In this document: in pieces, positions 1 to 64,000 of the stretch
Position numbering within the stretch: position 1 is the first letter of the stretch
How the letters are laid out: every line of letters begins with the position of its first letter
Assembly (NCBI RefSeq): GCF_004138165.1
Contig: NZ_RYFF01000001.1
Coordinates: 186,001 to 250,000, forward strand
From: Candidatus Chloroploca sp. Khr17
Lineage (GTDB): Bacteria; Chloroflexota; Chloroflexia; Chloroflexales; Chloroflexaceae
Direction: 5' to 3'
Length of the DNA: 64,000 nucleotides
The notes under the pieces: model-generated
Databases searched by the model: none
Told to the model about the DNA's origin: nothing
The model's input: only the letters and a program-made list of their open reading frames with translations
Made by a program: the position numbers and the translations under genes

Positions 1-1
1 G

Positions 2-508
2 CGAACCGTTCGCCTCCCGGTGCATCTCGGTGAACGGCTGTCACGCCTTGCCCGCATGCGGCAACAGTTGACCCAGATGCTCGATCGTGATCCGACCTGC
101 GAAGAATTGGCCGAGGCCCTCGGTCTGACGCCTGAACAGGTCACCAAAGCCGAACAGGCCGCGCTCGTGCCCGCTTCGCTTGATGAACCACATACCGACG
201 ACGGCACTGGCTCGCTGGCCGAGGTTATCTCTGATCCGCTGCAACCATCTCCGCTCGATCAGATTAGCCATGGGTTGCTCCGCCAGGATCTTACCGATGC
301 CCTGGCGCACCTCACGCCCCGCGAACGCAATATTCTGCAGCTGCGCTATGGGCTCAGTGGCGAACTCGCTATGACACTTGAGCAGATTGGACGCCGCCTC
401 GGTCTTACCCGTGAACGGGTTCGCCAACTTGAAAGCGAGGCCCTCCGCAAGCTCCGCGATCCAATGCTGGGCCGCCGCCTCCACGGCTATTTCGAGGAAC
501 GCGAATAA
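2..508 (+). CDS. RNA polymerase sigma-70 factor (primary/RpoD type), 3' end only
   Basis: The reading frame is open from the first bases, so the gene begins outside the window; about 168 residues are visible. The first residues (RTVRLPVHL) match the end of region 2.4/start of region 3 of RpoD-type factors. Region 3 follows, then region 4 with its helix-turn-helix (TLEQIGRRLGLTRERVRQLE), which contacts the -35 element. The conserved RERNILQLRYG block of region 4.1 is present. Group 1 or 2 (SigA/HrdB-like) rather than an ECF factor, because region 3 exists and region 4 is of the RpoD form. It stops just before a long palindrome (534-670) that could terminate its transcript. Confidence 0.93.
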   Translation, partial: RTVRLPVHLGERLSRLARMRQQLTQMLDRDPTCEELAEALGLTPEQVTKAEQAALVPASLDEPHTDDGTGSLAEVISDPLQPSPLDQISHGLLRQDLTDALAHLTPRERNILQLRYGLSGELAMTLEQIGRRLGLTRERVRQLESEALRKLRDPMLGRRLHGYFEERE

Positions 509-533
509 GACAGTCTATTGGGTTGAGTGGTGT

Positions 534-670
534 GTAACCTAAGTTTTCTGGTAGCACCGCCGACCACGAATAACACGCACGAAGAAACGAATATGGGCTG
601 CTCTGTATAGTATTCGTTTCTTCGTGGCACCATTCGTGGTCGGCGAACGACACCAGAAAACGTACGTTAC
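534..670. repeat. Long imperfect inverted repeat, two 60-base arms with a 17-base loop
   Basis: Bases 534-593 and 611-670 are reverse complements with a few mismatches and one offset base; the loop is 594-610. The best-matched blocks are the inner 13 bases (GAAGAAACGAATA), the CGCCGACCACGAAT block and the outer TTTTCTGGT block. The outer end (GTAACSTAMGTTTTCTGG) recurs near 17577 upstream of another gene, so this looks like a dispersed element (MITE-like or REP-like) rather than only the terminator of the sigma gene. No coding potential is evident. Confidence 0.75.
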
Positions 671-775
671 AGACCACTTCTGGCATGCCTGGCAGCGGGC
701 ATGCATTATCAGCAGGGCTGGTATACGTTTGCCCGCTATCCCGTTTTTGTTACCCCTTTGCAACCTCCCCTGGCG

Positions 776-781
776 TACAAT
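776..781 (+). promoter_or_regulatory. Possible -10 box of the large membrane protein gene
   Basis: TACAAT lies 54 bases upstream of the ATG at 835. No -35 hexamer sits at the usual 16-18 base spacing, so the assignment is weak. Confidence 0.25.
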
Positions 782-834
782 GTGTGCAGGATATGCCCCA
801 TGCCATTGTGGTACAACCCACAGGGGAGGTTGCG

Positions 835-3800
835 ATGACGTCACTGATCACAACCCTCGTTTGTTTTGTCGCACCGTTCGCTGTCTTGATGATGGGCCTG
901 GTCTGGTGGAGCAAGCAGCGCCGCCAGGCCAGGGCCGAGCAGCCGTTTGATCTTGCGACCTTCAGCCAGTTCGACCGTCTGGTCGCGCGCTGGCAGACGC
1001 AGGGGCGGATCTCTCCGCAAGAAGCTGAGCGTGTGCGTGCGTTGCTTGCTGCTGAAGTCGCCCTCCTCACCCGTCAACCAGAGGTTGCCCCGGCCCAGGG
1101 GCAGCAAGGTATGGGGGAGCATGCCGCCCCAATGACACCAGATCCTGCCCTGCCCTCTGCCACGGGCCACCCACCCGCACCCGCGCCAGCGCCGTTGCCT
1201 GCAGCAATGCCCACAGCGCCGCTCCTCGGTGAGACCTTGCTGCAGCCCCCGCTCGCCGCTGCAGATGTTCTTCCCGTTGCCGCAGTCGCGAACGAGTCGG
1301 CGGGTGAGGTCAGCCCGCTACCCGCACCAACGCCCCCTCTCAGCAGTACGCCCCCGCCGGTGGCGCCCTCGCCGCCCCGTACGACACGCCGCTCGGTACG
1401 TGCCGCCCTCCTTGCGCTCGGCACAAGGCGCATGCTGCTCTTTCTTGGCACGTTCTTGCTCTTGATGTCGAGCCTGACGCTCATCATTTTTAACTGGGCC
1501 GTCTTGCCGCCGCTGGCCCAACTGACGATTATCGCGGGTACCACCGGGTTGATCTGGGTTGCTGGGGCTTGGATGACGACCAAACCCGATCTCGCAACGG
1601 CCGGGCAGAATCTACAGCTTGTCGCTGCCCTGCTCCTTCCTGTCGTCGGGTTTGCCCTGAGCCGCCCCGGTCTCCTTGAACTCGCCCCCCGTCAGGCCTG
1701 GTTGCTCACCGCTGTCATCAGTCTGACAGGCTATCTCGTGGCCGCCCAAAGGACAGGACGGGCCTTTTATAGCGGGGCTGCCGTCGTTGCCGCAGCCAAC
1801 CTCTTTCCCGCTTCGCTTGGTCAATTGGCCCTCGGGTGGCAACTCTTTCCGATCATGGTGCTGCTGACTGCCGTCTTGCCCCTCGCACACCGCCTCGCTC
1901 AATCCAGTGTACCTCGGTTAGGTTTCGGAGCGCGGATGGTCGCCCTCTTCGGCGCACCCCTCTGCCTCGCGCTGATCGCCCTAGTCGATCTTGGCATCTC
2001 CGGTGAGCCCTTTGCGCTCGCGGCGTCACTTGCGGCAGGCGCGTTGTTCGCCGAGGTTGCGTATCGTACCGAACAGCGCGAGCCCTGGCTCTGGGCTGCG
2101 GTGTTGTTGCCCATTGCCGCGCTGCGCGTCACCTTGATGGCGCTGAACGCTGACCTTGCCCTCAATGCGTTGGGCTTTGGTCTGGCCGCGCTCGTCTATC
2201 TCGGGCTCAGTATCGTTGGGGCGCAACGCTTGCCGCCACTGAGGCGACCAGGTTTGACGGGGGCGGTCGTGCTCGTGCTCCTGACCTTGCCGCTGGCCTT
2301 GATCAGCCTTGAAGCAACGCGCCTGGCTTTGCCACCCTTGATTATCTTTGGCCTCGCCTTTGTGATCCTGGCCGAGCGTGGTTCGTTTGCGTGGCTCGGC
2401 ACACAGGTTCCATTGTTGAGTACAACAAGCCTGGCAAGTGCCGGGGTGCTGCTTTTTGTCTGGCTTGGGGTGGTGATCAATGATCGCCTGAATGATCTCA
2501 GCGCCACGTCGCTCTACCTGTTGCCCCTGGCGGCCCTCTTTTTTGCCAGTGCTCGCTGGTGGCCCGGGCGGCTTCGTCAAGCTTACGATTACACCATGCA
2601 AGGGTTGGCGCTGCTTGTTACCTTGATAGCTGGTCAACCGACGCTGATGAGCGACGAACATCGCCTGGCTGCGGCGGTGCTGCTCGCCGTGATCTTTATG
2701 GGCCAGGCTCTGATCCGCCCCCATGTCGCCTGGGCGGGCGTCGGGTTGGGCATAGGCAGCCTGGCCGTCGCCATCGCCATCGACCACCTGGTTTCTGTCG
2801 TTGATCAGGGGCCCGTCGTTGCGGTGGTTGCTCTTGCGCTGGCCGCACTCTTGAGTCTGGGCGGCGAACGGCTACGCCTCATCTCCTTTCGCCATTGGAC
2901 ATGGCCGGCCCTCGGGTGGGCCAGTGGCTGGGCGCTGGTTGCCGCCGGCACCGCCTGGCTGGAGTTCTGGCGCTACCCCGGCCTCACGGTCGGCGTCTGG
3001 CTCGCCCTGGCGTCGTTGCTCGGTCTGCATACCTATCTCTGGAGGCAGCCACGGCTTGGCTACCCGGCGGCGCTATTCCTCGCAAGCGCTGTGCTGCTCG
3101 CGGCTAGCGAGAGCTTTTTCCTCGCTTGGCAACCTGCGGTCGAGGATCTTGCCTATAGCATCATTGCGCTCACTGTCGCTCTGGCGCTGCTCGGCCAGTT
3201 CCTACGCCGCTTCCGCCCCGCGTATGCGTGGCCCTATGAACGGGTTGCTTTTGTGGTCCTGCCCGGTGCGCCCCTGGTGGCATGGTTCGATGCGGCCCAC
3301 CTCAGCCTGGCCTGGATCATGCTGACCCTGCTCTATCTGGTGGCGCGCTGGCGCTACCGGCTCCAGTGGATGCTCGCGCTCGCTTTTCTCAGCCTCGATC
3401 TGGCCGCGCTCACCACGGCGGCCTGGCAATTCCCCGGAGGCGAACCAGCCGGGGCGGGGCTCATGCTGGCCGTGATCGTCGTTGGTCAGGCTCTCTTCAG
3501 TGCGTTCATTCATCACCGCCTGCCCACGTGGGGCGACGCCTGGCGCTGGGGCTATCTCGCCGCCGTGCCAGGTGCCGCCGGAGCGCTTGCGCTCGCGGCG
3601 ACAAGCCCTGCGTATCTCGCCGTTGTCGCGGGCCTCTTCGCCCTGCTTGCCGGTGTTCTGGTCTGGCTCGAACGCCAGCCCTTGCTGGCCTGGGCTTCAT
3701 TGATGCTGCTCGCGGTCAGCCTTGAGGCCCTGCATCGTTTCGCCGGGCTTAGCACCGACCTGAGTCTGCTGCTCGGTAGCTTTGAAGCGCTCGCGCTCTT

Positions 3801-5190
3801 TGGCGTTGGCTGGGCTTTGCACCTGCGTGCCGCCCAACGCCCGGTGGCACGCCTCTGGGATGATGCCCTGACGATTGGTGCCGGCGGCGCGATGCTCTTG
3901 CTGCCCATGACCCTGGCAGGACAGACCTGGAGTACCGATGGCAGGTTCATCGGCACGGCCATCTTTCTAACCGGCCTGGCCCTCGGCCTCCTCGGCGGAC
4001 GTTTGCGCCAGACTAAGCTGGCCGGGCCAGCGCTGGCGGTCTGGGTCGCCGCCGTGCTCGCCGAAGGCCTCGTGCGTGTGCCCATCTTCTGGGCCGACGC
4101 AGGCTCACAAGTGTTGCTTGGGCTCGCCTGGCTCATTGCCGCCGCCGCACTTGCCCGGCGTCTCAGCCTCGCCGTGCGCACCCGGCAAGCCCTTGCCGAA
4201 GCGAAGCTCTTCCACGGCACGATCTACGGGGCCGCCCTCATGTCCAGCGTGCTGGCGCTGGCGGGCACCATCGGGAATGCCGGGTCGACCGCGCTCATCA
4301 GCCTGGGGCTTGCGCTGCTCACCGCACTCATTGCGAGTCTCGAACGACGCGAAGCCGTTGCCTGGACGAGCCTCGGCCTGGGCGTGGTTGGCGCATGGTT
4401 CTGGTTCACGACCTACACCAACAGCGCAGAGGTCTGGATCGCCGCATGGCTGATTCTCGGTATGCTAGGCGTGAGTCTGGCAAGTTGGGGGGTGCGCCGT
4501 CTGGGGCTAACGGTGTGGCAACGCCCTGGCGTCTTGGGAACCCTGGGTGTAGCCACCCTGCTCGCCCTGCTGGTCGGGTTGGAAGCCAACGCAACCGGCA
4601 TCCTGCCACCACTCACGCTCGCGCTGGTCAACCTGGGGCTCTTGCTCGTCACCCTTGCGGTACGCGAGCGCGAACTTGCCTATGCCTATGTTGCCGGGGC
4701 GAGTTTTGTCGGGGCAATGCTCTGCCAACTGGCCGACTGGGGGTTCCGCGACGCGCAGTGGTACGTCATTCCGTCAGGACTCTACCTGCTCGCCCTCGCC
4801 GCCGGTCTGCGGCGCTTTCAGGGCCAGCGACGGGTCTCCCAACTCATCGAAACCGTGGCGACGATCCTACTACTTGGCGTCACCTTCATCGACATGATCC
4901 GCAACGACGGCAGCCTCTTCACGAGCATCCTGCTCTTTAGTGAATCACTGGTGCTGGCGGGGTACGGCGCGCTCACGCGGCTACGGGTGCCGTTTGTGGG
5001 GGGCATCGGCTTCTTTGTCATCGGCGTCAGCTGGATGACACTCGAAAATGTCCGCTTTGCCAACCAGTGGGTCCTGCTCGGCATCGTCGGCCTCTTGATG
5101 GTCGTTGCTTACGTCATCCTCGAACGCCACCAGGAACGCCTCGTGCGCACAGGCCGTGCGTGGGCAGTCCAGCTACGGAGCTGGAACTGA
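835..5190 (+). CDS. Very large polytopic membrane protein (DUF2157-like), function unknown
   Basis: 1451 residues. I chose the ATG at 835 because AGGGGAGG lies 5 bases upstream; an open frame extends back to 685 without a ribosome site. Order of parts: an N-terminal transmembrane anchor (about 5-25), a short helical segment resembling the SHOCT/DUF2157 cytoplasmic head (FDRLVARWQTQGRISPQEAERVRALL), a Pro/Ala-rich linker (about 85-185), then dozens of hydrophobic helices to the C terminus. The first helices after the linker (GTRRMLLFLGTFLLLMSS, then IFNW) resemble predicted membrane proteins of the DUF2157/DUF2339 kind. No catalytic motif was recognised. It appears monocistronic. A secondary transporter or glycan-related role would be a guess. 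Confidence 0.8.
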   Translation: MTSLITTLVCFVAPFAVLMMGLVWWSKQRRQARAEQPFDLATFSQFDRLVARWQTQGRISPQEAERVRALLAAEVALLTRQPEVAPAQGQQGMGEHAAPMTPDPALPSATGHPPAPAPAPLPAAMPTAPLLGETLLQPPLAAADVLPVAAVANESAGEVSPLPAPTPPLSSTPPPVAPSPPRTTRRSVRAALLALGTRRMLLFLGTFLLLMSSLTLIIFNWAVLPPLAQLTIIAGTTGLIWVAGAWMTTKPDLATAGQNLQLVAALLLPVVGFALSRPGLLELAPRQAWLLTAVISLTGYLVAAQRTGRAFYSGAAVVAAANLFPASLGQLALGWQLFPIMVLLTAVLPLAHRLAQSSVPRLGFGARMVALFGAPLCLALIALVDLGISGEPFALAASLAAGALFAEVAYRTEQREPWLWAAVLLPIAALRVTLMALNADLALNALGFGLAALVYLGLSIVGAQRLPPLRRPGLTGAVVLVLLTLPLALISLEATRLALPPLIIFGLAFVILAERGSFAWLGTQVPLLSTTSLASAGVLLFVWLGVVINDRLNDLSATSLYLLPLAALFFASARWWPGRLRQAYDYTMQGLALLVTLIAGQPTLMSDEHRLAAAVLLAVIFMGQALIRPHVAWAGVGLGIGSLAVAIAIDHLVSVVDQGPVVAVVALALAALLSLGGERLRLISFRHWTWPALGWASGWALVAAGTAWLEFWRYPGLTVGVWLALASLLGLHTYLWRQPRLGYPAALFLASAVLLAASESFFLAWQPAVEDLAYSIIALTVALALLGQFLRRFRPAYAWPYERVAFVVLPGAPLVAWFDAAHLSLAWIMLTLLYLVARWRYRLQWMLALAFLSLDLAALTTAAWQFPGGEPAGAGLMLAVIVVGQALFSAFIHHRLPTWGDAWRWGYLAAVPGAAGALALAATSPAYLAVVAGLFALLAGVLVWLERQPLLAWASLMLLAVSLEALHRFAGLSTDLSLLLGSFEALALFGVGWALHLRAAQRPVARLWDDALTIGAGGAMLLLPMTLAGQTWSTDGRFIGTAIFLTGLALGLLGGRLRQTKLAGPALAVWVAAVLAEGLVRVPIFWADAGSQVLLGLAWLIAAAALARRLSLAVRTRQALAEAKLFHGTIYGAALMSSVLALAGTIGNAGSTALISLGLALLTALIASLERREAVAWTSLGLGVVGAWFWFTTYTNSAEVWIAAWLILGMLGVSLASWGVRRLGLTVWQRPGVLGTLGVATLLALLVGLEANATGILPPLTLALVNLGLLLVTLAVRERELAYAYVAGASFVGAMLCQLADWGFRDAQWYVIPSGLYLLALAAGLRRFQGQRRVSQLIETVATILLLGVTFIDMIRNDGSLFTSILLFSESLVLAGYGALTRLRVPFVGGIGFFVIGVSWMTLENVRFANQWVLLGIVGLLMVVAYVILERHQERLVRTGRAWAVQLRSWN

Positions 5191-5191
5191 G

Positions 5192-5662
5192 CTATGCACG
5201 TTCTTGGATCTGTTTTTTCAACAGATCCTCAAGTTGCTTTATCTGAGCCTGGGGCACCGCTGCCTCACGAAAGACAAGTAGCAAGCCATTCTGCAGCGTC
5301 AACTCATAGACCCCAAGCGCCTTGCGCCACGCTTTAAAATCAGACCACGTAAAGCTACTGTTGCCCTTCGGAGTATCCAAACGCACGCCACTTGTCGTCA
5401 ACTCATACCGCATCGGCAAAAAGGCCGGCTGATCGGGATCATTGCTCCGGCGAATAATCGCCGCCCAGCCACCGATGCTATAGGCGAGCAACGGCACAGG
5501 CGCAACCACATAGATCGCGATTGGCGCAGTCGGATTGGTGAGCGCGTAGACGGTGAGCACCGCAAAAATAAAGGCATAAAAATAGAACATCGAGCGCCGA
5601 AAATGGCGATTCAGTTCATACCGGCGAAACTCTTCAGGGGTCAAGGTGCTTTGAATAACCAT
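5192..5662 (-). CDS. YcxB-like membrane protein
   Basis: 156 residues. Two adjacent transmembrane helices (about 25-45 and 48-68) are followed by a soluble domain of about 75 residues. The domain has the YcxB-like pattern (YELTTSGVRLDTPKGNSSFTWSDF, then KALGVYELTLQNGLLLVFR, with an amphipathic C-terminal helix). This family is widespread in bacteria and has no established biochemical role. The start ATG at 5662 has no clear Shine-Dalgarno sequence; the palindrome at 5674-5722 lies only 11 bases upstream of it. The gene is convergent with the large membrane protein, with a 1-bp gap between stops. Confidence 0.8.
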   Translation of the reverse strand: MVIQSTLTPEEFRRYELNRHFRRSMFYFYAFIFAVLTVYALTNPTAPIAIYVVAPVPLLAYSIGGWAAIIRRSNDPDQPAFLPMRYELTTSGVRLDTPKGNSSFTWSDFKAWRKALGVYELTLQNGLLLVFREAAVPQAQIKQLEDLLKKQIQERA

Positions 5663-5673
5663 AAGGATGGAGG

Positions 5674-5722
5674 GGGTTGACTGGGAAAACGCCAGCTACG
5701 CTGGCGTTTTCCCAGTCAACCC
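5674..5722. terminator. Perfect 23-bp palindrome with 3-base loop (TAC)
   Basis: The arms 5674-5696 and 5700-5722 are exactly complementary. The tip reads GCCAGC-TAC-GCTGGC. It lies 40 bases past the symporter stop and immediately upstream of the YcxB-like gene, so it can end symporter transcription. It is one of nine palindromes in this window with a GC-NNN-GC tip. Confidence 0.8.
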
Positions 5723-5761
5723 AATTGGCTTCAGAAAGCAACGCTGGTTGATCCTGCGATC

Positions 5762-7474
5762 CTAATCGTGGGCGCTCGCAGCGCCAGCACCACGGGGAAT
5801 ACGCACCGACTCGACCAGTTCCTGGATTTCAGCAGGAGGCGGAGGCGTCATCCGCGAAACGATCAGCGTGACCGCAAAGTTGAGCAGCATCCCAATTGTG
5901 CCAATGCCCTGAGCGCTGATGCCCATAAAGTTGCCCATCAGCGGGGTCTCGGTACCAAAGATCTGCACCGAGCGCATCGACAGGATCATAATGGCGGTGA
6001 AGATCAAGCCAACCAACATACCCGCAATCGCACCCTGGCTATTGGTGCGCTTGTCAAAAATGCCCAACAGAATAATCGGGAAGAAGCTCGCGGCGGCCAG
6101 ACCAAAGGCGAAGGCCACCACTTCGGCAACAAACCCCGGAGGGTTGATCCCGAAATAGCCTGCCACAACCACGGCACCAAAGATCACGATACGCCCAACG
6201 AGCAGGCGTCGCTCTTCAGTTGCTTTCGGGTTGATCATGCGATAATAGATGTCGTGCGCAAGCGAACTCGATACCACCAAGAGCAGACCAGAGGCTGTCG
6301 AAAGCGCAGCGGCTAGACCACCTGCCGCCATCAGCGCAATGATGAACGGAGCAAGCTGAGCAACCTCAGGCGTCGAGAGCACAATGATGTCGTTGTCAAG
6401 CTTAGTCAATTCGTTAGCAATGCCATCAGTCGCCTTCGGACCACGGATCTGCAAGACACCATCGCCATTCTTATCCTCAAACGCAAGCAGGCCAGTCGCC
6501 TTCCAGCTCTGCACCCAACCAAGCTCCTCGATTTGCGCAACTGGCTGATTATTGAGGCTCTCGAGCAAGTTGGTGCGCGCAAAGATCGCAAGCACCGGTG
6601 CGCTCAGGTAGAGAAACGAGATAAAGAGCAGCGCCCAACCAGCCGAATAACGTGCAGCACGCACATTAGGCACCGTATAGAAACGAACAATCACGTGGGG
6701 CAGACCAGCGGTACCTGCCATAAGCGCCAGCGTGATCGCAAGCACATCAATCATGCTACGATTAGCAAAAGGCTGTGTATACTCATTGAAGCCCAGATCA
6801 ATCTGGATCTGGTTCAACCGGGGAACCAGGTCACTCGTAATCAGTGCCAACTGAGGAATAGGATTGCCTGTCAGTTGCAACGAAATGGCAATAACGGGGA
6901 TAACGAAGGCAATGATCAGCACCGAGTACTGCGCCACCTGTGTCCAGGTGATGCCCTTCATCCCACCGATGACCGCAAAGAACGCCACAATGACCATGCC
7001 GGTAAACACGCCCCATTCAATCGGCATGCCAAGGAAGCGGCTGAAGACCACACCGACACCACGCATCTGCCCGGCCACATAGGTGATCGAAATAAAGACC
7101 GCCGCCACCGCCGCGATGGTACGCGCAGTTGACGAGTAATAGCGGTCACCGACAAAGTCAGGCACCGTAAACTTGGCAAACTTGCGCAGATAGGGAGCCA
7201 GCAGCAAGGCCAACAGCACATAGCCACCCGTCCAGCCAAGCAAATAGACCGCACCTTCAAAGCCCAGTACCGAGATCAAGCCAGCCATCGAAATAAACGA
7301 GGCAGCACTCATCCAGTCAGCAGCCGTCGCTGCACCATTCGCTATCGCCGGTACACCCTGACCTGCAACATAGAAACCCTTTGTATCATTCACCCGACTG
7401 GCATATCCGATGTAGATGTAAATCCCAAAGGTCAGAACGACCAGAGCCCAGGTCCAGATTTCTACTGCCGACAT
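5762..7474 (-). CDS. Sodium:solute symporter, large subunit (VC_2705-type SSS family)
   Basis: 570 residues with about 13 predicted transmembrane helices typical of the SSS (solute:sodium symporter) family. Recognisable SSS blocks include the early GNGAATAADWMSAASFISMAG-like segment and the VGDRYYS stretch after the third helix. A hydrophilic loop near 330 (DKNGDGVLQIRGP) is characteristic of the VC_2705 branch rather than of ActP. Fourteen bases upstream lies the small subunit gene, the constant partner of this branch, so the two form one transporter. Acetate, propionate or another monocarboxylate is a plausible substrate by family; the sequence does not decide it. Confidence 0.9.
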   Translation of the reverse strand: MSAVEIWTWALVVLTFGIYIYIGYASRVNDTKGFYVAGQGVPAIANGAATAADWMSAASFISMAGLISVLGFEGAVYLLGWTGGYVLLALLLAPYLRKFAKFTVPDFVGDRYYSSTARTIAAVAAVFISITYVAGQMRGVGVVFSRFLGMPIEWGVFTGMVIVAFFAVIGGMKGITWTQVAQYSVLIIAFVIPVIAISLQLTGNPIPQLALITSDLVPRLNQIQIDLGFNEYTQPFANRSMIDVLAITLALMAGTAGLPHVIVRFYTVPNVRAARYSAGWALLFISFLYLSAPVLAIFARTNLLESLNNQPVAQIEELGWVQSWKATGLLAFEDKNGDGVLQIRGPKATDGIANELTKLDNDIIVLSTPEVAQLAPFIIALMAAGGLAAALSTASGLLLVVSSSLAHDIYYRMINPKATEERRLLVGRIVIFGAVVVAGYFGINPPGFVAEVVAFAFGLAAASFFPIILLGIFDKRTNSQGAIAGMLVGLIFTAIMILSMRSVQIFGTETPLMGNFMGISAQGIGTIGMLLNFAVTLIVSRMTPPPPAEIQELVESVRIPRGAGAASAHD

Positions 7475-7488
7475 CGTTGTCTCCTCAA

Positions 7489-7776
7489 TTATTCGTGAAC
7501 GTTAAAGCGCTGATCGTACCGATCCATCACCACGGCATAGACGAAAATGAGTACAACAAAAGTGATGATCGCACCCTGCTGCACAATCCAGAAACTCAGC
7601 GGTACCTGACCAAAGGGGACATTATTGAAAATCCCAGCCATCAGGTAACCAGCAACAAATGAGACCAAGAACCAGATACCCAGCAGAATAGTGATCAGAC
7701 GAACATTTGCCTTCCAATAGGCAATTGCTGCATCCTGGCCGCCTTCGACCACGGCAACTTTGCGCGTTGAGGCCAT
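7489..7776 (-). CDS. Sodium:solute symporter, small subunit (DUF4212)
   Basis: 95 residues with two transmembrane helices (about 25-48 and 62-85). The sequence AYWKANVRLITILLGIWF followed by a PLSFWIVQQGAI block matches the DUF4212 small subunit that always accompanies VC_2705-type symporters. The end (FVYAVVMDRYDQRFNVHE) is also typical. AGAGGAG lies just upstream of the ATG. It is the first gene of a two-gene operon with the large subunit and likely stabilises or regulates it in the membrane. Confidence 0.9.
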   Translation of the reverse strand: MASTRKVAVVEGGQDAAIAYWKANVRLITILLGIWFLVSFVAGYLMAGIFNNVPFGQVPLSFWIVQQGAIITFVVLIFVYAVVMDRYDQRFNVHE

Positions 7777-7805
7777 GTGTGTTCTCCTCTTTGTGCTAAC
7801 GACGA

Positions 7806-7834
7806 CTTCCGTTATGATCGAACCGCTTCCGTTA
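7806..7834. promoter_or_regulatory. Tandem 9-bp direct repeat upstream of the symporter operon, operator candidate
   Basis: CTTCCGTTA occurs at 7806-7814 and again at 7826-7834, exactly 20 bases apart, i.e. two helical turns, placing both on one DNA face. They lie 30-58 bases upstream of the small-subunit start. Such spacing is common for response-regulator or dimeric activator sites. No regulator gene is adjacent. Confidence 0.4.
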
Positions 7835-7839
7835 CCCCT

Positions 7840-8420
7840 GGCTCAAGGCGTGGCAAGCGCCGTAAAACCAGTCGCTGTATGTATTGTCTTCGCTTTGCCA
7901 ACCTCCTTTGTGGCTGAAACCTCTCTCTTGTGTCCCTGACTCACATCACCACAACGCACAGAACATGCACCTCAGCTTTGGCATTGCTCCACACGCAAAA
8001 ACCTCGCGCTGCCTGAGAACAAGCTCGATGAAGGCACTCTCGAACGTGGAGAGACGCTGGTCAGCAAGGGTAATCACGCAGTGAAACCGTGACACAAAGG
8101 CCAACCAGGGTGGTCTGTTACGCACTATGGATATGAGTTCAGTAACTTGGTGTTCTTAATCTATCAGACGTTTTTCAGGTTTCGTTAAGGTTTCTGTAAA
8201 GTTTCTGTAAAGAAGTCACCAAAAACGGCCAGAGTCGCCGTCTCTCACGCTTGTGCGCAGCAAAAAACCAGCATTGCTGGCTTTGCACAAGCGTGAGGAT
8301 TCTTATCCTAGACCCAATACCTTCGCCTACCCCAACCTTTGCTGGCTCGCGGCGCATACCCTGAAGCGGCGAAGCCGCTGTCCGCTGCAAACGGTTGTGA
8401 GCCCACCTTTCCCGTGAATC
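7840..8420. other. Gene-free stretch upstream of the symporter operon
   Basis: No convincing gene. It contains a near-tandem repeat of GTTTCTGTAAA around 8190-8212, the bulged palindrome at 8243-8297, and a small GC-rich hairpin (GCGGCGAAGCCGC) near 8366. A minus-strand open frame at 8175-8390 has no ribosome site and overlaps the palindrome, so I do not call it. A long leader or a second regulatory region for the symporter is possible. Confidence 0.5.
8243..8297. repeat. Bulged palindrome with tip CCAGC-ATT-GCTGG
   Basis: CTCACGCTTGTGC at 8243-8255 pairs exactly with 8285-8297; the tip CCAGC-ATT-GCTGG is at 8268-8280. The left arm has about seven extra bases (an A-rich bulge). Tip architecture matches the other GC-NNN-GC palindromes of the window. 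Confidence 0.65.
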
Positions 8421-8648
8421 TCAACCACATATCGCCGCCTCGATGGTGGCAACGTTGATCTTTCTCATCGTCATCATTGCATCGAACGCACGCTTCACGT
8501 CACCTTCTTTGCACGATGGATTATCGCCTGGTGCTCGATGCACCGCTCCGACGAATGAATCGGGAAAAGTCTCGGCATAAAACCGTGCCGCCTCCTCGGC
8601 GCCGCGATCGCACCAGAGGCAAATCGTGTTCTTTGCGGGCTCTACCAT
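8421..8648 (-). pseudogene. VOC/PhnB-like (3-dmu-9_3-mt) protein with a large in-frame internal deletion
   Basis: 75 residues from an ATG at 8648 with GGAG upstream. Residues 1-50 (KNTICLWCDRGAEEAARFYA, then PDSFVGAVHRAPGDNPS) are the N terminus of the PhnB-like VOC fold. The last 24 residues (KRAFDAMMTMRKINVATIEA) are the usual C-terminal tail of the same family, whose members are about 150-165 residues. The roughly 85 residues between, which include most of the second beta-alpha-beta-beta-beta unit and its metal or substrate ligands, are missing, and the join keeps the frame. It cannot form the complete fold and is most likely a remnant. It marks the left part of the accessory stretch. Confidence 0.8.
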
Positions 8649-8720
8649 GTGGTTTCTCCTTTCTGATGCGCCCCTTGAAGCCCAAGTAAACGTCGCACTC
8701 CAAGGGCGGGATAACGTACC

Positions 8721-8732
8721 CGTTAGGTGGCT
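8721..8732 (+). repeat. Left copy of a 12-bp exact inverted repeat flanking the toxin-antitoxin module
   Basis: CGTTAGGTGGCT here is the exact reverse complement of 9621-9632. Its GTTAGGT part fits the GTTRRRY core of integron recombination sites. Confidence 0.6.
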
Positions 8733-8843
8733 GTCGTGAAAAAAGGCTGACAACTATGGCACGTTTTATTCTTATGGAAGGGAAATAAGAAGCCTGTATG
8801 TCTCTATTTATCATGCTCGCCTCGCTCGAAACGCTTTGCGCCT

Positions 8844-9284
8844 CTACCCCGTTCCTTCTATTTTCGTCTTCCAAGGATTGAGTAACGGGATGCCTGTACC
8901 CCGAAAATCGCCTGTATTTCGTGTAACGAGTGTGAATTGCCCATGAAGGGCTACAGCTGCGATGAGAGAATCTATTGCAGAGAGAACAACACCGTTCATT
9001 TCTAATTGTCCGGTAAGCTCTCCCCAACGTAACATTATCTCCGTCGTGATTGGGAGAATACGTCCATCGAATCGAAGAAGGAGATCCGACGATAACCAGG
9101 CAAATATGTTCTCTTTTCGTGGCGATGAAGGAAGCTTTGCTACTCCTTTCCGTATTTCGCCAATCGTAATCACCGTGAGATGCATTCGGGCGGCGTCTTG
9201 TTCATCTACCCATTGCACAACATTCGGATCTGGTTGCTTCTTGATTAACTCAGATACGACATTTGTATCAAGAAGGTATTTCAT
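8844..9284 (-). CDS. vapC: PIN-domain toxin, VapC/FitB type
   Basis: 146 residues, the usual length. The PIN-domain acidic residues are in place: D6 in LLDTNVVSE, E43 in TIGEIRKG, D105 in AIDSLIAA and D126 in TRNTGDF. PIN toxins of this class are magnesium-dependent RNases that cut tRNA or rRNA and are neutralised by a cognate antitoxin. The ATG overlaps the antitoxin stop as ATGA, so translation is coupled. FitB-like features (NVVSELIKK, GIPLLNPW) are also present. Toxicity is intact as far as the motifs show. Confidence 0.92.
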   Translation of the reverse strand: MKYLLDTNVVSELIKKQPDPNVVQWVDEQDAARMHLTVITIGEIRKGVAKLPSSPRKENIFAWLSSDLLLRFDGRILPITTEIMLRWGELTGQLEMNGVVLSAIDSLIAAVALHGQFTLVTRNTGDFRGTGIPLLNPWKTKIEGTG

Positions 9285-9541
9285 AGTTCGATATTACCTC
9301 GTGCTGACCGAGGGTCACGCGATAGATCAAGTTCCTCTTCAACGTCTCCCAAAGGGGAGGTACGAAAGAACTCAGAGAGCTTGTGTTGACTCAAGATAAG
9401 CTTTTGATATTCCTCATATGAAATCACAATAACGGTTTCTACGCCGCGTTTCGTGACCACCTGTGGCCCATGCTTGATGGCTTCTTCGACGACTTCACTG
9501 AACTTATTCTTGGCCTCTTGGAGCTGCCATGTACGGCTCAT
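9281..9541 (-). CDS. Phd/YefM-family antitoxin
   Basis: 86 residues. The start at 9541 has AGGAGG 9 bases upstream; an open frame continues further upstream but lacks a ribosome site. Residues 1-50 (WQLQEAKNKFSEVVEEAIKH, TKRGVETVIVISYEEY) are the Phd/YefM DNA-binding fold. The C-terminal part (SEFFRTSPL, then EELDLSRD) is the toxin-binding tail seen in FitA/VapB partners of PIN toxins. It normally represses its own promoter alone or with VapC; paired 8-bp repeats between the -10 box and the ribosome site are a suitable operator. Confidence 0.92.
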   Translation of the reverse strand: MSRTWQLQEAKNKFSEVVEEAIKHGPQVVTKRGVETVIVISYEEYQKLILSQHKLSEFFRTSPLGDVEEELDLSRDPRSARGNIEL

Positions 9542-9550
9542 ATCCCGCCT

Positions 9551-9570
9551 CCTGTCTAGTCTGTCTAGGT
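9551..9570 (-). promoter_or_regulatory. Direct-repeat operator candidate of the toxin-antitoxin operon
   Basis: CTGTCTAG occurs twice at a 10-base period (9552-9559 and 9561-9568), between the -10 box and the Shine-Dalgarno sequence of the antitoxin gene. A bound antitoxin there would block transcription. The repeat is exact; its role is inferred. Confidence 0.5.
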
Positions 9571-9572
9571 AC

Positions 9573-9600
9573 AGTATATATTCTTTTCCTTCTCTGTCAA
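9573..9600 (-). promoter_or_regulatory. Sigma-70 promoter of the toxin-antitoxin operon
   Basis: On the minus strand TTGACA (9600-9595) is followed after 16 bases by TATACT (9578-9573). Transcription would begin near 9566, giving a leader of about 25 bases before the antitoxin ATG. Confidence 0.75.
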
Positions 9601-9620
9601 TGGGGTAGAGCGCTGCTCTA

Positions 9621-9749
9621 AGCCACCTAACGCCTGTATCCAGCCGCCGCTGAGAGAAAAGCCGTGACAAGCGGGAAGGCGCACGCCTGCTTGTCGGCGT
9701 GTCAAATCGCCCTGATGCAGCGGTCGGCTGCGCACATTATTGGGCGGCT
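9621..9749 (+). repeat. Integron attC-like imperfect palindrome; contains right copy of the 12-bp inverted repeat
   Basis: The site opens with AGCCACCTAACG (ACCTAAC fits the RYYYAAC core) and closes with ATTGGGCGGCT (one mismatch from GTTRRRY); these ends pair partly with each other. Inside, AGCCGCCGCTG (9652-9662) pairs with CAGCGGTCGGCT near 9718-9729, leaving one unpaired base, as attC sites do. Between them lies a further stem-loop (GACAAGC, then GCTTGTC). About 129 bp, within the attC size range. No integrase gene is in the window. A MITE or another palindrome family is the alternative. Confidence 0.45.
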
Positions 9750-9853
9750 ACCGCGCCATGGCGTTCATATGCCACCGTTTATGGCTGATGCGGGCTCTGC
9801 TTTTCCAGGAAATCCACGGTGTCAGGGTTTATGAAGCCACCAGGCAAATCGGC

Positions 9854-9882
9854 TTGATTATTGGAACATTAGTCAGTATAAT
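9854..9882 (+). promoter_or_regulatory. Sigma-70 promoter of the MBL-fold hydrolase gene
   Basis: TTGATT (9854-9859), 17-base spacer, TATAAT (9877-9882). The predicted start near 9889 gives a leader of about 92 bases to the ATG at 9981. Confidence 0.7.
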
Positions 9883-9980
9883 CGCAGGCTGGCGGTTCCT
9901 GCTCAAAAAGAAGAAGAATGTTGCATGCCTTTAACTCTGCATCAGAGAAGGGTTGCACAAATGGAGGAAGAAGAGACTAT

Positions 9981-10646
9981 ATGATTCACATTGCAAACGA
10001 TGTTTTTCAAATTCCGGTCACACCGCGTCAGTTGGTCAACACCTACTTGATCGGCTCCACGCTGATTGATGCGGGGATCAAGTTTTCCGGGCGAACCATT
10101 TTGCGCCAACTTGGAAATCACCGCTTGACTGCCCACGCGCTGACCCATGCTCACCCAGACCATCAGGGCGCAAGCGCGGAGTTATGCAAAAAGCTTGGGA
10201 TTCCGTTTTGGGTGGGCGCGAAGGATCAATCCGCCGCTGAGAGCGGGCTTGTGGTCAACAACATGCCGAATCCCAAACACCCAGTTGCCATCTTTGAACA
10301 AAATTTTATGGCTGGACCTGGTCATCCCGTTGACCGCATTTTGCAAGAGGGTGACATGGTTGAAGATTTTGTCGTCATCGAAACGCCGGGACATTCGGCT
10401 GGGCATGTTTGTTTTTGGCGCGAGCGCGACGGCGTATTGATCGCGGGTGATGTGCTGCGCAATATCAATTTTTTTACCACCATGCCAGAACTCAGCGAAC
10501 CGCCCGCTATCTTTACGACAAGCGTGGAGACAAACAAAAAATCTATCCAGAAGATTGCTGCGCTCAAGCCGCAGGTGATTTGCTTTGGGCATGGTCCCGT
10601 CATTCGGGACGCAGAACGGATTCAAGCATTTGCAAAACGGATATAA
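9981..10646 (+). CDS. MBL-fold metallo-hydrolase (glyoxalase II-like)
   Basis: 221 residues. I start at ATG 9981, with GGAGG 13 bases upstream, because the family motif begins soon after; an earlier in-frame start near 9918 adds an unrelated tail. The metal motif THAHPDHQG supplies the HxHxDH signature. A further histidine comes in the TPGHSAGH segment, an aspartate in LIAGDVL and a histidine in CFGHGP, completing a two-zinc site. Substrate is undetermined: candidates in this superfamily include lactonases, glyoxalase II and thioester hydrolases. GC content is visibly lower than in the flanking backbone, consistent with acquisition with the neighbouring accessory genes. Confidence 0.88.
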   Translation: MIHIANDVFQIPVTPRQLVNTYLIGSTLIDAGIKFSGRTILRQLGNHRLTAHALTHAHPDHQGASAELCKKLGIPFWVGAKDQSAAESGLVVNNMPNPKHPVAIFEQNFMAGPGHPVDRILQEGDMVEDFVVIETPGHSAGHVCFWRERDGVLIAGDVLRNINFFTTMPELSEPPAIFTTSVETNKKSIQKIAALKPQVICFGHGPVIRDAERIQAFAKRI

Positions 10647-11169
10647 CCTGACAAACACGGCCAGAACCATTCTGGTTATCGGTGGGACGGGTATGCCGGG
10701 AACATGCTTCCCCCGCAAAAAAACCTCGCTTACCCAGAGACTGTGCCAGCGCACTATGCATTGTGGGTGTCGAGCCGCGGGCATTGAACCCCAGCAATAT
10801 GGGCAATTGCGCCGCTTGCTGGAAGCTTACCCATTCTGTCCACTCGCCATATCGTACCAATGAACAGACAGTTCATCGGCGCTACCAGCGTACTCTTGTT
10901 CGATTTGCCCACTTAAGACGAAATTGAACATTCGAATGACCTCTGAGTCAGCTTGAAACTCCTCAAAGAGTGAAGCAAGCGCCTGCCGAACAGATATATC
11001 GGGATCCCGATGTTGCGCCTGACTCAGCACACGGACGTGCCTCGGCTTGCGCCCTGGCCTTTCGGCGGCGTCCGTTGGAAGGAGCCGCTCACCACTGGTG
11101 CAGCAAGACGCCCTCACTCCCAGGCGTGCCTGTTACCCCAAGGGTGAACACTTGCTCAGCACGCAGTAT
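10647..11169. other. Gene-free accessory stretch
   Basis: No recognisable gene. A weak hairpin (CCAGAA-CCAT-TTCTGG, 10660-10675) follows the MBL hydrolase and may end its transcript. A minus-strand open frame 10827-11117 has a locally protein-like segment (DPDISVRQALASLFEEF) that could be a decayed HEAT-like or recombinase fragment, but has no ribosome site; I do not call it. Confidence 0.4.
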
Positions 11170-11198
11170 TTGCAAGCAAGATGTACCTACGATACAAT
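11170..11198 (+). promoter_or_regulatory. Sigma-70 promoter of the DNA methyltransferase gene
   Basis: TTGCAA (11170-11175), 17-base spacer, TACAAT (11193-11198), then about 25 bases to the AAGGAG/ATG at 11231. An independent promoter for the methyltransferase fits a restriction-modification system, where protection must precede cleavage. Confidence 0.7.
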
Positions 11199-11230
11199 TG
11201 TTCTTGAAATCAGTGCTAAGGAGCGATACC

Positions 11231-12532
11231 ATGACCTCAAAAATCAAGAAGAATCAGTTGAACATGGTTATGCCTCAAGATAGCCCCGTTCACAATTGGT
11301 ATCGGTTTGTGCTTTCCTTTCCTCCGCACCTGGTTCGCGACTATTTGGCAAAACTAGGTGCCGATGAGCATTCAGTCGTGCTTGATCCCTTTTGTGGAAC
11401 GGGTACGACCCTGGTTGAATGCAAAAAACTCGGCATTCGCTCCTGTGGCTGGGAAGCAAATGCGATGGCTCATTTTGCCTCTACTACCAAAACTTCTTGG
11501 CAATGCGATCCCGATCATTTCATCGCGCATTGTCAACAGGTGGCAGAAGAAGCCCTGGATATGACGGCAAGATCGGGCATTTCGCTCTATGGAGACACCC
11601 CTTTATTTGGTGATTTTCGTGGTGGCACAATGCTCAGAGATCTTACCGAAGAGCAGTGGCAAGTTTTATCACGTGGCTTTATTAGTCCGTTGCCACTTCA
11701 TCGTACGCTAATTCTTCTTGAAACAATGCGAGGTTATCAAGCCAATCCCTATCGCGGGTACCAAGAATTAGCTCTTGCGAAAGCTCTCGTTTCTCGCATT
11801 GGAAATGTTGCGTTTGGTCCTGAGATTGGGGCTACACCGCCCAAGAGTGATATTGATGTTGTGAGCATCTGGCTCAGCGAATGTAAAAACATTGCCCATG
11901 ATCTTGAGATTGTACAAAAACTACCCTATCATCCAGATAGTAGTGTCATTCGTGGTGACTCACGTTCGACCCAGTCTCATGCAAAGCTTTTTGATATTGT
12001 GATTACATCTCCACCGTATCCTAATGAAAAAGATTATACAAGAACCACAAGGCTTGAGTCTGTTATCCTGGGATTTATTACAAATCGTAGCGATCTACGT
12101 GCCTTGAAGCAAGGTTTATTGCGCAGCAATACTCGTAATGTCTATACCGTCGATGATGATCAAAAATGGATCGAGGGCGTCGAAAGTGTGCAGACACTGG
12201 CACGCCAGATTGAAGAACGACGGATCGAGCTTGGCAAGACGTCAGGATTTGAACGGCTTTATCATCGCGTGGTCGAACTCTACTTTGGTGGTATGGCGCG
12301 CCATCTGATTGAGCTAAAGAAGACCTTGAAGCCAGGTGCACAACTAGCTTATGTTGTTGGTGATCAGATGTCCTATTTCCGCATTCCAATCCGTACCGGT
12401 ACCATCCTGGCCGATATTGCTGAACGTGTCGGTTATAAAGTTGAGAGCATTGATCTCTTTAGAACGCGCCTCGCCACCGTCACCAAAGAATGGATCAGAG
12501 AAGAGGTAGTTGTCCTTTCCTCGTCCGCTTAA
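11231..12532 (+). CDS. DNA methyltransferase, N4-cytosine/N6-adenine class (TSPPY type)
   Basis: 433 residues from ATG 11231, with AAGGAG 8 bases upstream; an open frame reaches further upstream but without support. Motif I for S-adenosylmethionine binding is DPFCGTGTT at 52-60, and the catalytic motif IV is TSPPY at 259-263. SPPY suggests N4-cytosine, though N6-adenine cannot be excluded. The two motifs are about 200 residues apart in the order I-IV, leaving a large region between them for target recognition. Its 3' end overlaps the convergent PD-(D/E)XK gene by 38 bp. Base composition is AT-richer than the backbone. The pair is a candidate type II restriction-modification system of unknown specificity. 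Confidence 0.9.
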   Translation: MTSKIKKNQLNMVMPQDSPVHNWYRFVLSFPPHLVRDYLAKLGADEHSVVLDPFCGTGTTLVECKKLGIRSCGWEANAMAHFASTTKTSWQCDPDHFIAHCQQVAEEALDMTARSGISLYGDTPLFGDFRGGTMLRDLTEEQWQVLSRGFISPLPLHRTLILLETMRGYQANPYRGYQELALAKALVSRIGNVAFGPEIGATPPKSDIDVVSIWLSECKNIAHDLEIVQKLPYHPDSSVIRGDSRSTQSHAKLFDIVITSPPYPNEKDYTRTTRLESVILGFITNRSDLRALKQGLLRSNTRNVYTVDDDQKWIEGVESVQTLARQIEERRIELGKTSGFERLYHRVVELYFGGMARHLIELKKTLKPGAQLAYVVGDQMSYFRIPIRTGTILADIAERVGYKVESIDLFRTRLATVTKEWIREEVVVLSSSA

Positions 12533-13325
12533 TTGTCCATTGATATGGAATCCGTGAGAAGGTAAAAAGAAAAACGCTCTCAACTTCAGGTGTACGATGA
12601 CCATCTGAATATGCACCGAAAGTGACAACCAGCAAGGTGTTATCTAGTTGAATCTTTATTCCGACTGGTCTCACTTCGTCGACAAACATCCCAAAATGGT
12701 TCAGTGCCTGGTGTGCAGAGCCAAATATCTGGTGTTTTAAGAGGACATCGCTCCCCTTTGATTTTGCTTCCACTGCGATGAGGGTCGTCAATCCGTTCTG
12801 CTCAAAAACGTAGCAGCCATCGACTTCGTTGGGTTGTACTTTGAGTGGTGCCTGGACACGGAAAACCTGATGAGCGCCAGTCACTCGTTCCAGGATCTTA
12901 CAGTACTCAAGAATAGACATGATCGCTCCTTCATCAGTACGGATGAGTTCCCATACTATGGCAGGAAGAAGATCGCTGTTGAGAGTCTCGTAGATTACTT
13001 CTTGGGTTGATATGTCAACAATGTCACTGACGGAATCATTAGTTGATCGGACAAAAGCTCCTCCTTTTTCCGTCTGAATGATATGATAACCAAGTTGCTT
13101 AAGCTCGCTTAATTGCGATGGCATCTTTCCACTGCGAACGATGTCTTTGAAGAAGTTGTGAATGTTGCCGGGAGTTTCACCCCTGCGATCAAGATATTGC
13201 TTGATCTCCTCCATATTCAGATCAATTCGATCCTGTGGGTCTTCAGGATTGTATTTCTGGAAAAACAATGTATGTAAAGCACCTGCTTTATAGCCGCGAA
13301 ATTGCTTGTTTGAAGAATGATCCAT
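12495..13325 (-). CDS. Candidate restriction endonuclease, PD-(D/E)XK fold
   Basis: 276 residues; no family recognised from the sequence as a whole. Residues 167-188 read E-V-D169-G, then an extended strand and V-E186-A-K188, the spacing and hydrophobic setting of a PD-(D/E)XK nuclease core (D169, E186, K188). The N-terminal part (about 1-100) is mixed charged helices suitable for DNA binding. The ATG at 13325 lies 2 bases past the stop of the flippase gene, and its ribosome site GAGGGG lies inside that gene's last codons. It can therefore be read as the last gene of the upstream glycan operon. Tail-to-tail overlap with the methyltransferase supports a restriction role; this is inference. Confidence 0.65.
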   Translation of the reverse strand: MDHSSNKQFRGYKAGALHTLFFQKYNPEDPQDRIDLNMEEIKQYLDRRGETPGNIHNFFKDIVRSGKMPSQLSELKQLGYHIIQTEKGGAFVRSTNDSVSDIVDISTQEVIYETLNSDLLPAIVWELIRTDEGAIMSILEYCKILERVTGAHQVFRVQAPLKVQPNEVDGCYVFEQNGLTTLIAVEAKSKGSDVLLKHQIFGSAHQALNHFGMFVDEVRPVGIKIQLDNTLLVVTFGAYSDGHRTPEVESVFLFTFSRIPYQWTIKRTRKGQLPLL

Positions 13326-13327
13326 TT

Positions 13328-14308
13328 TTACCCCTCATCCCCAGACACAACCTTCGGCTTCACTTCCCCGCTCACCAGCGGGACGCGCAGTGAGAAGAGG
13401 AAGCCCACCAGGATGTGCTGTAGGTTGAGCAGCAGAAAAAGCCCCGAGAGCGTCAGGGCTTGTTCGGCGGTGTAGCCGTACGGGAGCAGGATGGCGATGA
13501 GGACGGCATCGCGGACGCCGACGCCTGCAATTGAGATGGGCAGGACTTGCAAGACGGCGACGAGGGCGGAAGCGCCGACGACGACGTAGAGGGGGACACG
13601 ATCAAGACCCAGCGCGAGGAAGAGCAGCCAGAGCCGGATAAAGGTGAAGGTTGCTGAGATGAGGCTGGCGATGGTGACGGCGATGATTAGTTGTGGGCTC
13701 AGTGAGAGGTGCCGTAACTGGTCGTTCCACCGTTCGAGGCTGGCCGTGAAACGCGGTGCAATGCGCGGCAAGACGCTTGTCAAGACCCATTCGCGTGGTT
13801 TGCGGGCTAGCAGGAAGATCGTCAGGGTGACGAGCCCGAGGCCCATCAGGATGACGAGCGCCAGTTGCAGTTCGCGACTCGGCAGGAGTTGCCCTAGGGC
13901 AAAGATGCCGAGCGTGGCGAGCGCGGCCATGATCAGGAGGTCAAAGAGTCGGTCGAGCACGACGCTCAACATCGCCGGGGCGACGGGTTGTCCGCGTTCG
14001 CCGAGATAGACTGCCTTGAGCAAATCGCCCGCCTGCCCTGGCGTTGTTGCGCCGTAAAAGAGGCCGACGGTGTAGACCAGACATGCCTCGGAGAGTTTGA
14101 GCGTCAGCCCCATTTCGCGCAAGAGCCGTACCCATCGCCAAGATTTGATGATGACAAAGGGTGGCATCAGGGCAAGCGAAAGCAGAATCGGCCAGAGTTG
14201 CGCTTCACGGAGGGTCAACCAGAGCTTGCCAAGATCCGCGTTGATGAGAAAGATGATCAGCAGGGCTGGTCCCAGCAAGCGGAGGAGCAACGACAGGTTT
14301 TTTTTCAT
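13328..14308 (-). CDS. Lysylphosphatidylglycerol synthase TM-domain (UPF0104/AglD-like) flippase family protein
   Basis: 326 residues with about eight transmembrane helices. The motif set includes SWRWVRLLREMG after helix 2, the GLFYGATTPGQAGDLLKA segment and the LSVVLDRLFDLL segment, which define the LPG_synthase_TM/UPF0104 family. Members flip or handle lipid-linked sugars or aminoacyl lipids. The gene directly follows a GT2 dolichyl-phosphate-type glycosyltransferase (15-bp gap), the common arrangement in which the two act on one polyprenyl-linked sugar. No soluble aminoacyltransferase domain is attached, so it is not a full MprF. Confidence 0.88.
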   Translation of the reverse strand: MKKNLSLLLRLLGPALLIIFLINADLGKLWLTLREAQLWPILLSLALMPPFVIIKSWRWVRLLREMGLTLKLSEACLVYTVGLFYGATTPGQAGDLLKAVYLGERGQPVAPAMLSVVLDRLFDLLIMAALATLGIFALGQLLPSRELQLALVILMGLGLVTLTIFLLARKPREWVLTSVLPRIAPRFTASLERWNDQLRHLSLSPQLIIAVTIASLISATFTFIRLWLLFLALGLDRVPLYVVVGASALVAVLQVLPISIAGVGVRDAVLIAILLPYGYTAEQALTLSGLFLLLNLQHILVGFLFSLRVPLVSGEVKPKVVSGDEG

Positions 14309-14323
14309 ATGTGCGTGTGAAAG

Positions 14324-15235
14324 TCACCTTTCGTGACGTTGAAAGCGCAAGGCAGCAAGTTGTTCTGCTAACAGGCCAAAAAGAAAGATGATGATGCTGC
14401 CGACAAAGAGCAAAAGCGCTGAGTTGGGAATGTAGAGACCCCGCGCTGGTTCCAACAGAAACACATTCAGCAACCATGACAGCAGGCCAAGGCTAAACAT
14501 GAGCACGGCCACCGGGAAGTAGACCCGCAAGGGGGCGAAGAGTGAGATGATGCGCAGGATGATGAGGCCAAAACGGATGCCGTTGCGCATGAGTTTTTGC
14601 CCGCTCTGGCCGCCGCCACGGCGTTTGCCTTCGATGGTGACGAAGCCAACGCCGTGTCCGCCTTTGAGCAAAGCGAGCGTACTCGTTGTCGGGTACGAGT
14701 AGCGATTGGGCAAGAGGTGGATGTATTCCATGATGATTTCGCGGCGCATCGCCCGATAGCCGCTGGTCAGGTCGCGCACTTCGGTCTCAACCAGGTAGCC
14801 GCCAAGCGCGTCAAGCGCCCGGTTGCCCAGTCGCCGCGGCAGGCTGTCGCCCTGCGTATCGCGGGTACGTGCACCGACGACCATGTCGTAGCCATCGGCA
14901 ATGCCATCGAGGATCGCTGGGATGTAGCGCGGATCCATCTGGCCGTCGGCATCCATCAAGAGCACAACGTCGCCGGTGGCGCGCCGGATGCCTGTTTTCA
15001 CTGCGGCGCCGTTGCCCCGATTGGCCGGGTGCCGCTCGACGCGTGCCCCCGCCGCCGCCGCCGCCGCGCCGGTTGCATCAGTGGAAGCATCGTCAACGAC
15101 CAGGATTTCGGCGTCGGGCAACGCAGCGCGTACGCGCTCGATGACCGCTGCGATGCCATGCGCTTCGTTGTAGGCCGGCATGACGACCGTCACCGTAAAG
15201 GGGTAAGCTTGCCCCGTGCTATTCAAGACCTGCAT
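14324..15235 (-). CDS. GT2 glycosyltransferase, dolichyl/undecaprenyl-phosphate sugar synthase-like
   Basis: 303 residues. I use ATG 15235 with AAGGTGAG upstream rather than a GTG one codon earlier. The N-terminal GT-A fold starts with VVMPAYNEAHG, followed by VVDDASTDATG (nucleotide binding) and the DxD-type LLMDADGQMDP. An RMRREI-like acceptor region and two C-terminal transmembrane helices (about 235-255 and 268-290) complete the DPM/GtrB-like layout. It probably loads a hexose onto polyprenyl phosphate at the inner face. The 5' end overlaps the preceding gene by 17 bp, so translation is likely coupled. Confidence 0.9.
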   Translation of the reverse strand: MQVLNSTGQAYPFTVTVVMPAYNEAHGIAAVIERVRAALPDAEILVVDDASTDATGAAAAAAGARVERHPANRGNGAAVKTGIRRATGDVVLLMDADGQMDPRYIPAILDGIADGYDMVVGARTRDTQGDSLPRRLGNRALDALGGYLVETEVRDLTSGYRAMRREIIMEYIHLLPNRYSYPTTSTLALLKGGHGVGFVTIEGKRRGGGQSGQKLMRNGIRFGLIILRIISLFAPLRVYFPVAVLMFSLGLLSWLLNVFLLEPARGLYIPNSALLLFVGSIIIFLFGLLAEQLAALRFQRHER

Positions 15236-17456
15236 CACTCACCTTCACACTCAGTCGGCGGGCATCGTAGCTCGTTGGGTTGACCTGGAGCGGAATAAAG
15301 GTCGGGGCCGCGAGTCGGAGCTCAAGCTCCTGCGCCCCAAGCAGTTCGGCGGGCACGGCCAGGCGATAGATACGCCATGCCCCGGCCTCGACCGGGATCG
15401 TCACCTCGGTGGTGCCAAGTTGCACGCGCAATGGCGTAACACCTTCGATGCCTCCAGCCATGCGCAGCCGTACGACATCACCCTCTTGCAACGGCTCAGG
15501 CAGCGGCAGGATAAGGCGTCCTTCGGCCTCAAGCCAGCGATAGGTCTGGGGCGGGCCTGTGTCGGTCGAAGGCAGGGTTTCGCCAAACGAAAAGCCCTCG
15601 AGATAGCCGATGTCGAGCCCGTTCCCCAGGCGCAGACTGCGCAAGGGGGCCGGTTCCAGCCATGTCAGCCCGAGTTTTTGCACATCTTCACCGGCACGTA
15701 CTTCGGCATCCGTAAAGAGCTCCGCCGCCAGTTCCAGGTCGCCCCGCGCCCGCGCTAGCGCCGCACGGACAACGTCGCCGCGATGGGTGTGGCGCTCACT
15801 CAGCACGTCCCACCCTTGCTCGTAGTCGCCGAGCGCAAGATAGAGCCGTGCTAGCTCAAGCCGTCCATCGACAAAATTCGGGTCAGTTGCGATCATCTGC
15901 TCGTAGGCCGCAATCGCTGCTGTATAATCGCCGTCTGCCTGAGCACGCACCGCGACCGCCCGATGGCGTTCACGCTCGATCCCACGACTGATAATCTGCG
16001 GATAGTCGCGATAGCTCACCACGAGCACGAGAAAGCTCAGGCAGAGCAGGGCGCCCGCGCCAAACCAGGGGCTACGCAGGTAGGCGCGCGCTTCGGCACG
16101 GGCCGCCGGAGCATCACGCCCGAGCCGTGCGAGCCACAGGGTGAGCGTACCCAGGGCCGCTGCGCCATACAGCGCCATAAAGAGCCAGACCGGCAACAGG
16201 TAGCGCGGTTCAACGTGGATCAGCATGACGGTCAGACAGGAATAGGCGGCCCACCCCAGGGCGATCAAGCGAAAACCGCCTTCGTGCGGGCGACTCGTGA
16301 CGGCAAAGAGGCTCGCCGCACAAAACGTCAACCAGATGAGGTCGCCGACCAGTCCAAGCACCGCCATTTCACGGACAGGACGCGAGAAGAAGCTGACCTT
16401 GACAAAAAAATCTTCAACAAACTGCGCCTTCCAGATATGGGTGAAATGGGGCCAGGCATTGCGCACCAGGCGCAGCGGATCATCGCGCAAGATCGCCCTG
16501 ATCTCGGCGCTGGCAAAAGGCTGCCGTTCGCCCTGCTCCATACCGGCCAGGACGCTCTTGCCGCCATCAATGCGTTCGTCTTGCAACGAGAGCCACAGAT
16601 TGATCGGCCCGGTCGTATCAATCATGATCATCTGCCCATAGGTCAGATAGTTGCGCACCGTCCAGGGGATGATCAGGCTCGCAAAGGGAATCAGCAGCGC
16701 CAGGGCGGTCACCGCCAACCGACTTGCCCAGAGACGCAGTGGACCTCCCTTGCCCCGCCAGCTTTCGACGGCAAGAAAGAGCAGGCTAAAGACAACACTG
16801 TAGAGCGCCGGTGAACGGGTCAGCGCACAATAGCCGAGTACCAATCCCGCGCCAACCAGCCAGAACCAGGCTCGCCGCGCACCTGCATGGTGAGCGTCGC
16901 GCCAGCGTACCAGCATCCAGCAGTGCATCGTCAGGGTAAAGAAAAAGAGCGGCTCGCTCTGGATCAGTGAGGGGAGTTCGACCAGCGGCCACCAGATCGT
17001 CAGGATGCCGGCAAAGATGAGCCCGGCTGGGCGGTGAAAAAGGCGGCGCGCCAGATCGTAGCCCAGGGGAATCAAGAGCAACGAGAAGCCAACGTGAACC
17101 ACGCGAATCAGTTGCGTCGTCAGGGCCAGATCGCCCATCCAGAGCGACAGCTTCATAACGGCCGCAAAAAAGAAAATATGCCCCGGCGGGCGGATCAGCC
17201 ATGAATTATCCAGGTACTCGCCGGTTGTCGCGAGGCGCAAGGCCCGCTGGTAATAGTCGCCGTCGTCTGAGGCCGAAAAGCGAGGATCGAGCGGGCTGAG
17301 ATTGATAAACCAGATCCGCAAGGCCAACCCGATCAAGACCATCACGATCAAGGCGATCGTCACCGGTTCAATGCGAGGGAGCGTCAGACCACGCGCACGC
17401 GCTTGCTGGGTAGACCGGGGGTTCTCTGATGAAACTGTTGTCGACGAACGCTGCAT
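15219..17456 (-). CDS. Membrane glycosyltransferase (GT39/ArnT-like) with TPR segment and C-terminal beta domain
   Basis: 745 residues. ATG 17456 has GGAG upstream; a 28-codon upstream extension lacks a site. The first loop after helix 1 carries acidic residues (SASDDGDYYQRAL) where GT-C enzymes hold their catalytic aspartates, and the WLIRPPGHIFFFA stretch resembles PMT/ArnT members. About ten helices reach to about 465, with another near 485. Residues about 510-585 contain TPR-like units (YTAAIAAYEQMIATDPN, ARLYLALGDYEQGWD). The last 150 residues are beta-rich. GT-C enzymes use polyprenyl-phosphate sugars outside the membrane; the next gene likely makes such a donor. The TPR/beta tail is unusual and may bind the acceptor. 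Confidence 0.8.
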   Translation of the reverse strand: MQRSSTTVSSENPRSTQQARARGLTLPRIEPVTIALIVMVLIGLALRIWFINLSPLDPRFSASDDGDYYQRALRLATTGEYLDNSWLIRPPGHIFFFAAVMKLSLWMGDLALTTQLIRVVHVGFSLLLIPLGYDLARRLFHRPAGLIFAGILTIWWPLVELPSLIQSEPLFFFTLTMHCWMLVRWRDAHHAGARRAWFWLVGAGLVLGYCALTRSPALYSVVFSLLFLAVESWRGKGGPLRLWASRLAVTALALLIPFASLIIPWTVRNYLTYGQMIMIDTTGPINLWLSLQDERIDGGKSVLAGMEQGERQPFASAEIRAILRDDPLRLVRNAWPHFTHIWKAQFVEDFFVKVSFFSRPVREMAVLGLVGDLIWLTFCAASLFAVTSRPHEGGFRLIALGWAAYSCLTVMLIHVEPRYLLPVWLFMALYGAAALGTLTLWLARLGRDAPAARAEARAYLRSPWFGAGALLCLSFLVLVVSYRDYPQIISRGIERERHRAVAVRAQADGDYTAAIAAYEQMIATDPNFVDGRLELARLYLALGDYEQGWDVLSERHTHRGDVVRAALARARGDLELAAELFTDAEVRAGEDVQKLGLTWLEPAPLRSLRLGNGLDIGYLEGFSFGETLPSTDTGPPQTYRWLEAEGRLILPLPEPLQEGDVVRLRMAGGIEGVTPLRVQLGTTEVTIPVEAGAWRIYRLAVPAELLGAQELELRLAAPTFIPLQVNPTSYDARRLSVKVSDAGLE

Positions 17457-17573
17457 ATCTCTCCGCTCGACCAGACCTGTGAGGTCTAGCCTGTGTCGCG
17501 CATACCGAATGATGTACTGAAAGACCAAAAAGGGTAACAAAATATCAGAAAACTTATTTCACAGACTAATACG

Positions 17574-17597
17574 TAGTCTGTAACGTAAGCTTTCTGG
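17574..17597. repeat. Second copy of the palindrome-end motif seen at 534-670
   Basis: GTCTGTAACGTAAGCTTTCTGG matches the outer end of the long palindrome (GTCTGTAACGTACGTTTTCTGG on the minus strand at 652-673), with about three differences. It lies between the stop of one membrane glycosyltransferase gene and the start of the next. Only one arm is present here. Confidence 0.5.
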
Positions 17598-17621
17598 CAT
17601 AACCATTCGCCCTGGGAGCCA

Positions 17622-20033
17622 TCATAACCGATAGAGACGATAGCGCTCGGTCTGTGCCATCAGGGCGGCTTCCGGGTTGTCTAAGGGCGGGCGACCCTGC
17701 GCGACATCCCAGAGCAAATAGGTTGCACCGGCGGCACGCGCCGCGTCAAGTTCTGCGGCAGTAATACCTGTCTGGCTTGCTTCTGTTGACGGCCATTCTA
17801 TCACCTGATGCGCGATCGCCGAATACTTGGTCAACGGCAAACGCGCTGGCACATTGCCCGCCAGCAGCGCATCGGTAGGGACGTGAGCCTGCACCATCTG
17901 GATCGCCGCGATCTCATCGGCAGGCTGAAGATCCAGCACATAACGCACGCCAGCCCCATACCCTCCCCATAGTACCATACTCAGGAACAGCGCTGCACCA
18001 ACAAGCAGACGCCCACTACCAACCACACGCCCGAACAACCATCCGGCGGCGACGGCATAGAGTGCGGTAAGCGGTAGAAAGAAGCGTGGCAAGAGAAAAC
18101 CCGTGCTGACCGTGACGACGTAGAGCGCAATCAGCGTCAGGAGCCCACCAACTTTTTCCCCACCCTGAGGCGCATCAGGTGAGGCCGACCCACCAGTGAT
18201 CCGGTTCCACACAGGGGCAAACAACTGCCAGAGGGTCCCCGCGACCAGGGCGAGCCAAACGAGCAGGCCGCTGAGCGCAAGCCAATTGGCGGGAAAGCCG
18301 AGCAGGCGCAACTGGATTGCACGACCAAACTCGCTCGTATCCTCGGCCCCACTGCCGAGATAGCCGACGATATTGTTGGCCCAGTTGCCAAAAAAGCGTG
18401 GTGGATCGCGCAGAATCAACTCGGCCAGCCCAATCTCATTCGGCGCTTCGTCCCAACGGCCCCAATCAATATTGCCATAGACGGCCAACCAGACATTCTT
18501 GGCCTGCTGATTGTAGAGCGGTTGGCCGGTCTGGATGGTGTTGATGATGATCTGAGGACTGATAGTAACGAGGAACGCGACGAGAAAAACGAGCAACCCA
18601 CGGACGCGCCGAATTTGTTGGGGGTTGGTTAGGGCAACAATAGTCAGTAGCAGCAACCCCCACGGCAAGAGGATCAGCCCCGGATGGCGCATGAGAAAGG
18701 CGAGACCGCCCGCAATCCCCGCCAGCACAAGCAGCAACGTGGCCTGACGCGGTGAGCGCGACTCCTGCAGACCGGCGATCAGCGCCGCGACACAGAGCAC
18801 GAAGCACGCGGCAAAAGGCATATCCGTACCCACATAGAGCCCATACTGCGCCACGGTGCCGCTGAGGGCGAGCATCATCAGGGCGACCAGGGCCGCCCCT
18901 GGCGCAAGCATACTTCGTGCAAGCCAGTAGGCACTCATCAACAGGATTGCCCCACTGACGGCGCTGATCAGGCGACCGGCAAGAAACGCATTGTCGAGCG
19001 TCAACGGCCTCACCAGCCAGAGCAGGAGCGGATAGCCCAGGTTGTAAAAACCATCGGCACGAAAAACCTGCTCAAGCGTCTCACGGGTCGCAAACGAACG
19101 AAAATCGTTTTCGACGCCGGGCCGCGAGAGCGTAACATGCTGTTGCGCAGCCAGCAGGGTTGCGCCTGCCCAGATAGCGATCATCAGCGCAGGGGCAGCG
19201 ACCTTGAGCAGCCACGGCCAGCGCTCGACGAGCGTCGCGCCATCGCGGATCACCAACACCGCACCGAGCGCACCAATGATCACCAGCGGCAACTCGCGCA
19301 GAGCAAAGGGATAGAAAGGTGGTTGAAGACGGGTGAAGAAGAGCCAGAGCAGCCCGTAGCCAATGATGCCAACAGCGATAAGGCGGAAGCGGTGGTGCCA
19401 CCAGCGCCCTGCGGTCGGCTGCGTCGTGGCAGAGCAGGGCCGCACCAATAAAACGAGCAGCGCCCCAACGATCGCACCGTAGAACATTTGCGCTGGATAG
19501 GGCGTAATTGGGGGCGGGCCAACCTCGTAGTGGGCCGTATCAACCAGCACCCCAACCTCGCGCCCATCGGGCAGGCGCGTCACGGGCGCACGCAACTCGA
19601 CAAAAAAATCGGTTGCCTTGAGCAACCCGCCACTAACCGGAAGGGTCACCTCTTGCCAGGAAGCGTCGGCGAGGCGTTGCACTGGTTCACCGCCACCATT
19701 GAGCCAGAGTTCCAGCGGAACGTCGCGCCCCGGTGGGCCACGAAAGCGGATGGTCACCGTCGCTGGCAAACCAGCCTGAGGAAAGCGCAGTGCCGACGAG
19801 GCACGAGACCAGCGGGCCGCGCCACTGCTACCCTCAAGGTATGCTGGCGCATCAGGGGTATCGTTCACCCGTTGCGCCTCGTGGAAACCCTGGACATAGG
19901 CAGCATCAAAGCCACCCACATCAACCAGATGGCGAGCGGGAAACTGGCTCAACCCAGCGATCAGCACCGCACCAGCAAGCGCCGCGAGCAACACTGAACG
20001 CGCAACACAAAGCGACATCTCAGGGATTCGCAT
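17622..20033 (-). CDS. Large membrane glycosyltransferase (GT-C, ArnT/PMT-like) with N-terminal beta-sandwich
   Basis: 803 residues from ATG 20033; another ATG at 20018 is possible and neither has a strong ribosome site, in line with coupling to the overlapping upstream gene (14-bp overlap). A signal anchor (about 13-33) is followed by a 150-residue beta-rich extracytoplasmic domain, then about 12 helices. The loop containing LSRPGVENDFRSFATRETLEQVFRAD holds acidic residues, and GFYNLGYPLLLW matches the second GT-C segment. The C-terminal soluble part is about 100 residues. It likely transfers a sugar from a polyprenyl phosphate to a surface acceptor. It shares domain logic with the 15219-17456 product but is not a close duplicate. 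Confidence 0.75.
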   Translation of the reverse strand: MRIPEMSLCVARSVLLAALAGAVLIAGLSQFPARHLVDVGGFDAAYVQGFHEAQRVNDTPDAPAYLEGSSGAARWSRASSALRFPQAGLPATVTIRFRGPPGRDVPLELWLNGGGEPVQRLADASWQEVTLPVSGGLLKATDFFVELRAPVTRLPDGREVGVLVDTAHYEVGPPPITPYPAQMFYGAIVGALLVLLVRPCSATTQPTAGRWWHHRFRLIAVGIIGYGLLWLFFTRLQPPFYPFALRELPLVIIGALGAVLVIRDGATLVERWPWLLKVAAPALMIAIWAGATLLAAQQHVTLSRPGVENDFRSFATRETLEQVFRADGFYNLGYPLLLWLVRPLTLDNAFLAGRLISAVSGAILLMSAYWLARSMLAPGAALVALMMLALSGTVAQYGLYVGTDMPFAACFVLCVAALIAGLQESRSPRQATLLLVLAGIAGGLAFLMRHPGLILLPWGLLLLTIVALTNPQQIRRVRGLLVFLVAFLVTISPQIIINTIQTGQPLYNQQAKNVWLAVYGNIDWGRWDEAPNEIGLAELILRDPPRFFGNWANNIVGYLGSGAEDTSEFGRAIQLRLLGFPANWLALSGLLVWLALVAGTLWQLFAPVWNRITGGSASPDAPQGGEKVGGLLTLIALYVVTVSTGFLLPRFFLPLTALYAVAAGWLFGRVVGSGRLLVGAALFLSMVLWGGYGAGVRYVLDLQPADEIAAIQMVQAHVPTDALLAGNVPARLPLTKYSAIAHQVIEWPSTEASQTGITAAELDAARAAGATYLLWDVAQGRPPLDNPEAALMAQTERYRLYRL

Positions 20034-21171
20034 CAGGTATTGGCGCTGGTAGATCCACCTCGCGCACTTCCAGTTCACCTGTGGGCGCAGAAACAAGCGC
20101 CTGGCTAATCCAGCCCGTGCCATCCAGACTATTGATGGTCGAGCCCGACACACCATCGTCAGCGAGGCGGATCAAAAACCACTGACTATTGGCGGTGCGG
20201 GCAAGAAAAACGATCTCATCGCCAGTACTGACACGACCGATAGGCTGATTATCGGTATTCGGCACCGGACGCACATTTGCTTCTTGCAGCACCGTACCGG
20301 TCAGTTCCGTGGCAAGATCAGGGAGAGTCGTAGGGCCAAGCACCGGCTCAACTGTCGGCTGGGCAAGCGTCGTAGGCTGAGGCAGCACAAGCCCGCTGCC
20401 CCCAGCCGTGCTCTCGTCAGTTGTCGTGGTCGGCATAGGTGTGGGCAACGTAAACAGGGGCAACTCGGTTTCGCCAGGAATAAACCGCCCGAAGCGCTCC
20501 AACTCGGCGCGCAGCGAGGTCACAACACTGAAACTAAGAATCAGCGCAACAATCATCAGGCCGGCGACAACCGCCGTCTTAATCAATTCAAGGCCCTGGC
20601 CCCAGACACTGCGGCGTCCCAGTTCATCGAGCACACTCTGGGCTGTTTCGGCGACCGACTCACCCCAGGTAGTACGCCCCTGATCGGTACGCGCCACCCG
20701 ACGCAACGCGATCATCGCCCGCATATCACTGACCTGCCCAAGCGCCTGCACAATGCTCCACCGCACATTGCTATTGGGATGCTGGAGAGCCTGGATCAGC
20801 GGGCCGGTGGTACGACCATCGCCAAGACGACCGGCGGCCTCGGCGGCGCGATAGACGGTCAGCCAGGACTTATTAGGGCCAAGGGCATCACAGATGGCGG
20901 GAACCGCAGCGGGCCCGAGGGCGACCAGATCATTGACAGCACTAGCGTGGCGCGGATGGCTCGTATCGCCGAGCGCCACAATGAGATCGGCAAGTTCTTC
21001 ACGAGGCATGGTGGAGCGACCATCGTGCGCGGCACGTGGCTTGGCGCTGGTCGGCGCTGGTGAGCGGCGAGTCGTGCGCTCAGGGGGTTCCTTTGCAGCG
21101 GAAGCTTTTGGGGTTCGGTCAGGATCGCGCTGCACAGGCTTCTCTGTCGGCTCTTCACGCTCACTAGTCAT
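20020..21171 (-). CDS. HEAT-repeat membrane protein with C-terminal SH3-type domain
   Basis: 383 residues. Order: charged, Pro-rich N terminus (1-50), HEAT repeats (about 55-185; PLIQALQHPNSNVRWSIVQAL is a textbook unit), one transmembrane helix (about 197-220), a Thr/Pro-rich linker (about 235-285), and a bacterial SH3 domain (about 287-360; ANVRPVPNTDNQPIGRVSTGD, WFLIR, GWISQALV). The topology would put HEAT repeats inside and SH3 outside, suggesting a wall-sensing or scaffold protein. Its ATG overlaps the coaBC stop as ATGA. The pairing with coaBC has no obvious functional logic. Confidence 0.82.
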   Translation of the reverse strand: MTSEREEPTEKPVQRDPDRTPKASAAKEPPERTTRRSPAPTSAKPRAAHDGRSTMPREELADLIVALGDTSHPRHASAVNDLVALGPAAVPAICDALGPNKSWLTVYRAAEAAGRLGDGRTTGPLIQALQHPNSNVRWSIVQALGQVSDMRAMIALRRVARTDQGRTTWGESVAETAQSVLDELGRRSVWGQGLELIKTAVVAGLMIVALILSFSVVTSLRAELERFGRFIPGETELPLFTLPTPMPTTTTDESTAGGSGLVLPQPTTLAQPTVEPVLGPTTLPDLATELTGTVLQEANVRPVPNTDNQPIGRVSTGDEIVFLARTANSQWFLIRLADDGVSGSTINSLDGTGWISQALVSAPTGELEVREVDLPAPIPDANP

Positions 21172-22388
21172 AGTGAAGTTTTATCCTTTACCCAACATTC
21201 ATAACGAGGAACGATAGCCGCGAGCAACTCGGCTGCGGCCTCATGTTTGGGACGACGCTCAAGCGCGACCATGCCGTGATGATCAATCAACGTCAAAGCG
21301 ATCGTCTCCTGGCCAATGCTCGTCACCGCATCATTGGCAACAATGAGATCAAGGCGTTTGCGTTCAAGCTTGCTCTGGGCATTGCTCAAGAGGTCATCAG
21401 TCTCGGCGGCAAACCCAACCTTAAAGACGTGGTGTTGCTCGGCGAGACCAGCAAGCAGGTCAGGGTTGGTGACGAGATCAAGGTGCATCCCGGCTGTAGC
21501 GGGTTGCTTTTTGAGTTTATGCTCAGCTGCGACGGCGGGACGGAAATCAGCAACGGCAGCATTCATGATCAGGATATCAGCCTGGCCGATGGCCTCGTCG
21601 AGCGCGGCTTGCATTTCAAGAGCCGTTTCAACCTGGACAGTCGTGAGCGCGGCAGGGGCTGGCAGCGCCGTCGGGCCACTGATGAGCGTCACGGTTGCCC
21701 CGAGATCGCGTGCATGCATCGCGAGGGCATAGCCCATCTGTCCCGAAGCGCGATTCGCCAGGTAGCGTACCGGATCAATTGGCTCACGCGTGCCTCCAGC
21801 CGTAACAACCACGTGTCGGCCACGGAGGGGGCCAGTCTGTTGACCAAGGGTAGCACGAATGATGCCTTCGAGGGCATGCGGCTCAGGCAAACGGCCTTTA
21901 CCGCTAACATGCTCGGCCATTCGCCCGACTTCAGGCTCAATCACATGTACCCCCCGCGCCCGCAGCGTCGCGAGATTCGCTTGGGTAGCTGGGTTGGCAA
22001 GCATCAACGGATTCATCGCGGGCGCAAGCAAAATGGGGGCAGTCGTTGCGAGCACCGTTGTGGTTAACAAATCATCACTCAAGCCAGCCGCAAGACGAGC
22101 AATCGTATGGGCCGTAGCCGGAGCAATCACAACCAGATCGGCCTGAGCACCGAGGGTAATATGGCCGATCACACCATCTTCAGGCAAGGCCCACATATCA
22201 GTCAACACAGGATGGCCGGTCAAGGCCTGAAACGTCACTGTACCAACAAAACGCTGTGCGGCGGGTGTCATGATGACATGGACATGAGCCCCGGCGAGGG
22301 TCAGATCACGGGCGAGTTGCACCACCTTGTAGGCTGCAATACTGCCACAGACCCCCAGGATAATATTTTTGTTTTGCAAGACATCCAT
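21168..22388 (-). CDS. coaBC: Phosphopantothenoylcysteine decarboxylase / phosphopantothenate-cysteine ligase
   Basis: 406 residues, the usual length for the bifunctional enzyme of coenzyme A synthesis. The CoaC half has GSIAAYK near the N terminus (FMN binding), the PAMNPLML motif and the substrate-flap region ending GRLPEP. The CoaB half starts near 185 with VVTAGGTREPIDPVRYLANR and continues with NAAVADFRP and the KLKK signature; VGFAAETDDL lies near the end. Start ATG 22388 has GAGG upstream. A promoter is visible at 22417-22445. It is the first gene of the minus-strand block reaching into the glycan genes. Confidence 0.96.
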   Translation of the reverse strand: MDVLQNKNIILGVCGSIAAYKVVQLARDLTLAGAHVHVIMTPAAQRFVGTVTFQALTGHPVLTDMWALPEDGVIGHITLGAQADLVVIAPATAHTIARLAAGLSDDLLTTTVLATTAPILLAPAMNPLMLANPATQANLATLRARGVHVIEPEVGRMAEHVSGKGRLPEPHALEGIIRATLGQQTGPLRGRHVVVTAGGTREPIDPVRYLANRASGQMGYALAMHARDLGATVTLISGPTALPAPAALTTVQVETALEMQAALDEAIGQADILIMNAAVADFRPAVAAEHKLKKQPATAGMHLDLVTNPDLLAGLAEQHHVFKVGFAAETDDLLSNAQSKLERKRLDLIVANDAVTSIGQETIALTLIDHHGMVALERRPKHEAAAELLAAIVPRYECWVKDKTSL

Positions 22389-22416
22389 CAAAGCGCCTCA
22401 CATGGCATACCAATGC

Positions 22417-22445
22417 ATTGTATCATCAAGCTGTTGCGACGTAAA
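22417..22445 (-). promoter_or_regulatory. Promoter of coaBC
   Basis: On the minus strand TTTACG (22445-22440), 17-base spacer, TACAAT (22422-22417). The start near 22410 gives a leader of about 22 bases. It is back-to-back with the hpf promoter, 16 bases apart. Confidence 0.6.
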
Positions 22446-22461
22446 GTTTCGGCTTTTCCTC

Positions 22462-22490
22462 TTGAAACAGGGCGCACACCGTAGTACAAT
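22462..22490 (+). promoter_or_regulatory. Promoter of hpf
   Basis: TTGAAA (22462-22467), 17-base spacer, TACAAT (22485-22490). Start near 22497, leaving a leader of about 245 bases before the hpf ATG. Confidence 0.75.
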
Positions 22491-22496
22491 ACTCAT

Positions 22497-22740
22497 TAAC
22501 AGCATCTTTGAACAACATCGGTTTGGTTGTTCACCGTGCTGTCACACCACAATGGTGTGGTGTGTATTTTCAGGAAGTGACAAGCGATGATCGTCAATCG
22601 CAACCACAGCCCATTTTCCATACTCCTCTAATGTGTGATCGAGTCCCTGGGTACCATGGTATGGTACCGGGGGCTTTTCTGTTCGCACCCTGCGAACAGG
22701 CTGGAATTGTTCGCCCCCTTGAGTTAGGATGGAGGCCCCG
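22497..22740 (+). ncRNA. Long structured 5' leader of hpf with terminator-like hairpin
   Basis: Three stem-loops are visible in order: CACACCAC pairing with GTGGTGTG (about 22543-22564); CCCTGGGTACCAT pairing with ATGGTACCGGGGG around the loop GGT (22645-22673), immediately followed by CTTTTCT; and CTGTTCGC pairing with GCGAACAG (22678-22698). The second resembles an intrinsic terminator placed inside the leader, as in attenuators. I recognise no known riboswitch. Alternatively a small RNA ends at this hairpin. Confidence 0.45.
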
Positions 22741-23322
22741 ATGGAACTGACAGTCAAAAGTCGCAGCGGCAAGATCACCGAGCGTCAGCACCGACACATC
22801 GAAGAGAAACTATCCAAGCTGGGACGCTATATGGGCGCGATTACGAGCGCCACGGTTGAAGTTCATACTGAACAACACCGCAATGCCGGCGAAGTCAGTC
22901 GGGTGCAGGTAACACTCGTCGGTGAGCACGGGGTTATCCTGCGGGCCGAAGAAGAGGCGAGTGATCTCTACACCGCCGTAGACAAGGTTCAACAAGTACT
23001 GCAACGTCAGATCAAACGGTATAAAGAGAAGTACTGGAGGCGTGAGCGGACACGTCAACCCAGTGTCTTTCCCTCCGAACTTGAGGCTGACATTCTGGTG
23101 GCTGAACTCGATACCGATCAAGACGATGCTCCGCCGCAACACGAAGTCATTCGCACGAAACAACTCACGCTTCGTCCGATGTTTACGGACGACGCGATTG
23201 AACAAATGGAGCTGCTGGGCCACAATTTCTTTGTCTTCCACGACGCCGATTCGCAGCGACTGAGTGTGCTCTATCGTCGGCGTGATGGCAACTATGGGAT
23301 GATCGTACCTGATCCTGTCTAA
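22741..23322 (+). CDS. hpf: Ribosome hibernation-promoting factor, long form
   Basis: 193 residues from ATG 22741, with GGAGG 5 bases upstream; an ATG at 22729 would add four residues and overlap that site. The N-terminal S30AE/RaiA domain spans about 1-100 (ITERQHRHIEEKLSKLGRY, then AEEEASDLYTAVDKV). A variable linker follows, then the C-terminal dimerisation domain (about 135-190; VIRTKQLTLRPMFTDDAIEQ, NFFVFHDADSQRLSVLYRR). The long form joins two 70S ribosomes into inactive 100S dimers in stationary phase. Its long leader suggests post-transcriptional or attenuation control. Confidence 0.95.
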   Translation: MELTVKSRSGKITERQHRHIEEKLSKLGRYMGAITSATVEVHTEQHRNAGEVSRVQVTLVGEHGVILRAEEEASDLYTAVDKVQQVLQRQIKRYKEKYWRRERTRQPSVFPSELEADILVAELDTDQDDAPPQHEVIRTKQLTLRPMFTDDAIEQMELLGHNFFVFHDADSQRLSVLYRRRDGNYGMIVPDPV

Positions 23323-23331
23323 GCTTCAGGT

Positions 23332-23384
23332 GACTAAAGATGACAAAACGGCCAGCTCTGCTGGCCGTTTTGTCATCTTTAGTC
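23332..23384. terminator. Perfect 25-bp palindrome between convergent genes, tip GCCAGC-TCT-GCTGGC
   Basis: Arms 23332-23356 and 23360-23384 are exactly complementary with the 3-base loop TCT. It lies 10 bases after the hpf stop and ends 4 bases before the stop of the facing gene, so it can end both transcripts. Confidence 0.85.
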
Positions 23385-23387
23385 TAG

Positions 23388-23858
23388 CTACGCGACAGCG
23401 ACAATCAAGGCCATAAAGGCGCAAAAACCAAGGACGAGAATGATCACCTGGGCATAACCAAGCACCAACCCAACCACAGCAAGCCCGTCGCCACCAATGC
23501 GCCCGCCCGATTGACGGATCTCGCTGCGGCCTAGGTGCCCAAAGATGATCGCGGCAATCGAGCCAATCACCGGCAAGATGATCCAACTGATCACCCCCAG
23601 GATGACGCTGATCACGGCTAGCTGACTATTAGGAATGACCGCAGGTGCATAGCCACCAGAAACCTGGGGTTGATATGGTGCAGGTGGCTGTTGTTGATAT
23701 GGGTATGGATCAGGCTGCGTCGGCTGGTATGGCGTTGTTATCGGGGTGACCCGCGAAGGCTGATCCATCTGCTGTTGTTGTTGGCTCAACTGTGCGCCAC
23801 AGTTATAACAAAAGCGCTGGCCCTCGGCACTTTCTGCTCCACACTGTGAACAAATCAT
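23388..23858 (-). CDS. Zinc-ribbon, DUF4190-type membrane protein
   Basis: 156 residues. A zinc ribbon (CSQCGAESAEGQRFCYNCG, cysteines 3, 6, 17 and 20) opens the protein. A Gln/Pro/Tyr-rich linker (about 25-75) follows, then two transmembrane helices of the DUF4190 kind (LAVISVILGVISW and GGDGLAVVGLVLGYAQ) with the GHLGRSEI motif between them. The N terminus would be cytoplasmic. Function is unknown; related proteins are small accessory membrane proteins. Start at ATG 23858 with CTGGAG upstream. Confidence 0.85.
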   Translation of the reverse strand: MICSQCGAESAEGQRFCYNCGAQLSQQQQQMDQPSRVTPITTPYQPTQPDPYPYQQQPPAPYQPQVSGGYAPAVIPNSQLAVISVILGVISWIILPVIGSIAAIIFGHLGRSEIRQSGGRIGGDGLAVVGLVLGYAQVIILVLGFCAFMALIVAVA

Positions 23859-23939
23859 CGCATTCTCCAGGGTGTGCTAGGCAAGGTTTCTAGGGATTAT
23901 ACGCTACGCTGGGGGGAACAGTTGCACAAGAAGTCTGGT

Positions 23940-23952
23940 AGGGCTACGCCCT
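23940..23952 (+). repeat. Mini-hairpin AGGGC-TAC-GCCCT followed by CAAA
   Basis: A 5-bp stem with 3-base loop, 9 bases before the palindrome 23962-24014. The same unit, AGGGC-N3/4-GCCCT followed by TCAA or CAAA, occurs at 34088-34100 (minus) and 45217-45230. Confidence 0.5.
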
Positions 23953-23961
23953 CAAACTGAG

Positions 23962-24014
23962 CTTCGTTCGCTGGAAAAAAGCCAGCCTCGCTGCCTTTTT
24001 TCCAGCGAACGAAG
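23962..24014. terminator. 25-bp palindrome, one mismatch, tip GCCAGC-CTC-GCTGCC
   Basis: Arms 23962-23986 and 23990-24014. It ends 6 bases before the trpC stop codon, and its arms carry a run of six A or T, so on the minus strand it can serve as the trpC terminator. Confidence 0.75.
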
Positions 24015-24020
24015 GTTCCC

Positions 24021-24821
24021 CTACGCATTGACGAGGGTCCGCGCCAACAAGCCAATATCGGCGGCGGTCACAAGGGCTTCGCCGACGAGAACGGCATCAA
24101 CCCCGTAGCTCTGCACTTGGCGAACATGTTCGGGGGTGAAGATGCCGCTTTCACTAACCAGGAGCGGACGCTCAGGGCCTTCAGGCAAGTGCTGAGCCAG
24201 GTTTTCTGTTGTGCCCAGGTCAGTGACAAAGGTGTGCAGGTTTCGGTTGTTGACCCCGATCACCTTTGCTCCGACGGCCAACGCTCGCTTGAGTTCTTGT
24301 TCGGTGTGAACTTCAACCAGGGCCGTCATGCCAAGGATGGCCGTCAGGGCGTGGAGTTCAAGCAGCATGGCATCGTCGAGCGCCCCGGCGATCAAGAGCA
24401 ATGCATCGGCCCCATATGCGCGTGCCTCGTAGATCTGATAGGGGTCAATGATGAAGTCTTTGCGCAAGAGCGGCGGGATGCCAGGGAGTTTGCGAATACC
24501 CTGAAGGAATTGCAGGCTCCCTTGAAAAAACCGCCTATCGGTTAGCACCGAAATTGCGGCAGCGCCGGCATCGCGGTAGATCTGCGCCAGCGCAAGGTGA
24601 TCAAAGGGTTCAAGCAAGACACCCCGGCTGGGCGAGGCTTTTTTAACCTCGGCGATCAAGGCCGTCCCATGGGCACGACGCAGCGCCAGGGCAAAGTCGC
24701 GGGGTTTCGGTGCGCGCGCAATGCGTGCGCTCAGTGCGGTCATCGATACTTTGGCCTGCTGGCGGGCCACCTCGACTGCTTTGTGCGCCAGGATCGTATC
24801 TAGAATCGTCTCTTGGGCCAT
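24021..24821 (-). CDS. trpC: Indole-3-glycerol phosphate synthase
   Basis: 266 residues, a complete (beta/alpha)8 enzyme of tryptophan synthesis that closes the indole ring of CdRP. Diagnostic motifs: IAEVKKASPSRG (catalytic lysine), LLRKDFIIDPYQIYEA, ALVEVHTEQEL, VIGVNNRNLHTF and LVSESGI. Start at 24821, 3 bases after the stop of the upstream RCK-domain gene. With trpD at 26703-27731 it makes a trpD-x-trpC cluster; trpE, trpF, trpG, trpB and trpA are not in the window. Confidence 0.96.
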   Translation of the reverse strand: MAQETILDTILAHKAVEVARQQAKVSMTALSARIARAPKPRDFALALRRAHGTALIAEVKKASPSRGVLLEPFDHLALAQIYRDAGAAAISVLTDRRFFQGSLQFLQGIRKLPGIPPLLRKDFIIDPYQIYEARAYGADALLLIAGALDDAMLLELHALTAILGMTALVEVHTEQELKRALAVGAKVIGVNNRNLHTFVTDLGTTENLAQHLPEGPERPLLVSESGIFTPEHVRQVQSYGVDAVLVGEALVTAADIGLLARTLVNA

Positions 24822-24824
24822 ACC

Positions 24825-26684
24825 TTACCCTTTCCTCTTCTCGTCAGTATGCAACCTATGCAAGGCCTTCAGATCGGCGAGTACCATGATTTCGTCACCA
24901 GGAACGATCAATAGTTCTGGGGTGGGAAGTTGAGTTAGATGTCCATTGTGTTGCAGCGCAATCACGAGCAGATTGTCTTGCTCGCGGATCGCTCCGATGG
25001 TTCGTTGCCCCAACGAGCTGCCAGCATCAATGACAATGGCCTGGCTGGCAAAGATGCGTTCGCCAAGATCAACGGCATGATCGATCTCGCGTGAAATGGC
25101 AGCGGCAGCAAGGGTCGGTGCCGCCAGGGCCGAGGTGCTATAGACCGTATTGATCCCAAAGAGGCCTGAAAGCCGTTCGGCTAGCACATCGCTAAACACA
25201 CGCAAGACCAGATGCACCTCAGGTCGGAGCGAACGTGCGACCATACCAATCTGCAGATTGACGAGGTCGTTACCAACAACAGCAGCGACCGCATAGGCAT
25301 CAGCAATGCCAGCCTTTTCCAGGACGGCTGCCTCACGCGCATCGCCACGTAGAACACGTACGCCACCTGCTTCAAGATCCTCGATCTGCCAACGTGGCGT
25401 ATCGGGCATGCAAATCGCCACGAGATTTGGCCGAGGTTTCATCTGCAAAAGCAACCGAATGATTGCCGAGCCAACTTTGCCCATACCACAAACAATGACG
25501 GTATTGGCGCGTGGTGCATTATGCACCGGTTGCATCTGGGCACTCAGAAAACTCAACTTGCTATCAGCCCGGTTGGCGCGACGCGCCCGTTCAAGGGCAT
25601 CCAGGCTACCCAATAGCAAGATGCGATCATTGCCTTCGATCCGGGTCATGAATGTGCAGCGGCGCTCGTAACGCTTGGCATCACGTAGCCGCAAAACGCG
25701 TACCCCGTACGCCTGCTCAATCGCGCCAACAAAACCGGTCAGTCCACTCTCGTCTGCTACCGTCACCTCCGAGAGGGCAAGGGGGCCGCCGGGTAGATGA
25801 AAGACATGCAAGATTGCTTCGCTGACGGCGGCCGCAGCCAGCGTCGGTGCGGCCAGCGCTGATGAACTAAAAGCAGTATTGCGTCCAATTGTCAGCTCAA
25901 GATTCTCATCGAGTTGACGATTGAAAATCCGCATGACTGTCTGCAAGCCAGGGCATTTGCGGCGAGCAGCGAGCGCGATTTCAACATTCAGCAGGTCATC
26001 ATTGATGGCTGCGATCAGGCTGTGTGCGCGCGTGAGCCCGGCCTGTGTCAAGACCTCTGGCTCACGTGCATCACCCACGATCAACGGTACTTTCAAGCGG
26101 CTCATGGTCATGGCAAACTCGCTGCCCATGTCATGATCAATCGCCACCACCTCGTACCCAACATCAAGCAGTTGCAAGACCGTGCGATAACCGACGCGCC
26201 CGATGCCGCAGACAATCACGTGACCACTGAAGGTACTGGCGAGGGCGGTCTGCCATCCTTCGCGTCGCAAACCCTTGTCAAAGAGCCGCTGCGCAAAATC
26301 AACCACACTCTGCAGCAGGAAGAAGAGCCCGAAGAGAGGAACGCCAAAGAAGATGAGCCTCCCGCCCAAATCGTTTGGAAAGTCGGTCGGAGCTTCAAAC
26401 ACAAGCAGCAGCAGTGTCGCATAGAGCGACGTCGCAAAGTCGCCGTCTACCCCGCAGAATGCGCCAGATTCTACACACAGGCGGGGAAAATAGTCAAGCC
26501 GCAGGTACAACGCACTGGCAAGCAATAGAACAACGAGGCTCGCCAGCGGCACCCACGCTTGCCGTAGGAGCATCCGCAGATCGTAAAGATTAGCACGCAA
26601 AAGTCGCCAGAGCGAATAGCTTCGTCGCCGCTGGCGTAGGCGCTCAAGCCGAATTTCGTCTTCCGACGCGTTGAGTGTGCTCAT
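24825..26684 (-). CDS. Double TrkA-N/RCK-domain membrane protein (ion-channel-like)
   Basis: 619 residues. A charged N terminus (1-40) is followed by two hydrophobic segments (about 45-65 and 107-130) separated by a loop, then two tandem RCK units. The nucleotide-binding motifs are VCGIGRVGYRTVLQL (about 155) and VCGMGKVGSAIIRLL (about 395). Each is followed by a TrkA-N half and a TrkA-C-like half (last about 530-610). The arrangement is that of potassium channels or CASTOR-like channels, but the selectivity motif TVGYGD is absent between the helices. It may gate another ion or be a regulatory subunit. It is sandwiched between trpD and trpC with gaps of 18 and 3 bp. Confidence 0.82.
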   Translation of the reverse strand: MSTLNASEDEIRLERLRQRRRSYSLWRLLRANLYDLRMLLRQAWVPLASLVVLLLASALYLRLDYFPRLCVESGAFCGVDGDFATSLYATLLLLVFEAPTDFPNDLGGRLIFFGVPLFGLFFLLQSVVDFAQRLFDKGLRREGWQTALASTFSGHVIVCGIGRVGYRTVLQLLDVGYEVVAIDHDMGSEFAMTMSRLKVPLIVGDAREPEVLTQAGLTRAHSLIAAINDDLLNVEIALAARRKCPGLQTVMRIFNRQLDENLELTIGRNTAFSSSALAAPTLAAAAVSEAILHVFHLPGGPLALSEVTVADESGLTGFVGAIEQAYGVRVLRLRDAKRYERRCTFMTRIEGNDRILLLGSLDALERARRANRADSKLSFLSAQMQPVHNAPRANTVIVCGMGKVGSAIIRLLLQMKPRPNLVAICMPDTPRWQIEDLEAGGVRVLRGDAREAAVLEKAGIADAYAVAAVVGNDLVNLQIGMVARSLRPEVHLVLRVFSDVLAERLSGLFGINTVYSTSALAAPTLAAAAISREIDHAVDLGERIFASQAIVIDAGSSLGQRTIGAIREQDNLLVIALQHNGHLTQLPTPELLIVPGDEIMVLADLKALHRLHTDEKRKG

Positions 26685-26702
26685 CGTGCAAACTCACACG
26701 AG

Positions 26703-27731
26703 TCAGTCGTGAAGCGTTGCATGGCTTACCGCAATGAGTCGCTCAAGCCGTTCGAGCGCGGAGCCCCCGTCAATGCTAGCACGCGCCAGGGCGATCCCCT
26801 CTTTGAGTGAAGAGGCTTTATCGCCTGCGATCAAGGCTGCCGCTGCGTTGAGCAAGACCACATCGCGTCGCGGGCCAATATCGCTGCCCTCCAGAATGCC
26901 CCGTACAATCGCCGTATTGACCAGGACATCACCCCCACGCAGCGCCGCCTGGGGCGCACGGGCAAGGCCCACATCTTCGGGGGTAAACTCGTATGAACTG
27001 ATTGGATGCCCATGACGGACTTCGACAATCAGATTGGTACCACTGAGGGTTAGTTCGTCCATGCCACCATCGCCGTGGACAACGAGGGCATGCGCACTGT
27101 CAAGACGGGCGAGGGTGCGCGCCAGTTTCTCGGCGAGGGAAACTGAAGCTGCCCCGATCACCTGATGGCGAGCCTGAGCCGGATTTGTCAACGGGCCAAG
27201 AATGTTAAAGGCTGTCCGAATTCCGATCTCACGACGGACTGGCCCGGCAAAGCGCATCGCGGGATGAAAGGATGGCGCAAACATAAAGCCAATGCCTGCC
27301 TCACGCAAACAACGTGCGACTGCCGACGCATTCATCTCAATGCGCACCCCCAGACCCTCCAACACATCAGCGCTCCCACAGACGCTCGACATCGCCCGGT
27401 TGCCATGTTTGGCGACGGTCAGCCCGGCACCAGCCACAACAAACGCAGCGGTTGTACTGATATTGAAACTGAGCGACCCATCTCCTCCGGTGCCGCACGT
27501 ATCAACCACAGGGCCTTCGGCAACAACCATCGTCGCCTTACGCCGCATCACCTCAGCCATACCCGCTAGTTCCGCATCGGTTTCACCCTTCAAATGAAGG
27601 GCCGTCAACAGAGCCCCGATTTGCGCTGGGGTCGCCGACCCAGCCATGATCGTCTCCATCACCTCAGCCGCCTGATGCTGACTCAAATCCCGGCCCGCAA
27701 CGACCGCCACAATCGCCTCACGAATCTCCAA
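26703..27731 (-). CDS. trpD: Anthranilate phosphoribosyltransferase
   Basis: 342 residues, the usual size. Motifs: VVDTCGTGGDGSLSFNIST (phosphoribosyl pyrophosphate binding), KHGNRAMSS, MFAPSFHPAMRFAGPVRREIG and FNILGPLTNPA. It transfers phosphoribose to anthranilate in tryptophan synthesis. The start appears to be TTG at 27731, 7 bases after GGAG; no ATG lies nearby upstream. A rare start may set a low level for the cluster. Twelve bases separate it from the Sir2 gene upstream. Confidence 0.95.
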   Translation of the reverse strand: MEIREAIVAVVAGRDLSQHQAAEVMETIMAGSATPAQIGALLTALHLKGETDAELAGMAEVMRRKATMVVAEGPVVDTCGTGGDGSLSFNISTTAAFVVAGAGLTVAKHGNRAMSSVCGSADVLEGLGVRIEMNASAVARCLREAGIGFMFAPSFHPAMRFAGPVRREIGIRTAFNILGPLTNPAQARHQVIGAASVSLAEKLARTLARLDSAHALVVHGDGGMDELTLSGTNLIVEVRHGHPISSYEFTPEDVGLARAPQAALRGGDVLVNTAIVRGILEGSDIGPRRDVVLLNAAAALIAGDKASSLKEGIALARASIDGGSALERLERLIAVSHATLHD

Positions 27732-27743
27732 AATCTTCTCCCT

Positions 27744-28499
27744 CTACCCACCAATTACTCTTGCCACCTGGTTGGCCAGGGCGGGCATGATTGTTGCCAC
27801 ATCGCCGCGCAGCACAGCATCAGCCATATCATCAAGATACGTAGCCTCAAGATTGACGATCACCAGACGCGCCTTGCGCCGCAGCGCAATCAAAGGAAGA
27901 TCGCACGCAGGCGCGACCTCAAGCGATGTTCCGGCGACCACGACAAGATCGCACTCTTCCAGCGCTTTCTGGGCCAACCAGAAGATACCCTGCGGCAGTG
28001 GCTCATCAAAAAGCACGACATCGGGCTTGAAAGCCCCCCCGCACTCGCATCGCGGGGCAGCGCCGCGCCGTACATCGCCGAGCAAAGAAGGCATCGGCAC
28101 CTGACGATCACAGCCCTGACACGTTGCCTGGCGCAGATGACCGTGCAATTCATAAACCTTGCGCGAGCCACCCGCCTGATGCAGGCCATCAATATTCTGG
28201 GTAATCACCGCATGAATCTTGCCAGCACGTTCGAGTTCGGCAAGCACAAGATGGGCGGGGTTCGGCTGAGCCGCAAGCATTGGCGCAAGCAAGCCTTCGA
28301 GCCACGCGTAAAAGGTATCGGGATTACGCCGAAACGCCCGCAGCGACGCAACTTCCACGGGATCATACGAGGCCCACACCCCATCATCACTGCGAAAATC
28401 AGGAATCCCGGAAGGGCGACTGTACCCGGCCCCGGTCAACACAACAATTCGTTGCGCCCGGGCAACCAGTTCGCTCGCCCGCTCAAGCATCTGGTTCAT
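27744..28499 (-). CDS. cobB: NAD-dependent protein deacylase, Sir2 family
   Basis: 251 residues from ATG 28499, with GGAGG 6 bases upstream; an earlier ATG at 28517 and a later one at 28490 are possible. NAD-binding motifs GAGYSRPSGIPDFRS and VITQNIDGLHQAG are intact, as is the catalytic histidine in ELHGHL. Two CxxC-type pairs (CQGC and CECGG) make the structural zinc site. Expected to remove acyl groups from lysines, for example on acetyl-CoA synthetase. Its 3' end is 12 bp from trpD, so it probably heads the trpD-RCK-trpC transcript. Confidence 0.92.
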   Translation of the reverse strand: MNQMLERASELVARAQRIVVLTGAGYSRPSGIPDFRSDDGVWASYDPVEVASLRAFRRNPDTFYAWLEGLLAPMLAAQPNPAHLVLAELERAGKIHAVITQNIDGLHQAGGSRKVYELHGHLRQATCQGCDRQVPMPSLLGDVRRGAAPRCECGGAFKPDVVLFDEPLPQGIFWLAQKALEECDLVVVAGTSLEVAPACDLPLIALRRKARLVIVNLEATYLDDMADAVLRGDVATIMPALANQVARVIGG

Positions 28500-28565
28500 C
28501 TCCTTCCTCCTCTGCATGCTTTCTACAGTATACAGCGCCCCTCATGATGCTGCAATTGACTCCAT

Positions 28566-30110
28566 TTAGCGCCTGCGCACAAAATAACTACTCACCTCAT
28601 CACGAAAGCGCAATTCCCAGGCTGGCTGTTCCTCGGCCCACGCAACCAGGGCTGCCTGCTGTTCGTTACTGAGCAAGAGACCGTCAATCTGGTACGCTTC
28701 AATCAAGGACTCGACCTTCGTTCCAGCGTTAAGACGTTGATAGTCAAGCCATTGCTCAAGAGGATACAGTTCGATCCGTGGATCGGCCCACACCTTCTGC
28801 TCGGGTGCAGCCCAAATTAGGTAGCTACCATAGCCCATATCATGGAAGAGCCGCTCAGGACGCTGGGGATCCCGGCGGAGCAAGGCAACCGCGTCAACTG
28901 GTGTCTCAGGCGCAAGCAATGAACCCACTTCGGGTGGAAGGTCAAGCCAGGGTTTGACCCAGGGCAACGCAAGCACGAGCAAGAGGCTGATCAAACCAAT
29001 GAGTATGGCATTGGCCATCGGCAGCCCTTGATACAGCGGACGTGTCGGCACCTCGGCGGAACGCCAAGCCGCCAGTTGCCGTGCCAACAAGGGACTCACA
29101 ACGGCAACAAACCAGATATTATTGCGCCCCGCCCCCAGCGCTAGCCAGAGAAACGCCCCCGCGAGCAGCATATCCACCGGATCAGGCCGTGTATGCGCAT
29201 ACGCAAGAATGACAATGCCCGCCATCACAAAGAGAAAAAAGATCGCCCCATTGAGATCGCGTGTGGTTGGTGGCGCCCATTCAGTGACCAGTTGCGTCAC
29301 CTGTGAACTGCTCAGCAAATTGCCTACATACCCGAGCACCTGTAGCCCACCAGGATTGATCAGCCAACTCAGCCCGGTCAAACTGCCGATGATGATCAGT
29401 TGCACGAGGGGTGGACGCAAAGGTGCGGTGCTGCCCTGACGCCGTGCCCGTCGTCGCTCGATCCAACGGCGCAAAACTTCCCCCACAAAGACAAGCCCGA
29501 TCAATGCACCACCGAGCACAAATGAACCGTGGACATTGACCCAGATCATCCCAAGCAGGGGCAACAGCAGCAGCGGCGGCCAGAGCCACTGTTGTCGTCG
29601 TGGCTCGTGAGGGTCACGCCAGACCGTCAATAGATAGAGATAGATAATAAAGATGACCAGGGCATAACTCTGTGGGCGTACCAGCCAGTTATCAAACGAA
29701 GCAGGCAACGTACCAAGCAAAAGCACACCCACGCTCAAGCGAAGACGCCCGCTCTGCCTGATCGCCAGACGCAGCAACAGCCCGTAGGCACATGCAAGCA
29801 GCAGTGCCTGCACGAAAATGATCAGCGGAGCGCCCCCGACCGAAAAGAGTAGATACATCCCAACTTGAGCCAGCCAACTCTGATTATAAAAAGGTTGCCC
29901 AGCCTGGGTATACGAAAAACTATCGACCGTTGGAATCGTCCCGGTGGCGACGATCACGCGCCCAGTCGCCATATGCCACCAGAAATCGTGGGGTTGGATT
30001 GGCGTCAACAGAACCCTGAGCGCAACAAATGCGACGCCAGCAAAAAGCCAGACGTGATCAAGGCTCACGCCACGCTGACCAGTTTGTCCTCTCTGCTTGA
30101 CCTTCATCAT
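28566..30110 (-). CDS. Polytopic membrane protein, paralogue 1 of a tandem pair
   Basis: 514 residues from ATG 30110 (a second ATG follows at once). About 10-11 helices make up residues 20-400, then a soluble C-terminal domain of about 110 residues. Shared with the next gene: PHDFWWHMATG after helix 1, YNQSWLAQ, WVNVHGSF, a DMGYGSYLIWA block and DPRIELYPLEQW. The acidic/aromatic first loop resembles GT-C glycosyltransferases, but no recognised family motif is complete. Function unknown. The pair is separated by 30 bp and likely co-transcribed. Confidence 0.75.
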   Translation of the reverse strand: MMKVKQRGQTGQRGVSLDHVWLFAGVAFVALRVLLTPIQPHDFWWHMATGRVIVATGTIPTVDSFSYTQAGQPFYNQSWLAQVGMYLLFSVGGAPLIIFVQALLLACAYGLLLRLAIRQSGRLRLSVGVLLLGTLPASFDNWLVRPQSYALVIFIIYLYLLTVWRDPHEPRRQQWLWPPLLLLPLLGMIWVNVHGSFVLGGALIGLVFVGEVLRRWIERRRARRQGSTAPLRPPLVQLIIIGSLTGLSWLINPGGLQVLGYVGNLLSSSQVTQLVTEWAPPTTRDLNGAIFFLFVMAGIVILAYAHTRPDPVDMLLAGAFLWLALGAGRNNIWFVAVVSPLLARQLAAWRSAEVPTRPLYQGLPMANAILIGLISLLLVLALPWVKPWLDLPPEVGSLLAPETPVDAVALLRRDPQRPERLFHDMGYGSYLIWAAPEQKVWADPRIELYPLEQWLDYQRLNAGTKVESLIEAYQIDGLLLSNEQQAALVAWAEEQPAWELRFRDEVSSYFVRRR

Positions 30111-30140
30111 ATCTACCACTACATCAACCACCCCAAGCAA

Positions 30141-31682
30141 TCAACGGCGCCGCCAAACTTCACTTGTGTCATCTTGAAACGTGCGTTCCCATGCAGGGAA
30201 CGTCGCAAGCGTTGTGGACAGCCCTGCCTGGCGAGTCTGGTGCAGGAGCACGCACTTGACGTCGTGGTCATCAAGAAATGCCGCCACCTCACGCCCGGCA
30301 CTCACGTCGATATAGGTTTGCCAAAGCTCAAAGGGAAAAAGCTCAATCCGGGGATCGATAAAATGCAGATCCTGGGGATAGTGTGCCCAGGCCAAATATG
30401 AACCATAGCCCATTTCGTTGAAGAGCCGACCGTCGCACGGCTCGGTGCGCAGGTGTTCAGTTGCGGCCACGGGCGTATCAATGGTAAACAGCAGGGGCGC
30501 CCCAGGCATATCGACAAAAAGCGCTTGATAGGGCGCGGGCAAACCCAGATATGGTTTTGTCCAGGGTTGCACGGCAAGCACTGCGATCAACAAAAAGAGC
30601 GCCACTGCCAGATTTGCGACCGAGCCACCGCCGCGTTCTTTGCGTGCTGGCAACCCTGTGGTTCCGACCGTTGGCCGTGCGGACGCCAAGCTCTGGGCCA
30701 TAATCGGCATAGCGGCAAACCCAAACCAGACAACATAGCGTACGCCAAGAAAGCTCTGCCAAGCAAGGCCACACACCAGAATCACCTCGGTGATGGTCGG
30801 GCGGCGGCGTCCAAGCCCAAACGCCGCAAACAAGGCGAGCACGCCAAGGTAAAAAGCCGCCCCGGCAAGATTCCGTGGCGTGGGCGATTGCCACTCGACG
30901 ATCAACGCCTGACTAGCCGGATCATTCAACAAGGCCTGCACGTAGCTGAAAATGCCGAAGCCCAGTGGATTGATCAGGGTCGCAAGCAGCATTGCGCCAG
31001 TGACCAGATAGAGTGGACGAAGGCGATACCAGGCCAGCGCACGTGGCTGCCGCAGGATGCGACGCAACGTTTCGCCAACCACAAAAGCCCCGGCAAGCAA
31101 CAGACCCATCACGAACGCACCATGCACATTCACCCAGAAGATCATCACCAGGGGCAGGCTGATCAACCAGCGTGGCCCGATGCGGCCATCAACGTAGCGT
31201 CCCAGCACAAACAAAGTAACGAGAAACGGCACCCATGACCAGTTCTGAGTTCGCGTGGTCAGGTTATTAATCGTCATAGCCGCCGCAAAGAGGGACGCCA
31301 GGGCGGCCAGACGCCACGATCCACTACGGGCATGGGTCTCATACGCGACCAGGGTATAGGCGGTTATGCCAAGAAGATTGCGCACGAAGATCACAAGGGG
31401 AAAGCCACCAAACGTATAGATTTGAAAAAAGAGCCACTCGCCGAGCCAACTCTGATAGACATACGGGGCTTCGGGAGGCACTCCCCAGGCAAAAAGATTC
31501 GTTGTGGGCAAGCCAGTGGTCGCGGTCAATTCACCAGCTTTGAGGTGCCACCAGAAATCGTTGGGACTTGTCGGGGCAAGGCTGATGAAGACCGCAATCA
31601 CACTGAGCGCCAGCAACACCCAGAGGTGATCCAGACGCACGAGGGGCAACTGCCGTGTGTGATCAGATGATGTAGAGGGCAC
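30141..31682 (-). CDS. Polytopic membrane protein, paralogue 2 of a tandem pair
   Basis: 513 residues; the start seems to be GTG at 31682, with no clear ribosome site. Architecture and conserved blocks match the 28566-30110 product: PNDFWWHLKAG, YQSWLGEWL, WVNVHGAF, EMGYGSYLAWA and DPRIELFPFELW. Overall identity is moderate, so the duplication is old. The invariant acidic positions in the C-terminal domain (IDPRIE) suggest a conserved active or binding site on one membrane face. Function unknown; a GT-C-like enzyme is a possibility. Confidence 0.75.
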   Translation of the reverse strand: MPSTSSDHTRQLPLVRLDHLWVLLALSVIAVFISLAPTSPNDFWWHLKAGELTATTGLPTTNLFAWGVPPEAPYVYQSWLGEWLFFQIYTFGGFPLVIFVRNLLGITAYTLVAYETHARSGSWRLAALASLFAAAMTINNLTTRTQNWSWVPFLVTLFVLGRYVDGRIGPRWLISLPLVMIFWVNVHGAFVMGLLLAGAFVVGETLRRILRQPRALAWYRLRPLYLVTGAMLLATLINPLGFGIFSYVQALLNDPASQALIVEWQSPTPRNLAGAAFYLGVLALFAAFGLGRRRPTITEVILVCGLAWQSFLGVRYVVWFGFAAMPIMAQSLASARPTVGTTGLPARKERGGGSVANLAVALFLLIAVLAVQPWTKPYLGLPAPYQALFVDMPGAPLLFTIDTPVAATEHLRTEPCDGRLFNEMGYGSYLAWAHYPQDLHFIDPRIELFPFELWQTYIDVSAGREVAAFLDDHDVKCVLLHQTRQAGLSTTLATFPAWERTFQDDTSEVWRRR

Positions 31683-31747
31683 GAGGGTAATCCAGTCAGG
31701 TAAGAAACCAATACTCTCAGGCTATCGCTATTGGTTCGCTCAATCGT

Positions 31748-31753
31748 TATAAT
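31748..31753 (+). promoter_or_regulatory. Possible -10 box of the polyprenol glycosyltransferase gene
   Basis: TATAAT lies 54 bases before the ATG at 31807. No convincing -35 hexamer. Confidence 0.35.
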
Positions 31754-31806
31754 ACCATTAGACGATAACGGTCGCATATTCATATGAGAGGAGGAATGGG
31801 CCTGTT

Positions 31807-32565
31807 ATGCTCACTACAATTTCACCCACCAGACCAGTTGTTTTGCCTCATTTTGTGGCTATCACCAACTGTACGGTTATTGTGCCAACCTATAATGAAG
31901 CCGAGAACATTGGGCAACTCATTCCACGCATTCTCGAGCATGACCGCTTCCGTGTGCTGGTGGTTGATGATGGTTCGCCTGATGGCACAGGTGATCTCGT
32001 TGCAGAGATGGCGCGTGACCAACCACGCCTTGGTTTATTGCGTCGGCCTGGCAAACTTGGGCTCGGCAGTGCCTACATTGCGGGTTTCCAGCGGGCACTC
32101 GCCGAAGGTGCCGAGTTCATCTTTGAGATGGACGCCGATTTTTCCCATGATCCCGGGTATTTGCCAGCCTTGCTGGCGGCAGCCGAAGCAGGAGCCGACC
32201 TGGTGCTTGGTTCGCGCTATGTTGCCGGGGGTGGCACCACCGATTGGGGGCCTGGTCGCCAACTGATCAGCCGTGGGGGCAACCTCTACGCTGGTTTCAT
32301 TCTCGGCTTGCCGGTTGCTGACGCGACCGGGGGCTTTCGCTGTTACCGGCGTCATGTGCTCGAACGCCTTGAGCTGAGCCGCATCCGCTCGAATGGGTAT
32401 GGCTTCCAAGTTGAAATGGTCTACCGTGTCTTACAGGCCGGTTTTACCATCCGTGAAGTGCCAATCATCTTCCCCGATCGCAGGGTCGGGCGATCCAAAA
32501 TGTCGCGCCGCATCGTCCTCGAAGCGTTGATCAATGTCTGGAAGTTGCGCTTTGGGCGCATCTAA
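31807..32565 (+). CDS. Polyprenol-phosphate mannosyltransferase-like GT2 enzyme (Dpm1/Ppm1 type)
   Basis: 252 residues. GT-A motifs VIVPTYNEAENIGQLI, VLVVDDGSPDGTG and the catalytic EMDADFSHDP are all present; YVAGGGTTDWG and ATGGFRCYRR are specific to Dpm1/Ppm1 enzymes, as is IIFPDRRVGRSKMSRRI. No C-terminal transmembrane helix, so it is the soluble or peripheral type. It makes polyprenyl-phosphate hexose used by GT-C enzymes such as those in this window. GGAGG lies 12 bases upstream of ATG 31807. The histidine kinase gene follows after 9 bp. Confidence 0.93.
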   Translation: MLTTISPTRPVVLPHFVAITNCTVIVPTYNEAENIGQLIPRILEHDRFRVLVVDDGSPDGTGDLVAEMARDQPRLGLLRRPGKLGLGSAYIAGFQRALAEGAEFIFEMDADFSHDPGYLPALLAAAEAGADLVLGSRYVAGGGTTDWGPGRQLISRGGNLYAGFILGLPVADATGGFRCYRRHVLERLELSRIRSNGYGFQVEMVYRVLQAGFTIREVPIIFPDRRVGRSKMSRRIVLEALINVWKLRFGRI

Positions 32566-32574
32566 GGAAGATCT

Positions 32575-33648
32575 ATGTCAATCGAAGAGCTTATTCAGAA
32601 ACTCGAAGGCACGCTGACAACCTATCGTGAAGACCAGGAACGCTCGCGGCGCGAACTCAGTGAAGTTGAAGTTCTGGTCCGCCAGAGCACGATTGAGGTC
32701 GAGAAACTTGCCCAGCGCGAGTTGTCGGTCTCCAATCGCGTACGTGATCTCGAAGTCAACCTTGAACGCTACAGCAAAGACGAGATCAAGAACTTTTACA
32801 CCACCTCCCAGGAGGTGCAGATGCGTTTGCAGATCATGCGGGGGCAACTGGAACAGATCCAGAGTCGGCGTGATATGCTGCGGACGCAACAGGGTCAAAT
32901 CGCAAATGTGGTTGGCTTGCTCAGCGATCTCCTCGAAGCCATGCAGACCGGAGGCTTCTCGGCTGGCGCACAGAACCAGAACGGGATCGACACCGAAGCG
33001 ATGATTGCCAATATCATTCAATCACAAGAGAGCGAACGCCTACGCCTTTCACTGCAGATGCACGACGGGCCAGCTCAATCCATGAGCAACCTGGTACTGC
33101 GCGCTGAAATTTGCTATCGCCTGATTGATCATGATCTCGAACAGGCTCGTTCCGAACTCAACGCCCTCAAGAACGCGATCAATACAACGCTGCAAGATAC
33201 CCGGAAGCTCATCTTTGACTTGCGCCCAATGACCCTCGACGACCTTGGCCTGGTACCGACCGTGCGCCGTTATACGACTCAGTTCAGTGAAAAGAATAAG
33301 CTCGAGGTAAATCTGATGATCCAGAACCTTGAACAACGCTTGCCGAATCACTATGAAGTGATGATCTTTCGCTTCATTCAAGAGGCCCTCAATAATGTAG
33401 CCCGTCACGCCAATGCCAATCAGGTGCGCGTCTTGCTCGATGGCTCTGGGCATACGTTGCAGATTATCATCGAAGATGATGGGCAGGGTTTTCACGTGAG
33501 TGATACACTGGAACATGCCCGTGCACGTCGCTGTATGGGCATTGCCAATATGCGCCAACAGGCCGAAGTGTTGCTGCGCGGCGAGTTTGGTATTGAGAGC
33601 GCGATAAACCGAGGCACCAGAGTGGCGGCTAACATACCCTTACCCTGA
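32575..33648 (+). CDS. Sensor histidine kinase, DegS/NarX class, with coiled-coil input region
   Basis: 357 residues and no transmembrane segment, so it is cytoplasmic. Residues 1-120 are coiled coil, as in DegS. The HisKA_3 dimer domain carries the phospho-acceptor in SLQMHDGPAQSMSNL (about 163). DTRKLIFDLRPMTLDDLGL is the second half of that domain. The HATPase part has the N box FRFIQEALNNVARHANA, G1 box EDDGQGF and G2 box GIANMRQQAE. No response regulator gene is adjacent, so the partner (a LuxR-type regulator) is elsewhere. An orphan pilin gene follows. Confidence 0.93.
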   Translation: MSIEELIQKLEGTLTTYREDQERSRRELSEVEVLVRQSTIEVEKLAQRELSVSNRVRDLEVNLERYSKDEIKNFYTTSQEVQMRLQIMRGQLEQIQSRRDMLRTQQGQIANVVGLLSDLLEAMQTGGFSAGAQNQNGIDTEAMIANIIQSQESERLRLSLQMHDGPAQSMSNLVLRAEICYRLIDHDLEQARSELNALKNAINTTLQDTRKLIFDLRPMTLDDLGLVPTVRRYTTQFSEKNKLEVNLMIQNLEQRLPNHYEVMIFRFIQEALNNVARHANANQVRVLLDGSGHTLQIIIEDDGQGFHVSDTLEHARARRCMGIANMRQQAEVLLRGEFGIESAINRGTRVAANIPLP

Positions 33649-33719
33649 CCGATGGCGTGGTCTATTGGACTACGTCATCACTTCTGGCAGTACCCTGAGT
33701 TGACAGGACTTTCAGACTA

Positions 33720-33748
33720 TTGCAGATGAGCCAGGGTGAAATTATACT
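33720..33748 (+). promoter_or_regulatory. Promoter of the Flp pilin gene
   Basis: TTGCAG (33720-33725), 17-base spacer, TATACT (33743-33748). Start near 33755, leader about 50 bases. Confidence 0.7.
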
Positions 33749-33804
33749 GAGCATGTGGTAATAACCCTCAGGGGTATATCTCAAACAGGAAGGAGGTGAC
33801 AGAC

Positions 33805-33963
33805 ATGCTACGCAGCTTTTTTGCTAAAGAAGAGGGCCAGGGCCTCGTCGAGTACGCACTTATTCTTGTGCTTATTGCTATTGTTGTTATTGGTATTTTG
33901 ACAGTACTCGGCAACAAGGTTTCGCAGGTCTTCTCGGGTATTAATAGCGGCCTGAAGGTATAG
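33805..33963 (+). CDS. Flp/Fap-type pilin (type IVb prepilin)
   Basis: 52 residues, a gene easily missed because of its length. The short basic leader and GQGLVEYALILVLIAIVVI segment are the Flp signature: cleavage after the glycine and the Glu-Tyr pair at positions 5-6 of the mature form. The rest is a single hydrophobic helix with a short tail. The ribosome site is a nearly perfect AAGGAGGTGA, implying strong translation. Own promoter and a strong terminator make it monocistronic. No tad/rcp assembly genes, TadV peptidase or TadA ATPase are nearby. Confidence 0.92.
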   Translation: MLRSFFAKEEGQGLVEYALILVLIAIVVIGILTVLGNKVSQVFSGINSGLKV

Positions 33964-33982
33964 TCTATTTTCCTGTCAACCT

Positions 33983-34023
33983 AATGTGCGACGCCCCTCC
34001 GAAACCGAGGGACGTCGCACATT
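33983..34023 (+). terminator. Terminator of the pilin gene
   Basis: AATGTGCGACG pairs with CGTCGCACATT, continued by CCCTC/GAGGG around an A-rich loop, followed by TTTCTTT. One mismatch in the stem. Confidence 0.8.
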
Positions 34024-34025
34024 TC

Positions 34026-34079
34026 TTTGTGGGACGATCTCATTAGCCAGCGAAGCTGGTTGATGAGCCGTCCCACAAA
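34026..34079. repeat. Imperfect palindrome, tip GCCAGC-GAA-GCTGGT
   Basis: TTTGTGGGACG at 34026-34036 pairs with CGTCCCACAAA at 34069-34079; the middle is less regular and the tip is at 34046-34060. It follows a separate terminator directly, so termination is already provided for. Confidence 0.65.
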
Positions 34080-34087
34080 CAATTTTG

Positions 34088-34100
34088 AGGGCTGTGCCCT
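34088..34100 (-). repeat. Mini-hairpin AGGGC-ACA-GCCCT followed by CAAA (minus strand)
   Basis: Same unit as at 23940 and 45217, 8 bases from the palindrome 34026-34079. Confidence 0.5.
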
Positions 34101-34138
34101 GTGTGCATGAGGTGAGCGCAAGATCTTTGCAAAAGGTG

Positions 34139-34144
34139 TATAAT
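34139..34144 (+). promoter_or_regulatory. Possible -10 box of the amidohydrolase gene
   Basis: TATAAT, 60 bases before the ATG at 34205. No clear -35 hexamer. Confidence 0.35.
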
Positions 34145-34204
34145 TCGTCGTGCCGGTTATTTGACTAGTACAACAATTGTTCACGTGTGCAGGAACTTGA
34201 TGGC

Positions 34205-35848
34205 ATGACAACGCTGATCCTCTACAATGGCCCGATTTACACGCTTGACCCGGCTTTGCCAGTGGCTCAGGCGCTTGCGGTGCGTGACGGACGAGTCGTT
34301 GCGCTTGGCACCGAACGTCAGGTTCAGGAGATCGTGGCGATAGCTGGCGGAACCCACGAATTGATTGACCTCGCTGGTCGCGCGGTTGTGCCTGGGCTTA
34401 CCGATGCCCATGTCCATATTACCTGGCAAGGCTTTACTCGTCGTGAAGCCAATCTGGCCGGCGTTGCTACGCTTGAGATGGCCTTGGAGATGGTGGCCCA
34501 GCGGGATGCTCGGTTGCCTCAGGTGGCCTGGCTGCGCGGCAGTGGGTGGGATCACGTGCTCTGGGGGGGGCGTTGGCCAACCCGAGATGATCTTGACCGG
34601 GTTTGCCTTCACCGCCCGGTGATCCTGTTGCGCAAGGATGGTCATTCAGCCTGGGTCAATCGTCGCGCCCTCGAACTGGCAGGCATTACTGCAGCAACGC
34701 CAGATCCTGCGGGTGGGCAGATTATGCGTGACAACGATGGTGAACCAACCGGCATTCTGGTTGACACAGCGATGGATCTGGTGCGTGCGGTTGAACCGCG
34801 ACTCAGTGAGCAAGACCGACTCGGTGCGCTGCAGGCGGCCTTCGATGAAGCCTTGAGCTATGGGATCACCAGCATCCATGTGCCTCCGGGCACTGATCCT
34901 GCTGATGCCTCAACTACCTTACGTGATCTGCAAACGATGCGTCAGCGGGGCTGGTTGAGCGTACGTTGTCTGGTTTATATGGCTCAGCCCGATCTCGATG
35001 CGGCGATTGCGCTCGGGTTGCGCAGTGGCTTTGGCGATGCCTGGCTCCGCCTTGGTGGGCTCAAGCTCTTTGCCGATGGCTCACTTGGCTCGCAGAGCGC
35101 GGAGATGCTGAGGCCGTATGAGGGTACGAGCAGTACGGGGCTGGCGATGATGCCACCTGAGGTGCTTGAGGCAACAATCAGGCGGGCAAATGCCCACGGG
35201 ATAAGCGTTGCAGTGCATGCAATTGGTGATGCCGCCAATCGCAAGGTGCTTGATGCCATCGAACGGGCGCTGCACGACCGCCAGGCTCAGCCTGAGGCTT
35301 TCCCGTCGCTGGCCTTGCCGAACCGGATTGAGCATGTCCAGGTGCTGCATCCCGCTGATATACCTCGTCTCGGGCAACTCGGCATCATTGCCTCGATGCA
35401 GCCGATCCACTGTACCAGCGATATCACCGCCGCCTCGCAGCTCTGGGGGGGTGAGCGCTGTCGCTCGGCGTATGCGTGGCGCAGTGTCCAGGCCAGTGGC
35501 GCGACGCTCGCCTTTGGTTCCGATGCGCCCGTTGAGACGATGAATCCGTGGTCGGGCATCCACGCTGCGGTAACTCGTCAACGCCCCGATGGTACCCCGG
35601 TAGACGGTTGGTATGCCGAGCAATGCCTGACGGTCGAAGAAGCCCTACGGGCCTATTGTTATGGGCCGGCAGTGGCAAGTGCTGAAACCGCAGTGAAAGG
35701 GACACTGACCCCCGGTAAACTGGCCGATCTTGTGGTGCTGACCGGTGATCCCTTGCAGTGCCGTGCGGATGAACTTGGAGCGATAACGGCAGCGATGACG
35801 CTTGTTGATGGGCAGGTGGTGTTTGAACGATCGTCATCAGGCGGATGA
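34205..35848 (+). CDS. Amidohydrolase, YtcJ-like (amidohydrolase family 3)
   Basis: 547 residues from ATG 34205. Metal-site motifs of the YtcJ branch: VVPGLTDAHVHITWQG near 65 (HxH), GLKLFADGSLGSQSA (about 285), VAVHAIGDAANRKVLD (about 340), RIEHVQVLHPADI (about 385) and FGSDAPVETMNPWSGI (about 445). The C-terminal sandwich segment ends in GTLTPGKLADLVVLTGDPL. These enzymes hydrolyse C-N bonds in amides or cyclic compounds; the natural substrate is unknown. The MFS transporter 39 bp downstream may move a related compound. Confidence 0.92.
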   Translation: MTTLILYNGPIYTLDPALPVAQALAVRDGRVVALGTERQVQEIVAIAGGTHELIDLAGRAVVPGLTDAHVHITWQGFTRREANLAGVATLEMALEMVAQRDARLPQVAWLRGSGWDHVLWGGRWPTRDDLDRVCLHRPVILLRKDGHSAWVNRRALELAGITAATPDPAGGQIMRDNDGEPTGILVDTAMDLVRAVEPRLSEQDRLGALQAAFDEALSYGITSIHVPPGTDPADASTTLRDLQTMRQRGWLSVRCLVYMAQPDLDAAIALGLRSGFGDAWLRLGGLKLFADGSLGSQSAEMLRPYEGTSSTGLAMMPPEVLEATIRRANAHGISVAVHAIGDAANRKVLDAIERALHDRQAQPEAFPSLALPNRIEHVQVLHPADIPRLGQLGIIASMQPIHCTSDITAASQLWGGERCRSAYAWRSVQASGATLAFGSDAPVETMNPWSGIHAAVTRQRPDGTPVDGWYAEQCLTVEEALRAYCYGPAVASAETAVKGTLTPGKLADLVVLTGDPLQCRADELGAITAAMTLVDGQVVFERSSSGG

Positions 35849-35887
35849 GGAAAGGAGCAGGCGAAGGCTTGACCTTCGTCGGTAGGT

Positions 35888-37090
35888 ATGTACAAGAATA
35901 GAGCCTTTATCGCTGTTTCAAGTGGCCACTTTGTGGTTGATGTGCTCAATAGTACGGGCGCCGTGTTGCTCGCTGTGCTCAAAGAGCCACTCGGGTTGAG
36001 TTATGCGCAGATCGGAACGGCCCTGGCGATCTATCTGCTCATTGGTTCATTGTCACAGCCATTGTTTGGCTGGCTTTCCGACAAGGTCCAGGGCCATACG
36101 ATGCTGCTCGCGGCCGTCAGTGTCGCCTGGATGGCGTTCTTCTTTACGCTGGTAGCCCTTGCCCCCACCTGGACATGGCTTCTGCCCGTTTTTCTGCTTG
36201 CCGCCCTTGGCAGTGGCCTCTTTCATCCGATTGGCACCGCAGCTTCGTCAGTGGCGTTGCCTGACCGTGCGGCCAGTGCGACGTCGATCTTCTTCTTTTC
36301 AGGCCAGGTCGGCCTCGCAGTGGGGCCTTTTCTCGCCGGTATTCTCGCCGGTCGCTTTGGCGCGATTGGGTTGCTCCCGTTAACCGCAATTGCCGTTATT
36401 CCCATTGGCCTCTTGCTCGCTTCGGCCCGTACGCAAACCAAGGCAGAACCACGCCAAAAGCCGAAGACCTCCGCCCAGCAGACAGCACGTACCTGGACGT
36501 TGCTTGGGGTTGTGCTGATTGCAGCGTTTGTGTTGCTGGTCGCAGTGCGCTCGTCGATCCAGGCAATCTATCAGGCGTATCTGCCGCAACTCTTCCAGGG
36601 GCGCGGTTGGGAGCCAGCGCTCTTTGGGTTGCTGGCCGGTGTCTTTATGGCTGCCGGGGCCGTCGGGCAGATCCTCAATGGGATGCTCGCGGATCGTCAC
36701 GGGATGCGCGTGGCGATTGTTGGCCCGTTGCTCTTGAGTGTACCGGTTGGTCTGCTTTGTCTCTTGACTCCATCGATTGCGCTTGCGTTTATCGCGTGTG
36801 CAGGCGCAGGTTTGCTGATTGGTGGTCAGCATAGCGTGCTGGTGGTGCATGCCCAGCGTATGTTGCCCGTCCAACGAGGTTTTGCCGCCGGACTGATCCT
36901 TGGGTTTACCTTTGCCAGTGGGGCCATCGGGACCTGGGTGGCTGGTCAACTCGCAAACCAGGTTGGCATGCAGACGGTGATGGTCTGGGCGACGTTGCTG
37001 GGCTTGCCAGCGGCGCTGCTTGCACTGGCAATGCCTGGGACACCGCGTGTCGTCAGGGAAGTGGCGGCACCTGCATCAGCAACGGATTAG
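35888..37090 (+). CDS. MFS transporter, fosmidomycin-resistance (Fsr) type
   Basis: 400 residues with about 12 helices. SSGHFVVDVLNST in helix 1, LSQPLFGWLSDKVQG after helix 2 (MFS motif A), and LGSGLFHPIGTAASS in helix 4 are the Fsr pattern; AGQLANQVGMQ occurs near the end. The family exports fosmidomycin and other small hydrophilic compounds by proton antiport. The actual substrate here is unknown. Ribosome site GGTAGGT is weak. Likely co-transcribed with the amidohydrolase. Confidence 0.88.
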   Translation: MYKNRAFIAVSSGHFVVDVLNSTGAVLLAVLKEPLGLSYAQIGTALAIYLLIGSLSQPLFGWLSDKVQGHTMLLAAVSVAWMAFFFTLVALAPTWTWLLPVFLLAALGSGLFHPIGTAASSVALPDRAASATSIFFFSGQVGLAVGPFLAGILAGRFGAIGLLPLTAIAVIPIGLLLASARTQTKAEPRQKPKTSAQQTARTWTLLGVVLIAAFVLLVAVRSSIQAIYQAYLPQLFQGRGWEPALFGLLAGVFMAAGAVGQILNGMLADRHGMRVAIVGPLLLSVPVGLLCLLTPSIALAFIACAGAGLLIGGQHSVLVVHAQRMLPVQRGFAAGLILGFTFASGAIGTWVAGQLANQVGMQTVMVWATLLGLPAALLALAMPGTPRVVREVAAPASATD

Positions 37091-37096
37091 GCTGTT

Positions 37097-37164
37097 TGAC
37101 GCAAAGGCGGAGAGGCGCAGAGGTTTGAAGTAGCTGTATGCGCAGCTTTGCGCCTTTGCGTCAA
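37097..37164. repeat. TTTGCGCCTTTGCGTC-type palindrome between convergent genes
   Basis: TTGACGCAAAGGCG at 37097-37110 pairs with CGCCTTTGCGTCAA at 37151-37164; the interior repeats the GGCGCAGAGG theme. It can act as a two-way terminator. A related palindrome lies at 59660-59731, also between convergent genes. Confidence 0.7.
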
Positions 37165-37203
37165 CACGAGTCAACCTTCTGTGCAAGGTATTGGCCGTAA
37201 GTC

Positions 37204-40200
37204 TCACCCGTTCTCGCCAAGCAAGACCGCCACGGCGGCGTCAAGTTGACGGTCACGTCCGAGCGCCCAGTCACCAAGTGGACGCGTAACATCAACATCG
37301 ACTGGGCGCCCGTGACCCTCGAGGTGCTCACCTTCTGGTGTCAACACCGCAAAACTCGGCAGCCTGAAGGAAGAGCCGTCGATCAAGCGAATATTGTGCG
37401 TCCAGATGACGGCCCCGGCGGTCGGGCGTCCGACAATCTTGCCCAACCCAAGCCGGCGATAGCTCTCGCTCAGCATTTCGGTATTGCTGGCCGAATGTTC
37501 GTTGGTGATGAGCACGGTTGGTTTGTTGAGAATACGATTGCCAGACATATGGGCCGCATCGATGGTGGCTTGTTGGCGAAAGCTGCTGAGCACAACGGTA
37601 CGCCGGGTCAAGAGATCAAGAATAAAGGTGGCGGTGTGCCCACCAGAGTTGTAGCGAACATCAATGATGACGCCCTCTTTGCCGTGGGCTTCAGCATCAA
37701 GATCGGCTAGGAATTGCTGGTACGCATCGTAACTCATGCGCTCGATATGCACATACCCTAGCCGTCCATCACTGATCCGGTGGACGTAGGCTTCATTGCT
37801 CATGACCCAGTCACGATAACGTAGGTAGGCGTAGTCGTACCCATTCAGGGGGCGCAGATCAACCTCACGGGTTGGCCCATCATGGTCAGGATCTTCGGCG
37901 AGCGTCAGACGAATACGACGGCCAACACTACGGCGCATCAGGCGACCCAGGCTCGTCTCGGTTGTCAACGAGGTACCATTAATCGCGACGAGATATTCGC
38001 CGGGGCGCGGTGGCTGAGGCCCCATGGCAACCGGACTATCAGGGATCAGACGCTGCACCCGCAGGCGGCCGCTTGTGGTGAGTTCAACTGGATCAAAAAG
38101 CACCCCAAGATATCCATCACTGCCCATCCAGCTACCCGAACTGCTACCCAGATGCGAGGCCCGCAACTCGCCGGTCATCAAATTGATCAAGGTGTGCAAC
38201 TCATCGCTTGTCTGGGCACCTTCGATCAAGGGCGCGAAACGCTCGCGCAACACGGCCCAATCCTGACCGCGAAAGGTAGGATCATAGAAATTGTCACGAA
38301 GCGCACGCCAGGCTTCATGAAAGATTTGCTGCTTGTCACGGTGGAAGTCGACCGTTACGTCGCCACGAACATGCACTTTGACCGGTTCATTGCCGGCAGG
38401 AAATTTGCGAATCGTGATCGTACCATCTTCGAGGAGAAAAAAAGCTCGGCCATCAGGGGTGAACTGGGCAGCCGCTTTGCTGCTTTCGGTATGGGTCAAC
38501 TGACGTGGTGCTTGTCCCCACCGTAGTACATCGAGCGGCATACTCCAGATATTAACCTTATCGGCGACAACGGCGAGCAGCAGCAGATCGCGACTATCAG
38601 GGCTGATCGCGGCGGCGCTGGCATCCATCTGGATAGGCGTAAGAAAGTGGAGGCGGCGCTCGATCCCTTCAAACACAATCATCGGGCTGGCTTCAGCCTG
38701 TTCACTAGATGAGGCGTTCGTCGCCTGCGCTGCCGTCTCAGTGCGGGTAACAGGCTCACGATCAGCGGGAAGCTGCGGTGGTGCCGTTGCATCGGGCGTT
38801 TCATCGGGATCGTCTGGCTCGGTTGGCGGCTCAAACTCAACCGCAATTTTTTCGATTGGCCGCTTATATTCTTCCTGCGGTGACTCTTTCTCCTTCTCTT
38901 CAAAGAGTTTCTCAAATTCGGCTTCACGAAAGAGCGGCTTCTGAGGGCGCAGATCGACACAGACAATTTGGGCCTCGGCGCGGTACTGTCTGGTGGTAAA
39001 GATCAGGTGCTGCCCGTTCGGTGACCAGAGCAAATTACTGCCCGTGAGGTTGCTCAAAAAGGTGATCTGGCGAGGCTCACCACCGTCCAACGACACCACA
39101 TAACTGTTGCTAAAAAAGTGCTCATCCTGAGCCAGATAGGCGAGCCAGCGCGAGTCGGGCGACCAGCAGAGATCGGCCGAGACAACAAAGCGTGCCCGAC
39201 ACAATTCGCGGGCCTCTTCACCGTTCAGACTGACCAGATGCACGGCTTCGGTCTGGCTGAGATAAGCAATCCACTTGCCATCGGGTGAAATCCGCGGCAT
39301 TGCTTTGGGGGTAAGATCGGTGGTAAGCCGTGTCTCTTTGCGCGCAACCACATCGTAGCGATAGATCTCATCTTCACCGTGACGATCCGAGAGATAGATC
39401 AAGCTACGGCTATCAGGCGTCCAGGCGACCTGGCGTTCACGCGCACGGGTATCGGTGACGCGGAAGGAAGGCCCCTGGCGCACGTCACGTTCCGTCTCTT
39501 TATCAGCAAAATCAATAAAGACCTGACCACGGGCAACGAAGGCGATCTTCTTGCCATCAGGGCTCAAGCGTAGTTCACTAAAATGGCGCGGCCAACTCTC
39601 TTCACGAACCGGGGTGACCTTGCTATCACCACGGGCGGTAATAGCGAGCGGAGCGGCTTCACGCGTAGCAAGATCGAGACACCAGATCTGGAAGTCACGT
39701 TCAAAGACAATCAAGCCAGCATTGAGTGCGATCTGAGGAAAGAGCAACCGTCCCTCTTCAAAGGTCGTCAAGCGTTGTGGCTCGGCGCCATCAAGGGCGA
39801 GATACCAGAGGTTTTCGACCCCATCACGGTCACTGACAAAATAGATCCCGGCCCCGTCAGGTGCCCAAAGCGGCCAGGCATTGCGGCCAGCATAGGCCCC
39901 AGGGAGAGCAGTCACAGGCTGGGTTGCGAGTCCAGTTGGCTGTGGGCCAGCAAGCAATTGCAAGGCCGTATAATTCCCGGTTTTCCAGGCATCGGTCTCG
40001 GCGCTCGGGCCGAGCCAGATCTCACCGGGCGAGAAGGGATCTGGCCCACGCCGCCACCAGTGATCACGGATATTGCAGAAGGCCAGACGTGTACCCGTCG
40101 GATCGATGCTGACCGCACCAAGGTTTTCGTAGGGTTCACTATAGATGAGCGCCGGAGTACCGCCAGTGAGCTTGACCCGATAGATACTGTCACCAATCTG

Positions 40201-40530
40201 CTCACGGTTCGCCGTAAAATAGATCGCCTGACCATCATGCGCCCAGGCTTCGACGGTTGAACGACCATCGTGAAAGGTCAACTGGCGGACCGCGCCACCG
40301 TCAAGGGGCAACACATAGATCTCACCATTGCCATTGCGATCGGCAGTAAAAGCGAGGTTGGCACCATCGGGGCTAAACCGAGGGTTCTTATGACTGGCCG
40401 CGTGGGCCGTCAAGCGTTCGGCCCTGCCACCTGAGGCTGCCACAAGCCAGATGTCGCCGGCATAGACAAAAGCAATCTGGGAACCATCGGGATCGATGCT
40501 GGGAGTCCGAAAATAGGGTTGTGTGCTCAT
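37204..40530 (-). CDS. Tricorn-type protease (S41 family) with beta-propellers and PDZ domain
   Basis: 1108 residues, close to tricorn core proteases. Residues 1-330 form a first beta-propeller with repeated PDG/SPDG blades; a second propeller follows (about 335-680) with an acidic, Pro-rich insertion (about 545-625). A tricorn C1-like segment (about 725-800), a PDZ domain (about 800-895) and the S41 catalytic region come next. GVIIDVRYNSGGHT and VLITNEHSASNTEM (serine near 1012-1015) are intact. It lacks an N-terminal signal peptide, so it is probably cytoplasmic and degrades peptides released by other proteases. The ATG overlaps the upstream SDR stop as ATGA. Confidence 0.93.
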   Translation of the reverse strand: MSTQPYFRTPSIDPDGSQIAFVYAGDIWLVAASGGRAERLTAHAASHKNPRFSPDGANLAFTADRNGNGEIYVLPLDGGAVRQLTFHDGRSTVEAWAHDGQAIYFTANREQIGDSIYRVKLTGGTPALIYSEPYENLGAVSIDPTGTRLAFCNIRDHWWRRGPDPFSPGEIWLGPSAETDAWKTGNYTALQLLAGPQPTGLATQPVTALPGAYAGRNAWPLWAPDGAGIYFVSDRDGVENLWYLALDGAEPQRLTTFEEGRLLFPQIALNAGLIVFERDFQIWCLDLATREAAPLAITARGDSKVTPVREESWPRHFSELRLSPDGKKIAFVARGQVFIDFADKETERDVRQGPSFRVTDTRARERQVAWTPDSRSLIYLSDRHGEDEIYRYDVVARKETRLTTDLTPKAMPRISPDGKWIAYLSQTEAVHLVSLNGEEARELCRARFVVSADLCWSPDSRWLAYLAQDEHFFSNSYVVSLDGGEPRQITFLSNLTGSNLLWSPNGQHLIFTTRQYRAEAQIVCVDLRPQKPLFREAEFEKLFEEKEKESPQEEYKRPIEKIAVEFEPPTEPDDPDETPDATAPPQLPADREPVTRTETAAQATNASSSEQAEASPMIVFEGIERRLHFLTPIQMDASAAAISPDSRDLLLLAVVADKVNIWSMPLDVLRWGQAPRQLTHTESSKAAAQFTPDGRAFFLLEDGTITIRKFPAGNEPVKVHVRGDVTVDFHRDKQQIFHEAWRALRDNFYDPTFRGQDWAVLRERFAPLIEGAQTSDELHTLINLMTGELRASHLGSSSGSWMGSDGYLGVLFDPVELTTSGRLRVQRLIPDSPVAMGPQPPRPGEYLVAINGTSLTTETSLGRLMRRSVGRRIRLTLAEDPDHDGPTREVDLRPLNGYDYAYLRYRDWVMSNEAYVHRISDGRLGYVHIERMSYDAYQQFLADLDAEAHGKEGVIIDVRYNSGGHTATFILDLLTRRTVVLSSFRQQATIDAAHMSGNRILNKPTVLITNEHSASNTEMLSESYRRLGLGKIVGRPTAGAVIWTHNIRLIDGSSFRLPSFAVLTPEGEHLEGHGRPVDVDVTRPLGDWALGRDRQLDAAVAVLLGENG

Positions 40531-41318
40531 GTTTCTTTCCAGCCAATCGCGTTGCCAAGGATGCGTTCGATCAGGCCCGGGAAGAGCGCCGCAGCGATCA
40601 CACCGATACGGTCACCAACGGTGACATAGGTAACCCGCGACGGGCGACGGGCCACCCGGAGGATAGTACGGGCCACCACCTCAGGACCTACGCCGGGGGG
40701 TGAAAAGCGCCGCTGTTCGCCCCCCTTGCCAAGACGATTCTGGCTGAAGCCAGTGCGCGTTGTGCCTGGGCGTACGACCGAGACATTGATGCCACTGCCC
40801 TGTAATTCCATGCGGAGGGCATCGCTCAGGCGTTCAAGGCCAGCTTTGGCCGCAGCGTAACCACCCAGATAGGGCAAGGGTTGCACCGCCAACACCGTTG
40901 AAACATTGATGATATGCCCACGACCGCGTGCGCGCATCACCGGCAGCACCGCCTGCATCAGGGCGAGAGGGCCAAAGAGATCGACGGCGAAGGCACGGGT
41001 GAGATCATCGTGAGCGAGGCTGCTGACCGGGCCAGACAAGCCAACGCCGGCATTATTGATCAGCAGATCGACCGCGCCATATCGGTTGACCGTCTGGCTG
41101 ATCAGGTTGTGACAGGCCACCGGATCAGCCACATCGGTTGGTACAACCAGATGGTTGCCGGGCAGGCTCGCCGCCAAGTGCGTGAGCGGTTCAGGTGAAC
41201 GGGCGGCAAGCACCAGGTGTGCGCCGGCATGCGCAAAAGCCTGCGCGGTCGCGGCCCCGATGCCCGCCGAAGCCCCGGTCACAACCACAACATTTCCTGC
41301 AAGTGTAGGCATACTCAT
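40527..41318 (-). CDS. Short-chain dehydrogenase/reductase
   Basis: 263 residues, classical SDR. TGASAGIGAATAQAF binds the nucleotide; NNAGVG and the NVSTVLAVQ serine, with YAAAK (catalytic tyrosine and lysine), complete the active site. The basic residues after the second strand (AARSPEP) fit NADP preference. The last 50 residues are hydrophobic (RIGVIAAALFPGLIERIL), as in membrane-associated members. It overlaps both neighbours by ATGA, giving strict co-translation of HMG-CoA-lyase-like protein, SDR and tricorn protease. Substrate unknown. Confidence 0.9.
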   Translation of the reverse strand: MSMPTLAGNVVVVTGASAGIGAATAQAFAHAGAHLVLAARSPEPLTHLAASLPGNHLVVPTDVADPVACHNLISQTVNRYGAVDLLINNAGVGLSGPVSSLAHDDLTRAFAVDLFGPLALMQAVLPVMRARGRGHIINVSTVLAVQPLPYLGGYAAAKAGLERLSDALRMELQGSGINVSVVRPGTTRTGFSQNRLGKGGEQRRFSPPGVGPEVVARTILRVARRPSRVTYVTVGDRIGVIAAALFPGLIERILGNAIGWKET

Positions 41319-42247
41319 CCTGTCAAATGTTTACAGATCCCGGCCTTGATCGTCTGGCCCGGCACCTCATGGCCCAGCAAGCGTTCGAGAAGGCGGGCCG
41401 CACGCATTAACGCGGGCAGATCAAGCCCGGTTGAAATTCCGAGTTCGTGCAACAGATGCGTCAGATCTTCGGTACAAAGATTGCCCGGAGCGCCGGGGGC
41501 AAATGGGCACCCGCCGATACCCCCGATGCTGCTATCAAAGGTCGTAATCCCAAGTTGCAATGCTGCGAGCACATTGGCAAGCCCGGCCCCACGAGCGCTA
41601 TGCAAATGGAGCCGTAAGGACTGGCGAGGAAAGCGCTCACGGAAGGCAAGGACGATCTGCTGCACCAGCAGCGGATGGGCCATGCCCGTCGTATCACCAA
41701 GGGTCACCTCGCCCGCTCCAAGATCGAGCAACTGACCACAAAGATCGAGCACCCGTTCAACCGGCACATGGCCCTCAAACGGGCACCCAAAAGCCACCGA
41801 GAGCACAGCATCAAAAGCGATCCCAGCCTGGCGCACCAGCAGACTCATCTCGGCAACCTGATCAAGCGATTGCGCAACCCCCATGTTGACATTGCTCTGA
41901 TTGTGACTTTCCGTCGCACTGAGAAAGACCTGAACAAGATCAACGCGAGACGCAACCGCGCGTCGTGCCCCTACCAAATTAGGAGCAATGGCACAATACA
42001 TCACCTCGGGATGGCGCGGCAACTGGGCAAACACCTCGGCCGTATTCGCCATCTGGGGCACCTGTTGAGGACGGACAAAGGCCCCGACCTCGATCTGGCG
42101 CAGACCGGCGGCATAAAGCGCCGCAATCAGTTCAAGTTTCTCGGCAGTGGTGAGCACGACCGACTCATTCTGGAGCCCATCACGTGGTCCGACTTCGCGG
42201 ATCGCGGCATACGAAGGCAGGGCCATCGGGCTAGCAATGCTTGTCAT
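41315..42247 (-). CDS. Hydroxymethylglutaryl-CoA lyase family protein
   Basis: 310 residues from ATG 42247, with AGAGG upstream; an open frame runs further back through a palindrome and is rejected as coding. REVGPRDGLQNE (catalytic R22/D23) and the active-site cysteine loop GGCPFAPGAPGN (C247) are canonical. The metal ligands H214 and H216 are kept, but the usual HDTRG/HDTYG continuation is HSARG (S217, A218). The family cleaves HMG-CoA to acetyl-CoA and acetoacetate, or related substrates such as citramalyl-CoA. The altered motif raises the possibility of a different acyl-CoA. First gene of a three-gene coupled operon. Confidence 0.85.
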   Translation of the reverse strand: MTSIASPMALPSYAAIREVGPRDGLQNESVVLTTAEKLELIAALYAAGLRQIEVGAFVRPQQVPQMANTAEVFAQLPRHPEVMYCAIAPNLVGARRAVASRVDLVQVFLSATESHNQSNVNMGVAQSLDQVAEMSLLVRQAGIAFDAVLSVAFGCPFEGHVPVERVLDLCGQLLDLGAGEVTLGDTTGMAHPLLVQQIVLAFRERFPRQSLRLHLHSARGAGLANVLAALQLGITTFDSSIGGIGGCPFAPGAPGNLCTEDLTHLLHELGISTGLDLPALMRAARLLERLLGHEVPGQTIKAGICKHLTG

Positions 42248-42517
42248 CAACGACCTCTTGGTAGTGCATCCAGCGGCTCTGCTGCACGCATGCACGTTTC
42301 GTTGCACTCCTATGCTTGGGTTGGCGACAACGGCAAGCAATGCTTGCCGTTGTCGCCAACCCAAGCAAAATTCCTGGAGGCCGCAAGCCCCCAAACACGT
42401 GGCAAAAACGCGGCTTCATCTGCATGGTAGATGAGCGTAGGATGCTTGTCAAACCTCAGAGTGTCAAATAAATTGCCAGCCGAAACAGCTTGATCTGGCA
42501 TTTCATCATCCTGGTGG
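42248..42517. other. Divergent intergenic region, first part
   Basis: Apart from the palindrome 42313-42367 nothing recognisable is seen. The adjoining AAACACGTGG segment (about 42392) has no clear role. Confidence 0.4.
42313..42367. repeat. Perfect 26-bp palindrome, tip GGCAAGC-AAT-GCTTGCC, between divergent genes
   Basis: Arms 42313-42338 and 42342-42367 are exactly complementary with the loop AAT. It lies 66 bases upstream of the HMG-CoA-lyase-like gene and 151 bases before the phasin-like gene promoter, so neither neighbour needs a terminator here. Confidence 0.8.
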
Positions 42518-42546
42518 TTGCGAGGTGCATAATCTGTGGTTATAAT
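42518..42546 (+). promoter_or_regulatory. Promoter of the phasin-like gene
   Basis: TTGCGA (42518-42523), 17-base spacer, TATAAT (42541-42546). Start near 42553, leader about 118 bases. Confidence 0.75.
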
Positions 42547-42670
42547 CTTTCTTATTCCTACGTAACTCATCTGTAACCATTCCTGGTACGCTCAAAACAT
42601 ACATAAGCTATGTATTGACGCAAAGGTTTTAAGAACAGCACACCGAGTGCAATATACAAGGAGGGTCGGC

Positions 42671-43243
42671 ATGGACTGGACGAAGCAGGCGAATGATATG
42701 CTCAAGACCTTTACAACCACACAGCAGAAGGTCTGGGAGAGTTGGGTCTCCTCAATGCAAATGATGGCAACACCCCAGAGCCCAGAAGCCTGGCAGAAGA
42801 CCGTTGATACCTGGCGTGGCACCGTAAAGTACGCTCTTGAGCAGCAACTTGAACTGACCAAGTTGTGGGCCGAGAGTGTGGCCGCTTCTTCCGTGAGCAT
42901 GCCAAACATGCCTGGCATGCCGAACATGCCTGTCATGCCTGGTATGCCAACCATCCCTGGTATGCCAACCATCCCTGGTATGCCGGCAACTTCGGTTGAG
43001 TGGACACGCCAGATGCTTGAGATGACCCGGACATGGACTGAGACGCAGGTTCGTTTTTCCGAGAACTGGTTCGAGATGTTGAAGAAGGCTGAGCCAAGCA
43101 TGATGGCGCAGACGTTTGATATGGCGCAGGGCCAGAAGATCATGGCGATGTGGCAGGATGCCGCCCAGAAGGCGGTTGAGGCGCAGACCCAGTTTAGCCA
43201 GATGATGATGAAAGCGGCCACAGGCGACAGTTCCAAAAAGTAA
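42671..43243 (+). CDS. Phasin-like helical protein with Met-Pro-Gly repeats
   Basis: 190 residues from ATG 42671, with AAGGAGG 6 bases upstream. Two amphipathic helical regions rich in Gln, Met and Trp (about 1-75 and 107-185) flank a repeat of the form MPGMPNMP / GMPTIP (77-105). The overall pattern resembles phasins, the coat proteins of polyhydroxyalkanoate granules, but no family signature is complete. The DNA of the repeat (42899-42985) contains exact 18-bp tandem units, so length variation among strains is likely. Strong promoter, strong ribosome site and own terminator point to abundant expression. Confidence 0.65.
   Translation: MDWTKQANDMLKTFTTTQQKVWESWVSSMQMMATPQSPEAWQKTVDTWRGTVKYALEQQLELTKLWAESVAASSVSMPNMPGMPNMPVMPGMPTIPGMPTIPGMPATSVEWTRQMLEMTRTWTETQVRFSENWFEMLKKAEPSMMAQTFDMAQGQKIMAMWQDAAQKAVEAQTQFSQMMMKAATGDSSKK
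42899..42985 (+). repeat. Tandem repeat coding for Met-Pro-Gly units
   Basis: GGTATGCCAACCATCCCT is repeated exactly with an 18-base period (42941-42976), preceded by more diverged 9- to 15-base units. Confidence 0.8.
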
Positions 43244-43271
43244 GCACGCCGACGCAGGAGCTTGCACGTGA

Positions 43272-43298
43272 CACGACCACCGTTATCTGGTGGTCGTG
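43272..43298 (+). terminator. Terminator of the phasin-like gene
   Basis: CACGACCACC pairs with GGTGGTCGTG around a 7-base loop, followed by CCTGTTTT. It also faces the 3' end of the ABC transporter gene. Confidence 0.8.
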
Positions 43299-43304
43299 CC
43301 TGTT

Positions 43305-45194
43305 TTAACGATAGCCTTCAGCCTGTAGGTTGAAGAGGTGGGCATAGGTACCGTCAAGCAGGATAAGCTCGCGGTGGGTACCACATTCCGTAATCGTGCC
43401 CTCTTCAATGACAGCAATGCGGTCGGCCATCCGCACAGTTGAAAACCGGTGGCTGATCAAAAAAGCGATGCGCCCGGCGGTCAATTCACGAAAACGCTGA
43501 AAGATTTCGTATTCACGTTGCGCATCGAGGGCCGCAGTTGGTTCATCGAGCACCAGCACTTCGCTCTTGCGCATAAATGCCCTACCCAGGGCAATCTTCT
43601 GCCATTGTCCCCCCGAGAGTTCGGCCCCCCCGGCAAACCAACGCCCCAGTATCGTATCATAGCCCTGAGGTAACGGTTCGATCACCTCATCAGCGCCGCC
43701 GCGCTGAGCCGCCAGACGGATGCGTGCATCGTTGGCAAGTTCTTCGATCTGACCAAACCCGATATTGTCCCGCGCCGAGGCTTGATAGCGCACAAAATCT
43801 TGGAAAATGACCCCAATTGAGGCACGTAGTTCTTCAAGATTGTAGGCACGGAGATCGACGCCATCCAGAAGAATCTGACCCTCGGTTGGATCATAGAGGC
43901 GTGTCAACAACTTGATCAGGGTTGTTTTGCCTGCCCCATTGGCCCCGACCAGCGCGATCTTTTCACCGGGCTTAACATGCAGATTGATCCCGCGCAACGC
44001 CCATTCGGTGCGATCAGGGTACTGAAAACCAACATTGCGAAACTCGATACCCTGGCTGATCGGGTGCGGCATTGGTCGCCCTTCGCCAGTGATCATCTGC
44101 GGACGCAATTCAAGAAAGCCAAAGAGATTCTCAAGAAAGAGACCGCTTTCAAAGAGTTGATTCACATTGTAAAAGAGGCCCTGAAACGTGCCCTGACTCT
44201 GACGAAAAAGGGTGAGGTAGAAGGTCAAACTGCCAATCGTAATCGCCCCCACAAACGTTTGCCAGACAATCCAGGCATAGGCCCCGTAATAACTGATGCT
44301 TGCCAACAACCCCCAGAGCGTGCTGATCAGTGAGCGCCGCCGGGCCAGATCCTCATCTTCATGCATAATCTTCAAAAACATCTCCTGATACCGCGCCAGC
44401 AATGGTTCCCCGAGGGCAAAGAGCTTGATCTCTTTCGCACTCTGATCAACGGTTAGCAGATGTTCGAGGTAGGTCATGCGGCGTGATTCCGGCGCACGCC
44501 AGGTAAGCAAGCGAAAAGTCAGGTGGCTATAACGCGTTTGGACAACAAAGGAGGGCAAAGTTGCTCCAAAGAGAATCAAAGCGACCAGGGGGCTAAAGGC
44601 AAGGATGCCAGCAGCAAACGAACTGAGCGTGATCGTATTCTGGATCAGGCTGAAGGTGGTCGTAATAATACTGATCGCACGCCAGTTGGACTCGCGGCGG
44701 GCATTCTGGAGCTTGTCGTAAAACTCAGCATCTTCAAAATAGTGGAGATCGAGGCTCAGTGATTTACGGATGATCGCCGTATTGATCGTATTGCCCAGGC
44801 GCGCATTGAGAATATGCTCAGCCAGTGCACGCAACTGCCCGAGGATTGTGCCCGTTGTGAGCAAGAGAAACTCCATGACCAGGTATGGTACAGTAGCACG
44901 CAGACCATCCGTGGCACTGATATCGGTGGTGACAATCAGCACAACTTCATCAATGATGAGCTTGCCAACCCAGGCCTGCGCAATCGGCAGCAGACCACTG
45001 ATCAACGTCACAAGGGCCATCGTGACGGTTGCTCCTTTGTGCGCCTGCCAGACAAGGGCAAAGACCCTGGGAATATTGCGGAGGGCCGAACGTAGAATCT
45101 GCCAACGCTCGGCCATGGTTTTACGTGGTTCATCAGGAAGAGAACTCTGTGTACCGACAGAGCCCCGTCGGCGTGAGGGAGGTGCTTGACTCAT
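43305..45194 (-). CDS. ABC exporter, fused permease and ATPase (MsbA/MDR type)
   Basis: 629 residues, a half-transporter that must dimerise. A 60-residue cytoplasmic N-terminal segment precedes six helices (about 55-355). The ATPase domain has Walker A LVGANGAGKTTL (about 415), Q loop VIFQDFVRYQ, signature ELSGGQWQKIAL, Walker B VLVLDEPTAALD and the H loop ISHRFSTVR. Members export lipids, peptides or drugs; the substrate is not readable from the sequence. Its leader contains one of the long palindromes. Confidence 0.93.
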   Translation of the reverse strand: MSQAPPSRRRGSVGTQSSLPDEPRKTMAERWQILRSALRNIPRVFALVWQAHKGATVTMALVTLISGLLPIAQAWVGKLIIDEVVLIVTTDISATDGLRATVPYLVMEFLLLTTGTILGQLRALAEHILNARLGNTINTAIIRKSLSLDLHYFEDAEFYDKLQNARRESNWRAISIITTTFSLIQNTITLSSFAAGILAFSPLVALILFGATLPSFVVQTRYSHLTFRLLTWRAPESRRMTYLEHLLTVDQSAKEIKLFALGEPLLARYQEMFLKIMHEDEDLARRRSLISTLWGLLASISYYGAYAWIVWQTFVGAITIGSLTFYLTLFRQSQGTFQGLFYNVNQLFESGLFLENLFGFLELRPQMITGEGRPMPHPISQGIEFRNVGFQYPDRTEWALRGINLHVKPGEKIALVGANGAGKTTLIKLLTRLYDPTEGQILLDGVDLRAYNLEELRASIGVIFQDFVRYQASARDNIGFGQIEELANDARIRLAAQRGGADEVIEPLPQGYDTILGRWFAGGAELSGGQWQKIALGRAFMRKSEVLVLDEPTAALDAQREYEIFQRFRELTAGRIAFLISHRFSTVRMADRIAVIEEGTITECGTHRELILLDGTYAHLFNLQAEGYR

Positions 45195-45216
45195 CGTGTT
45201 TGACTGGCTCCTTTGC

Positions 45217-45230
45217 AGGGCTATCGCCCT
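45217..45230 (+). repeat. Mini-hairpin AGGGC-TATC-GCCCT followed by TCAA
   Basis: A unit like those at 23940 and 34088; 28 bases from palindrome 45259-45305. Confidence 0.5.
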
Positions 45231-45258
45231 TCAACCTCAACCATGCATATACCTTCGC

Positions 45259-45305
45259 TGTGGTGACAGCGTGGGCAAGCGAAACTTGCCCACACTGTCA
45301 CCACA
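45259..45305. repeat. 22-bp palindrome, tip GGCAAGC-GAA-ACTTGCC, between divergent genes
   Basis: Arms 45259-45280 and 45284-45305 with two mismatches, loop GAA. A minus-strand TATAAT at 45318-45313 would place this palindrome inside the 5' leader of the ABC exporter messenger. Confidence 0.75.
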
Positions 45306-45312
45306 TCTTGTT

Positions 45313-45318
45313 ATTATA
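45313..45318 (-). promoter_or_regulatory. Possible -10 box of the ABC exporter gene
   Basis: TATAAT on the minus strand, about 119 bases before the ATG at 45194. No clear -35. Confidence 0.3.
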
Positions 45319-45432
45319 CCCCTGGTGGGTATCATCTACCCTGGGTATTGGCAGAGGAATTTCCTAGACAAAGGTTGAGGATGCAACTTTTTGAGACGGT
45401 TCACCGTCTTGTAGGTACGGGACGTCAACCGA

Positions 45433-45480
45433 CAGCGGAGTGACTCGTGGCGGGCTGCGCCGTCAGGAGTTACTCCGCTG
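45433..45480 (+). promoter_or_regulatory. Leader hairpin upstream of the DUF4126 gene
   Basis: CAGCGGAGTGACTC (45433-45446) pairs with GAGTTACTCCGCTG (45467-45480), one mismatch, 24 bases before the ATG at 45505. It leaves the ribosome site free. A second small stem (AGACGGTTCACCGTCT) lies near 45395. Confidence 0.5.
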
Positions 45481-45504
45481 ACACTATGGCAAAAGGGGTA
45501 ACGT

Positions 45505-46092
45505 ATGGAGTGGATCATTGCCCTGGCAACGGGCCTGGGTTTGGCGACAGCTTCGGGGTTGAACGCCTATCTTCCGTTGTTGACGATTGGTATTTTTGCA
45601 CGACTGGGGATGATTCAACTGGCCGAGCCATTTGATCTCCTGTCGAATGTCTTTGTCTTGCTGGTGATTGCGGTGCTGGCCGTGCTTGATTTTGCTGGCG
45701 ATAAAGTTCCGGCCGTTGACAGTTTCTTCCACGCAGCCGGGATGGTGATTAATCCGATTGCCGGCGCGATTCTTGCCCTGGCAAGCCAGGGCGATCTGGC
45801 GACGGTCAGCCCGATTCTTGTTGGTGCGGCTGGCCTAATTGCGGCGGGTAGCACCCATGCCGCACGTGCCTCGGTTCGACCTGTCGTAACGGCGGCAACC
45901 GGGGGAACGGGTAATCCCATCATTAGTGCAATTGAAGATGCCACGGCGCTCGTTTTGAGTCTCCTGGCAATTCTTGCTCCGATCCTGGCCGTCGTGCTTG
46001 CGATTGTGCTGGCGTTTGTGGCTTATCGGGTCTTCCGTCGGGCGGCCAAGATCTGGCGGAAAGAAGATGCCGTGGCGAACGGAAAAGGATAG
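45505..46092 (+). CDS. DUF4126 membrane protein
   Basis: 195 residues with five or so hydrophobic helices. GLGLATASGLNAYLPLL at the N terminus, DFAGDKVPAVDSFFHAAG near 70 and the glycine-rich GAILALASQG are the DUF4126 pattern. STHAARASVRP follows helix 4. Function is unknown; the family is widespread and often stands alone. Start ATG 45505. Confidence 0.88.
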   Translation: MEWIIALATGLGLATASGLNAYLPLLTIGIFARLGMIQLAEPFDLLSNVFVLLVIAVLAVLDFAGDKVPAVDSFFHAAGMVINPIAGAILALASQGDLATVSPILVGAAGLIAAGSTHAARASVRPVVTAATGGTGNPIISAIEDATALVLSLLAILAPILAVVLAIVLAFVAYRVFRRAAKIWRKEDAVANGKG

Positions 46093-46118
46093 CGCCCCGG
46101 GGCAGTTGGCAGGTAGGC

Positions 46119-46124
46119 TATAAT
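46119..46124 (+). promoter_or_regulatory. Possible -10 box of the cyclase-ATPase gene
   Basis: TATAAT, 41 bases before the ATG at 46166; no clear -35. Confidence 0.35.
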
Positions 46125-46165
46125 ACGCATGTGGTGTTTGATTTCATGGCGTCAGGAGCCTGAAG

Positions 46166-48937
46166 ATGCCAACTGGCCTCTCAGGGACAGTCACGTTTCT
46201 TTTTACTGATATTGAGGGCAGCACACGCCTCTGGGAACAATACCAGGAGGCTATGGCAGGTGCCCTGGCTCGGCATGATCTTCTTGTGCGCGATGCGATT
46301 ACATCCAATGGCGGAACCGTCTTTAAGACCATTGGCGATGCTTTTTGCGCCACCTTTGTGCGGCCTGAGGACGCCTTGCAAGCGGCGCTAGCTGCACAAC
46401 GTAGCCTGGCCGCCGAGCCGTGGGGCGTGATTGGGAGCTTACGGGTGCGCATGGCGCTGCACACCGGTGAGAGCGTTGTGCGTGATGGCGACTATTTTGG
46501 CCCCACCCTCAACCGTGTTGCCCGCCTGATGGCAACCGGGCATGGGGGGCAAATTTTGCTTTCGAAGGTAACCTCATCGGCACTGTTGCCTGCGCTGCCA
46601 GCCGAGGTGGTGCTGCTCGATCTTGGTGAACGCCAACTCAAGGATCTGAGTCGTCCCGAGCATATTTTTCAGGTTGTCGTCCCCGATCTCCCCAGTTCTT
46701 TTCCGCCCCTCAGGACGGTTGATACCCGTCCGAATAACTTACCCGCGCAAACAACAACCTTGATCGGGCGTGAACGCGAGGTTGCGGCTGTTTGTGCGTT
46801 ATTACGACAACCCGAATTGCGCCTTGTCTCGCTTACCGGCCCCGGAGGTACCGGCAAGACTCGTCTGGCGATCCAGGTTGCCGCCGAATTGCTCGATTTT
46901 TTTGCGGGCGGGGTCTTCTTTGTGCCCCTTGATAGTATACGCAATCCCGATGATGTCTTACCGGCGATTATGCATAGTGCCGGGATTAAAGAGCGCAATA
47001 GTCAGACGAGCCTCGTAGACCTGAAGGAAGGATTGTCGGCGTCCCCAACCTTGATTGTGCTCGATAATCTTGAGCAAGTTATTGCTGCTGTGCCACTGGT
47101 TGGTGAACTGTTGCAAGCGATTCCTTCGCTCAAGTTACTGGTGAGCAGTCGTACGGTCTTGCAGGTCTATGGCGAGCACGAATACCCAGTTCCTCCACTG
47201 AAATTACCCCCTCTCAAACCATTGCCCGCGCTGCCTGAACTGACAACCTACCCTTCTGTAGCCCTCTTTGTTGAGCGAACCCAGGCGGTCAAACCGACCT
47301 TCGTCTTGACTTCTGCCAATACGCGTGCAGTCGCCGAGATCTGCCATCGCCTTGATGGTTTGCCGCTAGCAATTGAGCTTGCCGCAGCACGAAGCAAACT
47401 TTTTACCCCGCAAGTACTTCTTGATCGTTTAAGCAATCAGTTTGAGTTGCTGACGACAGGCGGGCGTGATCGCCCGGTGCGCCAGCAGACGTTGCGGGCG
47501 GCAATTGCATGGGGCTACGATTTATTGCCACCACTTGAGCAACGCCTCTTTCAGCGCCTCGCCGTCTTTGCCGGTGGGTTCACGCTTGAGGCTGCCGAAA
47601 CGATCTGCTTTGACCCCGAATTGCCGGATCTTTTCACCGGAATTGAGTCGCTGTTAAGTAAGAGCCTGCTGCGCCAGGATCTCGATTGCGAAGACACCTT
47701 GCGTTGCGATATGCTCGGAACCATCCGTGCGTATGCGCTCGAGCAACTTGTTGCCGCAGGGGAAGCCCCCATGATGCAAGCTCGCCATCTTTCCTACTAT
47801 GCCGCCTTTGTGCAAGATGCTGAACCTGAACTCCGTAGTGCCGACAATAACCATTGTCTTGAGTTGTTTGACCGGGAGCACGACAATTTGCGGGCGGCGT
47901 TGTCCTATTGTGTCGAGCACCACGAAAAGACCCGCGCCTTGCAACTGGGGGGCGTGCTCTGGCGGTACTGGTGGGCACGAGGCTATTTGCAAGAAGGCCG
48001 ACGCTGGTTAGAGACGCTGATCCAGGTCAGTGCAGATGAGGCTGTGGAACAACGAGTGCAGGTCATTAGTGGGGCAGGGGTGCTGGCGAATGCCCAGGGT
48101 GATCACGAGCGGGCCGCTTATCTACTCGAAGAGGCGCTGCATATCCAGCGCAACCTTGATGATCCAGCATCCCTAGCGTTTGTCTTGACAAATCTTGGCA
48201 TTGCTGTGTTGCAACAGGGTGACTATCTTCGTGCGATTGCCCTTTTTGAAGAGAGTCTTGCCTTGCGGCGTGCGCTTGGTGATCCGGTGAGCATTGCCAG
48301 TTCCCTCAATAATCTCGGCCTTTTGACGCTCTATCAGGGCGAATACGAACGCGCCGAGCGCTTTTTTGAAGAGACGATCATGCTGCGCCGCAGCCTCGGT
48401 GATATCTGGGGAATTGGCAATTCGCTTAATAACCTTGGACTCGCCGCGTATTACCAGGGCAATTATGGAGAAGCGTTGAACTTTTGTAGCGAGAGCTATG
48501 GGATTGCGACGGGTTTGCGTGATATGCAGAGTCAGGGCTTGGCGCTGACCAACCTCGGGCGCACCCTCGTTGCCCTTGGGCGTTATCAGGATGCCGTGAG
48601 CCATCTCATTCAGGCGGTTGACCTCTGGCATGAAATTGGCAATCATGAACTGATTGCCGAGTGCCTTGATGGCATTGCCGACATCTTTGCGCAGATGGGG
48701 TTGAGCGCGTCGGCGGCAGAGCTCTATGGGGCAACGGCAGCGCTACGCTCTGCGTTAAAGGCTGCCCTGCCCCATAGCGACCAGACCCGCCGCGATGCGG
48801 CTACTGCCGCGCTTGCCGCCAATTTGGGTGAGCAGTACGAGGCTTGTGTGCGGCAAGGAGCAGGGTTGTCGCTGGAGGCGGCGATTGCATATGCGCATAC
48901 GGTCATCGCTGAACATATGTCGGAAGATGACGCTTAG
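46166..48937 (+). CDS. Class III adenylate/guanylate cyclase fused to an NTPase and TPR repeats
   Basis: 923 residues. Cyclase domain 1-175: the metal aspartates are D15 (FLFTDIEGST) and D58 (FKTIGDAF), with substrate lysine K54; the transition-state region reads YFGPTLNRVARLM, so activity is plausible. STAND-type ATPase about 195-520: Walker A TGPGGTGKTRL (about 230), Walker B LIVLDNLEQ, the LLVSSRTVL sensor and the GLPLAIELAAARSKLF motif. TPR array about 610-880, with several units of the SLNNLGLLTLYQGEYERA form. Likely a signal integrator in which TPR ligand binding controls the ATPase and cyclic nucleotide output. A larger relative lies at 59765-63475. Confidence 0.92.
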   Translation: MPTGLSGTVTFLFTDIEGSTRLWEQYQEAMAGALARHDLLVRDAITSNGGTVFKTIGDAFCATFVRPEDALQAALAAQRSLAAEPWGVIGSLRVRMALHTGESVVRDGDYFGPTLNRVARLMATGHGGQILLSKVTSSALLPALPAEVVLLDLGERQLKDLSRPEHIFQVVVPDLPSSFPPLRTVDTRPNNLPAQTTTLIGREREVAAVCALLRQPELRLVSLTGPGGTGKTRLAIQVAAELLDFFAGGVFFVPLDSIRNPDDVLPAIMHSAGIKERNSQTSLVDLKEGLSASPTLIVLDNLEQVIAAVPLVGELLQAIPSLKLLVSSRTVLQVYGEHEYPVPPLKLPPLKPLPALPELTTYPSVALFVERTQAVKPTFVLTSANTRAVAEICHRLDGLPLAIELAAARSKLFTPQVLLDRLSNQFELLTTGGRDRPVRQQTLRAAIAWGYDLLPPLEQRLFQRLAVFAGGFTLEAAETICFDPELPDLFTGIESLLSKSLLRQDLDCEDTLRCDMLGTIRAYALEQLVAAGEAPMMQARHLSYYAAFVQDAEPELRSADNNHCLELFDREHDNLRAALSYCVEHHEKTRALQLGGVLWRYWWARGYLQEGRRWLETLIQVSADEAVEQRVQVISGAGVLANAQGDHERAAYLLEEALHIQRNLDDPASLAFVLTNLGIAVLQQGDYLRAIALFEESLALRRALGDPVSIASSLNNLGLLTLYQGEYERAERFFEETIMLRRSLGDIWGIGNSLNNLGLAAYYQGNYGEALNFCSESYGIATGLRDMQSQGLALTNLGRTLVALGRYQDAVSHLIQAVDLWHEIGNHELIAECLDGIADIFAQMGLSASAAELYGATAALRSALKAALPHSDQTRRDAATAALAANLGEQYEACVRQGAGLSLEAAIAYAHTVIAEHMSEDDA

Positions 48938-48966
48938 CGTGTGCGGTCTTTCGTTTGAGAACTCTC

Positions 48967-49009
48967 TGACGCACCGTGGCGACGGCAAAGCCGTCGCCAC
49001 GGTGCGTCA
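48967..49009. terminator. Perfect 20-bp palindrome between convergent genes, tip GGC-AAA-GCC
   Basis: Arms 48967-48986 and 48990-49009 are exactly complementary. It lies 29 bases past one stop codon and 10 bases from the other and can terminate both transcripts. Confidence 0.85.
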
Positions 49010-49019
49010 TGTCGTTTGA

Positions 49020-52000
49020 TTAGCGTTGCATCAACGGCAAGTAGACGCGATCCGTCACATTGGTTGAGCGCGGTGCAAGGACGACAAGGCGGCCCACATT
49101 TGACTCGGTTGAGGCGGTGCGCACAATATAAAAGACCGAGCCAGGCGCGGTGCCTTTCAGGAGTGACAATTCGGCCTCGAAGCTGCCGCTTGCATCGGTG
49201 ACAACCTGGGCAGGTACCGGTGTATTGATCGCCTCTTGATTGCGCCCACTAAAGATCGTTACCGTTGTTCCAGGGGCAAACCCTGAGCCCGAGACATAAT
49301 AACGGGCGTTATTGCCTGGTTCGAGATAGGGTGGCTTGATCTCCATACGCGCCTGGATATCGGCAGCGGTTACTTTGCCCCACGACGGCAGGTAGCTATA
49401 GCCATTGCCGGTAATCAGGAAGCCACGATCATCCGCGAAGTTGTCGTCCACCGCATTCAAAAAGAGGCCGATGTCGTAGGTGTATCCGCCATCAACGGTA
49501 TACGACGCCGTGAGACCACCGCTCTCGTCGGGTTTCCACGCCGGACGGAAGTTCACACCTTCGCCACTTTCTGGCGAGACAAACGGCCAGATGGGGTACT
49601 CCATGTCGTAGAAATAGCTCGTGTCTTGCTTCGAGAAGCTCAAGCGCCCGAGGTCGTAGCTTCCACTGAAAGGATTCTCAGGGAAAGTCGGATCTGGCGG
49701 CTCACGCGGATCAAGCCCCTGCATCACCCTCGGATCGCCGATCCGCGTGTAGAGGAAGGCCATCTCGTCGGTACCTGGACGCCACGACGGGTAGTTAGTC
49801 AACAGGTAATTGCCCTCATACATATCGTCGGCGGTGTGCAAGACGAGGTAAACGAGCCTTGGTGGAGCAGCCGTATAGTCAATAAAGCCGATCTGATTGT
49901 AGAGCAGACTGAGTTCGGCAGGATTGACGGTACTCTCGTCTTCGAGCATCGTATAGCGGAACATGAGGTATCTGCCATTGTAGTCGGCATTCTCATAGTA
50001 GACATTGTAAGGACGCTGATCTACGGTGTTGTAAAAACCTGCACCCGGCCCAAGGATCATAATGTCGAAGTCGGTTTGTCCGGGTTGCTTGCTAAGGTTA
50101 AGATAGTGGATCGCCTGACTGATCTCCCAGTCAAGTGGATCACTGTTACTAAGGTCAAAGCGCAATTTGGTATAGAGGATGCCCCTCCGTAGCCCTGGTG
50201 CCGGGGTGGCGACAAAATCCCACGATGGATCGTACGACTGTTCAATCGTACAGGGTAGATCATTGCCTGGCCCATCGGGACAATTGACGGCGCCAAAAGT
50301 AAGTTGCTGCGGTTCGCTGGCATTGCCAGGGCCAGTGCCGTCAGCGTCAATCAGGAAGAGATTGAGATTGAGGCTCGTGGCTTCGCTCGGTGTCGCATGG
50401 CGGTTTGAGACATAGACGACCTGCTGCCCGTCAGGCGACCAGCGCGGATAGCTATTGGCAAAACCATCACTGAGCAGCGGGAAGGTCTCGGCGGTTTCTG
50501 TAACCGAGGTGGTTGATTGAATGCGATAGAGGTCACGTTGTTCACTATTGACAACCCTGGCATAGACAATATCGCTGAACGAGGCGGCTGCCGGTGGCGG
50601 TGGTGGCGGAAGGGTAGGATCGGGTTCGGGGTTCTCAACATTGGGCCACTCGCCGAGGTACTGCGCCCGAGCCAGGGTATACCAGGGGGTGCCCTGGATC
50701 GCAATCTCACTGTAGCTGATCGGGCTCCGCGGATCAAAGCCACCCGCACGTGGGTCAAAGCCCCCGGCTCGTCCCGATGGCAACGGCATATGCACACTCA
50801 GTCCAAAGCTCTGGGGGGACTGGGTGCCGTTATCTTCGACAATGATCACATTGTTTTGGCCTGGGGTAAAGGCATTGATCAGGGCTTCGGCAGGCGTGGT
50901 GACGCCCGTCAGATTGAGGGTGCGCACATTCTGGGCATAGTGGTAGAGATCACGGAAGTCGCGATCCTGATAGAACTGGGTCTGTTCACCAGCACGCAGC
51001 AGATCACCGGCTGCACTCGAACCGACATTCAAGATAGCATTGGCGAAGTTGTTGACCCGCTGGATCAGTTCATCGAAGGGCTGATCAAGATTGACCGCAC
51101 TAACGGTGAATTCCTGGCGGGCTGGGCCACCATCGTTGCCGCGATAGAAATTGGCATAGGCCGCAACAATCTGCGCGGCCCAGACCTTTGGATCAATCGT
51201 CGGATTCTGCAGCACTGGCCTGAGGAAGGTATGGTATGGGAAGCCCGGCCCCGGCACCACCTCCTCGGAGGCAACCATCATGCTGACATAATCTTTGATT
51301 TCGTAGGCAACTTCATATTGCCCCATCAGACAGGCGTCGAAGATGAGCAGATCGAACTGGCTCTTGCCAAGGGCAGCGAGACCCTGTTGCAGCGCCTGTC
51401 GGAGCTCGAGCATATTCCAGAAGTTACTGCTCACATCATCACTCTCGATGGCTTTCCAGCCACCTCCGTGATTCCAAATGACCGCTGCATACTGGTTGGC
51501 AGGATAGTTTTGCCTGACAAAGTTCATAAAACGCACAAACGTCGCGGGATCACCCGTATCAAGATTGCCAGTAAAATCAGATTTGTCGGTGACAGGCAAA
51601 GCTCCGGTACTCCGCACTTCATAGAGCGTGGTCGGGCGATTCGACTCATCACTGAGCACGACAATATTGACGTCGTTGGTTGTACCGCCAGACGCGACCA
51701 TTTGATCGATGTTGAACTTGGCATAGTTCGAGAGATCATTGTCACCAGCGATATAGACTGCTACTGTCCACTGTTTGGTGGCAGGCTGACCGATCTGAGC
51801 GAGTTCGGCTGAAGGATCGAGCACGGGGAACGTGACGGAAGGTGGCCCAAGGGGTGGCAAGACGCTCCCCTGGGGGAGGCCACCAACCACGGTGAAGGCG
51901 GCGCTGCTCTGGGTGAGTTGCGGATGCGTGGCGGCCTGCATCGCCCCGTCGAGCGTCGCCTCGATCGCGGTGAGCGTATGGACGCCATTCGTCATCGGCT

Positions 52001-52493
52001 CGGGAATAAGAAACGACGTGCGGAAGGTGCCGTCAAAATCAGGCAAAATGAGGCGGCGTTCGGTGACATTGACCCCATTCCACAAGAGCTTGACGCGCTG
52101 ATGCGGCGCATAGCCAAAGCCCTGCACCTCGATCATACTGCCTGGTACACCGCTGGTGCTGCTGAGCAACAGACGGCGCACATCTTTCGTCATCGAGCGA
52201 TCAGCGAGGCTGAGCAACGGCACGCCACCCGCACGATCTGGGCTGCGCGCCGGACCTTCCATCGCAAAGACAGGCTTCAGGGTACTACGAGCCGCTGCAC
52301 CACCATCGCCTGACGGCATTGCCGCGCTCGCCTGGAGGGTCGTCGCAGTGGATAGGCGTGCCAGAGGATTATCGGTGGCTGGTTGGGCCTGTAAGGGCAA
52401 GACAGCGAGGATCAACGCAAGCATACCAAGCATCGCAAAGATGCTGCCAAAACGAACACGACCATGTCTGCTACTCGAAGATAGGGTACGCAT
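49020..52493 (-). CDS. Secreted clostripain-like cysteine peptidase (C11) with beta-propeller and Ig-like domains
   Basis: 1157 residues. Signal peptide about 1-37 (LGMLALILAVLPLQAQ). A beta-rich segment (about 110-205) with GSMIEVQGFGYAPHQ precedes the peptidase (about 240-600). The catalytic dyad is H342 in IWNHGGGW and C388 in FDACLMGQ; the DNDLSNYAK motif is also present. A GGFDPRAGGFDPR mini-repeat lies near 580. TolB-like propeller blades (YPRWSPDGQQVVYVSNRH) occupy about 660-1010, and a final Ig-like domain about 1060-1140 (GSGFAPGTTVTIFSGRN). Clostripains cleave after arginine. GGGAGG lies 7 bases from the ATG. Confidence 0.92.
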   Translation of the reverse strand: MRTLSSSSRHGRVRFGSIFAMLGMLALILAVLPLQAQPATDNPLARLSTATTLQASAAMPSGDGGAAARSTLKPVFAMEGPARSPDRAGGVPLLSLADRSMTKDVRRLLLSSTSGVPGSMIEVQGFGYAPHQRVKLLWNGVNVTERRLILPDFDGTFRTSFLIPEPMTNGVHTLTAIEATLDGAMQAATHPQLTQSSAAFTVVGGLPQGSVLPPLGPPSVTFPVLDPSAELAQIGQPATKQWTVAVYIAGDNDLSNYAKFNIDQMVASGGTTNDVNIVVLSDESNRPTTLYEVRSTGALPVTDKSDFTGNLDTGDPATFVRFMNFVRQNYPANQYAAVIWNHGGGWKAIESDDVSSNFWNMLELRQALQQGLAALGKSQFDLLIFDACLMGQYEVAYEIKDYVSMMVASEEVVPGPGFPYHTFLRPVLQNPTIDPKVWAAQIVAAYANFYRGNDGGPARQEFTVSAVNLDQPFDELIQRVNNFANAILNVGSSAAGDLLRAGEQTQFYQDRDFRDLYHYAQNVRTLNLTGVTTPAEALINAFTPGQNNVIIVEDNGTQSPQSFGLSVHMPLPSGRAGGFDPRAGGFDPRSPISYSEIAIQGTPWYTLARAQYLGEWPNVENPEPDPTLPPPPPPAAASFSDIVYARVVNSEQRDLYRIQSTTSVTETAETFPLLSDGFANSYPRWSPDGQQVVYVSNRHATPSEATSLNLNLFLIDADGTGPGNASEPQQLTFGAVNCPDGPGNDLPCTIEQSYDPSWDFVATPAPGLRRGILYTKLRFDLSNSDPLDWEISQAIHYLNLSKQPGQTDFDIMILGPGAGFYNTVDQRPYNVYYENADYNGRYLMFRYTMLEDESTVNPAELSLLYNQIGFIDYTAAPPRLVYLVLHTADDMYEGNYLLTNYPSWRPGTDEMAFLYTRIGDPRVMQGLDPREPPDPTFPENPFSGSYDLGRLSFSKQDTSYFYDMEYPIWPFVSPESGEGVNFRPAWKPDESGGLTASYTVDGGYTYDIGLFLNAVDDNFADDRGFLITGNGYSYLPSWGKVTAADIQARMEIKPPYLEPGNNARYYVSGSGFAPGTTVTIFSGRNQEAINTPVPAQVVTDASGSFEAELSLLKGTAPGSVFYIVRTASTESNVGRLVVLAPRSTNVTDRVYLPLMQR

Positions 52494-52569
52494 CGAACCC
52501 TCCCTTAGCTAAGCGTGCTGATGGTAGATTGACAGTTGTCGCGCATGCACCCGGGTTGTATATATGACA

Positions 52570-52598
52570 AGTATAGCACTCTTGGCGTGTGCTTTCTA
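52570..52598 (-). promoter_or_regulatory. Candidate promoter of the clostripain-like peptidase gene
   Basis: On the minus strand TAGAAA (52598-52593), 17-base spacer, TATACT (52575-52570). Confidence 0.4.
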
Positions 52599-52635
52599 GA
52601 GCTATGCCCGCCATGGAAAGGCTTGCCCTCCCAAG

Positions 52636-52675
52636 CACTCTTGATACGCGGGGCGTAGCCCGCGTATCAAGAGTG
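52636..52675. repeat. Palindrome, tip GGGC-GTA-GCCC, between divergent genes
   Basis: CACTCTTGATACGCG (52636-52650) pairs with CGCGTATCAAGAGTG (52661-52675), and the inner GGGC/GCCC closes a GTA loop with one extra G. Directly followed by TTTTATAAT, whose TATAAT is the likely -10 box of the next gene, so the palindrome occupies its -35 region. Confidence 0.75.
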
Positions 52676-52678
52676 TTT

Positions 52679-52684
52679 TATAAT
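52679..52684 (+). promoter_or_regulatory. -10 box of the ligase-fusion operon, leaderless start likely
   Basis: TATAAT ends 8 bases before the ATG at 52693, so transcription would begin at or next to the start codon. No Shine-Dalgarno sequence precedes that ATG. No -35 hexamer; that position is inside the palindrome. Confidence 0.5.
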
Positions 52685-52692
52685 ATGTCATC

Positions 52693-55600
52693 ATGAAGAT
52701 TCATCACTCCTTCAGGCTCGTCATATTGCTGCTGCTGAATGGCTTGCTGCTTGCTAGTTTTGCTGGCTTTGTGTGGGCTGATAATGCTGCGAATCGTGGC
52801 GTTGTCTTTACCCCTGACCCTGAGCCTATCCCACTGGCTGATGGACCAACCCTGGGCGTCAACCTTTTTAATGTGCATCTGGAACCAGACCCTGTGGCGG
52901 TGCAGCGTTCCTTTGCCCTCTCGGCGGAACTCGGGGCACGTTTTGTGCGGATGCAGGTACCCTGGGACGATCTTGAGATCCATGGGCGCGGCGATTTTGA
53001 AGATCGGCGCAATGTTGAGGCCGTCGGCGTGGTTTCGTCGTGGGCCAAATATGACCATATTGCCAGGGCAGCTCGTGACGCCGGGGTGGAATTGATCTGG
53101 CGCCTCGAACGACCTCCCGTATGGGCGCGCAGTCAGTTCGAGGCTGATCCGGTCTTTCAGGCCGGGTTGCTGGTCGATGGCAATTCGACCGGCCCTCCCG
53201 ACGATCTTGCGGATTATGCGGCTTTTGTGCGGGCTGTGGTCGAGCGGTATAACGGTGATGGGGTAGATGACGCCCCCGGTAGCCCAGTGGTACGCTATTT
53301 CCAGATCTGGAATGAACCAAATCTTCGCAATGAGTGGAATTGGCACGATCCGCGTCCCGAGGATTTTGTTGAACTCTTGCGCGTCGGGGCTACTGCCGTG
53401 CGCGAGGCCAATCCCGATGCCGTCGTCATCTTCCCCGGTCTTGCCCCGACCGATGGGCTCGATTTTCGTGCGCCAATGACCGAACTCGAGTACCTCGACC
53501 GGGTCTATCGAGCGGGCGGTGCAGCCTATTTTGATGTGATGGCGGCGCAAGGGTATGGTCTCGGTCAGGCGCCAGATGAGCACCGATATGTCTTTTTGCG
53601 CGGGCGGGGCAATTGGAACTGGCAACGCCCGATTGATACGCGCAACGACGTGAGCCGGGTGGTGCTCTTGCGCGAGGTCATGGAGCGACAGGGCGATTAT
53701 GCGACGCCCATTTGGATCACCGAGTTTGGCTGGAATAGCGCCCCCGACACGATTCCGCCCGAGCGCCGGATGACCTGGGGGCCGCCAGTGAGTGAAACCA
53801 TCAAGGGCGAATATCTGATCGGCCAGATGGAACGCGCCCGTGACGAGTGGCCCTGGATTGGCGTGATGAATGTCTGGATGCTGCGCTACGGCGGCTATGC
53901 CGAGCCAGATCCCGCTGATCCAACGCCCTATTTTGCCCTGGTGAGCCGTGACTGGCAGCTTCAGCCGTCGTTTGAGATCCTGCAAGCCTTTGCGATGGCC
54001 CCAGCCATTGCCGGCGTCGGGGCGCATTCGTGGAACCACGCCGCCGTTGAGCCCCTCGCTGATGGATGGCGCTTGCGATTTGCCGGGACACGCCTTGCCC
54101 TCGTGGTTGATCAGGCCAACCCTGTGGCAGTGACAATCAATGGCGACCCGGTTGCGTTGCGTTACGATGAGTCGGACGGGCGATCGCTGCTGGTCAGTGA
54201 CGAATTGCCTGACACCGTGCATGTGTTTGAGTTGCAAGGGCCGCGTCCGCCTGTGAGTTTCATTGTTGAACGGAGGCGTCAGTGGGCTTTCTGGTGGGAT
54301 TATGGGGCATTGGGTTTGCTTGCTCTGATGGCGTTCAGTGGTGCAGCGACGATGGTGGCAGCACCACCTGTGCTTCTCCTGATGAGCCAGCGTGTGAACC
54401 AGATGCGTGGGCGCATCATCGCCCGTGGTGGCTGGCTAGCCTACCTTGTGCGGGCCAACACGCTTGTTGCGAGTGCCATGCTTTTTGCGGTGATCGTCGC
54501 CTACCGAGCTTCGCCCCAGGTGCCGCTCACCCTCATCGGCCTGTTGCTCTTCGCGATCCTGGCGATGATGCGGCCCAGGTTGGCGCTGCTCTTTGTCCCC
54601 TTGACGTTGCCGCTCTACTTTATTCCCAAGTTGATCTTTGATAGCCGCTTGGGGTTGCGCGAGAGTGGCCTTGCCTTGCCACTGCACGAACTCTTGCTGA
54701 TGATCACGCTGCTTGCCATGAGTATGCGGCTGGTGATCGAAGTGATGGCGCACTGGCTCAAACGACCGCTGCACGAGCCGCAGGTGCTTGCCTTGCCTGG
54801 CAACGCGATACGTACCCTGCGCGGTCTTCGCCAGACCTGGTCGTTCTGGCTGCCGATCCTGCTTGTTGGGCTCGCGGCTCTCTGGGGCGTCGTGATTGCC
54901 GAGCAGCGCGGGCCTGCATTGCGCGAATTGCGCTGGATGTTTGTTGGTCCAATGGTCTTTGTCGGGGTCGCGGCACTCTTTGGTCAGGCGTATCAGCGCC
55001 CAGTGGTGCTTGCCTGGCTCACGGGTGGGGCGCTCGCCGGACTGATTGGCTTGCTCCAGTTTGGTGGGCTCAATCTGGTGCCCCTCTTTGGCACCAAGGC
55101 AGGCTTTGGCGATGATAGCTTCTTTGTCGAGGGCGTGAGGCGCGTCGCGAGTCTCTATGGGCATCCGAATAATCTGGGCCTCGCAATGGGACGCTATTGG
55201 CCCGTGGCGGCGGCGTTGACGTTTGTGGCGCTTCGTGGGGGGGGTGTACGCAAAGCCTGGCCCTATGCACTGTTGACCCTACTCACCCTGGGTGGCTTGT
55301 TCGTCTCGTTTTCGCGCGGAGCGTACCTGGGGATGCTGGCAGCGAGTACTGTGCTGGCGTTCGCCCTGGTACCAGCAAAACTGTGGCGCACGCGGCGGGT
55401 GCTGGTGCCCCTCGCGATAGTCGCGGGAATCGGCGTGGTTGGGGTGATCCTGGTGATCATCCTCGATATCGAACGACTCAACCCATTTGGGGCAAGCAGC
55501 GGCGTGCGCGTGCAGACCTGGCTTTCGGCGCTGGCAATGTGGCGTGATCACCCGCTGGGGATCGGCCTCGACCAGTTTGGCCGCCTCTATCCGGCCTACA

Positions 55601-55923
55601 TCAACCCGGCCCTGGCCGCGACCAACGAGATCAATACGGCGCATCCGCACAATCTGTTGCTTGATCTCGCCCTGCGGGTGGGGCCGCTCGGTCTTCTTGG
55701 CTTCGGGTGGCTGCTCGTCAATTTCGCACGCGGGGCCTGGCAGACGCTTGCCACCACGGGTGCGGCGCGGCACGCCGGCGCATACGGCCCCGTGCTAGTG
55801 GCCGGAGTCAGCGCCGCAATGGCGGGCGGCCTTCTCCACGGCATGGTTGATCAGTTCTATTTCTGGCCGGATCTGGCGTTTGCCTTCTGGCTTATGGTGT
55901 GGGTAGAGTATGTTCATCGTTGA
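52693..55923 (+). CDS. Fusion of a glycoside-hydrolase-like domain and an O-antigen ligase-like membrane domain
   Basis: 1076 residues. Signal anchor about 8-28. Residues about 50-430 form a TIM-barrel of clan GH-A type, with the acid/base E208 in QIWNEPN and the nucleophile E344 in WITEFGW, both in their expected strands. A short beta segment (about 440-515) precedes some 14 helices (about 530-1076) with the O-antigen ligase (Wzy_C/WaaL) features: FSRGAYLGMLAAS, then the large periplasmic loop region containing HPLGIGLDQFGRLYP and HPHNLLLDLALRVG. The fusion could trim a lipid-linked glycan and join it to an acceptor. It heads an operon with two glycosyltransferases. Confidence 0.85.
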   Translation: MKIHHSFRLVILLLLNGLLLASFAGFVWADNAANRGVVFTPDPEPIPLADGPTLGVNLFNVHLEPDPVAVQRSFALSAELGARFVRMQVPWDDLEIHGRGDFEDRRNVEAVGVVSSWAKYDHIARAARDAGVELIWRLERPPVWARSQFEADPVFQAGLLVDGNSTGPPDDLADYAAFVRAVVERYNGDGVDDAPGSPVVRYFQIWNEPNLRNEWNWHDPRPEDFVELLRVGATAVREANPDAVVIFPGLAPTDGLDFRAPMTELEYLDRVYRAGGAAYFDVMAAQGYGLGQAPDEHRYVFLRGRGNWNWQRPIDTRNDVSRVVLLREVMERQGDYATPIWITEFGWNSAPDTIPPERRMTWGPPVSETIKGEYLIGQMERARDEWPWIGVMNVWMLRYGGYAEPDPADPTPYFALVSRDWQLQPSFEILQAFAMAPAIAGVGAHSWNHAAVEPLADGWRLRFAGTRLALVVDQANPVAVTINGDPVALRYDESDGRSLLVSDELPDTVHVFELQGPRPPVSFIVERRRQWAFWWDYGALGLLALMAFSGAATMVAAPPVLLLMSQRVNQMRGRIIARGGWLAYLVRANTLVASAMLFAVIVAYRASPQVPLTLIGLLLFAILAMMRPRLALLFVPLTLPLYFIPKLIFDSRLGLRESGLALPLHELLLMITLLAMSMRLVIEVMAHWLKRPLHEPQVLALPGNAIRTLRGLRQTWSFWLPILLVGLAALWGVVIAEQRGPALRELRWMFVGPMVFVGVAALFGQAYQRPVVLAWLTGGALAGLIGLLQFGGLNLVPLFGTKAGFGDDSFFVEGVRRVASLYGHPNNLGLAMGRYWPVAAALTFVALRGGGVRKAWPYALLTLLTLGGLFVSFSRGAYLGMLAASTVLAFALVPAKLWRTRRVLVPLAIVAGIGVVGVILVIILDIERLNPFGASSGVRVQTWLSALAMWRDHPLGIGLDQFGRLYPAYINPALAATNEINTAHPHNLLLDLALRVGPLGLLGFGWLLVNFARGAWQTLATTGAARHAGAYGPVLVAGVSAAMAGGLLHGMVDQFYFWPDLAFAFWLMVWVEYVHR

Positions 55924-55990
55924 CAAAATCGCTCAAGTGTACTACTATGACACAACCAATAGATCCCACCCATTTTGTGAGGAGCACACG

Positions 55991-56407
55991 ATGACCCTGC
56001 ATGCCCACGGCACGTTCACGGTTCAACTCACCCCTCAGCCCCTTGCCGACCCCAATGCCGACAGCCTACTCGGCCGTCTCGCTATCGCCAAGGAGTTTCA
56101 GGGCGACATCACTGGCGTGAGCTATGGCGAGATGCTCAGCGCCCGCAGCGCGGTCGAGGGTTCAGCCGGCTATGTCGCCATCGAACGATTCACTGGCACG
56201 CTCCACGGTCGCCGTGGCAGCTTCGTCCTCCAGCACAGCGGCGCGATGACCCGCGGAGCCCAGCAGCTCACCATCAGCGTCGTACCAGACTCAGGCACCG
56301 ACGAGCTAGAGGGCCTCACCGGAACGATGAATTTGCAGATCGCCGACGGCGTCCACGCCTACGACTTCATCTTTACTCAAGCAACCTCCCATGACACACC
56401 GCCTTGA
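55991..56407 (+). CDS. DUF3224 family protein
   Basis: 138 residues from ATG 55991, with GAGGAG upstream; an upstream extension lacks support. A beta-barrel-like sequence with the family pattern: LGRLAIAKEFQGDITGVSYGEML, then GYVAIERFTGTLHGRRGSFVLQH and VVPDSGTDELEGLTG, and the YDFIF ending. The function of the family is unknown. Its 3' end overlaps the next glycosyltransferase gene by 17 bp, unusual company for this family. Confidence 0.88.
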   Translation: MTLHAHGTFTVQLTPQPLADPNADSLLGRLAIAKEFQGDITGVSYGEMLSARSAVEGSAGYVAIERFTGTLHGRRGSFVLQHSGAMTRGAQQLTISVVPDSGTDELEGLTGTMNLQIADGVHAYDFIFTQATSHDTPP

Positions 56408-57575
56408 TCGCGTTGCTCTGGGGCTTGGTCTGCTCTATCTGCTTGACCGGCTCTGGAAGATCCTGGCTGTCGTCGCTTTTTTTCGGCGACCTCCACCACC
56501 GGTGCCTGCGCAATGGCCGTCACTGACCTTGCTCTGCCCGATGACCCGTTCGCCCAACGATCTGCGGTCGGTATTGATCGCCAGGGCAACCCTCGCCTAT
56601 TCTGGACAGCACGAGTGGCTCTTGATCTGCGACCGTGCCGATGTCGCAACGCAGGCGATCTGTGCAGAGGTGATAGCAGCGCACCCCGCCTGGTCGGCCC
56701 GCATCGTGCTGGTTGCGCCTGACCAGGGCAGCACGATGGCGTCGAAGATTGCCAAGCTACGCACGGCGTTGCCCGAGGCGCATGGCGAGATACTCTGTTT
56801 TGTTGATGACGATATTCTGTTGCGCCCCGATGCATTGCGCATCCTGGTGCCGTATGTGATGCAGCCCGCTACCGGGGCCGCCTTTGGGCTGGCCTGTTAT
56901 ACACGCTGGCAGACGCTTGCCGAAAGCCTGATGAGTGGTTTTGTCAATACCAATGCACTCTTGAGTTATGTGCCAGTAACCTATCTGGTCGAGCCATTCA
57001 CGATTACCGGCCACTGTTTTGCCTTGCGCCGTGAGGTTTTCACCGCAATAGGCGGTCTAGAAAGCATGCAAAAACGGATCGACGATGACCACGAGCTTGC
57101 GCGACGGGTGCGCAGATACGGCCTACGTAACGTGCAGACCCCGCTGGTCTACGATGTCGACAATCGGCTTGCCCGTCTGCGCGACTATCACTTGCAAATG
57201 CGGCGCTGGTTGATAATCCCGCGCCAGACGATGCTGCCGCACCTGGGTCGTCGTGAGCGCAGCGCAATGCTCTTTGGAAGCCTCGGGAACTTGTTGCCAC
57301 CACTGCTGCTGGTGCTCGCCCTGGTGACGCGCCGACGTGTGCCGTGGCTGAGCCTCGGGTCGAGTCTGGGCTATGTTGCGGCCACCCAGGCCCTGATCGA
57401 ACATGCGTATCTGGGCCGGGCGATGCCGCTTCGTCAGGCCCTGTTGCTCCCGATCCTCAACTGGCTCACGCCGCTCTATATCAGCTTGCTCAGCCTCGGC
57501 AACAACACCATTGTCTGGCGTGGGCAACGCCTACGGGTGCAACGCGGTGGGACATATGCAATCATCGAAGAATGA
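56391..57575 (+). CDS. Membrane glycosyltransferase, GT21/ceramide glucosyltransferase-like (first of pair)
   Basis: 394 residues. One N-terminal helix (about 8-28), a GT-A domain, and three or so C-terminal helices (about 300-375). Catalytic set D, D, D, (Q/R)xxRW: D81 region, FVDDD at 138-141, DDDHELARRV (about 230) and QMRRW (about 270). This is the ceramide glucosyltransferase/HpnI layout, so the acceptor is likely a lipid. It shares about the same organisation with the next gene but modest identity. Confidence 0.85.
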   Translation: MTHRLDRVALGLGLLYLLDRLWKILAVVAFFRRPPPPVPAQWPSLTLLCPMTRSPNDLRSVLIARATLAYSGQHEWLLICDRADVATQAICAEVIAAHPAWSARIVLVAPDQGSTMASKIAKLRTALPEAHGEILCFVDDDILLRPDALRILVPYVMQPATGAAFGLACYTRWQTLAESLMSGFVNTNALLSYVPVTYLVEPFTITGHCFALRREVFTAIGGLESMQKRIDDDHELARRVRRYGLRNVQTPLVYDVDNRLARLRDYHLQMRRWLIIPRQTMLPHLGRRERSAMLFGSLGNLLPPLLLVLALVTRRRVPWLSLGSSLGYVAATQALIEHAYLGRAMPLRQALLLPILNWLTPLYISLLSLGNNTIVWRGQRLRVQRGGTYAIIEE

Positions 57576-57602
57576 CGCTATGGATCAAGCAAAGGAAGCC
57601 GT

Positions 57603-58784
57603 ATGCGCTGGCTCTGGCGATTGCTGATCATCCTGCTCTATGGCGAGCGACTGCTGAAACATCTGGCCGTGGAGCGCTTTTTTCGTCGTGCTCAACCACC
57701 ATCTGCAGCTAATCCGGGGCTCGTCAGCATTATGCAGCCGATCCTCAGCGGTGATCCAGCCTTGGCAGCTTGTCTTGAAGCAAATCTCATCGCCTACTCT
57801 GATTATCAACGTGAATTCATTTGGCTCATTGATGATAATGATGAGTCGGCGCGGCAGATCTGCACTGACCTGATGGCCCAGTATCCCTCGGGGGCAATTA
57901 CGCTGGTGGCCTTGCCTGCCCCGCCGCCTGAACACAACCCCAAACTTGCCAAGCTGATCGCTGGAAGTGCCCGCGCACGTGGCACGGTCATCTGTGTGCT
58001 CGACGACGATACCATGTTGCCTGACCATGCCCTGGAAAACTGCCTGCCTTATCTGGCGCAGCCCGGGGCCGGGCTTGTCTTTGGCCTGCCCTATTATGTC
58101 AGTTACGCCAATCTCTGGTCAGGTCTGGTGGCGACGTTTGTCAATAGCAGCAGCTTGATGACCTACATTCCGTTCAGCCTGCTACACGAGCCAGTGACGA
58201 TCAATGGCATGTTTTATGCCATGCGGCGCACCACGCTTGAGGCTGTCGGTGGCTTCGCTGGTCTGGAACAACTTGTCGCCGACGACTTTGCGATTGCCGA
58301 ACGATTGCGGAAACACGGCTATCGTCTGGTACAAACTCCGGTGCGTCACGCGATCCGCACCACCGTATCAGGGCCACGCCACTATCTGCGCCTGATGCAG
58401 CGCTGGCTCATCTTCCCCCGCGAGTCGCTGATGCGCCACCTTGCCCCGCACGAACTGGTGCTCGTCTACAGCCTGGTAGCGTTGCCGACGTTTCTGCCGT
58501 GGGTGGCGCTCGCTGTGTCAGGTGGAAGACCGGGGCAGAGAAGCCTGCGGCTCTTTCTCACCTATGCGGGCCTGAGCTACCTGATCTTTGCCACGCATAA
58601 TCGGCGCTACCTCAACGGCGCAACACCCTGGCGCTGGAGTTGGATGGTGCCCCTGGTGCAAATCCTGCTGCCTGCGCAATTCATGAGCGCCATGCTCGCG
58701 CCACGGAAGATCAACTGGCGCGGGCATACGATGCAGATCGAACGTGGCGGCAACCTCCGCCTCTTGCATCGGCGCGACCAATGA
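57603..58784 (+). CDS. Membrane glycosyltransferase, GT21/ceramide glucosyltransferase-like (second of pair)
   Basis: 393 residues from ATG 57603, with AAGGAAG upstream. LIDDNDES, VLDDDT (134-136), ADDFAIAERL and LMQRW give the D, D, D, (Q/R)xxRW set. N-terminal helix about 1-15; C-terminal helices about 285-375. GLPYYVSYANLWSGL and NGMFYAMRR match HpnI-type lipid glycosyltransferases. Stop and next start overlap as ATGA. The pair probably adds two sugars or acts on two related lipids. Confidence 0.85.
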   Translation: MRWLWRLLIILLYGERLLKHLAVERFFRRAQPPSAANPGLVSIMQPILSGDPALAACLEANLIAYSDYQREFIWLIDDNDESARQICTDLMAQYPSGAITLVALPAPPPEHNPKLAKLIAGSARARGTVICVLDDDTMLPDHALENCLPYLAQPGAGLVFGLPYYVSYANLWSGLVATFVNSSSLMTYIPFSLLHEPVTINGMFYAMRRTTLEAVGGFAGLEQLVADDFAIAERLRKHGYRLVQTPVRHAIRTTVSGPRHYLRLMQRWLIFPRESLMRHLAPHELVLVYSLVALPTFLPWVALAVSGGRPGQRSLRLFLTYAGLSYLIFATHNRRYLNGATPWRWSWMVPLVQILLPAQFMSAMLAPRKINWRGHTMQIERGGNLRLLHRRDQ

Positions 58785-59635
58785 AACTTGCCGAGAGGTA
58801 TAAGGACGTGTTGGCGACGTATCCACCTACGCAACGCATGGTGGCGGGCGAACGGTGGACGGTCATCGAAGCTGGTACCGGCCCAACGGTCGTGCTCTTA
58901 CCGGGCGGCTTTGGCCTGGCAACAACTTCATTTCAATACATTGCCGCACTTGCATCTGACTATCATGTGCTCGCGTTGAGCTACCCGCCCCGGCTCAACC
59001 AGGTTGCCCAACTTGCCTCCGGGGTGGTTGCGCTCCTCGACGCTTATGGTGTTGCCACGGCGAGCATCGTCGGCGGCTCCGCCAGTGGCGGCGTTGCCCA
59101 GGTACTCGTGCGCCGCTACCCACAGCGTATCGCGACGCTCATTCTTGCGCAGACGGGGGTGCCACAGCCAAGGCGGGCGTGGCTCGATCAGTTCATTGCC
59201 AGGGCATCTGAACAATTGCCAGCCGCGTTGATCCTTGGCTGCTTACGGCTGGCCGTCTATGCCTTTTTACCGGGCCAGACAGAAGCGATCATCTTCTGGC
59301 GTCAGCACTTTGCCAACGTCATTGGCGAGCAAACACGCGCCAGTCTGGCTGCACGTTTCCACACCCTGGCTGACTACGACCACAACTATCATTTTACCCC
59401 CGCAGATCTTCAGGCATGGCCTGGCACCGTTGCGATCATCGAAGCACCCCAGGATCGCATGCTGCCTGCGCATGAACAAGCCGCGCTGTGCAGCCTCTAC
59501 CCGCAGGCCACCGTCTACCGCATGGCTGGTACTGCCCACCGCGACAGCGTTACCAACCCGATGCCGCAGATCAGCGTCTTACGGGCGATCCTTGAAGGCG
59601 CAAGCCTGCCTACACATTGCCTGGAGCAGCCCTAG
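58781..59635 (+). CDS. Alpha/beta hydrolase
   Basis: 284 residues from ATG 58781, overlapping the preceding stop by 4 bp; a longer frame upstream lies within the glycosyltransferase gene. VVLLPGGFG forms the oxyanion region, the nucleophile is the serine in VGGSASGGVAQ (SxSxG rather than GxSxG), the acid is in APQDRMLP, and the histidine is in GTAHRDSV. A mobile cap lies about 130-190. It could be an esterase or deacylase working on the product of the preceding glycosyltransferases. Confidence 0.85.
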   Translation: MKLAERYKDVLATYPPTQRMVAGERWTVIEAGTGPTVVLLPGGFGLATTSFQYIAALASDYHVLALSYPPRLNQVAQLASGVVALLDAYGVATASIVGGSASGGVAQVLVRRYPQRIATLILAQTGVPQPRRAWLDQFIARASEQLPAALILGCLRLAVYAFLPGQTEAIIFWRQHFANVIGEQTRASLAARFHTLADYDHNYHFTPADLQAWPGTVAIIEAPQDRMLPAHEQAALCSLYPQATVYRMAGTAHRDSVTNPMPQISVLRAILEGASLPTHCLEQP

Positions 59636-59659
59636 ACTCAATACTTTTCAAAGAAGCTC

Positions 59660-59731
59660 ACGCGAAGACGCGAAGACGCGAAGGGTTAAGCTCACCTACG
59701 CAAAAACCTTTGCGCCTCTGCGCCTTTGCGT
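59660..59731. repeat. GCG-periodic palindrome between convergent genes
   Basis: Left arm 59660-59684 carries ACGCGAAG units; right arm 59707-59731 reads CCTTTGCGCCTCTGCGCC and continues to TTTGCGT. The arms pair with several mismatches and wobble pairs. It resembles 37097-37164 in its right arm (CGCCTTTGCGTC is shared). Confidence 0.65.
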
Positions 59732-59764
59732 CACACAACCCGACTTGTTTGCAAGGTCTTGCAC

Positions 59765-62700
59765 CTAGACCAGGCGCGCTTCGGCAACGGCCTCGTCGGT
59801 TGTGAGCGTCTGGCCGTAGGCATAAGCAGCAGCCTGTTGCTCTTCGCTAAGCGCCATGCCAGCCGGTGCCAGAGCCTCATCGAGTTGGGCCTGTTCGGGC
59901 GGCGAAAGAGGCGAGCCGGTCGCCTCACGCAGGCTCGCCGCAGCAGCAGCGAGGTAGAGCGCACGTTCAGGTTGCCCGGTGAGTCCAGCAAGCACACCGA
60001 CATCTTCAAGCAGATAGGGCAACGCCCAGCGGTCGCCAAGATCCGCATTGATGGTCAGAGCTTCGCGATAGAGCAGCCTGGCGGTTGCGTAGTCGCCTTC
60101 AGCGGTGGCTACCTTGCCAAGGTTGTTCAGCGAAATTGCGATCGCGTGGCGGTCACCGGTTGCCCGCTCAAGGGCCAACGACTCTTCAATATAGCCCCGC
60201 GCCACCTTATAGTCACCGATCTCGATGGCAAGCATGCCTAGGTTGCCCAGCGAATTGGCGATCCAGAGCGGGTTGCCGGCCTTGCGACGCACGGCGAGGC
60301 TAGCTTCAAAAGAGTGGCGGGCCTGATCCACGTCACCCTGGTGGAAGGCCACAATGCCAAGATTGCTCAACGCTTTGCCCTGCATAATCAGATCAGCACG
60401 TTCACGCTGGATCGCCAGACTTGCCTCATAGTGCGCTTGGGCAAGGGCATAATCACCTGTATGCATGGCCGTTGTCCCGGCATAGTTCAGCGTCTCGGCC
60501 AGACCAGCCTGATCGTTGAGCAGCGTAAAGGCCATCATCGCTTCGTCAAGCCAGGGCTGAGCCTCGGCGAAGCGGCCCTGTTTGCGCAACAGTTCGCCAA
60601 TTAGCGCACGAGCCAGCGCTGCGTCTCGCGGCTGATCCTGGGCCAGCGCCAGGTTCAACGCCAGTTCATAGCGCAGATACGCCTCGTCCCACCGCCCAAC
60701 CAGATCGAGTACCTTACCAAGACGAAGCAGTGGCTCAATCTGGGCTTCGGGGGGAACAAGCGCCAGCAACCGCGTAAGATAATCAATGGTCGCTGCATTC
60801 GCATAGATTGACTGCGCAGCAACCCCCGCTCGCCATAAATATTCTCGCCGTTTGTCAACATTTTCGCTGCGATCATAGTGAAAAGCGAGCAGATCAACCA
60901 GTTGCTCCTCCCCGGCATTGCGCTGCTCAAGATAGTGACCAATCTGCTCGTGAAGCATCGCCCGTGTTGCAAAAGACAAGCTCTCGTAGGTCACTTCCTG
61001 GGTCACAATATGCTTGAAGAGATAAGTCAATTCAGGATCAGGGCTATCGAGCGGAGTTAATTCGAGGGTACTCAGATTTTCCAGTTCACGGCGCACCCGC
61101 TCTTGCTGACCCAAAAAAGAACCCATTCCCCAGAGAATCGTCGCAGGGAAGAGACGACCAATGACACTCGCTACTTTCAACAGGTTCCGCTGGCTTTCCG
61201 TGAGCCGATCCACCCGACTGAGGATCAGGCTGTGCAGGCTTGGAGGGAGTTCAAGGCTGCTCAAGACACCTGGATCACGAGGATCGATGCCCTGGTCACG
61301 CATAAAGTTGAGCAATTCTTCCACATAAAAAGGGTTGCCCTGTGTCCGCGCATTCACTTGTTCAATCAGATGTTCTGGAATTGCTTCACGTGTGCCAAAA
61401 AATTGCTGGAGTTTCAGTTGCACCAGCATAGCGACTTCGTCAGGCAAGAGGTTATCGAGAGGCACTGCGCGGAAAGAGGGCACCTGCGTGATGACTCTAT
61501 TGATGCGTTGCTCGCTTTGTGGCGGACGATAAGCCATCAGGATGAGAACGGGCATCGTCGCGAGGGTACGGCCCAGCACTTCCAGCAGATCATGCGAGAG
61601 CGCATCCATCCAGTGGCAATCTTCAAGCACAATCATCAGAGGAAAAAGACTGGCACGCGCACGCAGGCATGTCACCAGCAAGGCTTCAAGTGATTCTTTG
61701 CGCAGTTTTGCGTCGAAATCAATTGTTAATTCGTTATCAGGAATAGATATGTTGAGAATCGCGCCAAGCAATGGCAAGCGCGATACAAGATTCGCGTCAA
61801 GTTGCTCGAGTTCGGTTGCAAGACTTTTGATCTGTTCGGCCACCGTAGCCCGTGGATCAAGGCCAAAGAAGGCGCGCCAGACGTTCTGCCAGACGAGATA
61901 GGGCGTATTGGTGCCATAGGATTGGCAGGCACCACCATAGACCACCAGATTCTGGCGCGAAGCCGCCCGCACGACCTCGGCTACCAGGCGCGATTTGCCC
62001 AGGCCCGCCTCGGCAACAATGCCAACCACCTGACCATCGCCCCGTTGGGCCAGTTCAAGACGGCCCAGCACAAATGCTAACTCGGTCTCGCGCCCAACCA
62101 TCGGTAGCACATAACGTGGTTCGTGCAGGCGGATCGTATCGCGATCAGTGCTGATCAGGCGATAGGTCGCGACTGGCTCAGCCTTGCCCTTGACCATGAT
62201 GGGGGCGAGTGGTTCCCAGGTAAAGCGGTCACCAGTGGCCCGCCGCAGCGTATGGCTAACCAGAACCTGGCCCACCGTTGCATGTTGCATCAAGCGAGCC
62301 GCCATATTTACTTCGTCACCAAGTACACCATAGGTACGCCGAGTGATCCCTCCATATGCGCCCGTACGGGCACGACCCTGGCTCAAACCGATCTGAAACT
62401 GGTCGAGATAGCCAACCTCCCATTCACGCAGTTCAAGTGCGGCCATCACGGCGCGCACAGGATCATCTTCGTGGGCCACCGGGGCGCCAAAGGCTGCGTA
62501 GAAAAAACTACCTTTATCACCAATGGTCAATTGCAACACATAGGCATCGTAGGTGCGCAGCATCCGTTGCGCCTGCAGCATAAAGTTGTTCAGTTTGGTC
62601 TGGGCATCAGGATCGTGGTCATAGTCGATCCCGCCAAAACGCACAAAGAGAGCCACCACTGGGCGCAGCTCGGTGAGAAACTCTCCCATCCCGACCTGCA

Positions 62701-63475
62701 AGCGTTCGAAGATTGGTGGCAACATCCACTGACGATAGCCTGTTGCGTCAAGGGCCGTCTCGGGCAAGGTTGGCCATGGTGCAGGTGCCGCAACCGTACG
62801 CAACCCATGCAACACGGCAAAACGTGCGCTAGTGGCAGGATCAGTGTGCCACCCTCCAACGCTTGCCAGTTCGCCCAGCGCAAGCGCGGTTGCTTCGTCA
62901 AGCACTACCTGGCCCTGCTGGGCCAGATGCTCGGCTTCCGCCATGCGCTGGAGCGTATCGCCAGCCAGGACATCGAGGATCTGAATAGATGGGTCCCCAA
63001 CGAGAAAACGGCGCACGACACCACTGGCAACCCCAACTTTGATCGCCAGACGAAACCTGCCCGCGCCTGCAACCTCAAGCTCCTCAAAGGTCGCCATTGC
63101 CTGTTGCAAGGCAAGCGCACACGTTGCCGCTCGATACGCCGCATGGGCTGAATCTTCATCTGAGGCCCCATCTTCAGATGCGGACGGAGCGACGGCGTCG
63201 AACCAGCAGGTAATGGCATCCCCGGCAAAACCAAGTACCGAGCCGCCATACCGGTCAACTTCGGCAACTAGGGCATCATAGACCCGGTTGAGTTGACGCG
63301 GTAGTTCTTCGGCTCCACGTTGCGGCCCAAGCGCCCGCACGAGCGATTCGGTCAGGGGGGTGAAGCCAGAGATATCGGCGAACAGGGCCGTACCGCTGGT
63401 CTGTTCACGAAGCGTGTGACCATGAGCCAGTGCCTGACGCCGATCCATCGGGATATAGGCGAGGGGCGATTCCAT
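59765..63475 (-). CDS. Double cyclase-domain protein with AAA/STAND ATPase and TPR repeats
   Basis: 1236 residues; AGGAGT lies 9 bases upstream of ATG 63475. Cyclase domain 1, about 25-215, has FADISGFTPLT and VLGFAGDAITCWFD, with both metal aspartates. Domain 2, about 265-440, starts VALFVRFGGIDYD, so the first metal aspartate is not in its usual place, while the GDKGSFFYAAFGAP and RRTYGVLGDEVNMAARLM segments remain; it is probably a regulatory half. ATPase about 460-720: Walker A VAEAGLGKSRL, Walker B LMIVLEDCHWMD. TPR array about 870-1190 (SNLGIVAFHQGDVDQARHS and similar units). Close in plan to the 46166-48937 product; likely senses a ligand through the TPRs. Confidence 0.9.
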   Translation of the reverse strand: MESPLAYIPMDRRQALAHGHTLREQTSGTALFADISGFTPLTESLVRALGPQRGAEELPRQLNRVYDALVAEVDRYGGSVLGFAGDAITCWFDAVAPSASEDGASDEDSAHAAYRAATCALALQQAMATFEELEVAGAGRFRLAIKVGVASGVVRRFLVGDPSIQILDVLAGDTLQRMAEAEHLAQQGQVVLDEATALALGELASVGGWHTDPATSARFAVLHGLRTVAAPAPWPTLPETALDATGYRQWMLPPIFERLQVGMGEFLTELRPVVALFVRFGGIDYDHDPDAQTKLNNFMLQAQRMLRTYDAYVLQLTIGDKGSFFYAAFGAPVAHEDDPVRAVMAALELREWEVGYLDQFQIGLSQGRARTGAYGGITRRTYGVLGDEVNMAARLMQHATVGQVLVSHTLRRATGDRFTWEPLAPIMVKGKAEPVATYRLISTDRDTIRLHEPRYVLPMVGRETELAFVLGRLELAQRGDGQVVGIVAEAGLGKSRLVAEVVRAASRQNLVVYGGACQSYGTNTPYLVWQNVWRAFFGLDPRATVAEQIKSLATELEQLDANLVSRLPLLGAILNISIPDNELTIDFDAKLRKESLEALLVTCLRARASLFPLMIVLEDCHWMDALSHDLLEVLGRTLATMPVLILMAYRPPQSEQRINRVITQVPSFRAVPLDNLLPDEVAMLVQLKLQQFFGTREAIPEHLIEQVNARTQGNPFYVEELLNFMRDQGIDPRDPGVLSSLELPPSLHSLILSRVDRLTESQRNLLKVASVIGRLFPATILWGMGSFLGQQERVRRELENLSTLELTPLDSPDPELTYLFKHIVTQEVTYESLSFATRAMLHEQIGHYLEQRNAGEEQLVDLLAFHYDRSENVDKRREYLWRAGVAAQSIYANAATIDYLTRLLALVPPEAQIEPLLRLGKVLDLVGRWDEAYLRYELALNLALAQDQPRDAALARALIGELLRKQGRFAEAQPWLDEAMMAFTLLNDQAGLAETLNYAGTTAMHTGDYALAQAHYEASLAIQRERADLIMQGKALSNLGIVAFHQGDVDQARHSFEASLAVRRKAGNPLWIANSLGNLGMLAIEIGDYKVARGYIEESLALERATGDRHAIAISLNNLGKVATAEGDYATARLLYREALTINADLGDRWALPYLLEDVGVLAGLTGQPERALYLAAAAASLREATGSPLSPPEQAQLDEALAPAGMALSEEQQAAAYAYGQTLTTDEAVAEARLV

Positions 63476-63487
63476 CGGTTGTGACTC

Positions 63488-64000
63488 CTACGGCAACATC
63501 TGCGATCCCGTCGCTGCCGAGCACGGCACGGGATCAGCAAGAAGCTTGACAAAACGTGTCTGGCCTTTCTTTACCGGCGCAAGACTGACTGGGGTCACCA
63601 GGATGCACCGATCCGCTTTGTTCCGGGCCTGCTTGAAGATAATTGCATACGGGATACCGTCTTCGACATAGAAACCGCACAATTCACCATTGTCACGCGC
63701 CCCATTCGTGCGCCCTACCAGCGCCCACCCGTCTTTCTCGGCACCATCGTAGTCGCCAAGCCCGGCTGCTTGAGTGTTGCGCTCGATCCAGACGCGTGCT
63801 CCCTGCTGCCGCGCACGGTAGAGGTTCTGGTTGACAATCCAGGTCTGTTGCGCCGGAGTCTCATCAACCAGGCCATCAGACGTGACCGCACGTACGTCAA
63901 AGAGGTAACTACCGTTGGCAAGACCTTGGTAACGGATCGGGCTGACACACGGCGCAAAGTTCGCAGGTTCACCTTGGTAGCTCAGGCGGCACTCAAAACG
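63488..64000 (-). CDS. Secreted or surface protein with Ig-like domain, 3' part only
   Basis: 170 residues are visible; the frame is open to the window edge, so the 5' end lies beyond 64000. The first visible residues (FECRLSYQGE, CVSPIRYQGLANGSYLFDVRA, then DETPAQQTW) match the repeated extracellular Ig-like unit with the usual cysteine pair (FECxLD and FxPCxSP). The last 110 residues are not recognised. It ends 12 bp upstream of the cyclase-ATPase gene on the same strand, so the two may share a transcript. Confidence 0.7.
   Translation of the reverse strand, partial: RFECRLSYQGEPANFAPCVSPIRYQGLANGSYLFDVRAVTSDGLVDETPAQQTWIVNQNLYRARQQGARVWIERNTQAAGLGDYDGAEKDGWALVGRTNGARDNGELCGFYVEDGIPYAIIFKQARNKADRCILVTPVSLAPVKKGQTRFVKLLADPVPCSAATGSQMLP

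Follow-up and report, generated by a model that had tools for sequence, protein, structure and literature searches.

The window analyzed here, a 64,000-nucleotide stretch of DNA from a Candidatus Chloroploca relative, encodes a single polypeptide in which a PslG-like clan GH-A glycosidase barrel is fused to a WaaL/Wzy-type membrane enzyme. The gene occupies positions 52693–55923 of the + strand, begins with ATG, is uninterrupted by stop codons and encodes 1076 aa arranged as an anchor, a GH-A barrel, a beta-sandwich and the membrane enzyme. Computational analysis established the domains, catalytic residues and fold relations of the protein, as well as the fusion, adjacency and distribution of its two halves, and the presence of both halves in one chain, proposed in an earlier note on this DNA, was borne out by Pfam, profile and model data. 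A frame of equal length (1076 aa) was found in two further Chloroploca assemblies (L037 and L038) at 93% and 92% identity, respectively. These frames, together with 60 distinct fused proteins collected in Chloroflexota, contradict the joining of two genes by a gene-prediction or assembly error, an explanation that the earlier note had itself raised and that was ruled out on this basis.

The protein opens with a hydrophobic helix (residues 5–28; positions 52705–52776, on the + strand as are all features described here), predicted from hydropathy, charge and a modeled helix at residues 5–33 to be a signal anchor with its N-terminus inside. The (beta/alpha)8 barrel (approximately residues 52–436; 52846–54000) was delimited by the model, the PslG profile match and fold searches, and is followed by a beta-sandwich (approximately residues 440–530; 54010–54282) whose strands are seen in two structure models. 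A tether transmembrane helix (approximately residues 532–560; 54286–54372), indicated by hydropathy and a model helix, leads to the WaaL/Wzy-type membrane enzyme (residues 582–1076; 54436–55920), which was recognized by profile matches and by a low-confidence model matching the WaaL structure 7tpg. The full-length structure model of the fused protein was of low confidence (pLDDT 62.6) and the domain arrangement was not taken from it.

Residues 208 and 344, named as the catalytic pair in the earlier note, are indeed both Glu and lie within the motifs IWNEPN and WITEFGW. By profile alignment they correspond to the catalytic E165 and E276 of PslG, and in the barrel model (pLDDT 69) E208 (53314–53316; acid/base equivalent) is located immediately past strand 4 and E344 (53722–53724; nucleophile equivalent) at the end of strand 7. 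PslG was the best PDB match for a profile of relatives of the barrel (E 5e-19), followed by 5jvk (1.7e-16) and then by beta-xylosidases (1e-11); by sequence profile, no other solved glycosidase lies as near to the barrel of the fused protein as PslG. In the structural modeling, which had been proposed as a check, PslG was top-ranked by Foldseek but not set apart by VIA-align, where its scores (Z 22.1–22.5) were on a par with those of GH5_18 and further members of clan GH-A (Z up to 23.0). The Pfam GH39 match (PF01229) fell below its curated cut-off of 26 bits (22.2 bits over the full protein and 23.7 over the domain); among 37 relatives of the barrel searched at E 0.01, 25 matched Cellulase (GH5) and 14 matched GH39. 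These data support assignment of the barrel as a PslG-like clan GH-A glycosidase with both catalytic glutamates present.

The membrane half contains a Wzy_C domain (PF04932; residues 861–1004; 55273–55704) scoring 66.2 bits against a cut-off of 31.7, and the same domain was matched by all 28 relatives examined at E 0.01. The Wzy_C domain does not separate polymerases from ligases. WaaL 7tpg was matched by the profile of the membrane half (E 4.8e-13), and the low-confidence model of residues 625–1076 reproduced the WaaL fold (Z 18.5, rmsd 5.1, 369 residues aligned). R939 (55507–55509) and H986 (55648–55650) aligned with WaaL chain residues R265 and H313, which we take to be the functional Arg and His of that enzyme. 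Both residues were kept in 84/84 membrane halves filtered for E <= 1e-60 and for reaching near the end of the profile; in an earlier set, in which some proteins were truncated, R939 was found in 52/54 and H986 in 49/54. The available portion of PMC12800693 speaks of a "proposed catalytic histidine" in WaaL but gives no residue number. The Wzy_C domain and the motifs GN1 (here R939-X16-GIG) and GN2 (here H986N-X9-G-X2-G) are shared with type B Wzy polymerases as outlined in the accessible part of PMC12502699, from which the Chloroploca protein, with its predicted polymerase role, differs by its fused glycosidase. GN2 was recovered in 22 of the 28 relatives and GN1 in all of them, GN1 being a loose motif with six matches within the fused protein alone. 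The IctB family (TIGR00947) matched weakly at residues 732–1069 (66.2 bits, far under the cut-off of 366.4).

A search for the same fusion in other genomes, which the earlier note had suggested, was carried out at genome scale within Chloroflexota and yielded the 60 distinct fused proteins (22 family codes and three named loci), while elsewhere the barrel and Wzy parts occur as adjoining genes rather than fused. The fused state entailed at least five forced changes on the barrel tree and at least six on the membrane-half tree, which omitted 3/53 rows of short coverage. Fusion or adjacency of the barrel and the membrane enzyme is thus supported as genuine and recurrent. The Wzy subfamily was present in all 28 barrel-bearing genomes checked (25/25 and 3/3) and also in 17/27 barrel-free genomes, hand-picked from lists rather than randomly sampled, and obligate barrel–Wzy coupling was rejected because of the latter. 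Wzy thus accompanied the barrel in every genome checked but often occurred without it, an asymmetry that makes the barrel appear accessory to the polymerase. Barrels with both glutamates, predicted to be active, were also found away from any Wzy; as proof of uncoupling these "solo" barrels are weakened, because all 21 of the tested genomes containing them have Wzy elsewhere. The two are not always paired: 20 Wzy loci retrieved from these barrel-bearing genomes comprised 8 fused to a divergent barrel, 3 with a barrel alongside, 8 with none and 1 fragment. In some deeper lineages the pair is clustered with an NDP-sugar epimerase, a second Wzy and glycosyltransferases. A plasmid search returned three records with a related barrel and no fusion; on a Paracoccus plasmid the related barrel gene and a gene of the O-antigen ligase family are ~2.8 kb apart and separated by a flippase, and the Calothrix and Methanomethylovorans plasmid barrels have no annotated Wzy or ligase nearby.

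We consider it moderately probable that the protein is a PslG-like enzyme hard-wired to a Wzy-type polymerase whose product the barrel holds and cuts during surface-glycan assembly. The barrel would be a PslG-like retaining beta-endoglycosidase tethered outside the cell membrane, and the transferase half, a GT-C enzyme of the WaaL fold, would polymerize repeat units carried on undecaprenyl pyrophosphate, probably through a beta bond. Located on the same face of the membrane, the barrel would bind the emerging chain, the two halves presumably sharing a common polymer, and with both glutamates present, as here, would cut it, thereby setting its length or freeing it from the lipid carrier.

The catalytic pair was kept in all 86 distinct proteins of a first, narrower set (87 rows, with the window entered twice), and losses were revealed only in a wider set of 129 barrels. 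One or both glutamates were lost in 14/60 fused proteins and kept in the other 46, while both were kept in 68/69 non-fused barrels, a barrel adjoining a Wzy gene being likewise without its catalytic glutamate(s). Loss of the glutamates in homologues, given in the earlier note as grounds against its proposal, does therefore occur, but the glutamate-less fused proteins form one clade, outside of which lies the protein in the window (the barrel tree omitted 5/129 rows, L002–L005 and L065). Within the glutamate-less clade the residues were lost in different ways with retention of the barrel and of the polymerase residues R939 and H986, and a separate barrel with both glutamates was found in 13 of the 14 genomes. 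Given these 14 proteins, cutting in cis is not obligatory; what stays constant may be the holding of the glycan, with cutting as an option. These losses, in the fused clade and in the one Wzy-adjacent barrel, together with the separate intact paralogues, are what would be explained if the barrel were chiefly a glycan-holding clamp that guides the chain or confers processivity on the polymerase, with cutting secondary and transferable to a paralogue. This alternative is unlikely, as a pure clamp needs no glutamates and the majority of fused barrels, including that in the window, and nearly all of the non-fused barrels have kept them. A combined scheme, in which polymerases carry their own product-binding barrel, with an active branch that cuts, or transglycosylates onto an acceptor, the bond made by the polymerase and another branch consisting of a dead clamp plus a separate cutting paralogue, can be put forward tentatively but is rather improbable.

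An improbable alternative is that the protein is a glycan ligase. The finished polymer would be transferred, either by the membrane half or by the barrel as a retaining enzyme, to an acceptor such as a lipid or the cell wall, and the fusion would then both build and anchor the chain. The WaaL O-antigen ligase (PDB 7tpg/7tpj) is the closest solved structure to the membrane half, with the shared fold and the R265/H313 equivalents noted above. Clan GH-A enzymes are retaining; as a member of this clan the barrel should be retaining as well, and transglycosylation would be possible in principle. In contrast to WaaL, however, the Chloroploca protein has an additional N-terminal glycosidase part, and its own genome (completeness 100) gave no match for LpxC or LptD; lipid-A ligation is therefore unlikely, and the earlier assignment as an O-antigen ligase in the strict sense is not supported. 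LptD is the weaker of these two tests, since only 2/14 control genomes matched it, compared with 4/14 for LpxC. The same genome has three Wzz matches and four LytR-CpsA-Psr matches, the latter representing another route of wall attachment, and the closest relative of the barrel, PslG, is described as a hydrolase in the part of PMC11912335 that was available. A Wzy-type polymerase is more likely for the membrane half on these sequence comparisons.

O-linked protein glycosylation, in which the membrane half would act as an oligosaccharyltransferase and the barrel would trim the glycan, is very unlikely. According to the accessible text of PMC12800693, PglS combines a Wzy_C domain with a predicted fold resembling that of WaaL, but the NCBIfam model for the O-linking oligosaccharyltransferase TfpM reached 13.9 of the 600 bits required and was the sole oligosaccharyltransferase model listed in the NCBIfam scan of the fused protein. 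That a foraging glycosidase and an unrelated transferase were joined by chance or in a decaying gene, or that the fusion is an assembly error, is hardly credible even though solitary barrels of this family exist, given the number and family spread of the fused proteins, the intact glutamates throughout the first set and the conserved polymerase residues.

The earlier note had the gene leading an operon with two glycosyltransferases and a hydrolase. Such neighbors are present on the same strand, namely two GT21-like glycosyltransferases identified by domain matches (56391–57575 and 57603–58784) and an alpha/beta hydrolase (Pfam) whose ORF extends from the first start codon (58640–59635; the true start is probably later). 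A DUF3224 gene (55991–56407; probable ATG at 55991 and stop at 56407 by Pfam and start-codon check), regarded as a neighbor outside the system, and a promoter-like TTGACA-17-TACTAT at 55920–55948, which is a consensus match only, nevertheless intervene between the fusion and the glycosyltransferases. Neighbor scans covered 106/108 and 89/101 picked ORFs and were pooled into Pfam tallies without locus names; four glycosyltransferase matches in the pooled tally were assigned to loci by gene size and order. On this assignment the glycosyltransferase pair was confined to two Chloroploca loci among 15 related loci, and a conserved operon with the glycosyltransferases is not supported. The Chloroflexaceae loci, several of which end near the gene, showed no conserved glycan cluster around it.

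PslG of the Pseudomonas aeruginosa Psl pathway (PDB 5bx9, 4zn2, 9g17) is likewise a GH-A barrel with matching catalytic glutamate positions, with 16–18% identity to the Chloroploca barrel in structural alignments. PslG is a separate protein, whereas the Chloroploca barrel and the membrane transferase form one covalent chain; PslJ is presumably a Wzy polymerase with a Wzy_C domain. In the available portions of the respective papers, PslG is classed in GH39 (PMC11912335) and described as a membrane-associated glycosidase of exopolysaccharide assembly, with a hydrolytic activity that takes part in Psl synthesis and an inner-membrane association critical for that synthesis (PMC6813494). The accessible text of PMC9075953 states that pslG is non-essential for Psl synthesis, that cells without PslG activity remain in polymer-linked chains, and that the reason a polysaccharide gene cluster needs a product-degrading hydrolase is "elusive". 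A glycosidase acting in glycan assembly is therefore not new and has a precedent in PslG as a separate protein (PMC6813494, PMC9075953, each as far as available). No publication describing a GH-A barrel–Wzy fusion was among the matches listed in a literature search with most subscription journals outside its reach.

The fusion is a PslG-like enzyme naturally joined to a membrane transferase in many families of one phylum, and suggests that in these bacteria a surface polymer is trimmed or held where it is made. If the combined scheme of an active and a dead branch is true, one polypeptide of the active branch would build, measure and release or anchor the chain, its barrel serving the polymerase as an editing domain comparable to proofreading nucleases. 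Because one branch of the fusion is catalytically dead and provides a natural control, the service of the barrel to the polymerase, with and without cutting, is directly testable. By analogy with the chains left by loss of PslG activity in Pseudomonas (available text of PMC9075953), the fusion may have a role in how the cells of filamentous Chloroflexota stay joined.

The fused gene (52693-55923, + strand) is a stop-free frame of 1076 residues with the two glutamates of its barrel at residues 208 (in IWNEPN) and 344 (in WITEFGW) and with Wzy_C at residues 861-1004, well above the Pfam cut-off; its GH39 match is below the Pfam threshold. Counterparts of 1076 aa were found in Ca. C. mongolica (locus L037) and Ca. 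C. asiatica (locus L038), at 93% and 92% identity to the protein encoded here, respectively. A search for the same domain fusion in other genomes, which the earlier note had proposed, returned 60 distinct fused proteins from the fetched Chloroflexota loci.

The claim of a clan GH-A barrel with both glutamates in place was borne out. In the predicted structure of residues 31-540 (pLDDT 69, pTM 0.76), eight barrel strands are modelled, with E208 and E344 at strands 4 and 7 and a beta-sandwich after the barrel. In a PDB search with a profile built from 37 barrels (A2), PslG came first (E 5e-19), followed by a Bacteroides GH39 (1.7e-16) and beta-xylosidases (1e-11). Two PslG glutamates stand opposite E208 and E344 in the profile alignment, and a count along the chain fits E165 and E276 with one offset; in PMC11912335, Glu165 is the acid-base and Glu276 the nucleophile. 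Foldseek with the barrel model likewise placed PslG first (E 2e-15), at a TM-score of just 0.47-0.57 and an rmsd of about 9. By VIA-align, PslG scored Z 22.1-22.5 over at most 345 aligned residues (rmsd 5-7), and GH5_18 and other clan GH-A enzymes were level with it at lower rmsd. On these comparisons, PslG as the probable nearest relative is singled out by the sequence profile, not by fold alone.

Wzy_C was found in all 28 aligned relatives of the membrane half (residues 582-1076), and the sole clear PDB match of its profile was WaaL (7tpg, E 4.8e-13). Counted along the alignment with the WaaL chain, R939 corresponds to R265, H986 to H313 and R875 to R191. The full-length model of the fused protein was poor overall (pLDDT 62.6); the alignment of residues 625-1076 of this low-confidence model to WaaL covered 369 of 403 residues, at Z 18.5 and an rmsd of 5.1. 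R939, H984, H986 and D960 were kept in 84/84 filtered membrane halves; in an earlier set that included truncated proteins, R939 was present in 52/54 and H986 in 49/54. R875 is variable. The fused protein also carries the GN1 and GN2 motifs, which PMC12502699 ties to beta-linking Wzy proteins; GN1 is a loose motif with six matching places in this protein. The N-terminus has a charge of +2, and the loop behind the tether helix contains four basic and no acidic residues. These charges fit an extracytoplasmic barrel on the same side as the transferase active site.

The description of this half as an O-antigen ligase, in the sense of transfer to lipid A, fared less well. LpxC and LptD were not found in the own genome (control searches gave matches in 4/14 and 2/14 genomes, respectively), and the same genome has four LytR-CpsA-Psr and three Wzz matches above cut-off and eight Wzy_C matches, seven of them above cut-off. 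With this gene content, a polymerase for wall or exo-polysaccharide is more likely than a lipid-A ligase, which is improbable. Against the fused protein, TfpM and IctB scored far under the cut-offs of their models.

Search profile P0001 matched 145 of 400 Chloroflexota genomes at 1e-30, including, by hand count of rows, 23 from the same family as the window and 17 more from elsewhere in the order; neither family nor order appeared among the unmatched genomes that were listed, which were sorted by kinship and comprised all but 235. Both parts lie in a single frame in 17/23 own-family genomes (one frame is cut at its end) and are neighbouring genes in other genomes of the order; several such pairs overlap or lie within 20 bases if each gene is read from its earliest potential start codon. 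A profile built on fused proteins matched 182/400 genomes at 1e-60, with both parts in one frame in at least 66. The 60 fused proteins (840-1289 aa; L026, L047 and L128 are cut by an end) come from 22 family codes, counted by hand, and three named loci. The fused state requires seven changes on the tree of either part, of which well supported branches force at least five (barrel tree) or at least six (membrane-half tree). A barrel-only gene lies near the fusion at the same locus in 9/86 rows of the first barrel tree and 19/124 of the wider one.

At five Pfam-checked loci (L049, L081, L087, L101, L112) the genes after the pair encode an NDP-sugar epimerase and another Wzy, and this Wzy-epimerase-Wzy cluster may be a core glycan locus in the phylum; none was seen around the window's fused gene. 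Gene sizes at L102-L109 are similar to those of the cluster. L049, L071, L087, L101 and L109 also have LPG_synthase_TM proteins or glycosyltransferases. In the split arrangement of L101 and L105, a gene of 242-253 aa with a weak, sub-cut-off CE2_N match lies between the barrel and Wzy genes and is perhaps the fusion's sandwich as a separate gene. Of 106 ORFs neighbouring pairs that are fused or adjacent (pooled in alignment A4), 7 matched MnmE, and at L124, in the own genome, another Wzy_C gene lies directly 3' of mnmE.

The Wzy profile was tested on 25 hand-picked barrel-bearing genomes, 21 of them without Wzy beside the first barrel found, and matched all 25. Among 30 further hand-picked genomes, earlier negative or weak, Wzy was present in 3/3 with a barrel and 17/27 without. 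No barrel without this Wzy was seen and Wzy without the barrel was common, which is a pattern and not a rate. Beyond Chloroflexota, a plasmid collection gave three barrel matches: one on a Paracoccus plasmid, with a gene of the O-antigen ligase family and a flippase close by, and two whose surroundings contain no annotated Wzy or ligase.

Downstream of the fusion lie, in order, DUF3224, two GT21-like glycosyltransferases (best model HpnI, but below cut-off) and an alpha/beta hydrolase. The glycosyltransferases and hydrolase of the operon described in the earlier note are present, but so are DUF3224 and a promoter-like consensus match (TTGACA-17-TACTAT, 55920-55948) that overlaps the fusion's stop codon. 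This site weakly suggests that DUF3224 and the glycosyltransferases are transcribed separately; the region holds six promoter-like sites, where shuffled sequences average 2.5, and the signal is accordingly weak. At 15 related loci, several of which other than L037 and L038 end near the gene, GT21 accounted for 4/89 neighbour ORFs, namely the two pairs of L037 and L038, assigned by size and order. Immediately 5' of the start codon, an inverted repeat with 20-bp arms (52633-52678; RNA fold z -6.9), followed by TATAAT, is a candidate operator or leader hairpin; by eye it is mostly conserved in L037 and, allowing for wobble changes and mismatches, less perfectly so in L038. The divergent gene at 49020-52493 (- strand) encodes a large C11 peptidase of the clostripain type that also matches PD40, and two very large proteins with, by eye, cyclase, AAA-type ATPase and TPR-like parts flank the region (46166-48937 and 59765-63475).

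Loss of the glutamates in homologues had been named as a refutation, and it was found in one branch that does not include the window protein. Both were present in 86/86 distinct proteins of the first set and, among 129 distinct barrels of a wider set, in 46/60 fused and 68/69 non-fused barrels, the losses falling in 14 fused barrels and one beside a Wzy gene. E208 is replaced by Q, A, D or N and E344 by N, H, S, G, A or Q, and N207 is D in 13/15 of these barrels vs 1/114 of the remainder. The 15 form one group on the barrel tree, requiring one change, with long branches and a program warning on two joins within. R939 and H986 were kept in the Wzy halves of all 14 fusions, and a separate barrel with both glutamates was seen in 13 of their 14 genomes; G240, the remaining one, has a barrel match.

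Among studied systems, Psl comes closest. PslG is given as a retaining endo-beta-glucosidase in PMC11912335; according to PMC6813494, it takes part in Psl synthesis through its hydrolytic activity, its association with the inner membrane is critical, and it interacts with the Wzz/Wzc homologue PslE. Since glucose stands at the reducing end of the printed Psl repeat, PslG may cut between repeats, i.e., at the bond that a Wzy would make. The fusion would fix a PslG-like enzyme at the polymerase exit. Neither part is new in kind, and PslG already provides a precedent for the two cooperating within a single pathway; as far as literature searches show, the covalent fusion with a polymerase/ligase, its occurrence in many families of the phylum and the branch of barrels lacking one or both glutamates are novel. 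On the basis of that branch, the barrel may serve more generally to hold the chain, with cutting as an option.
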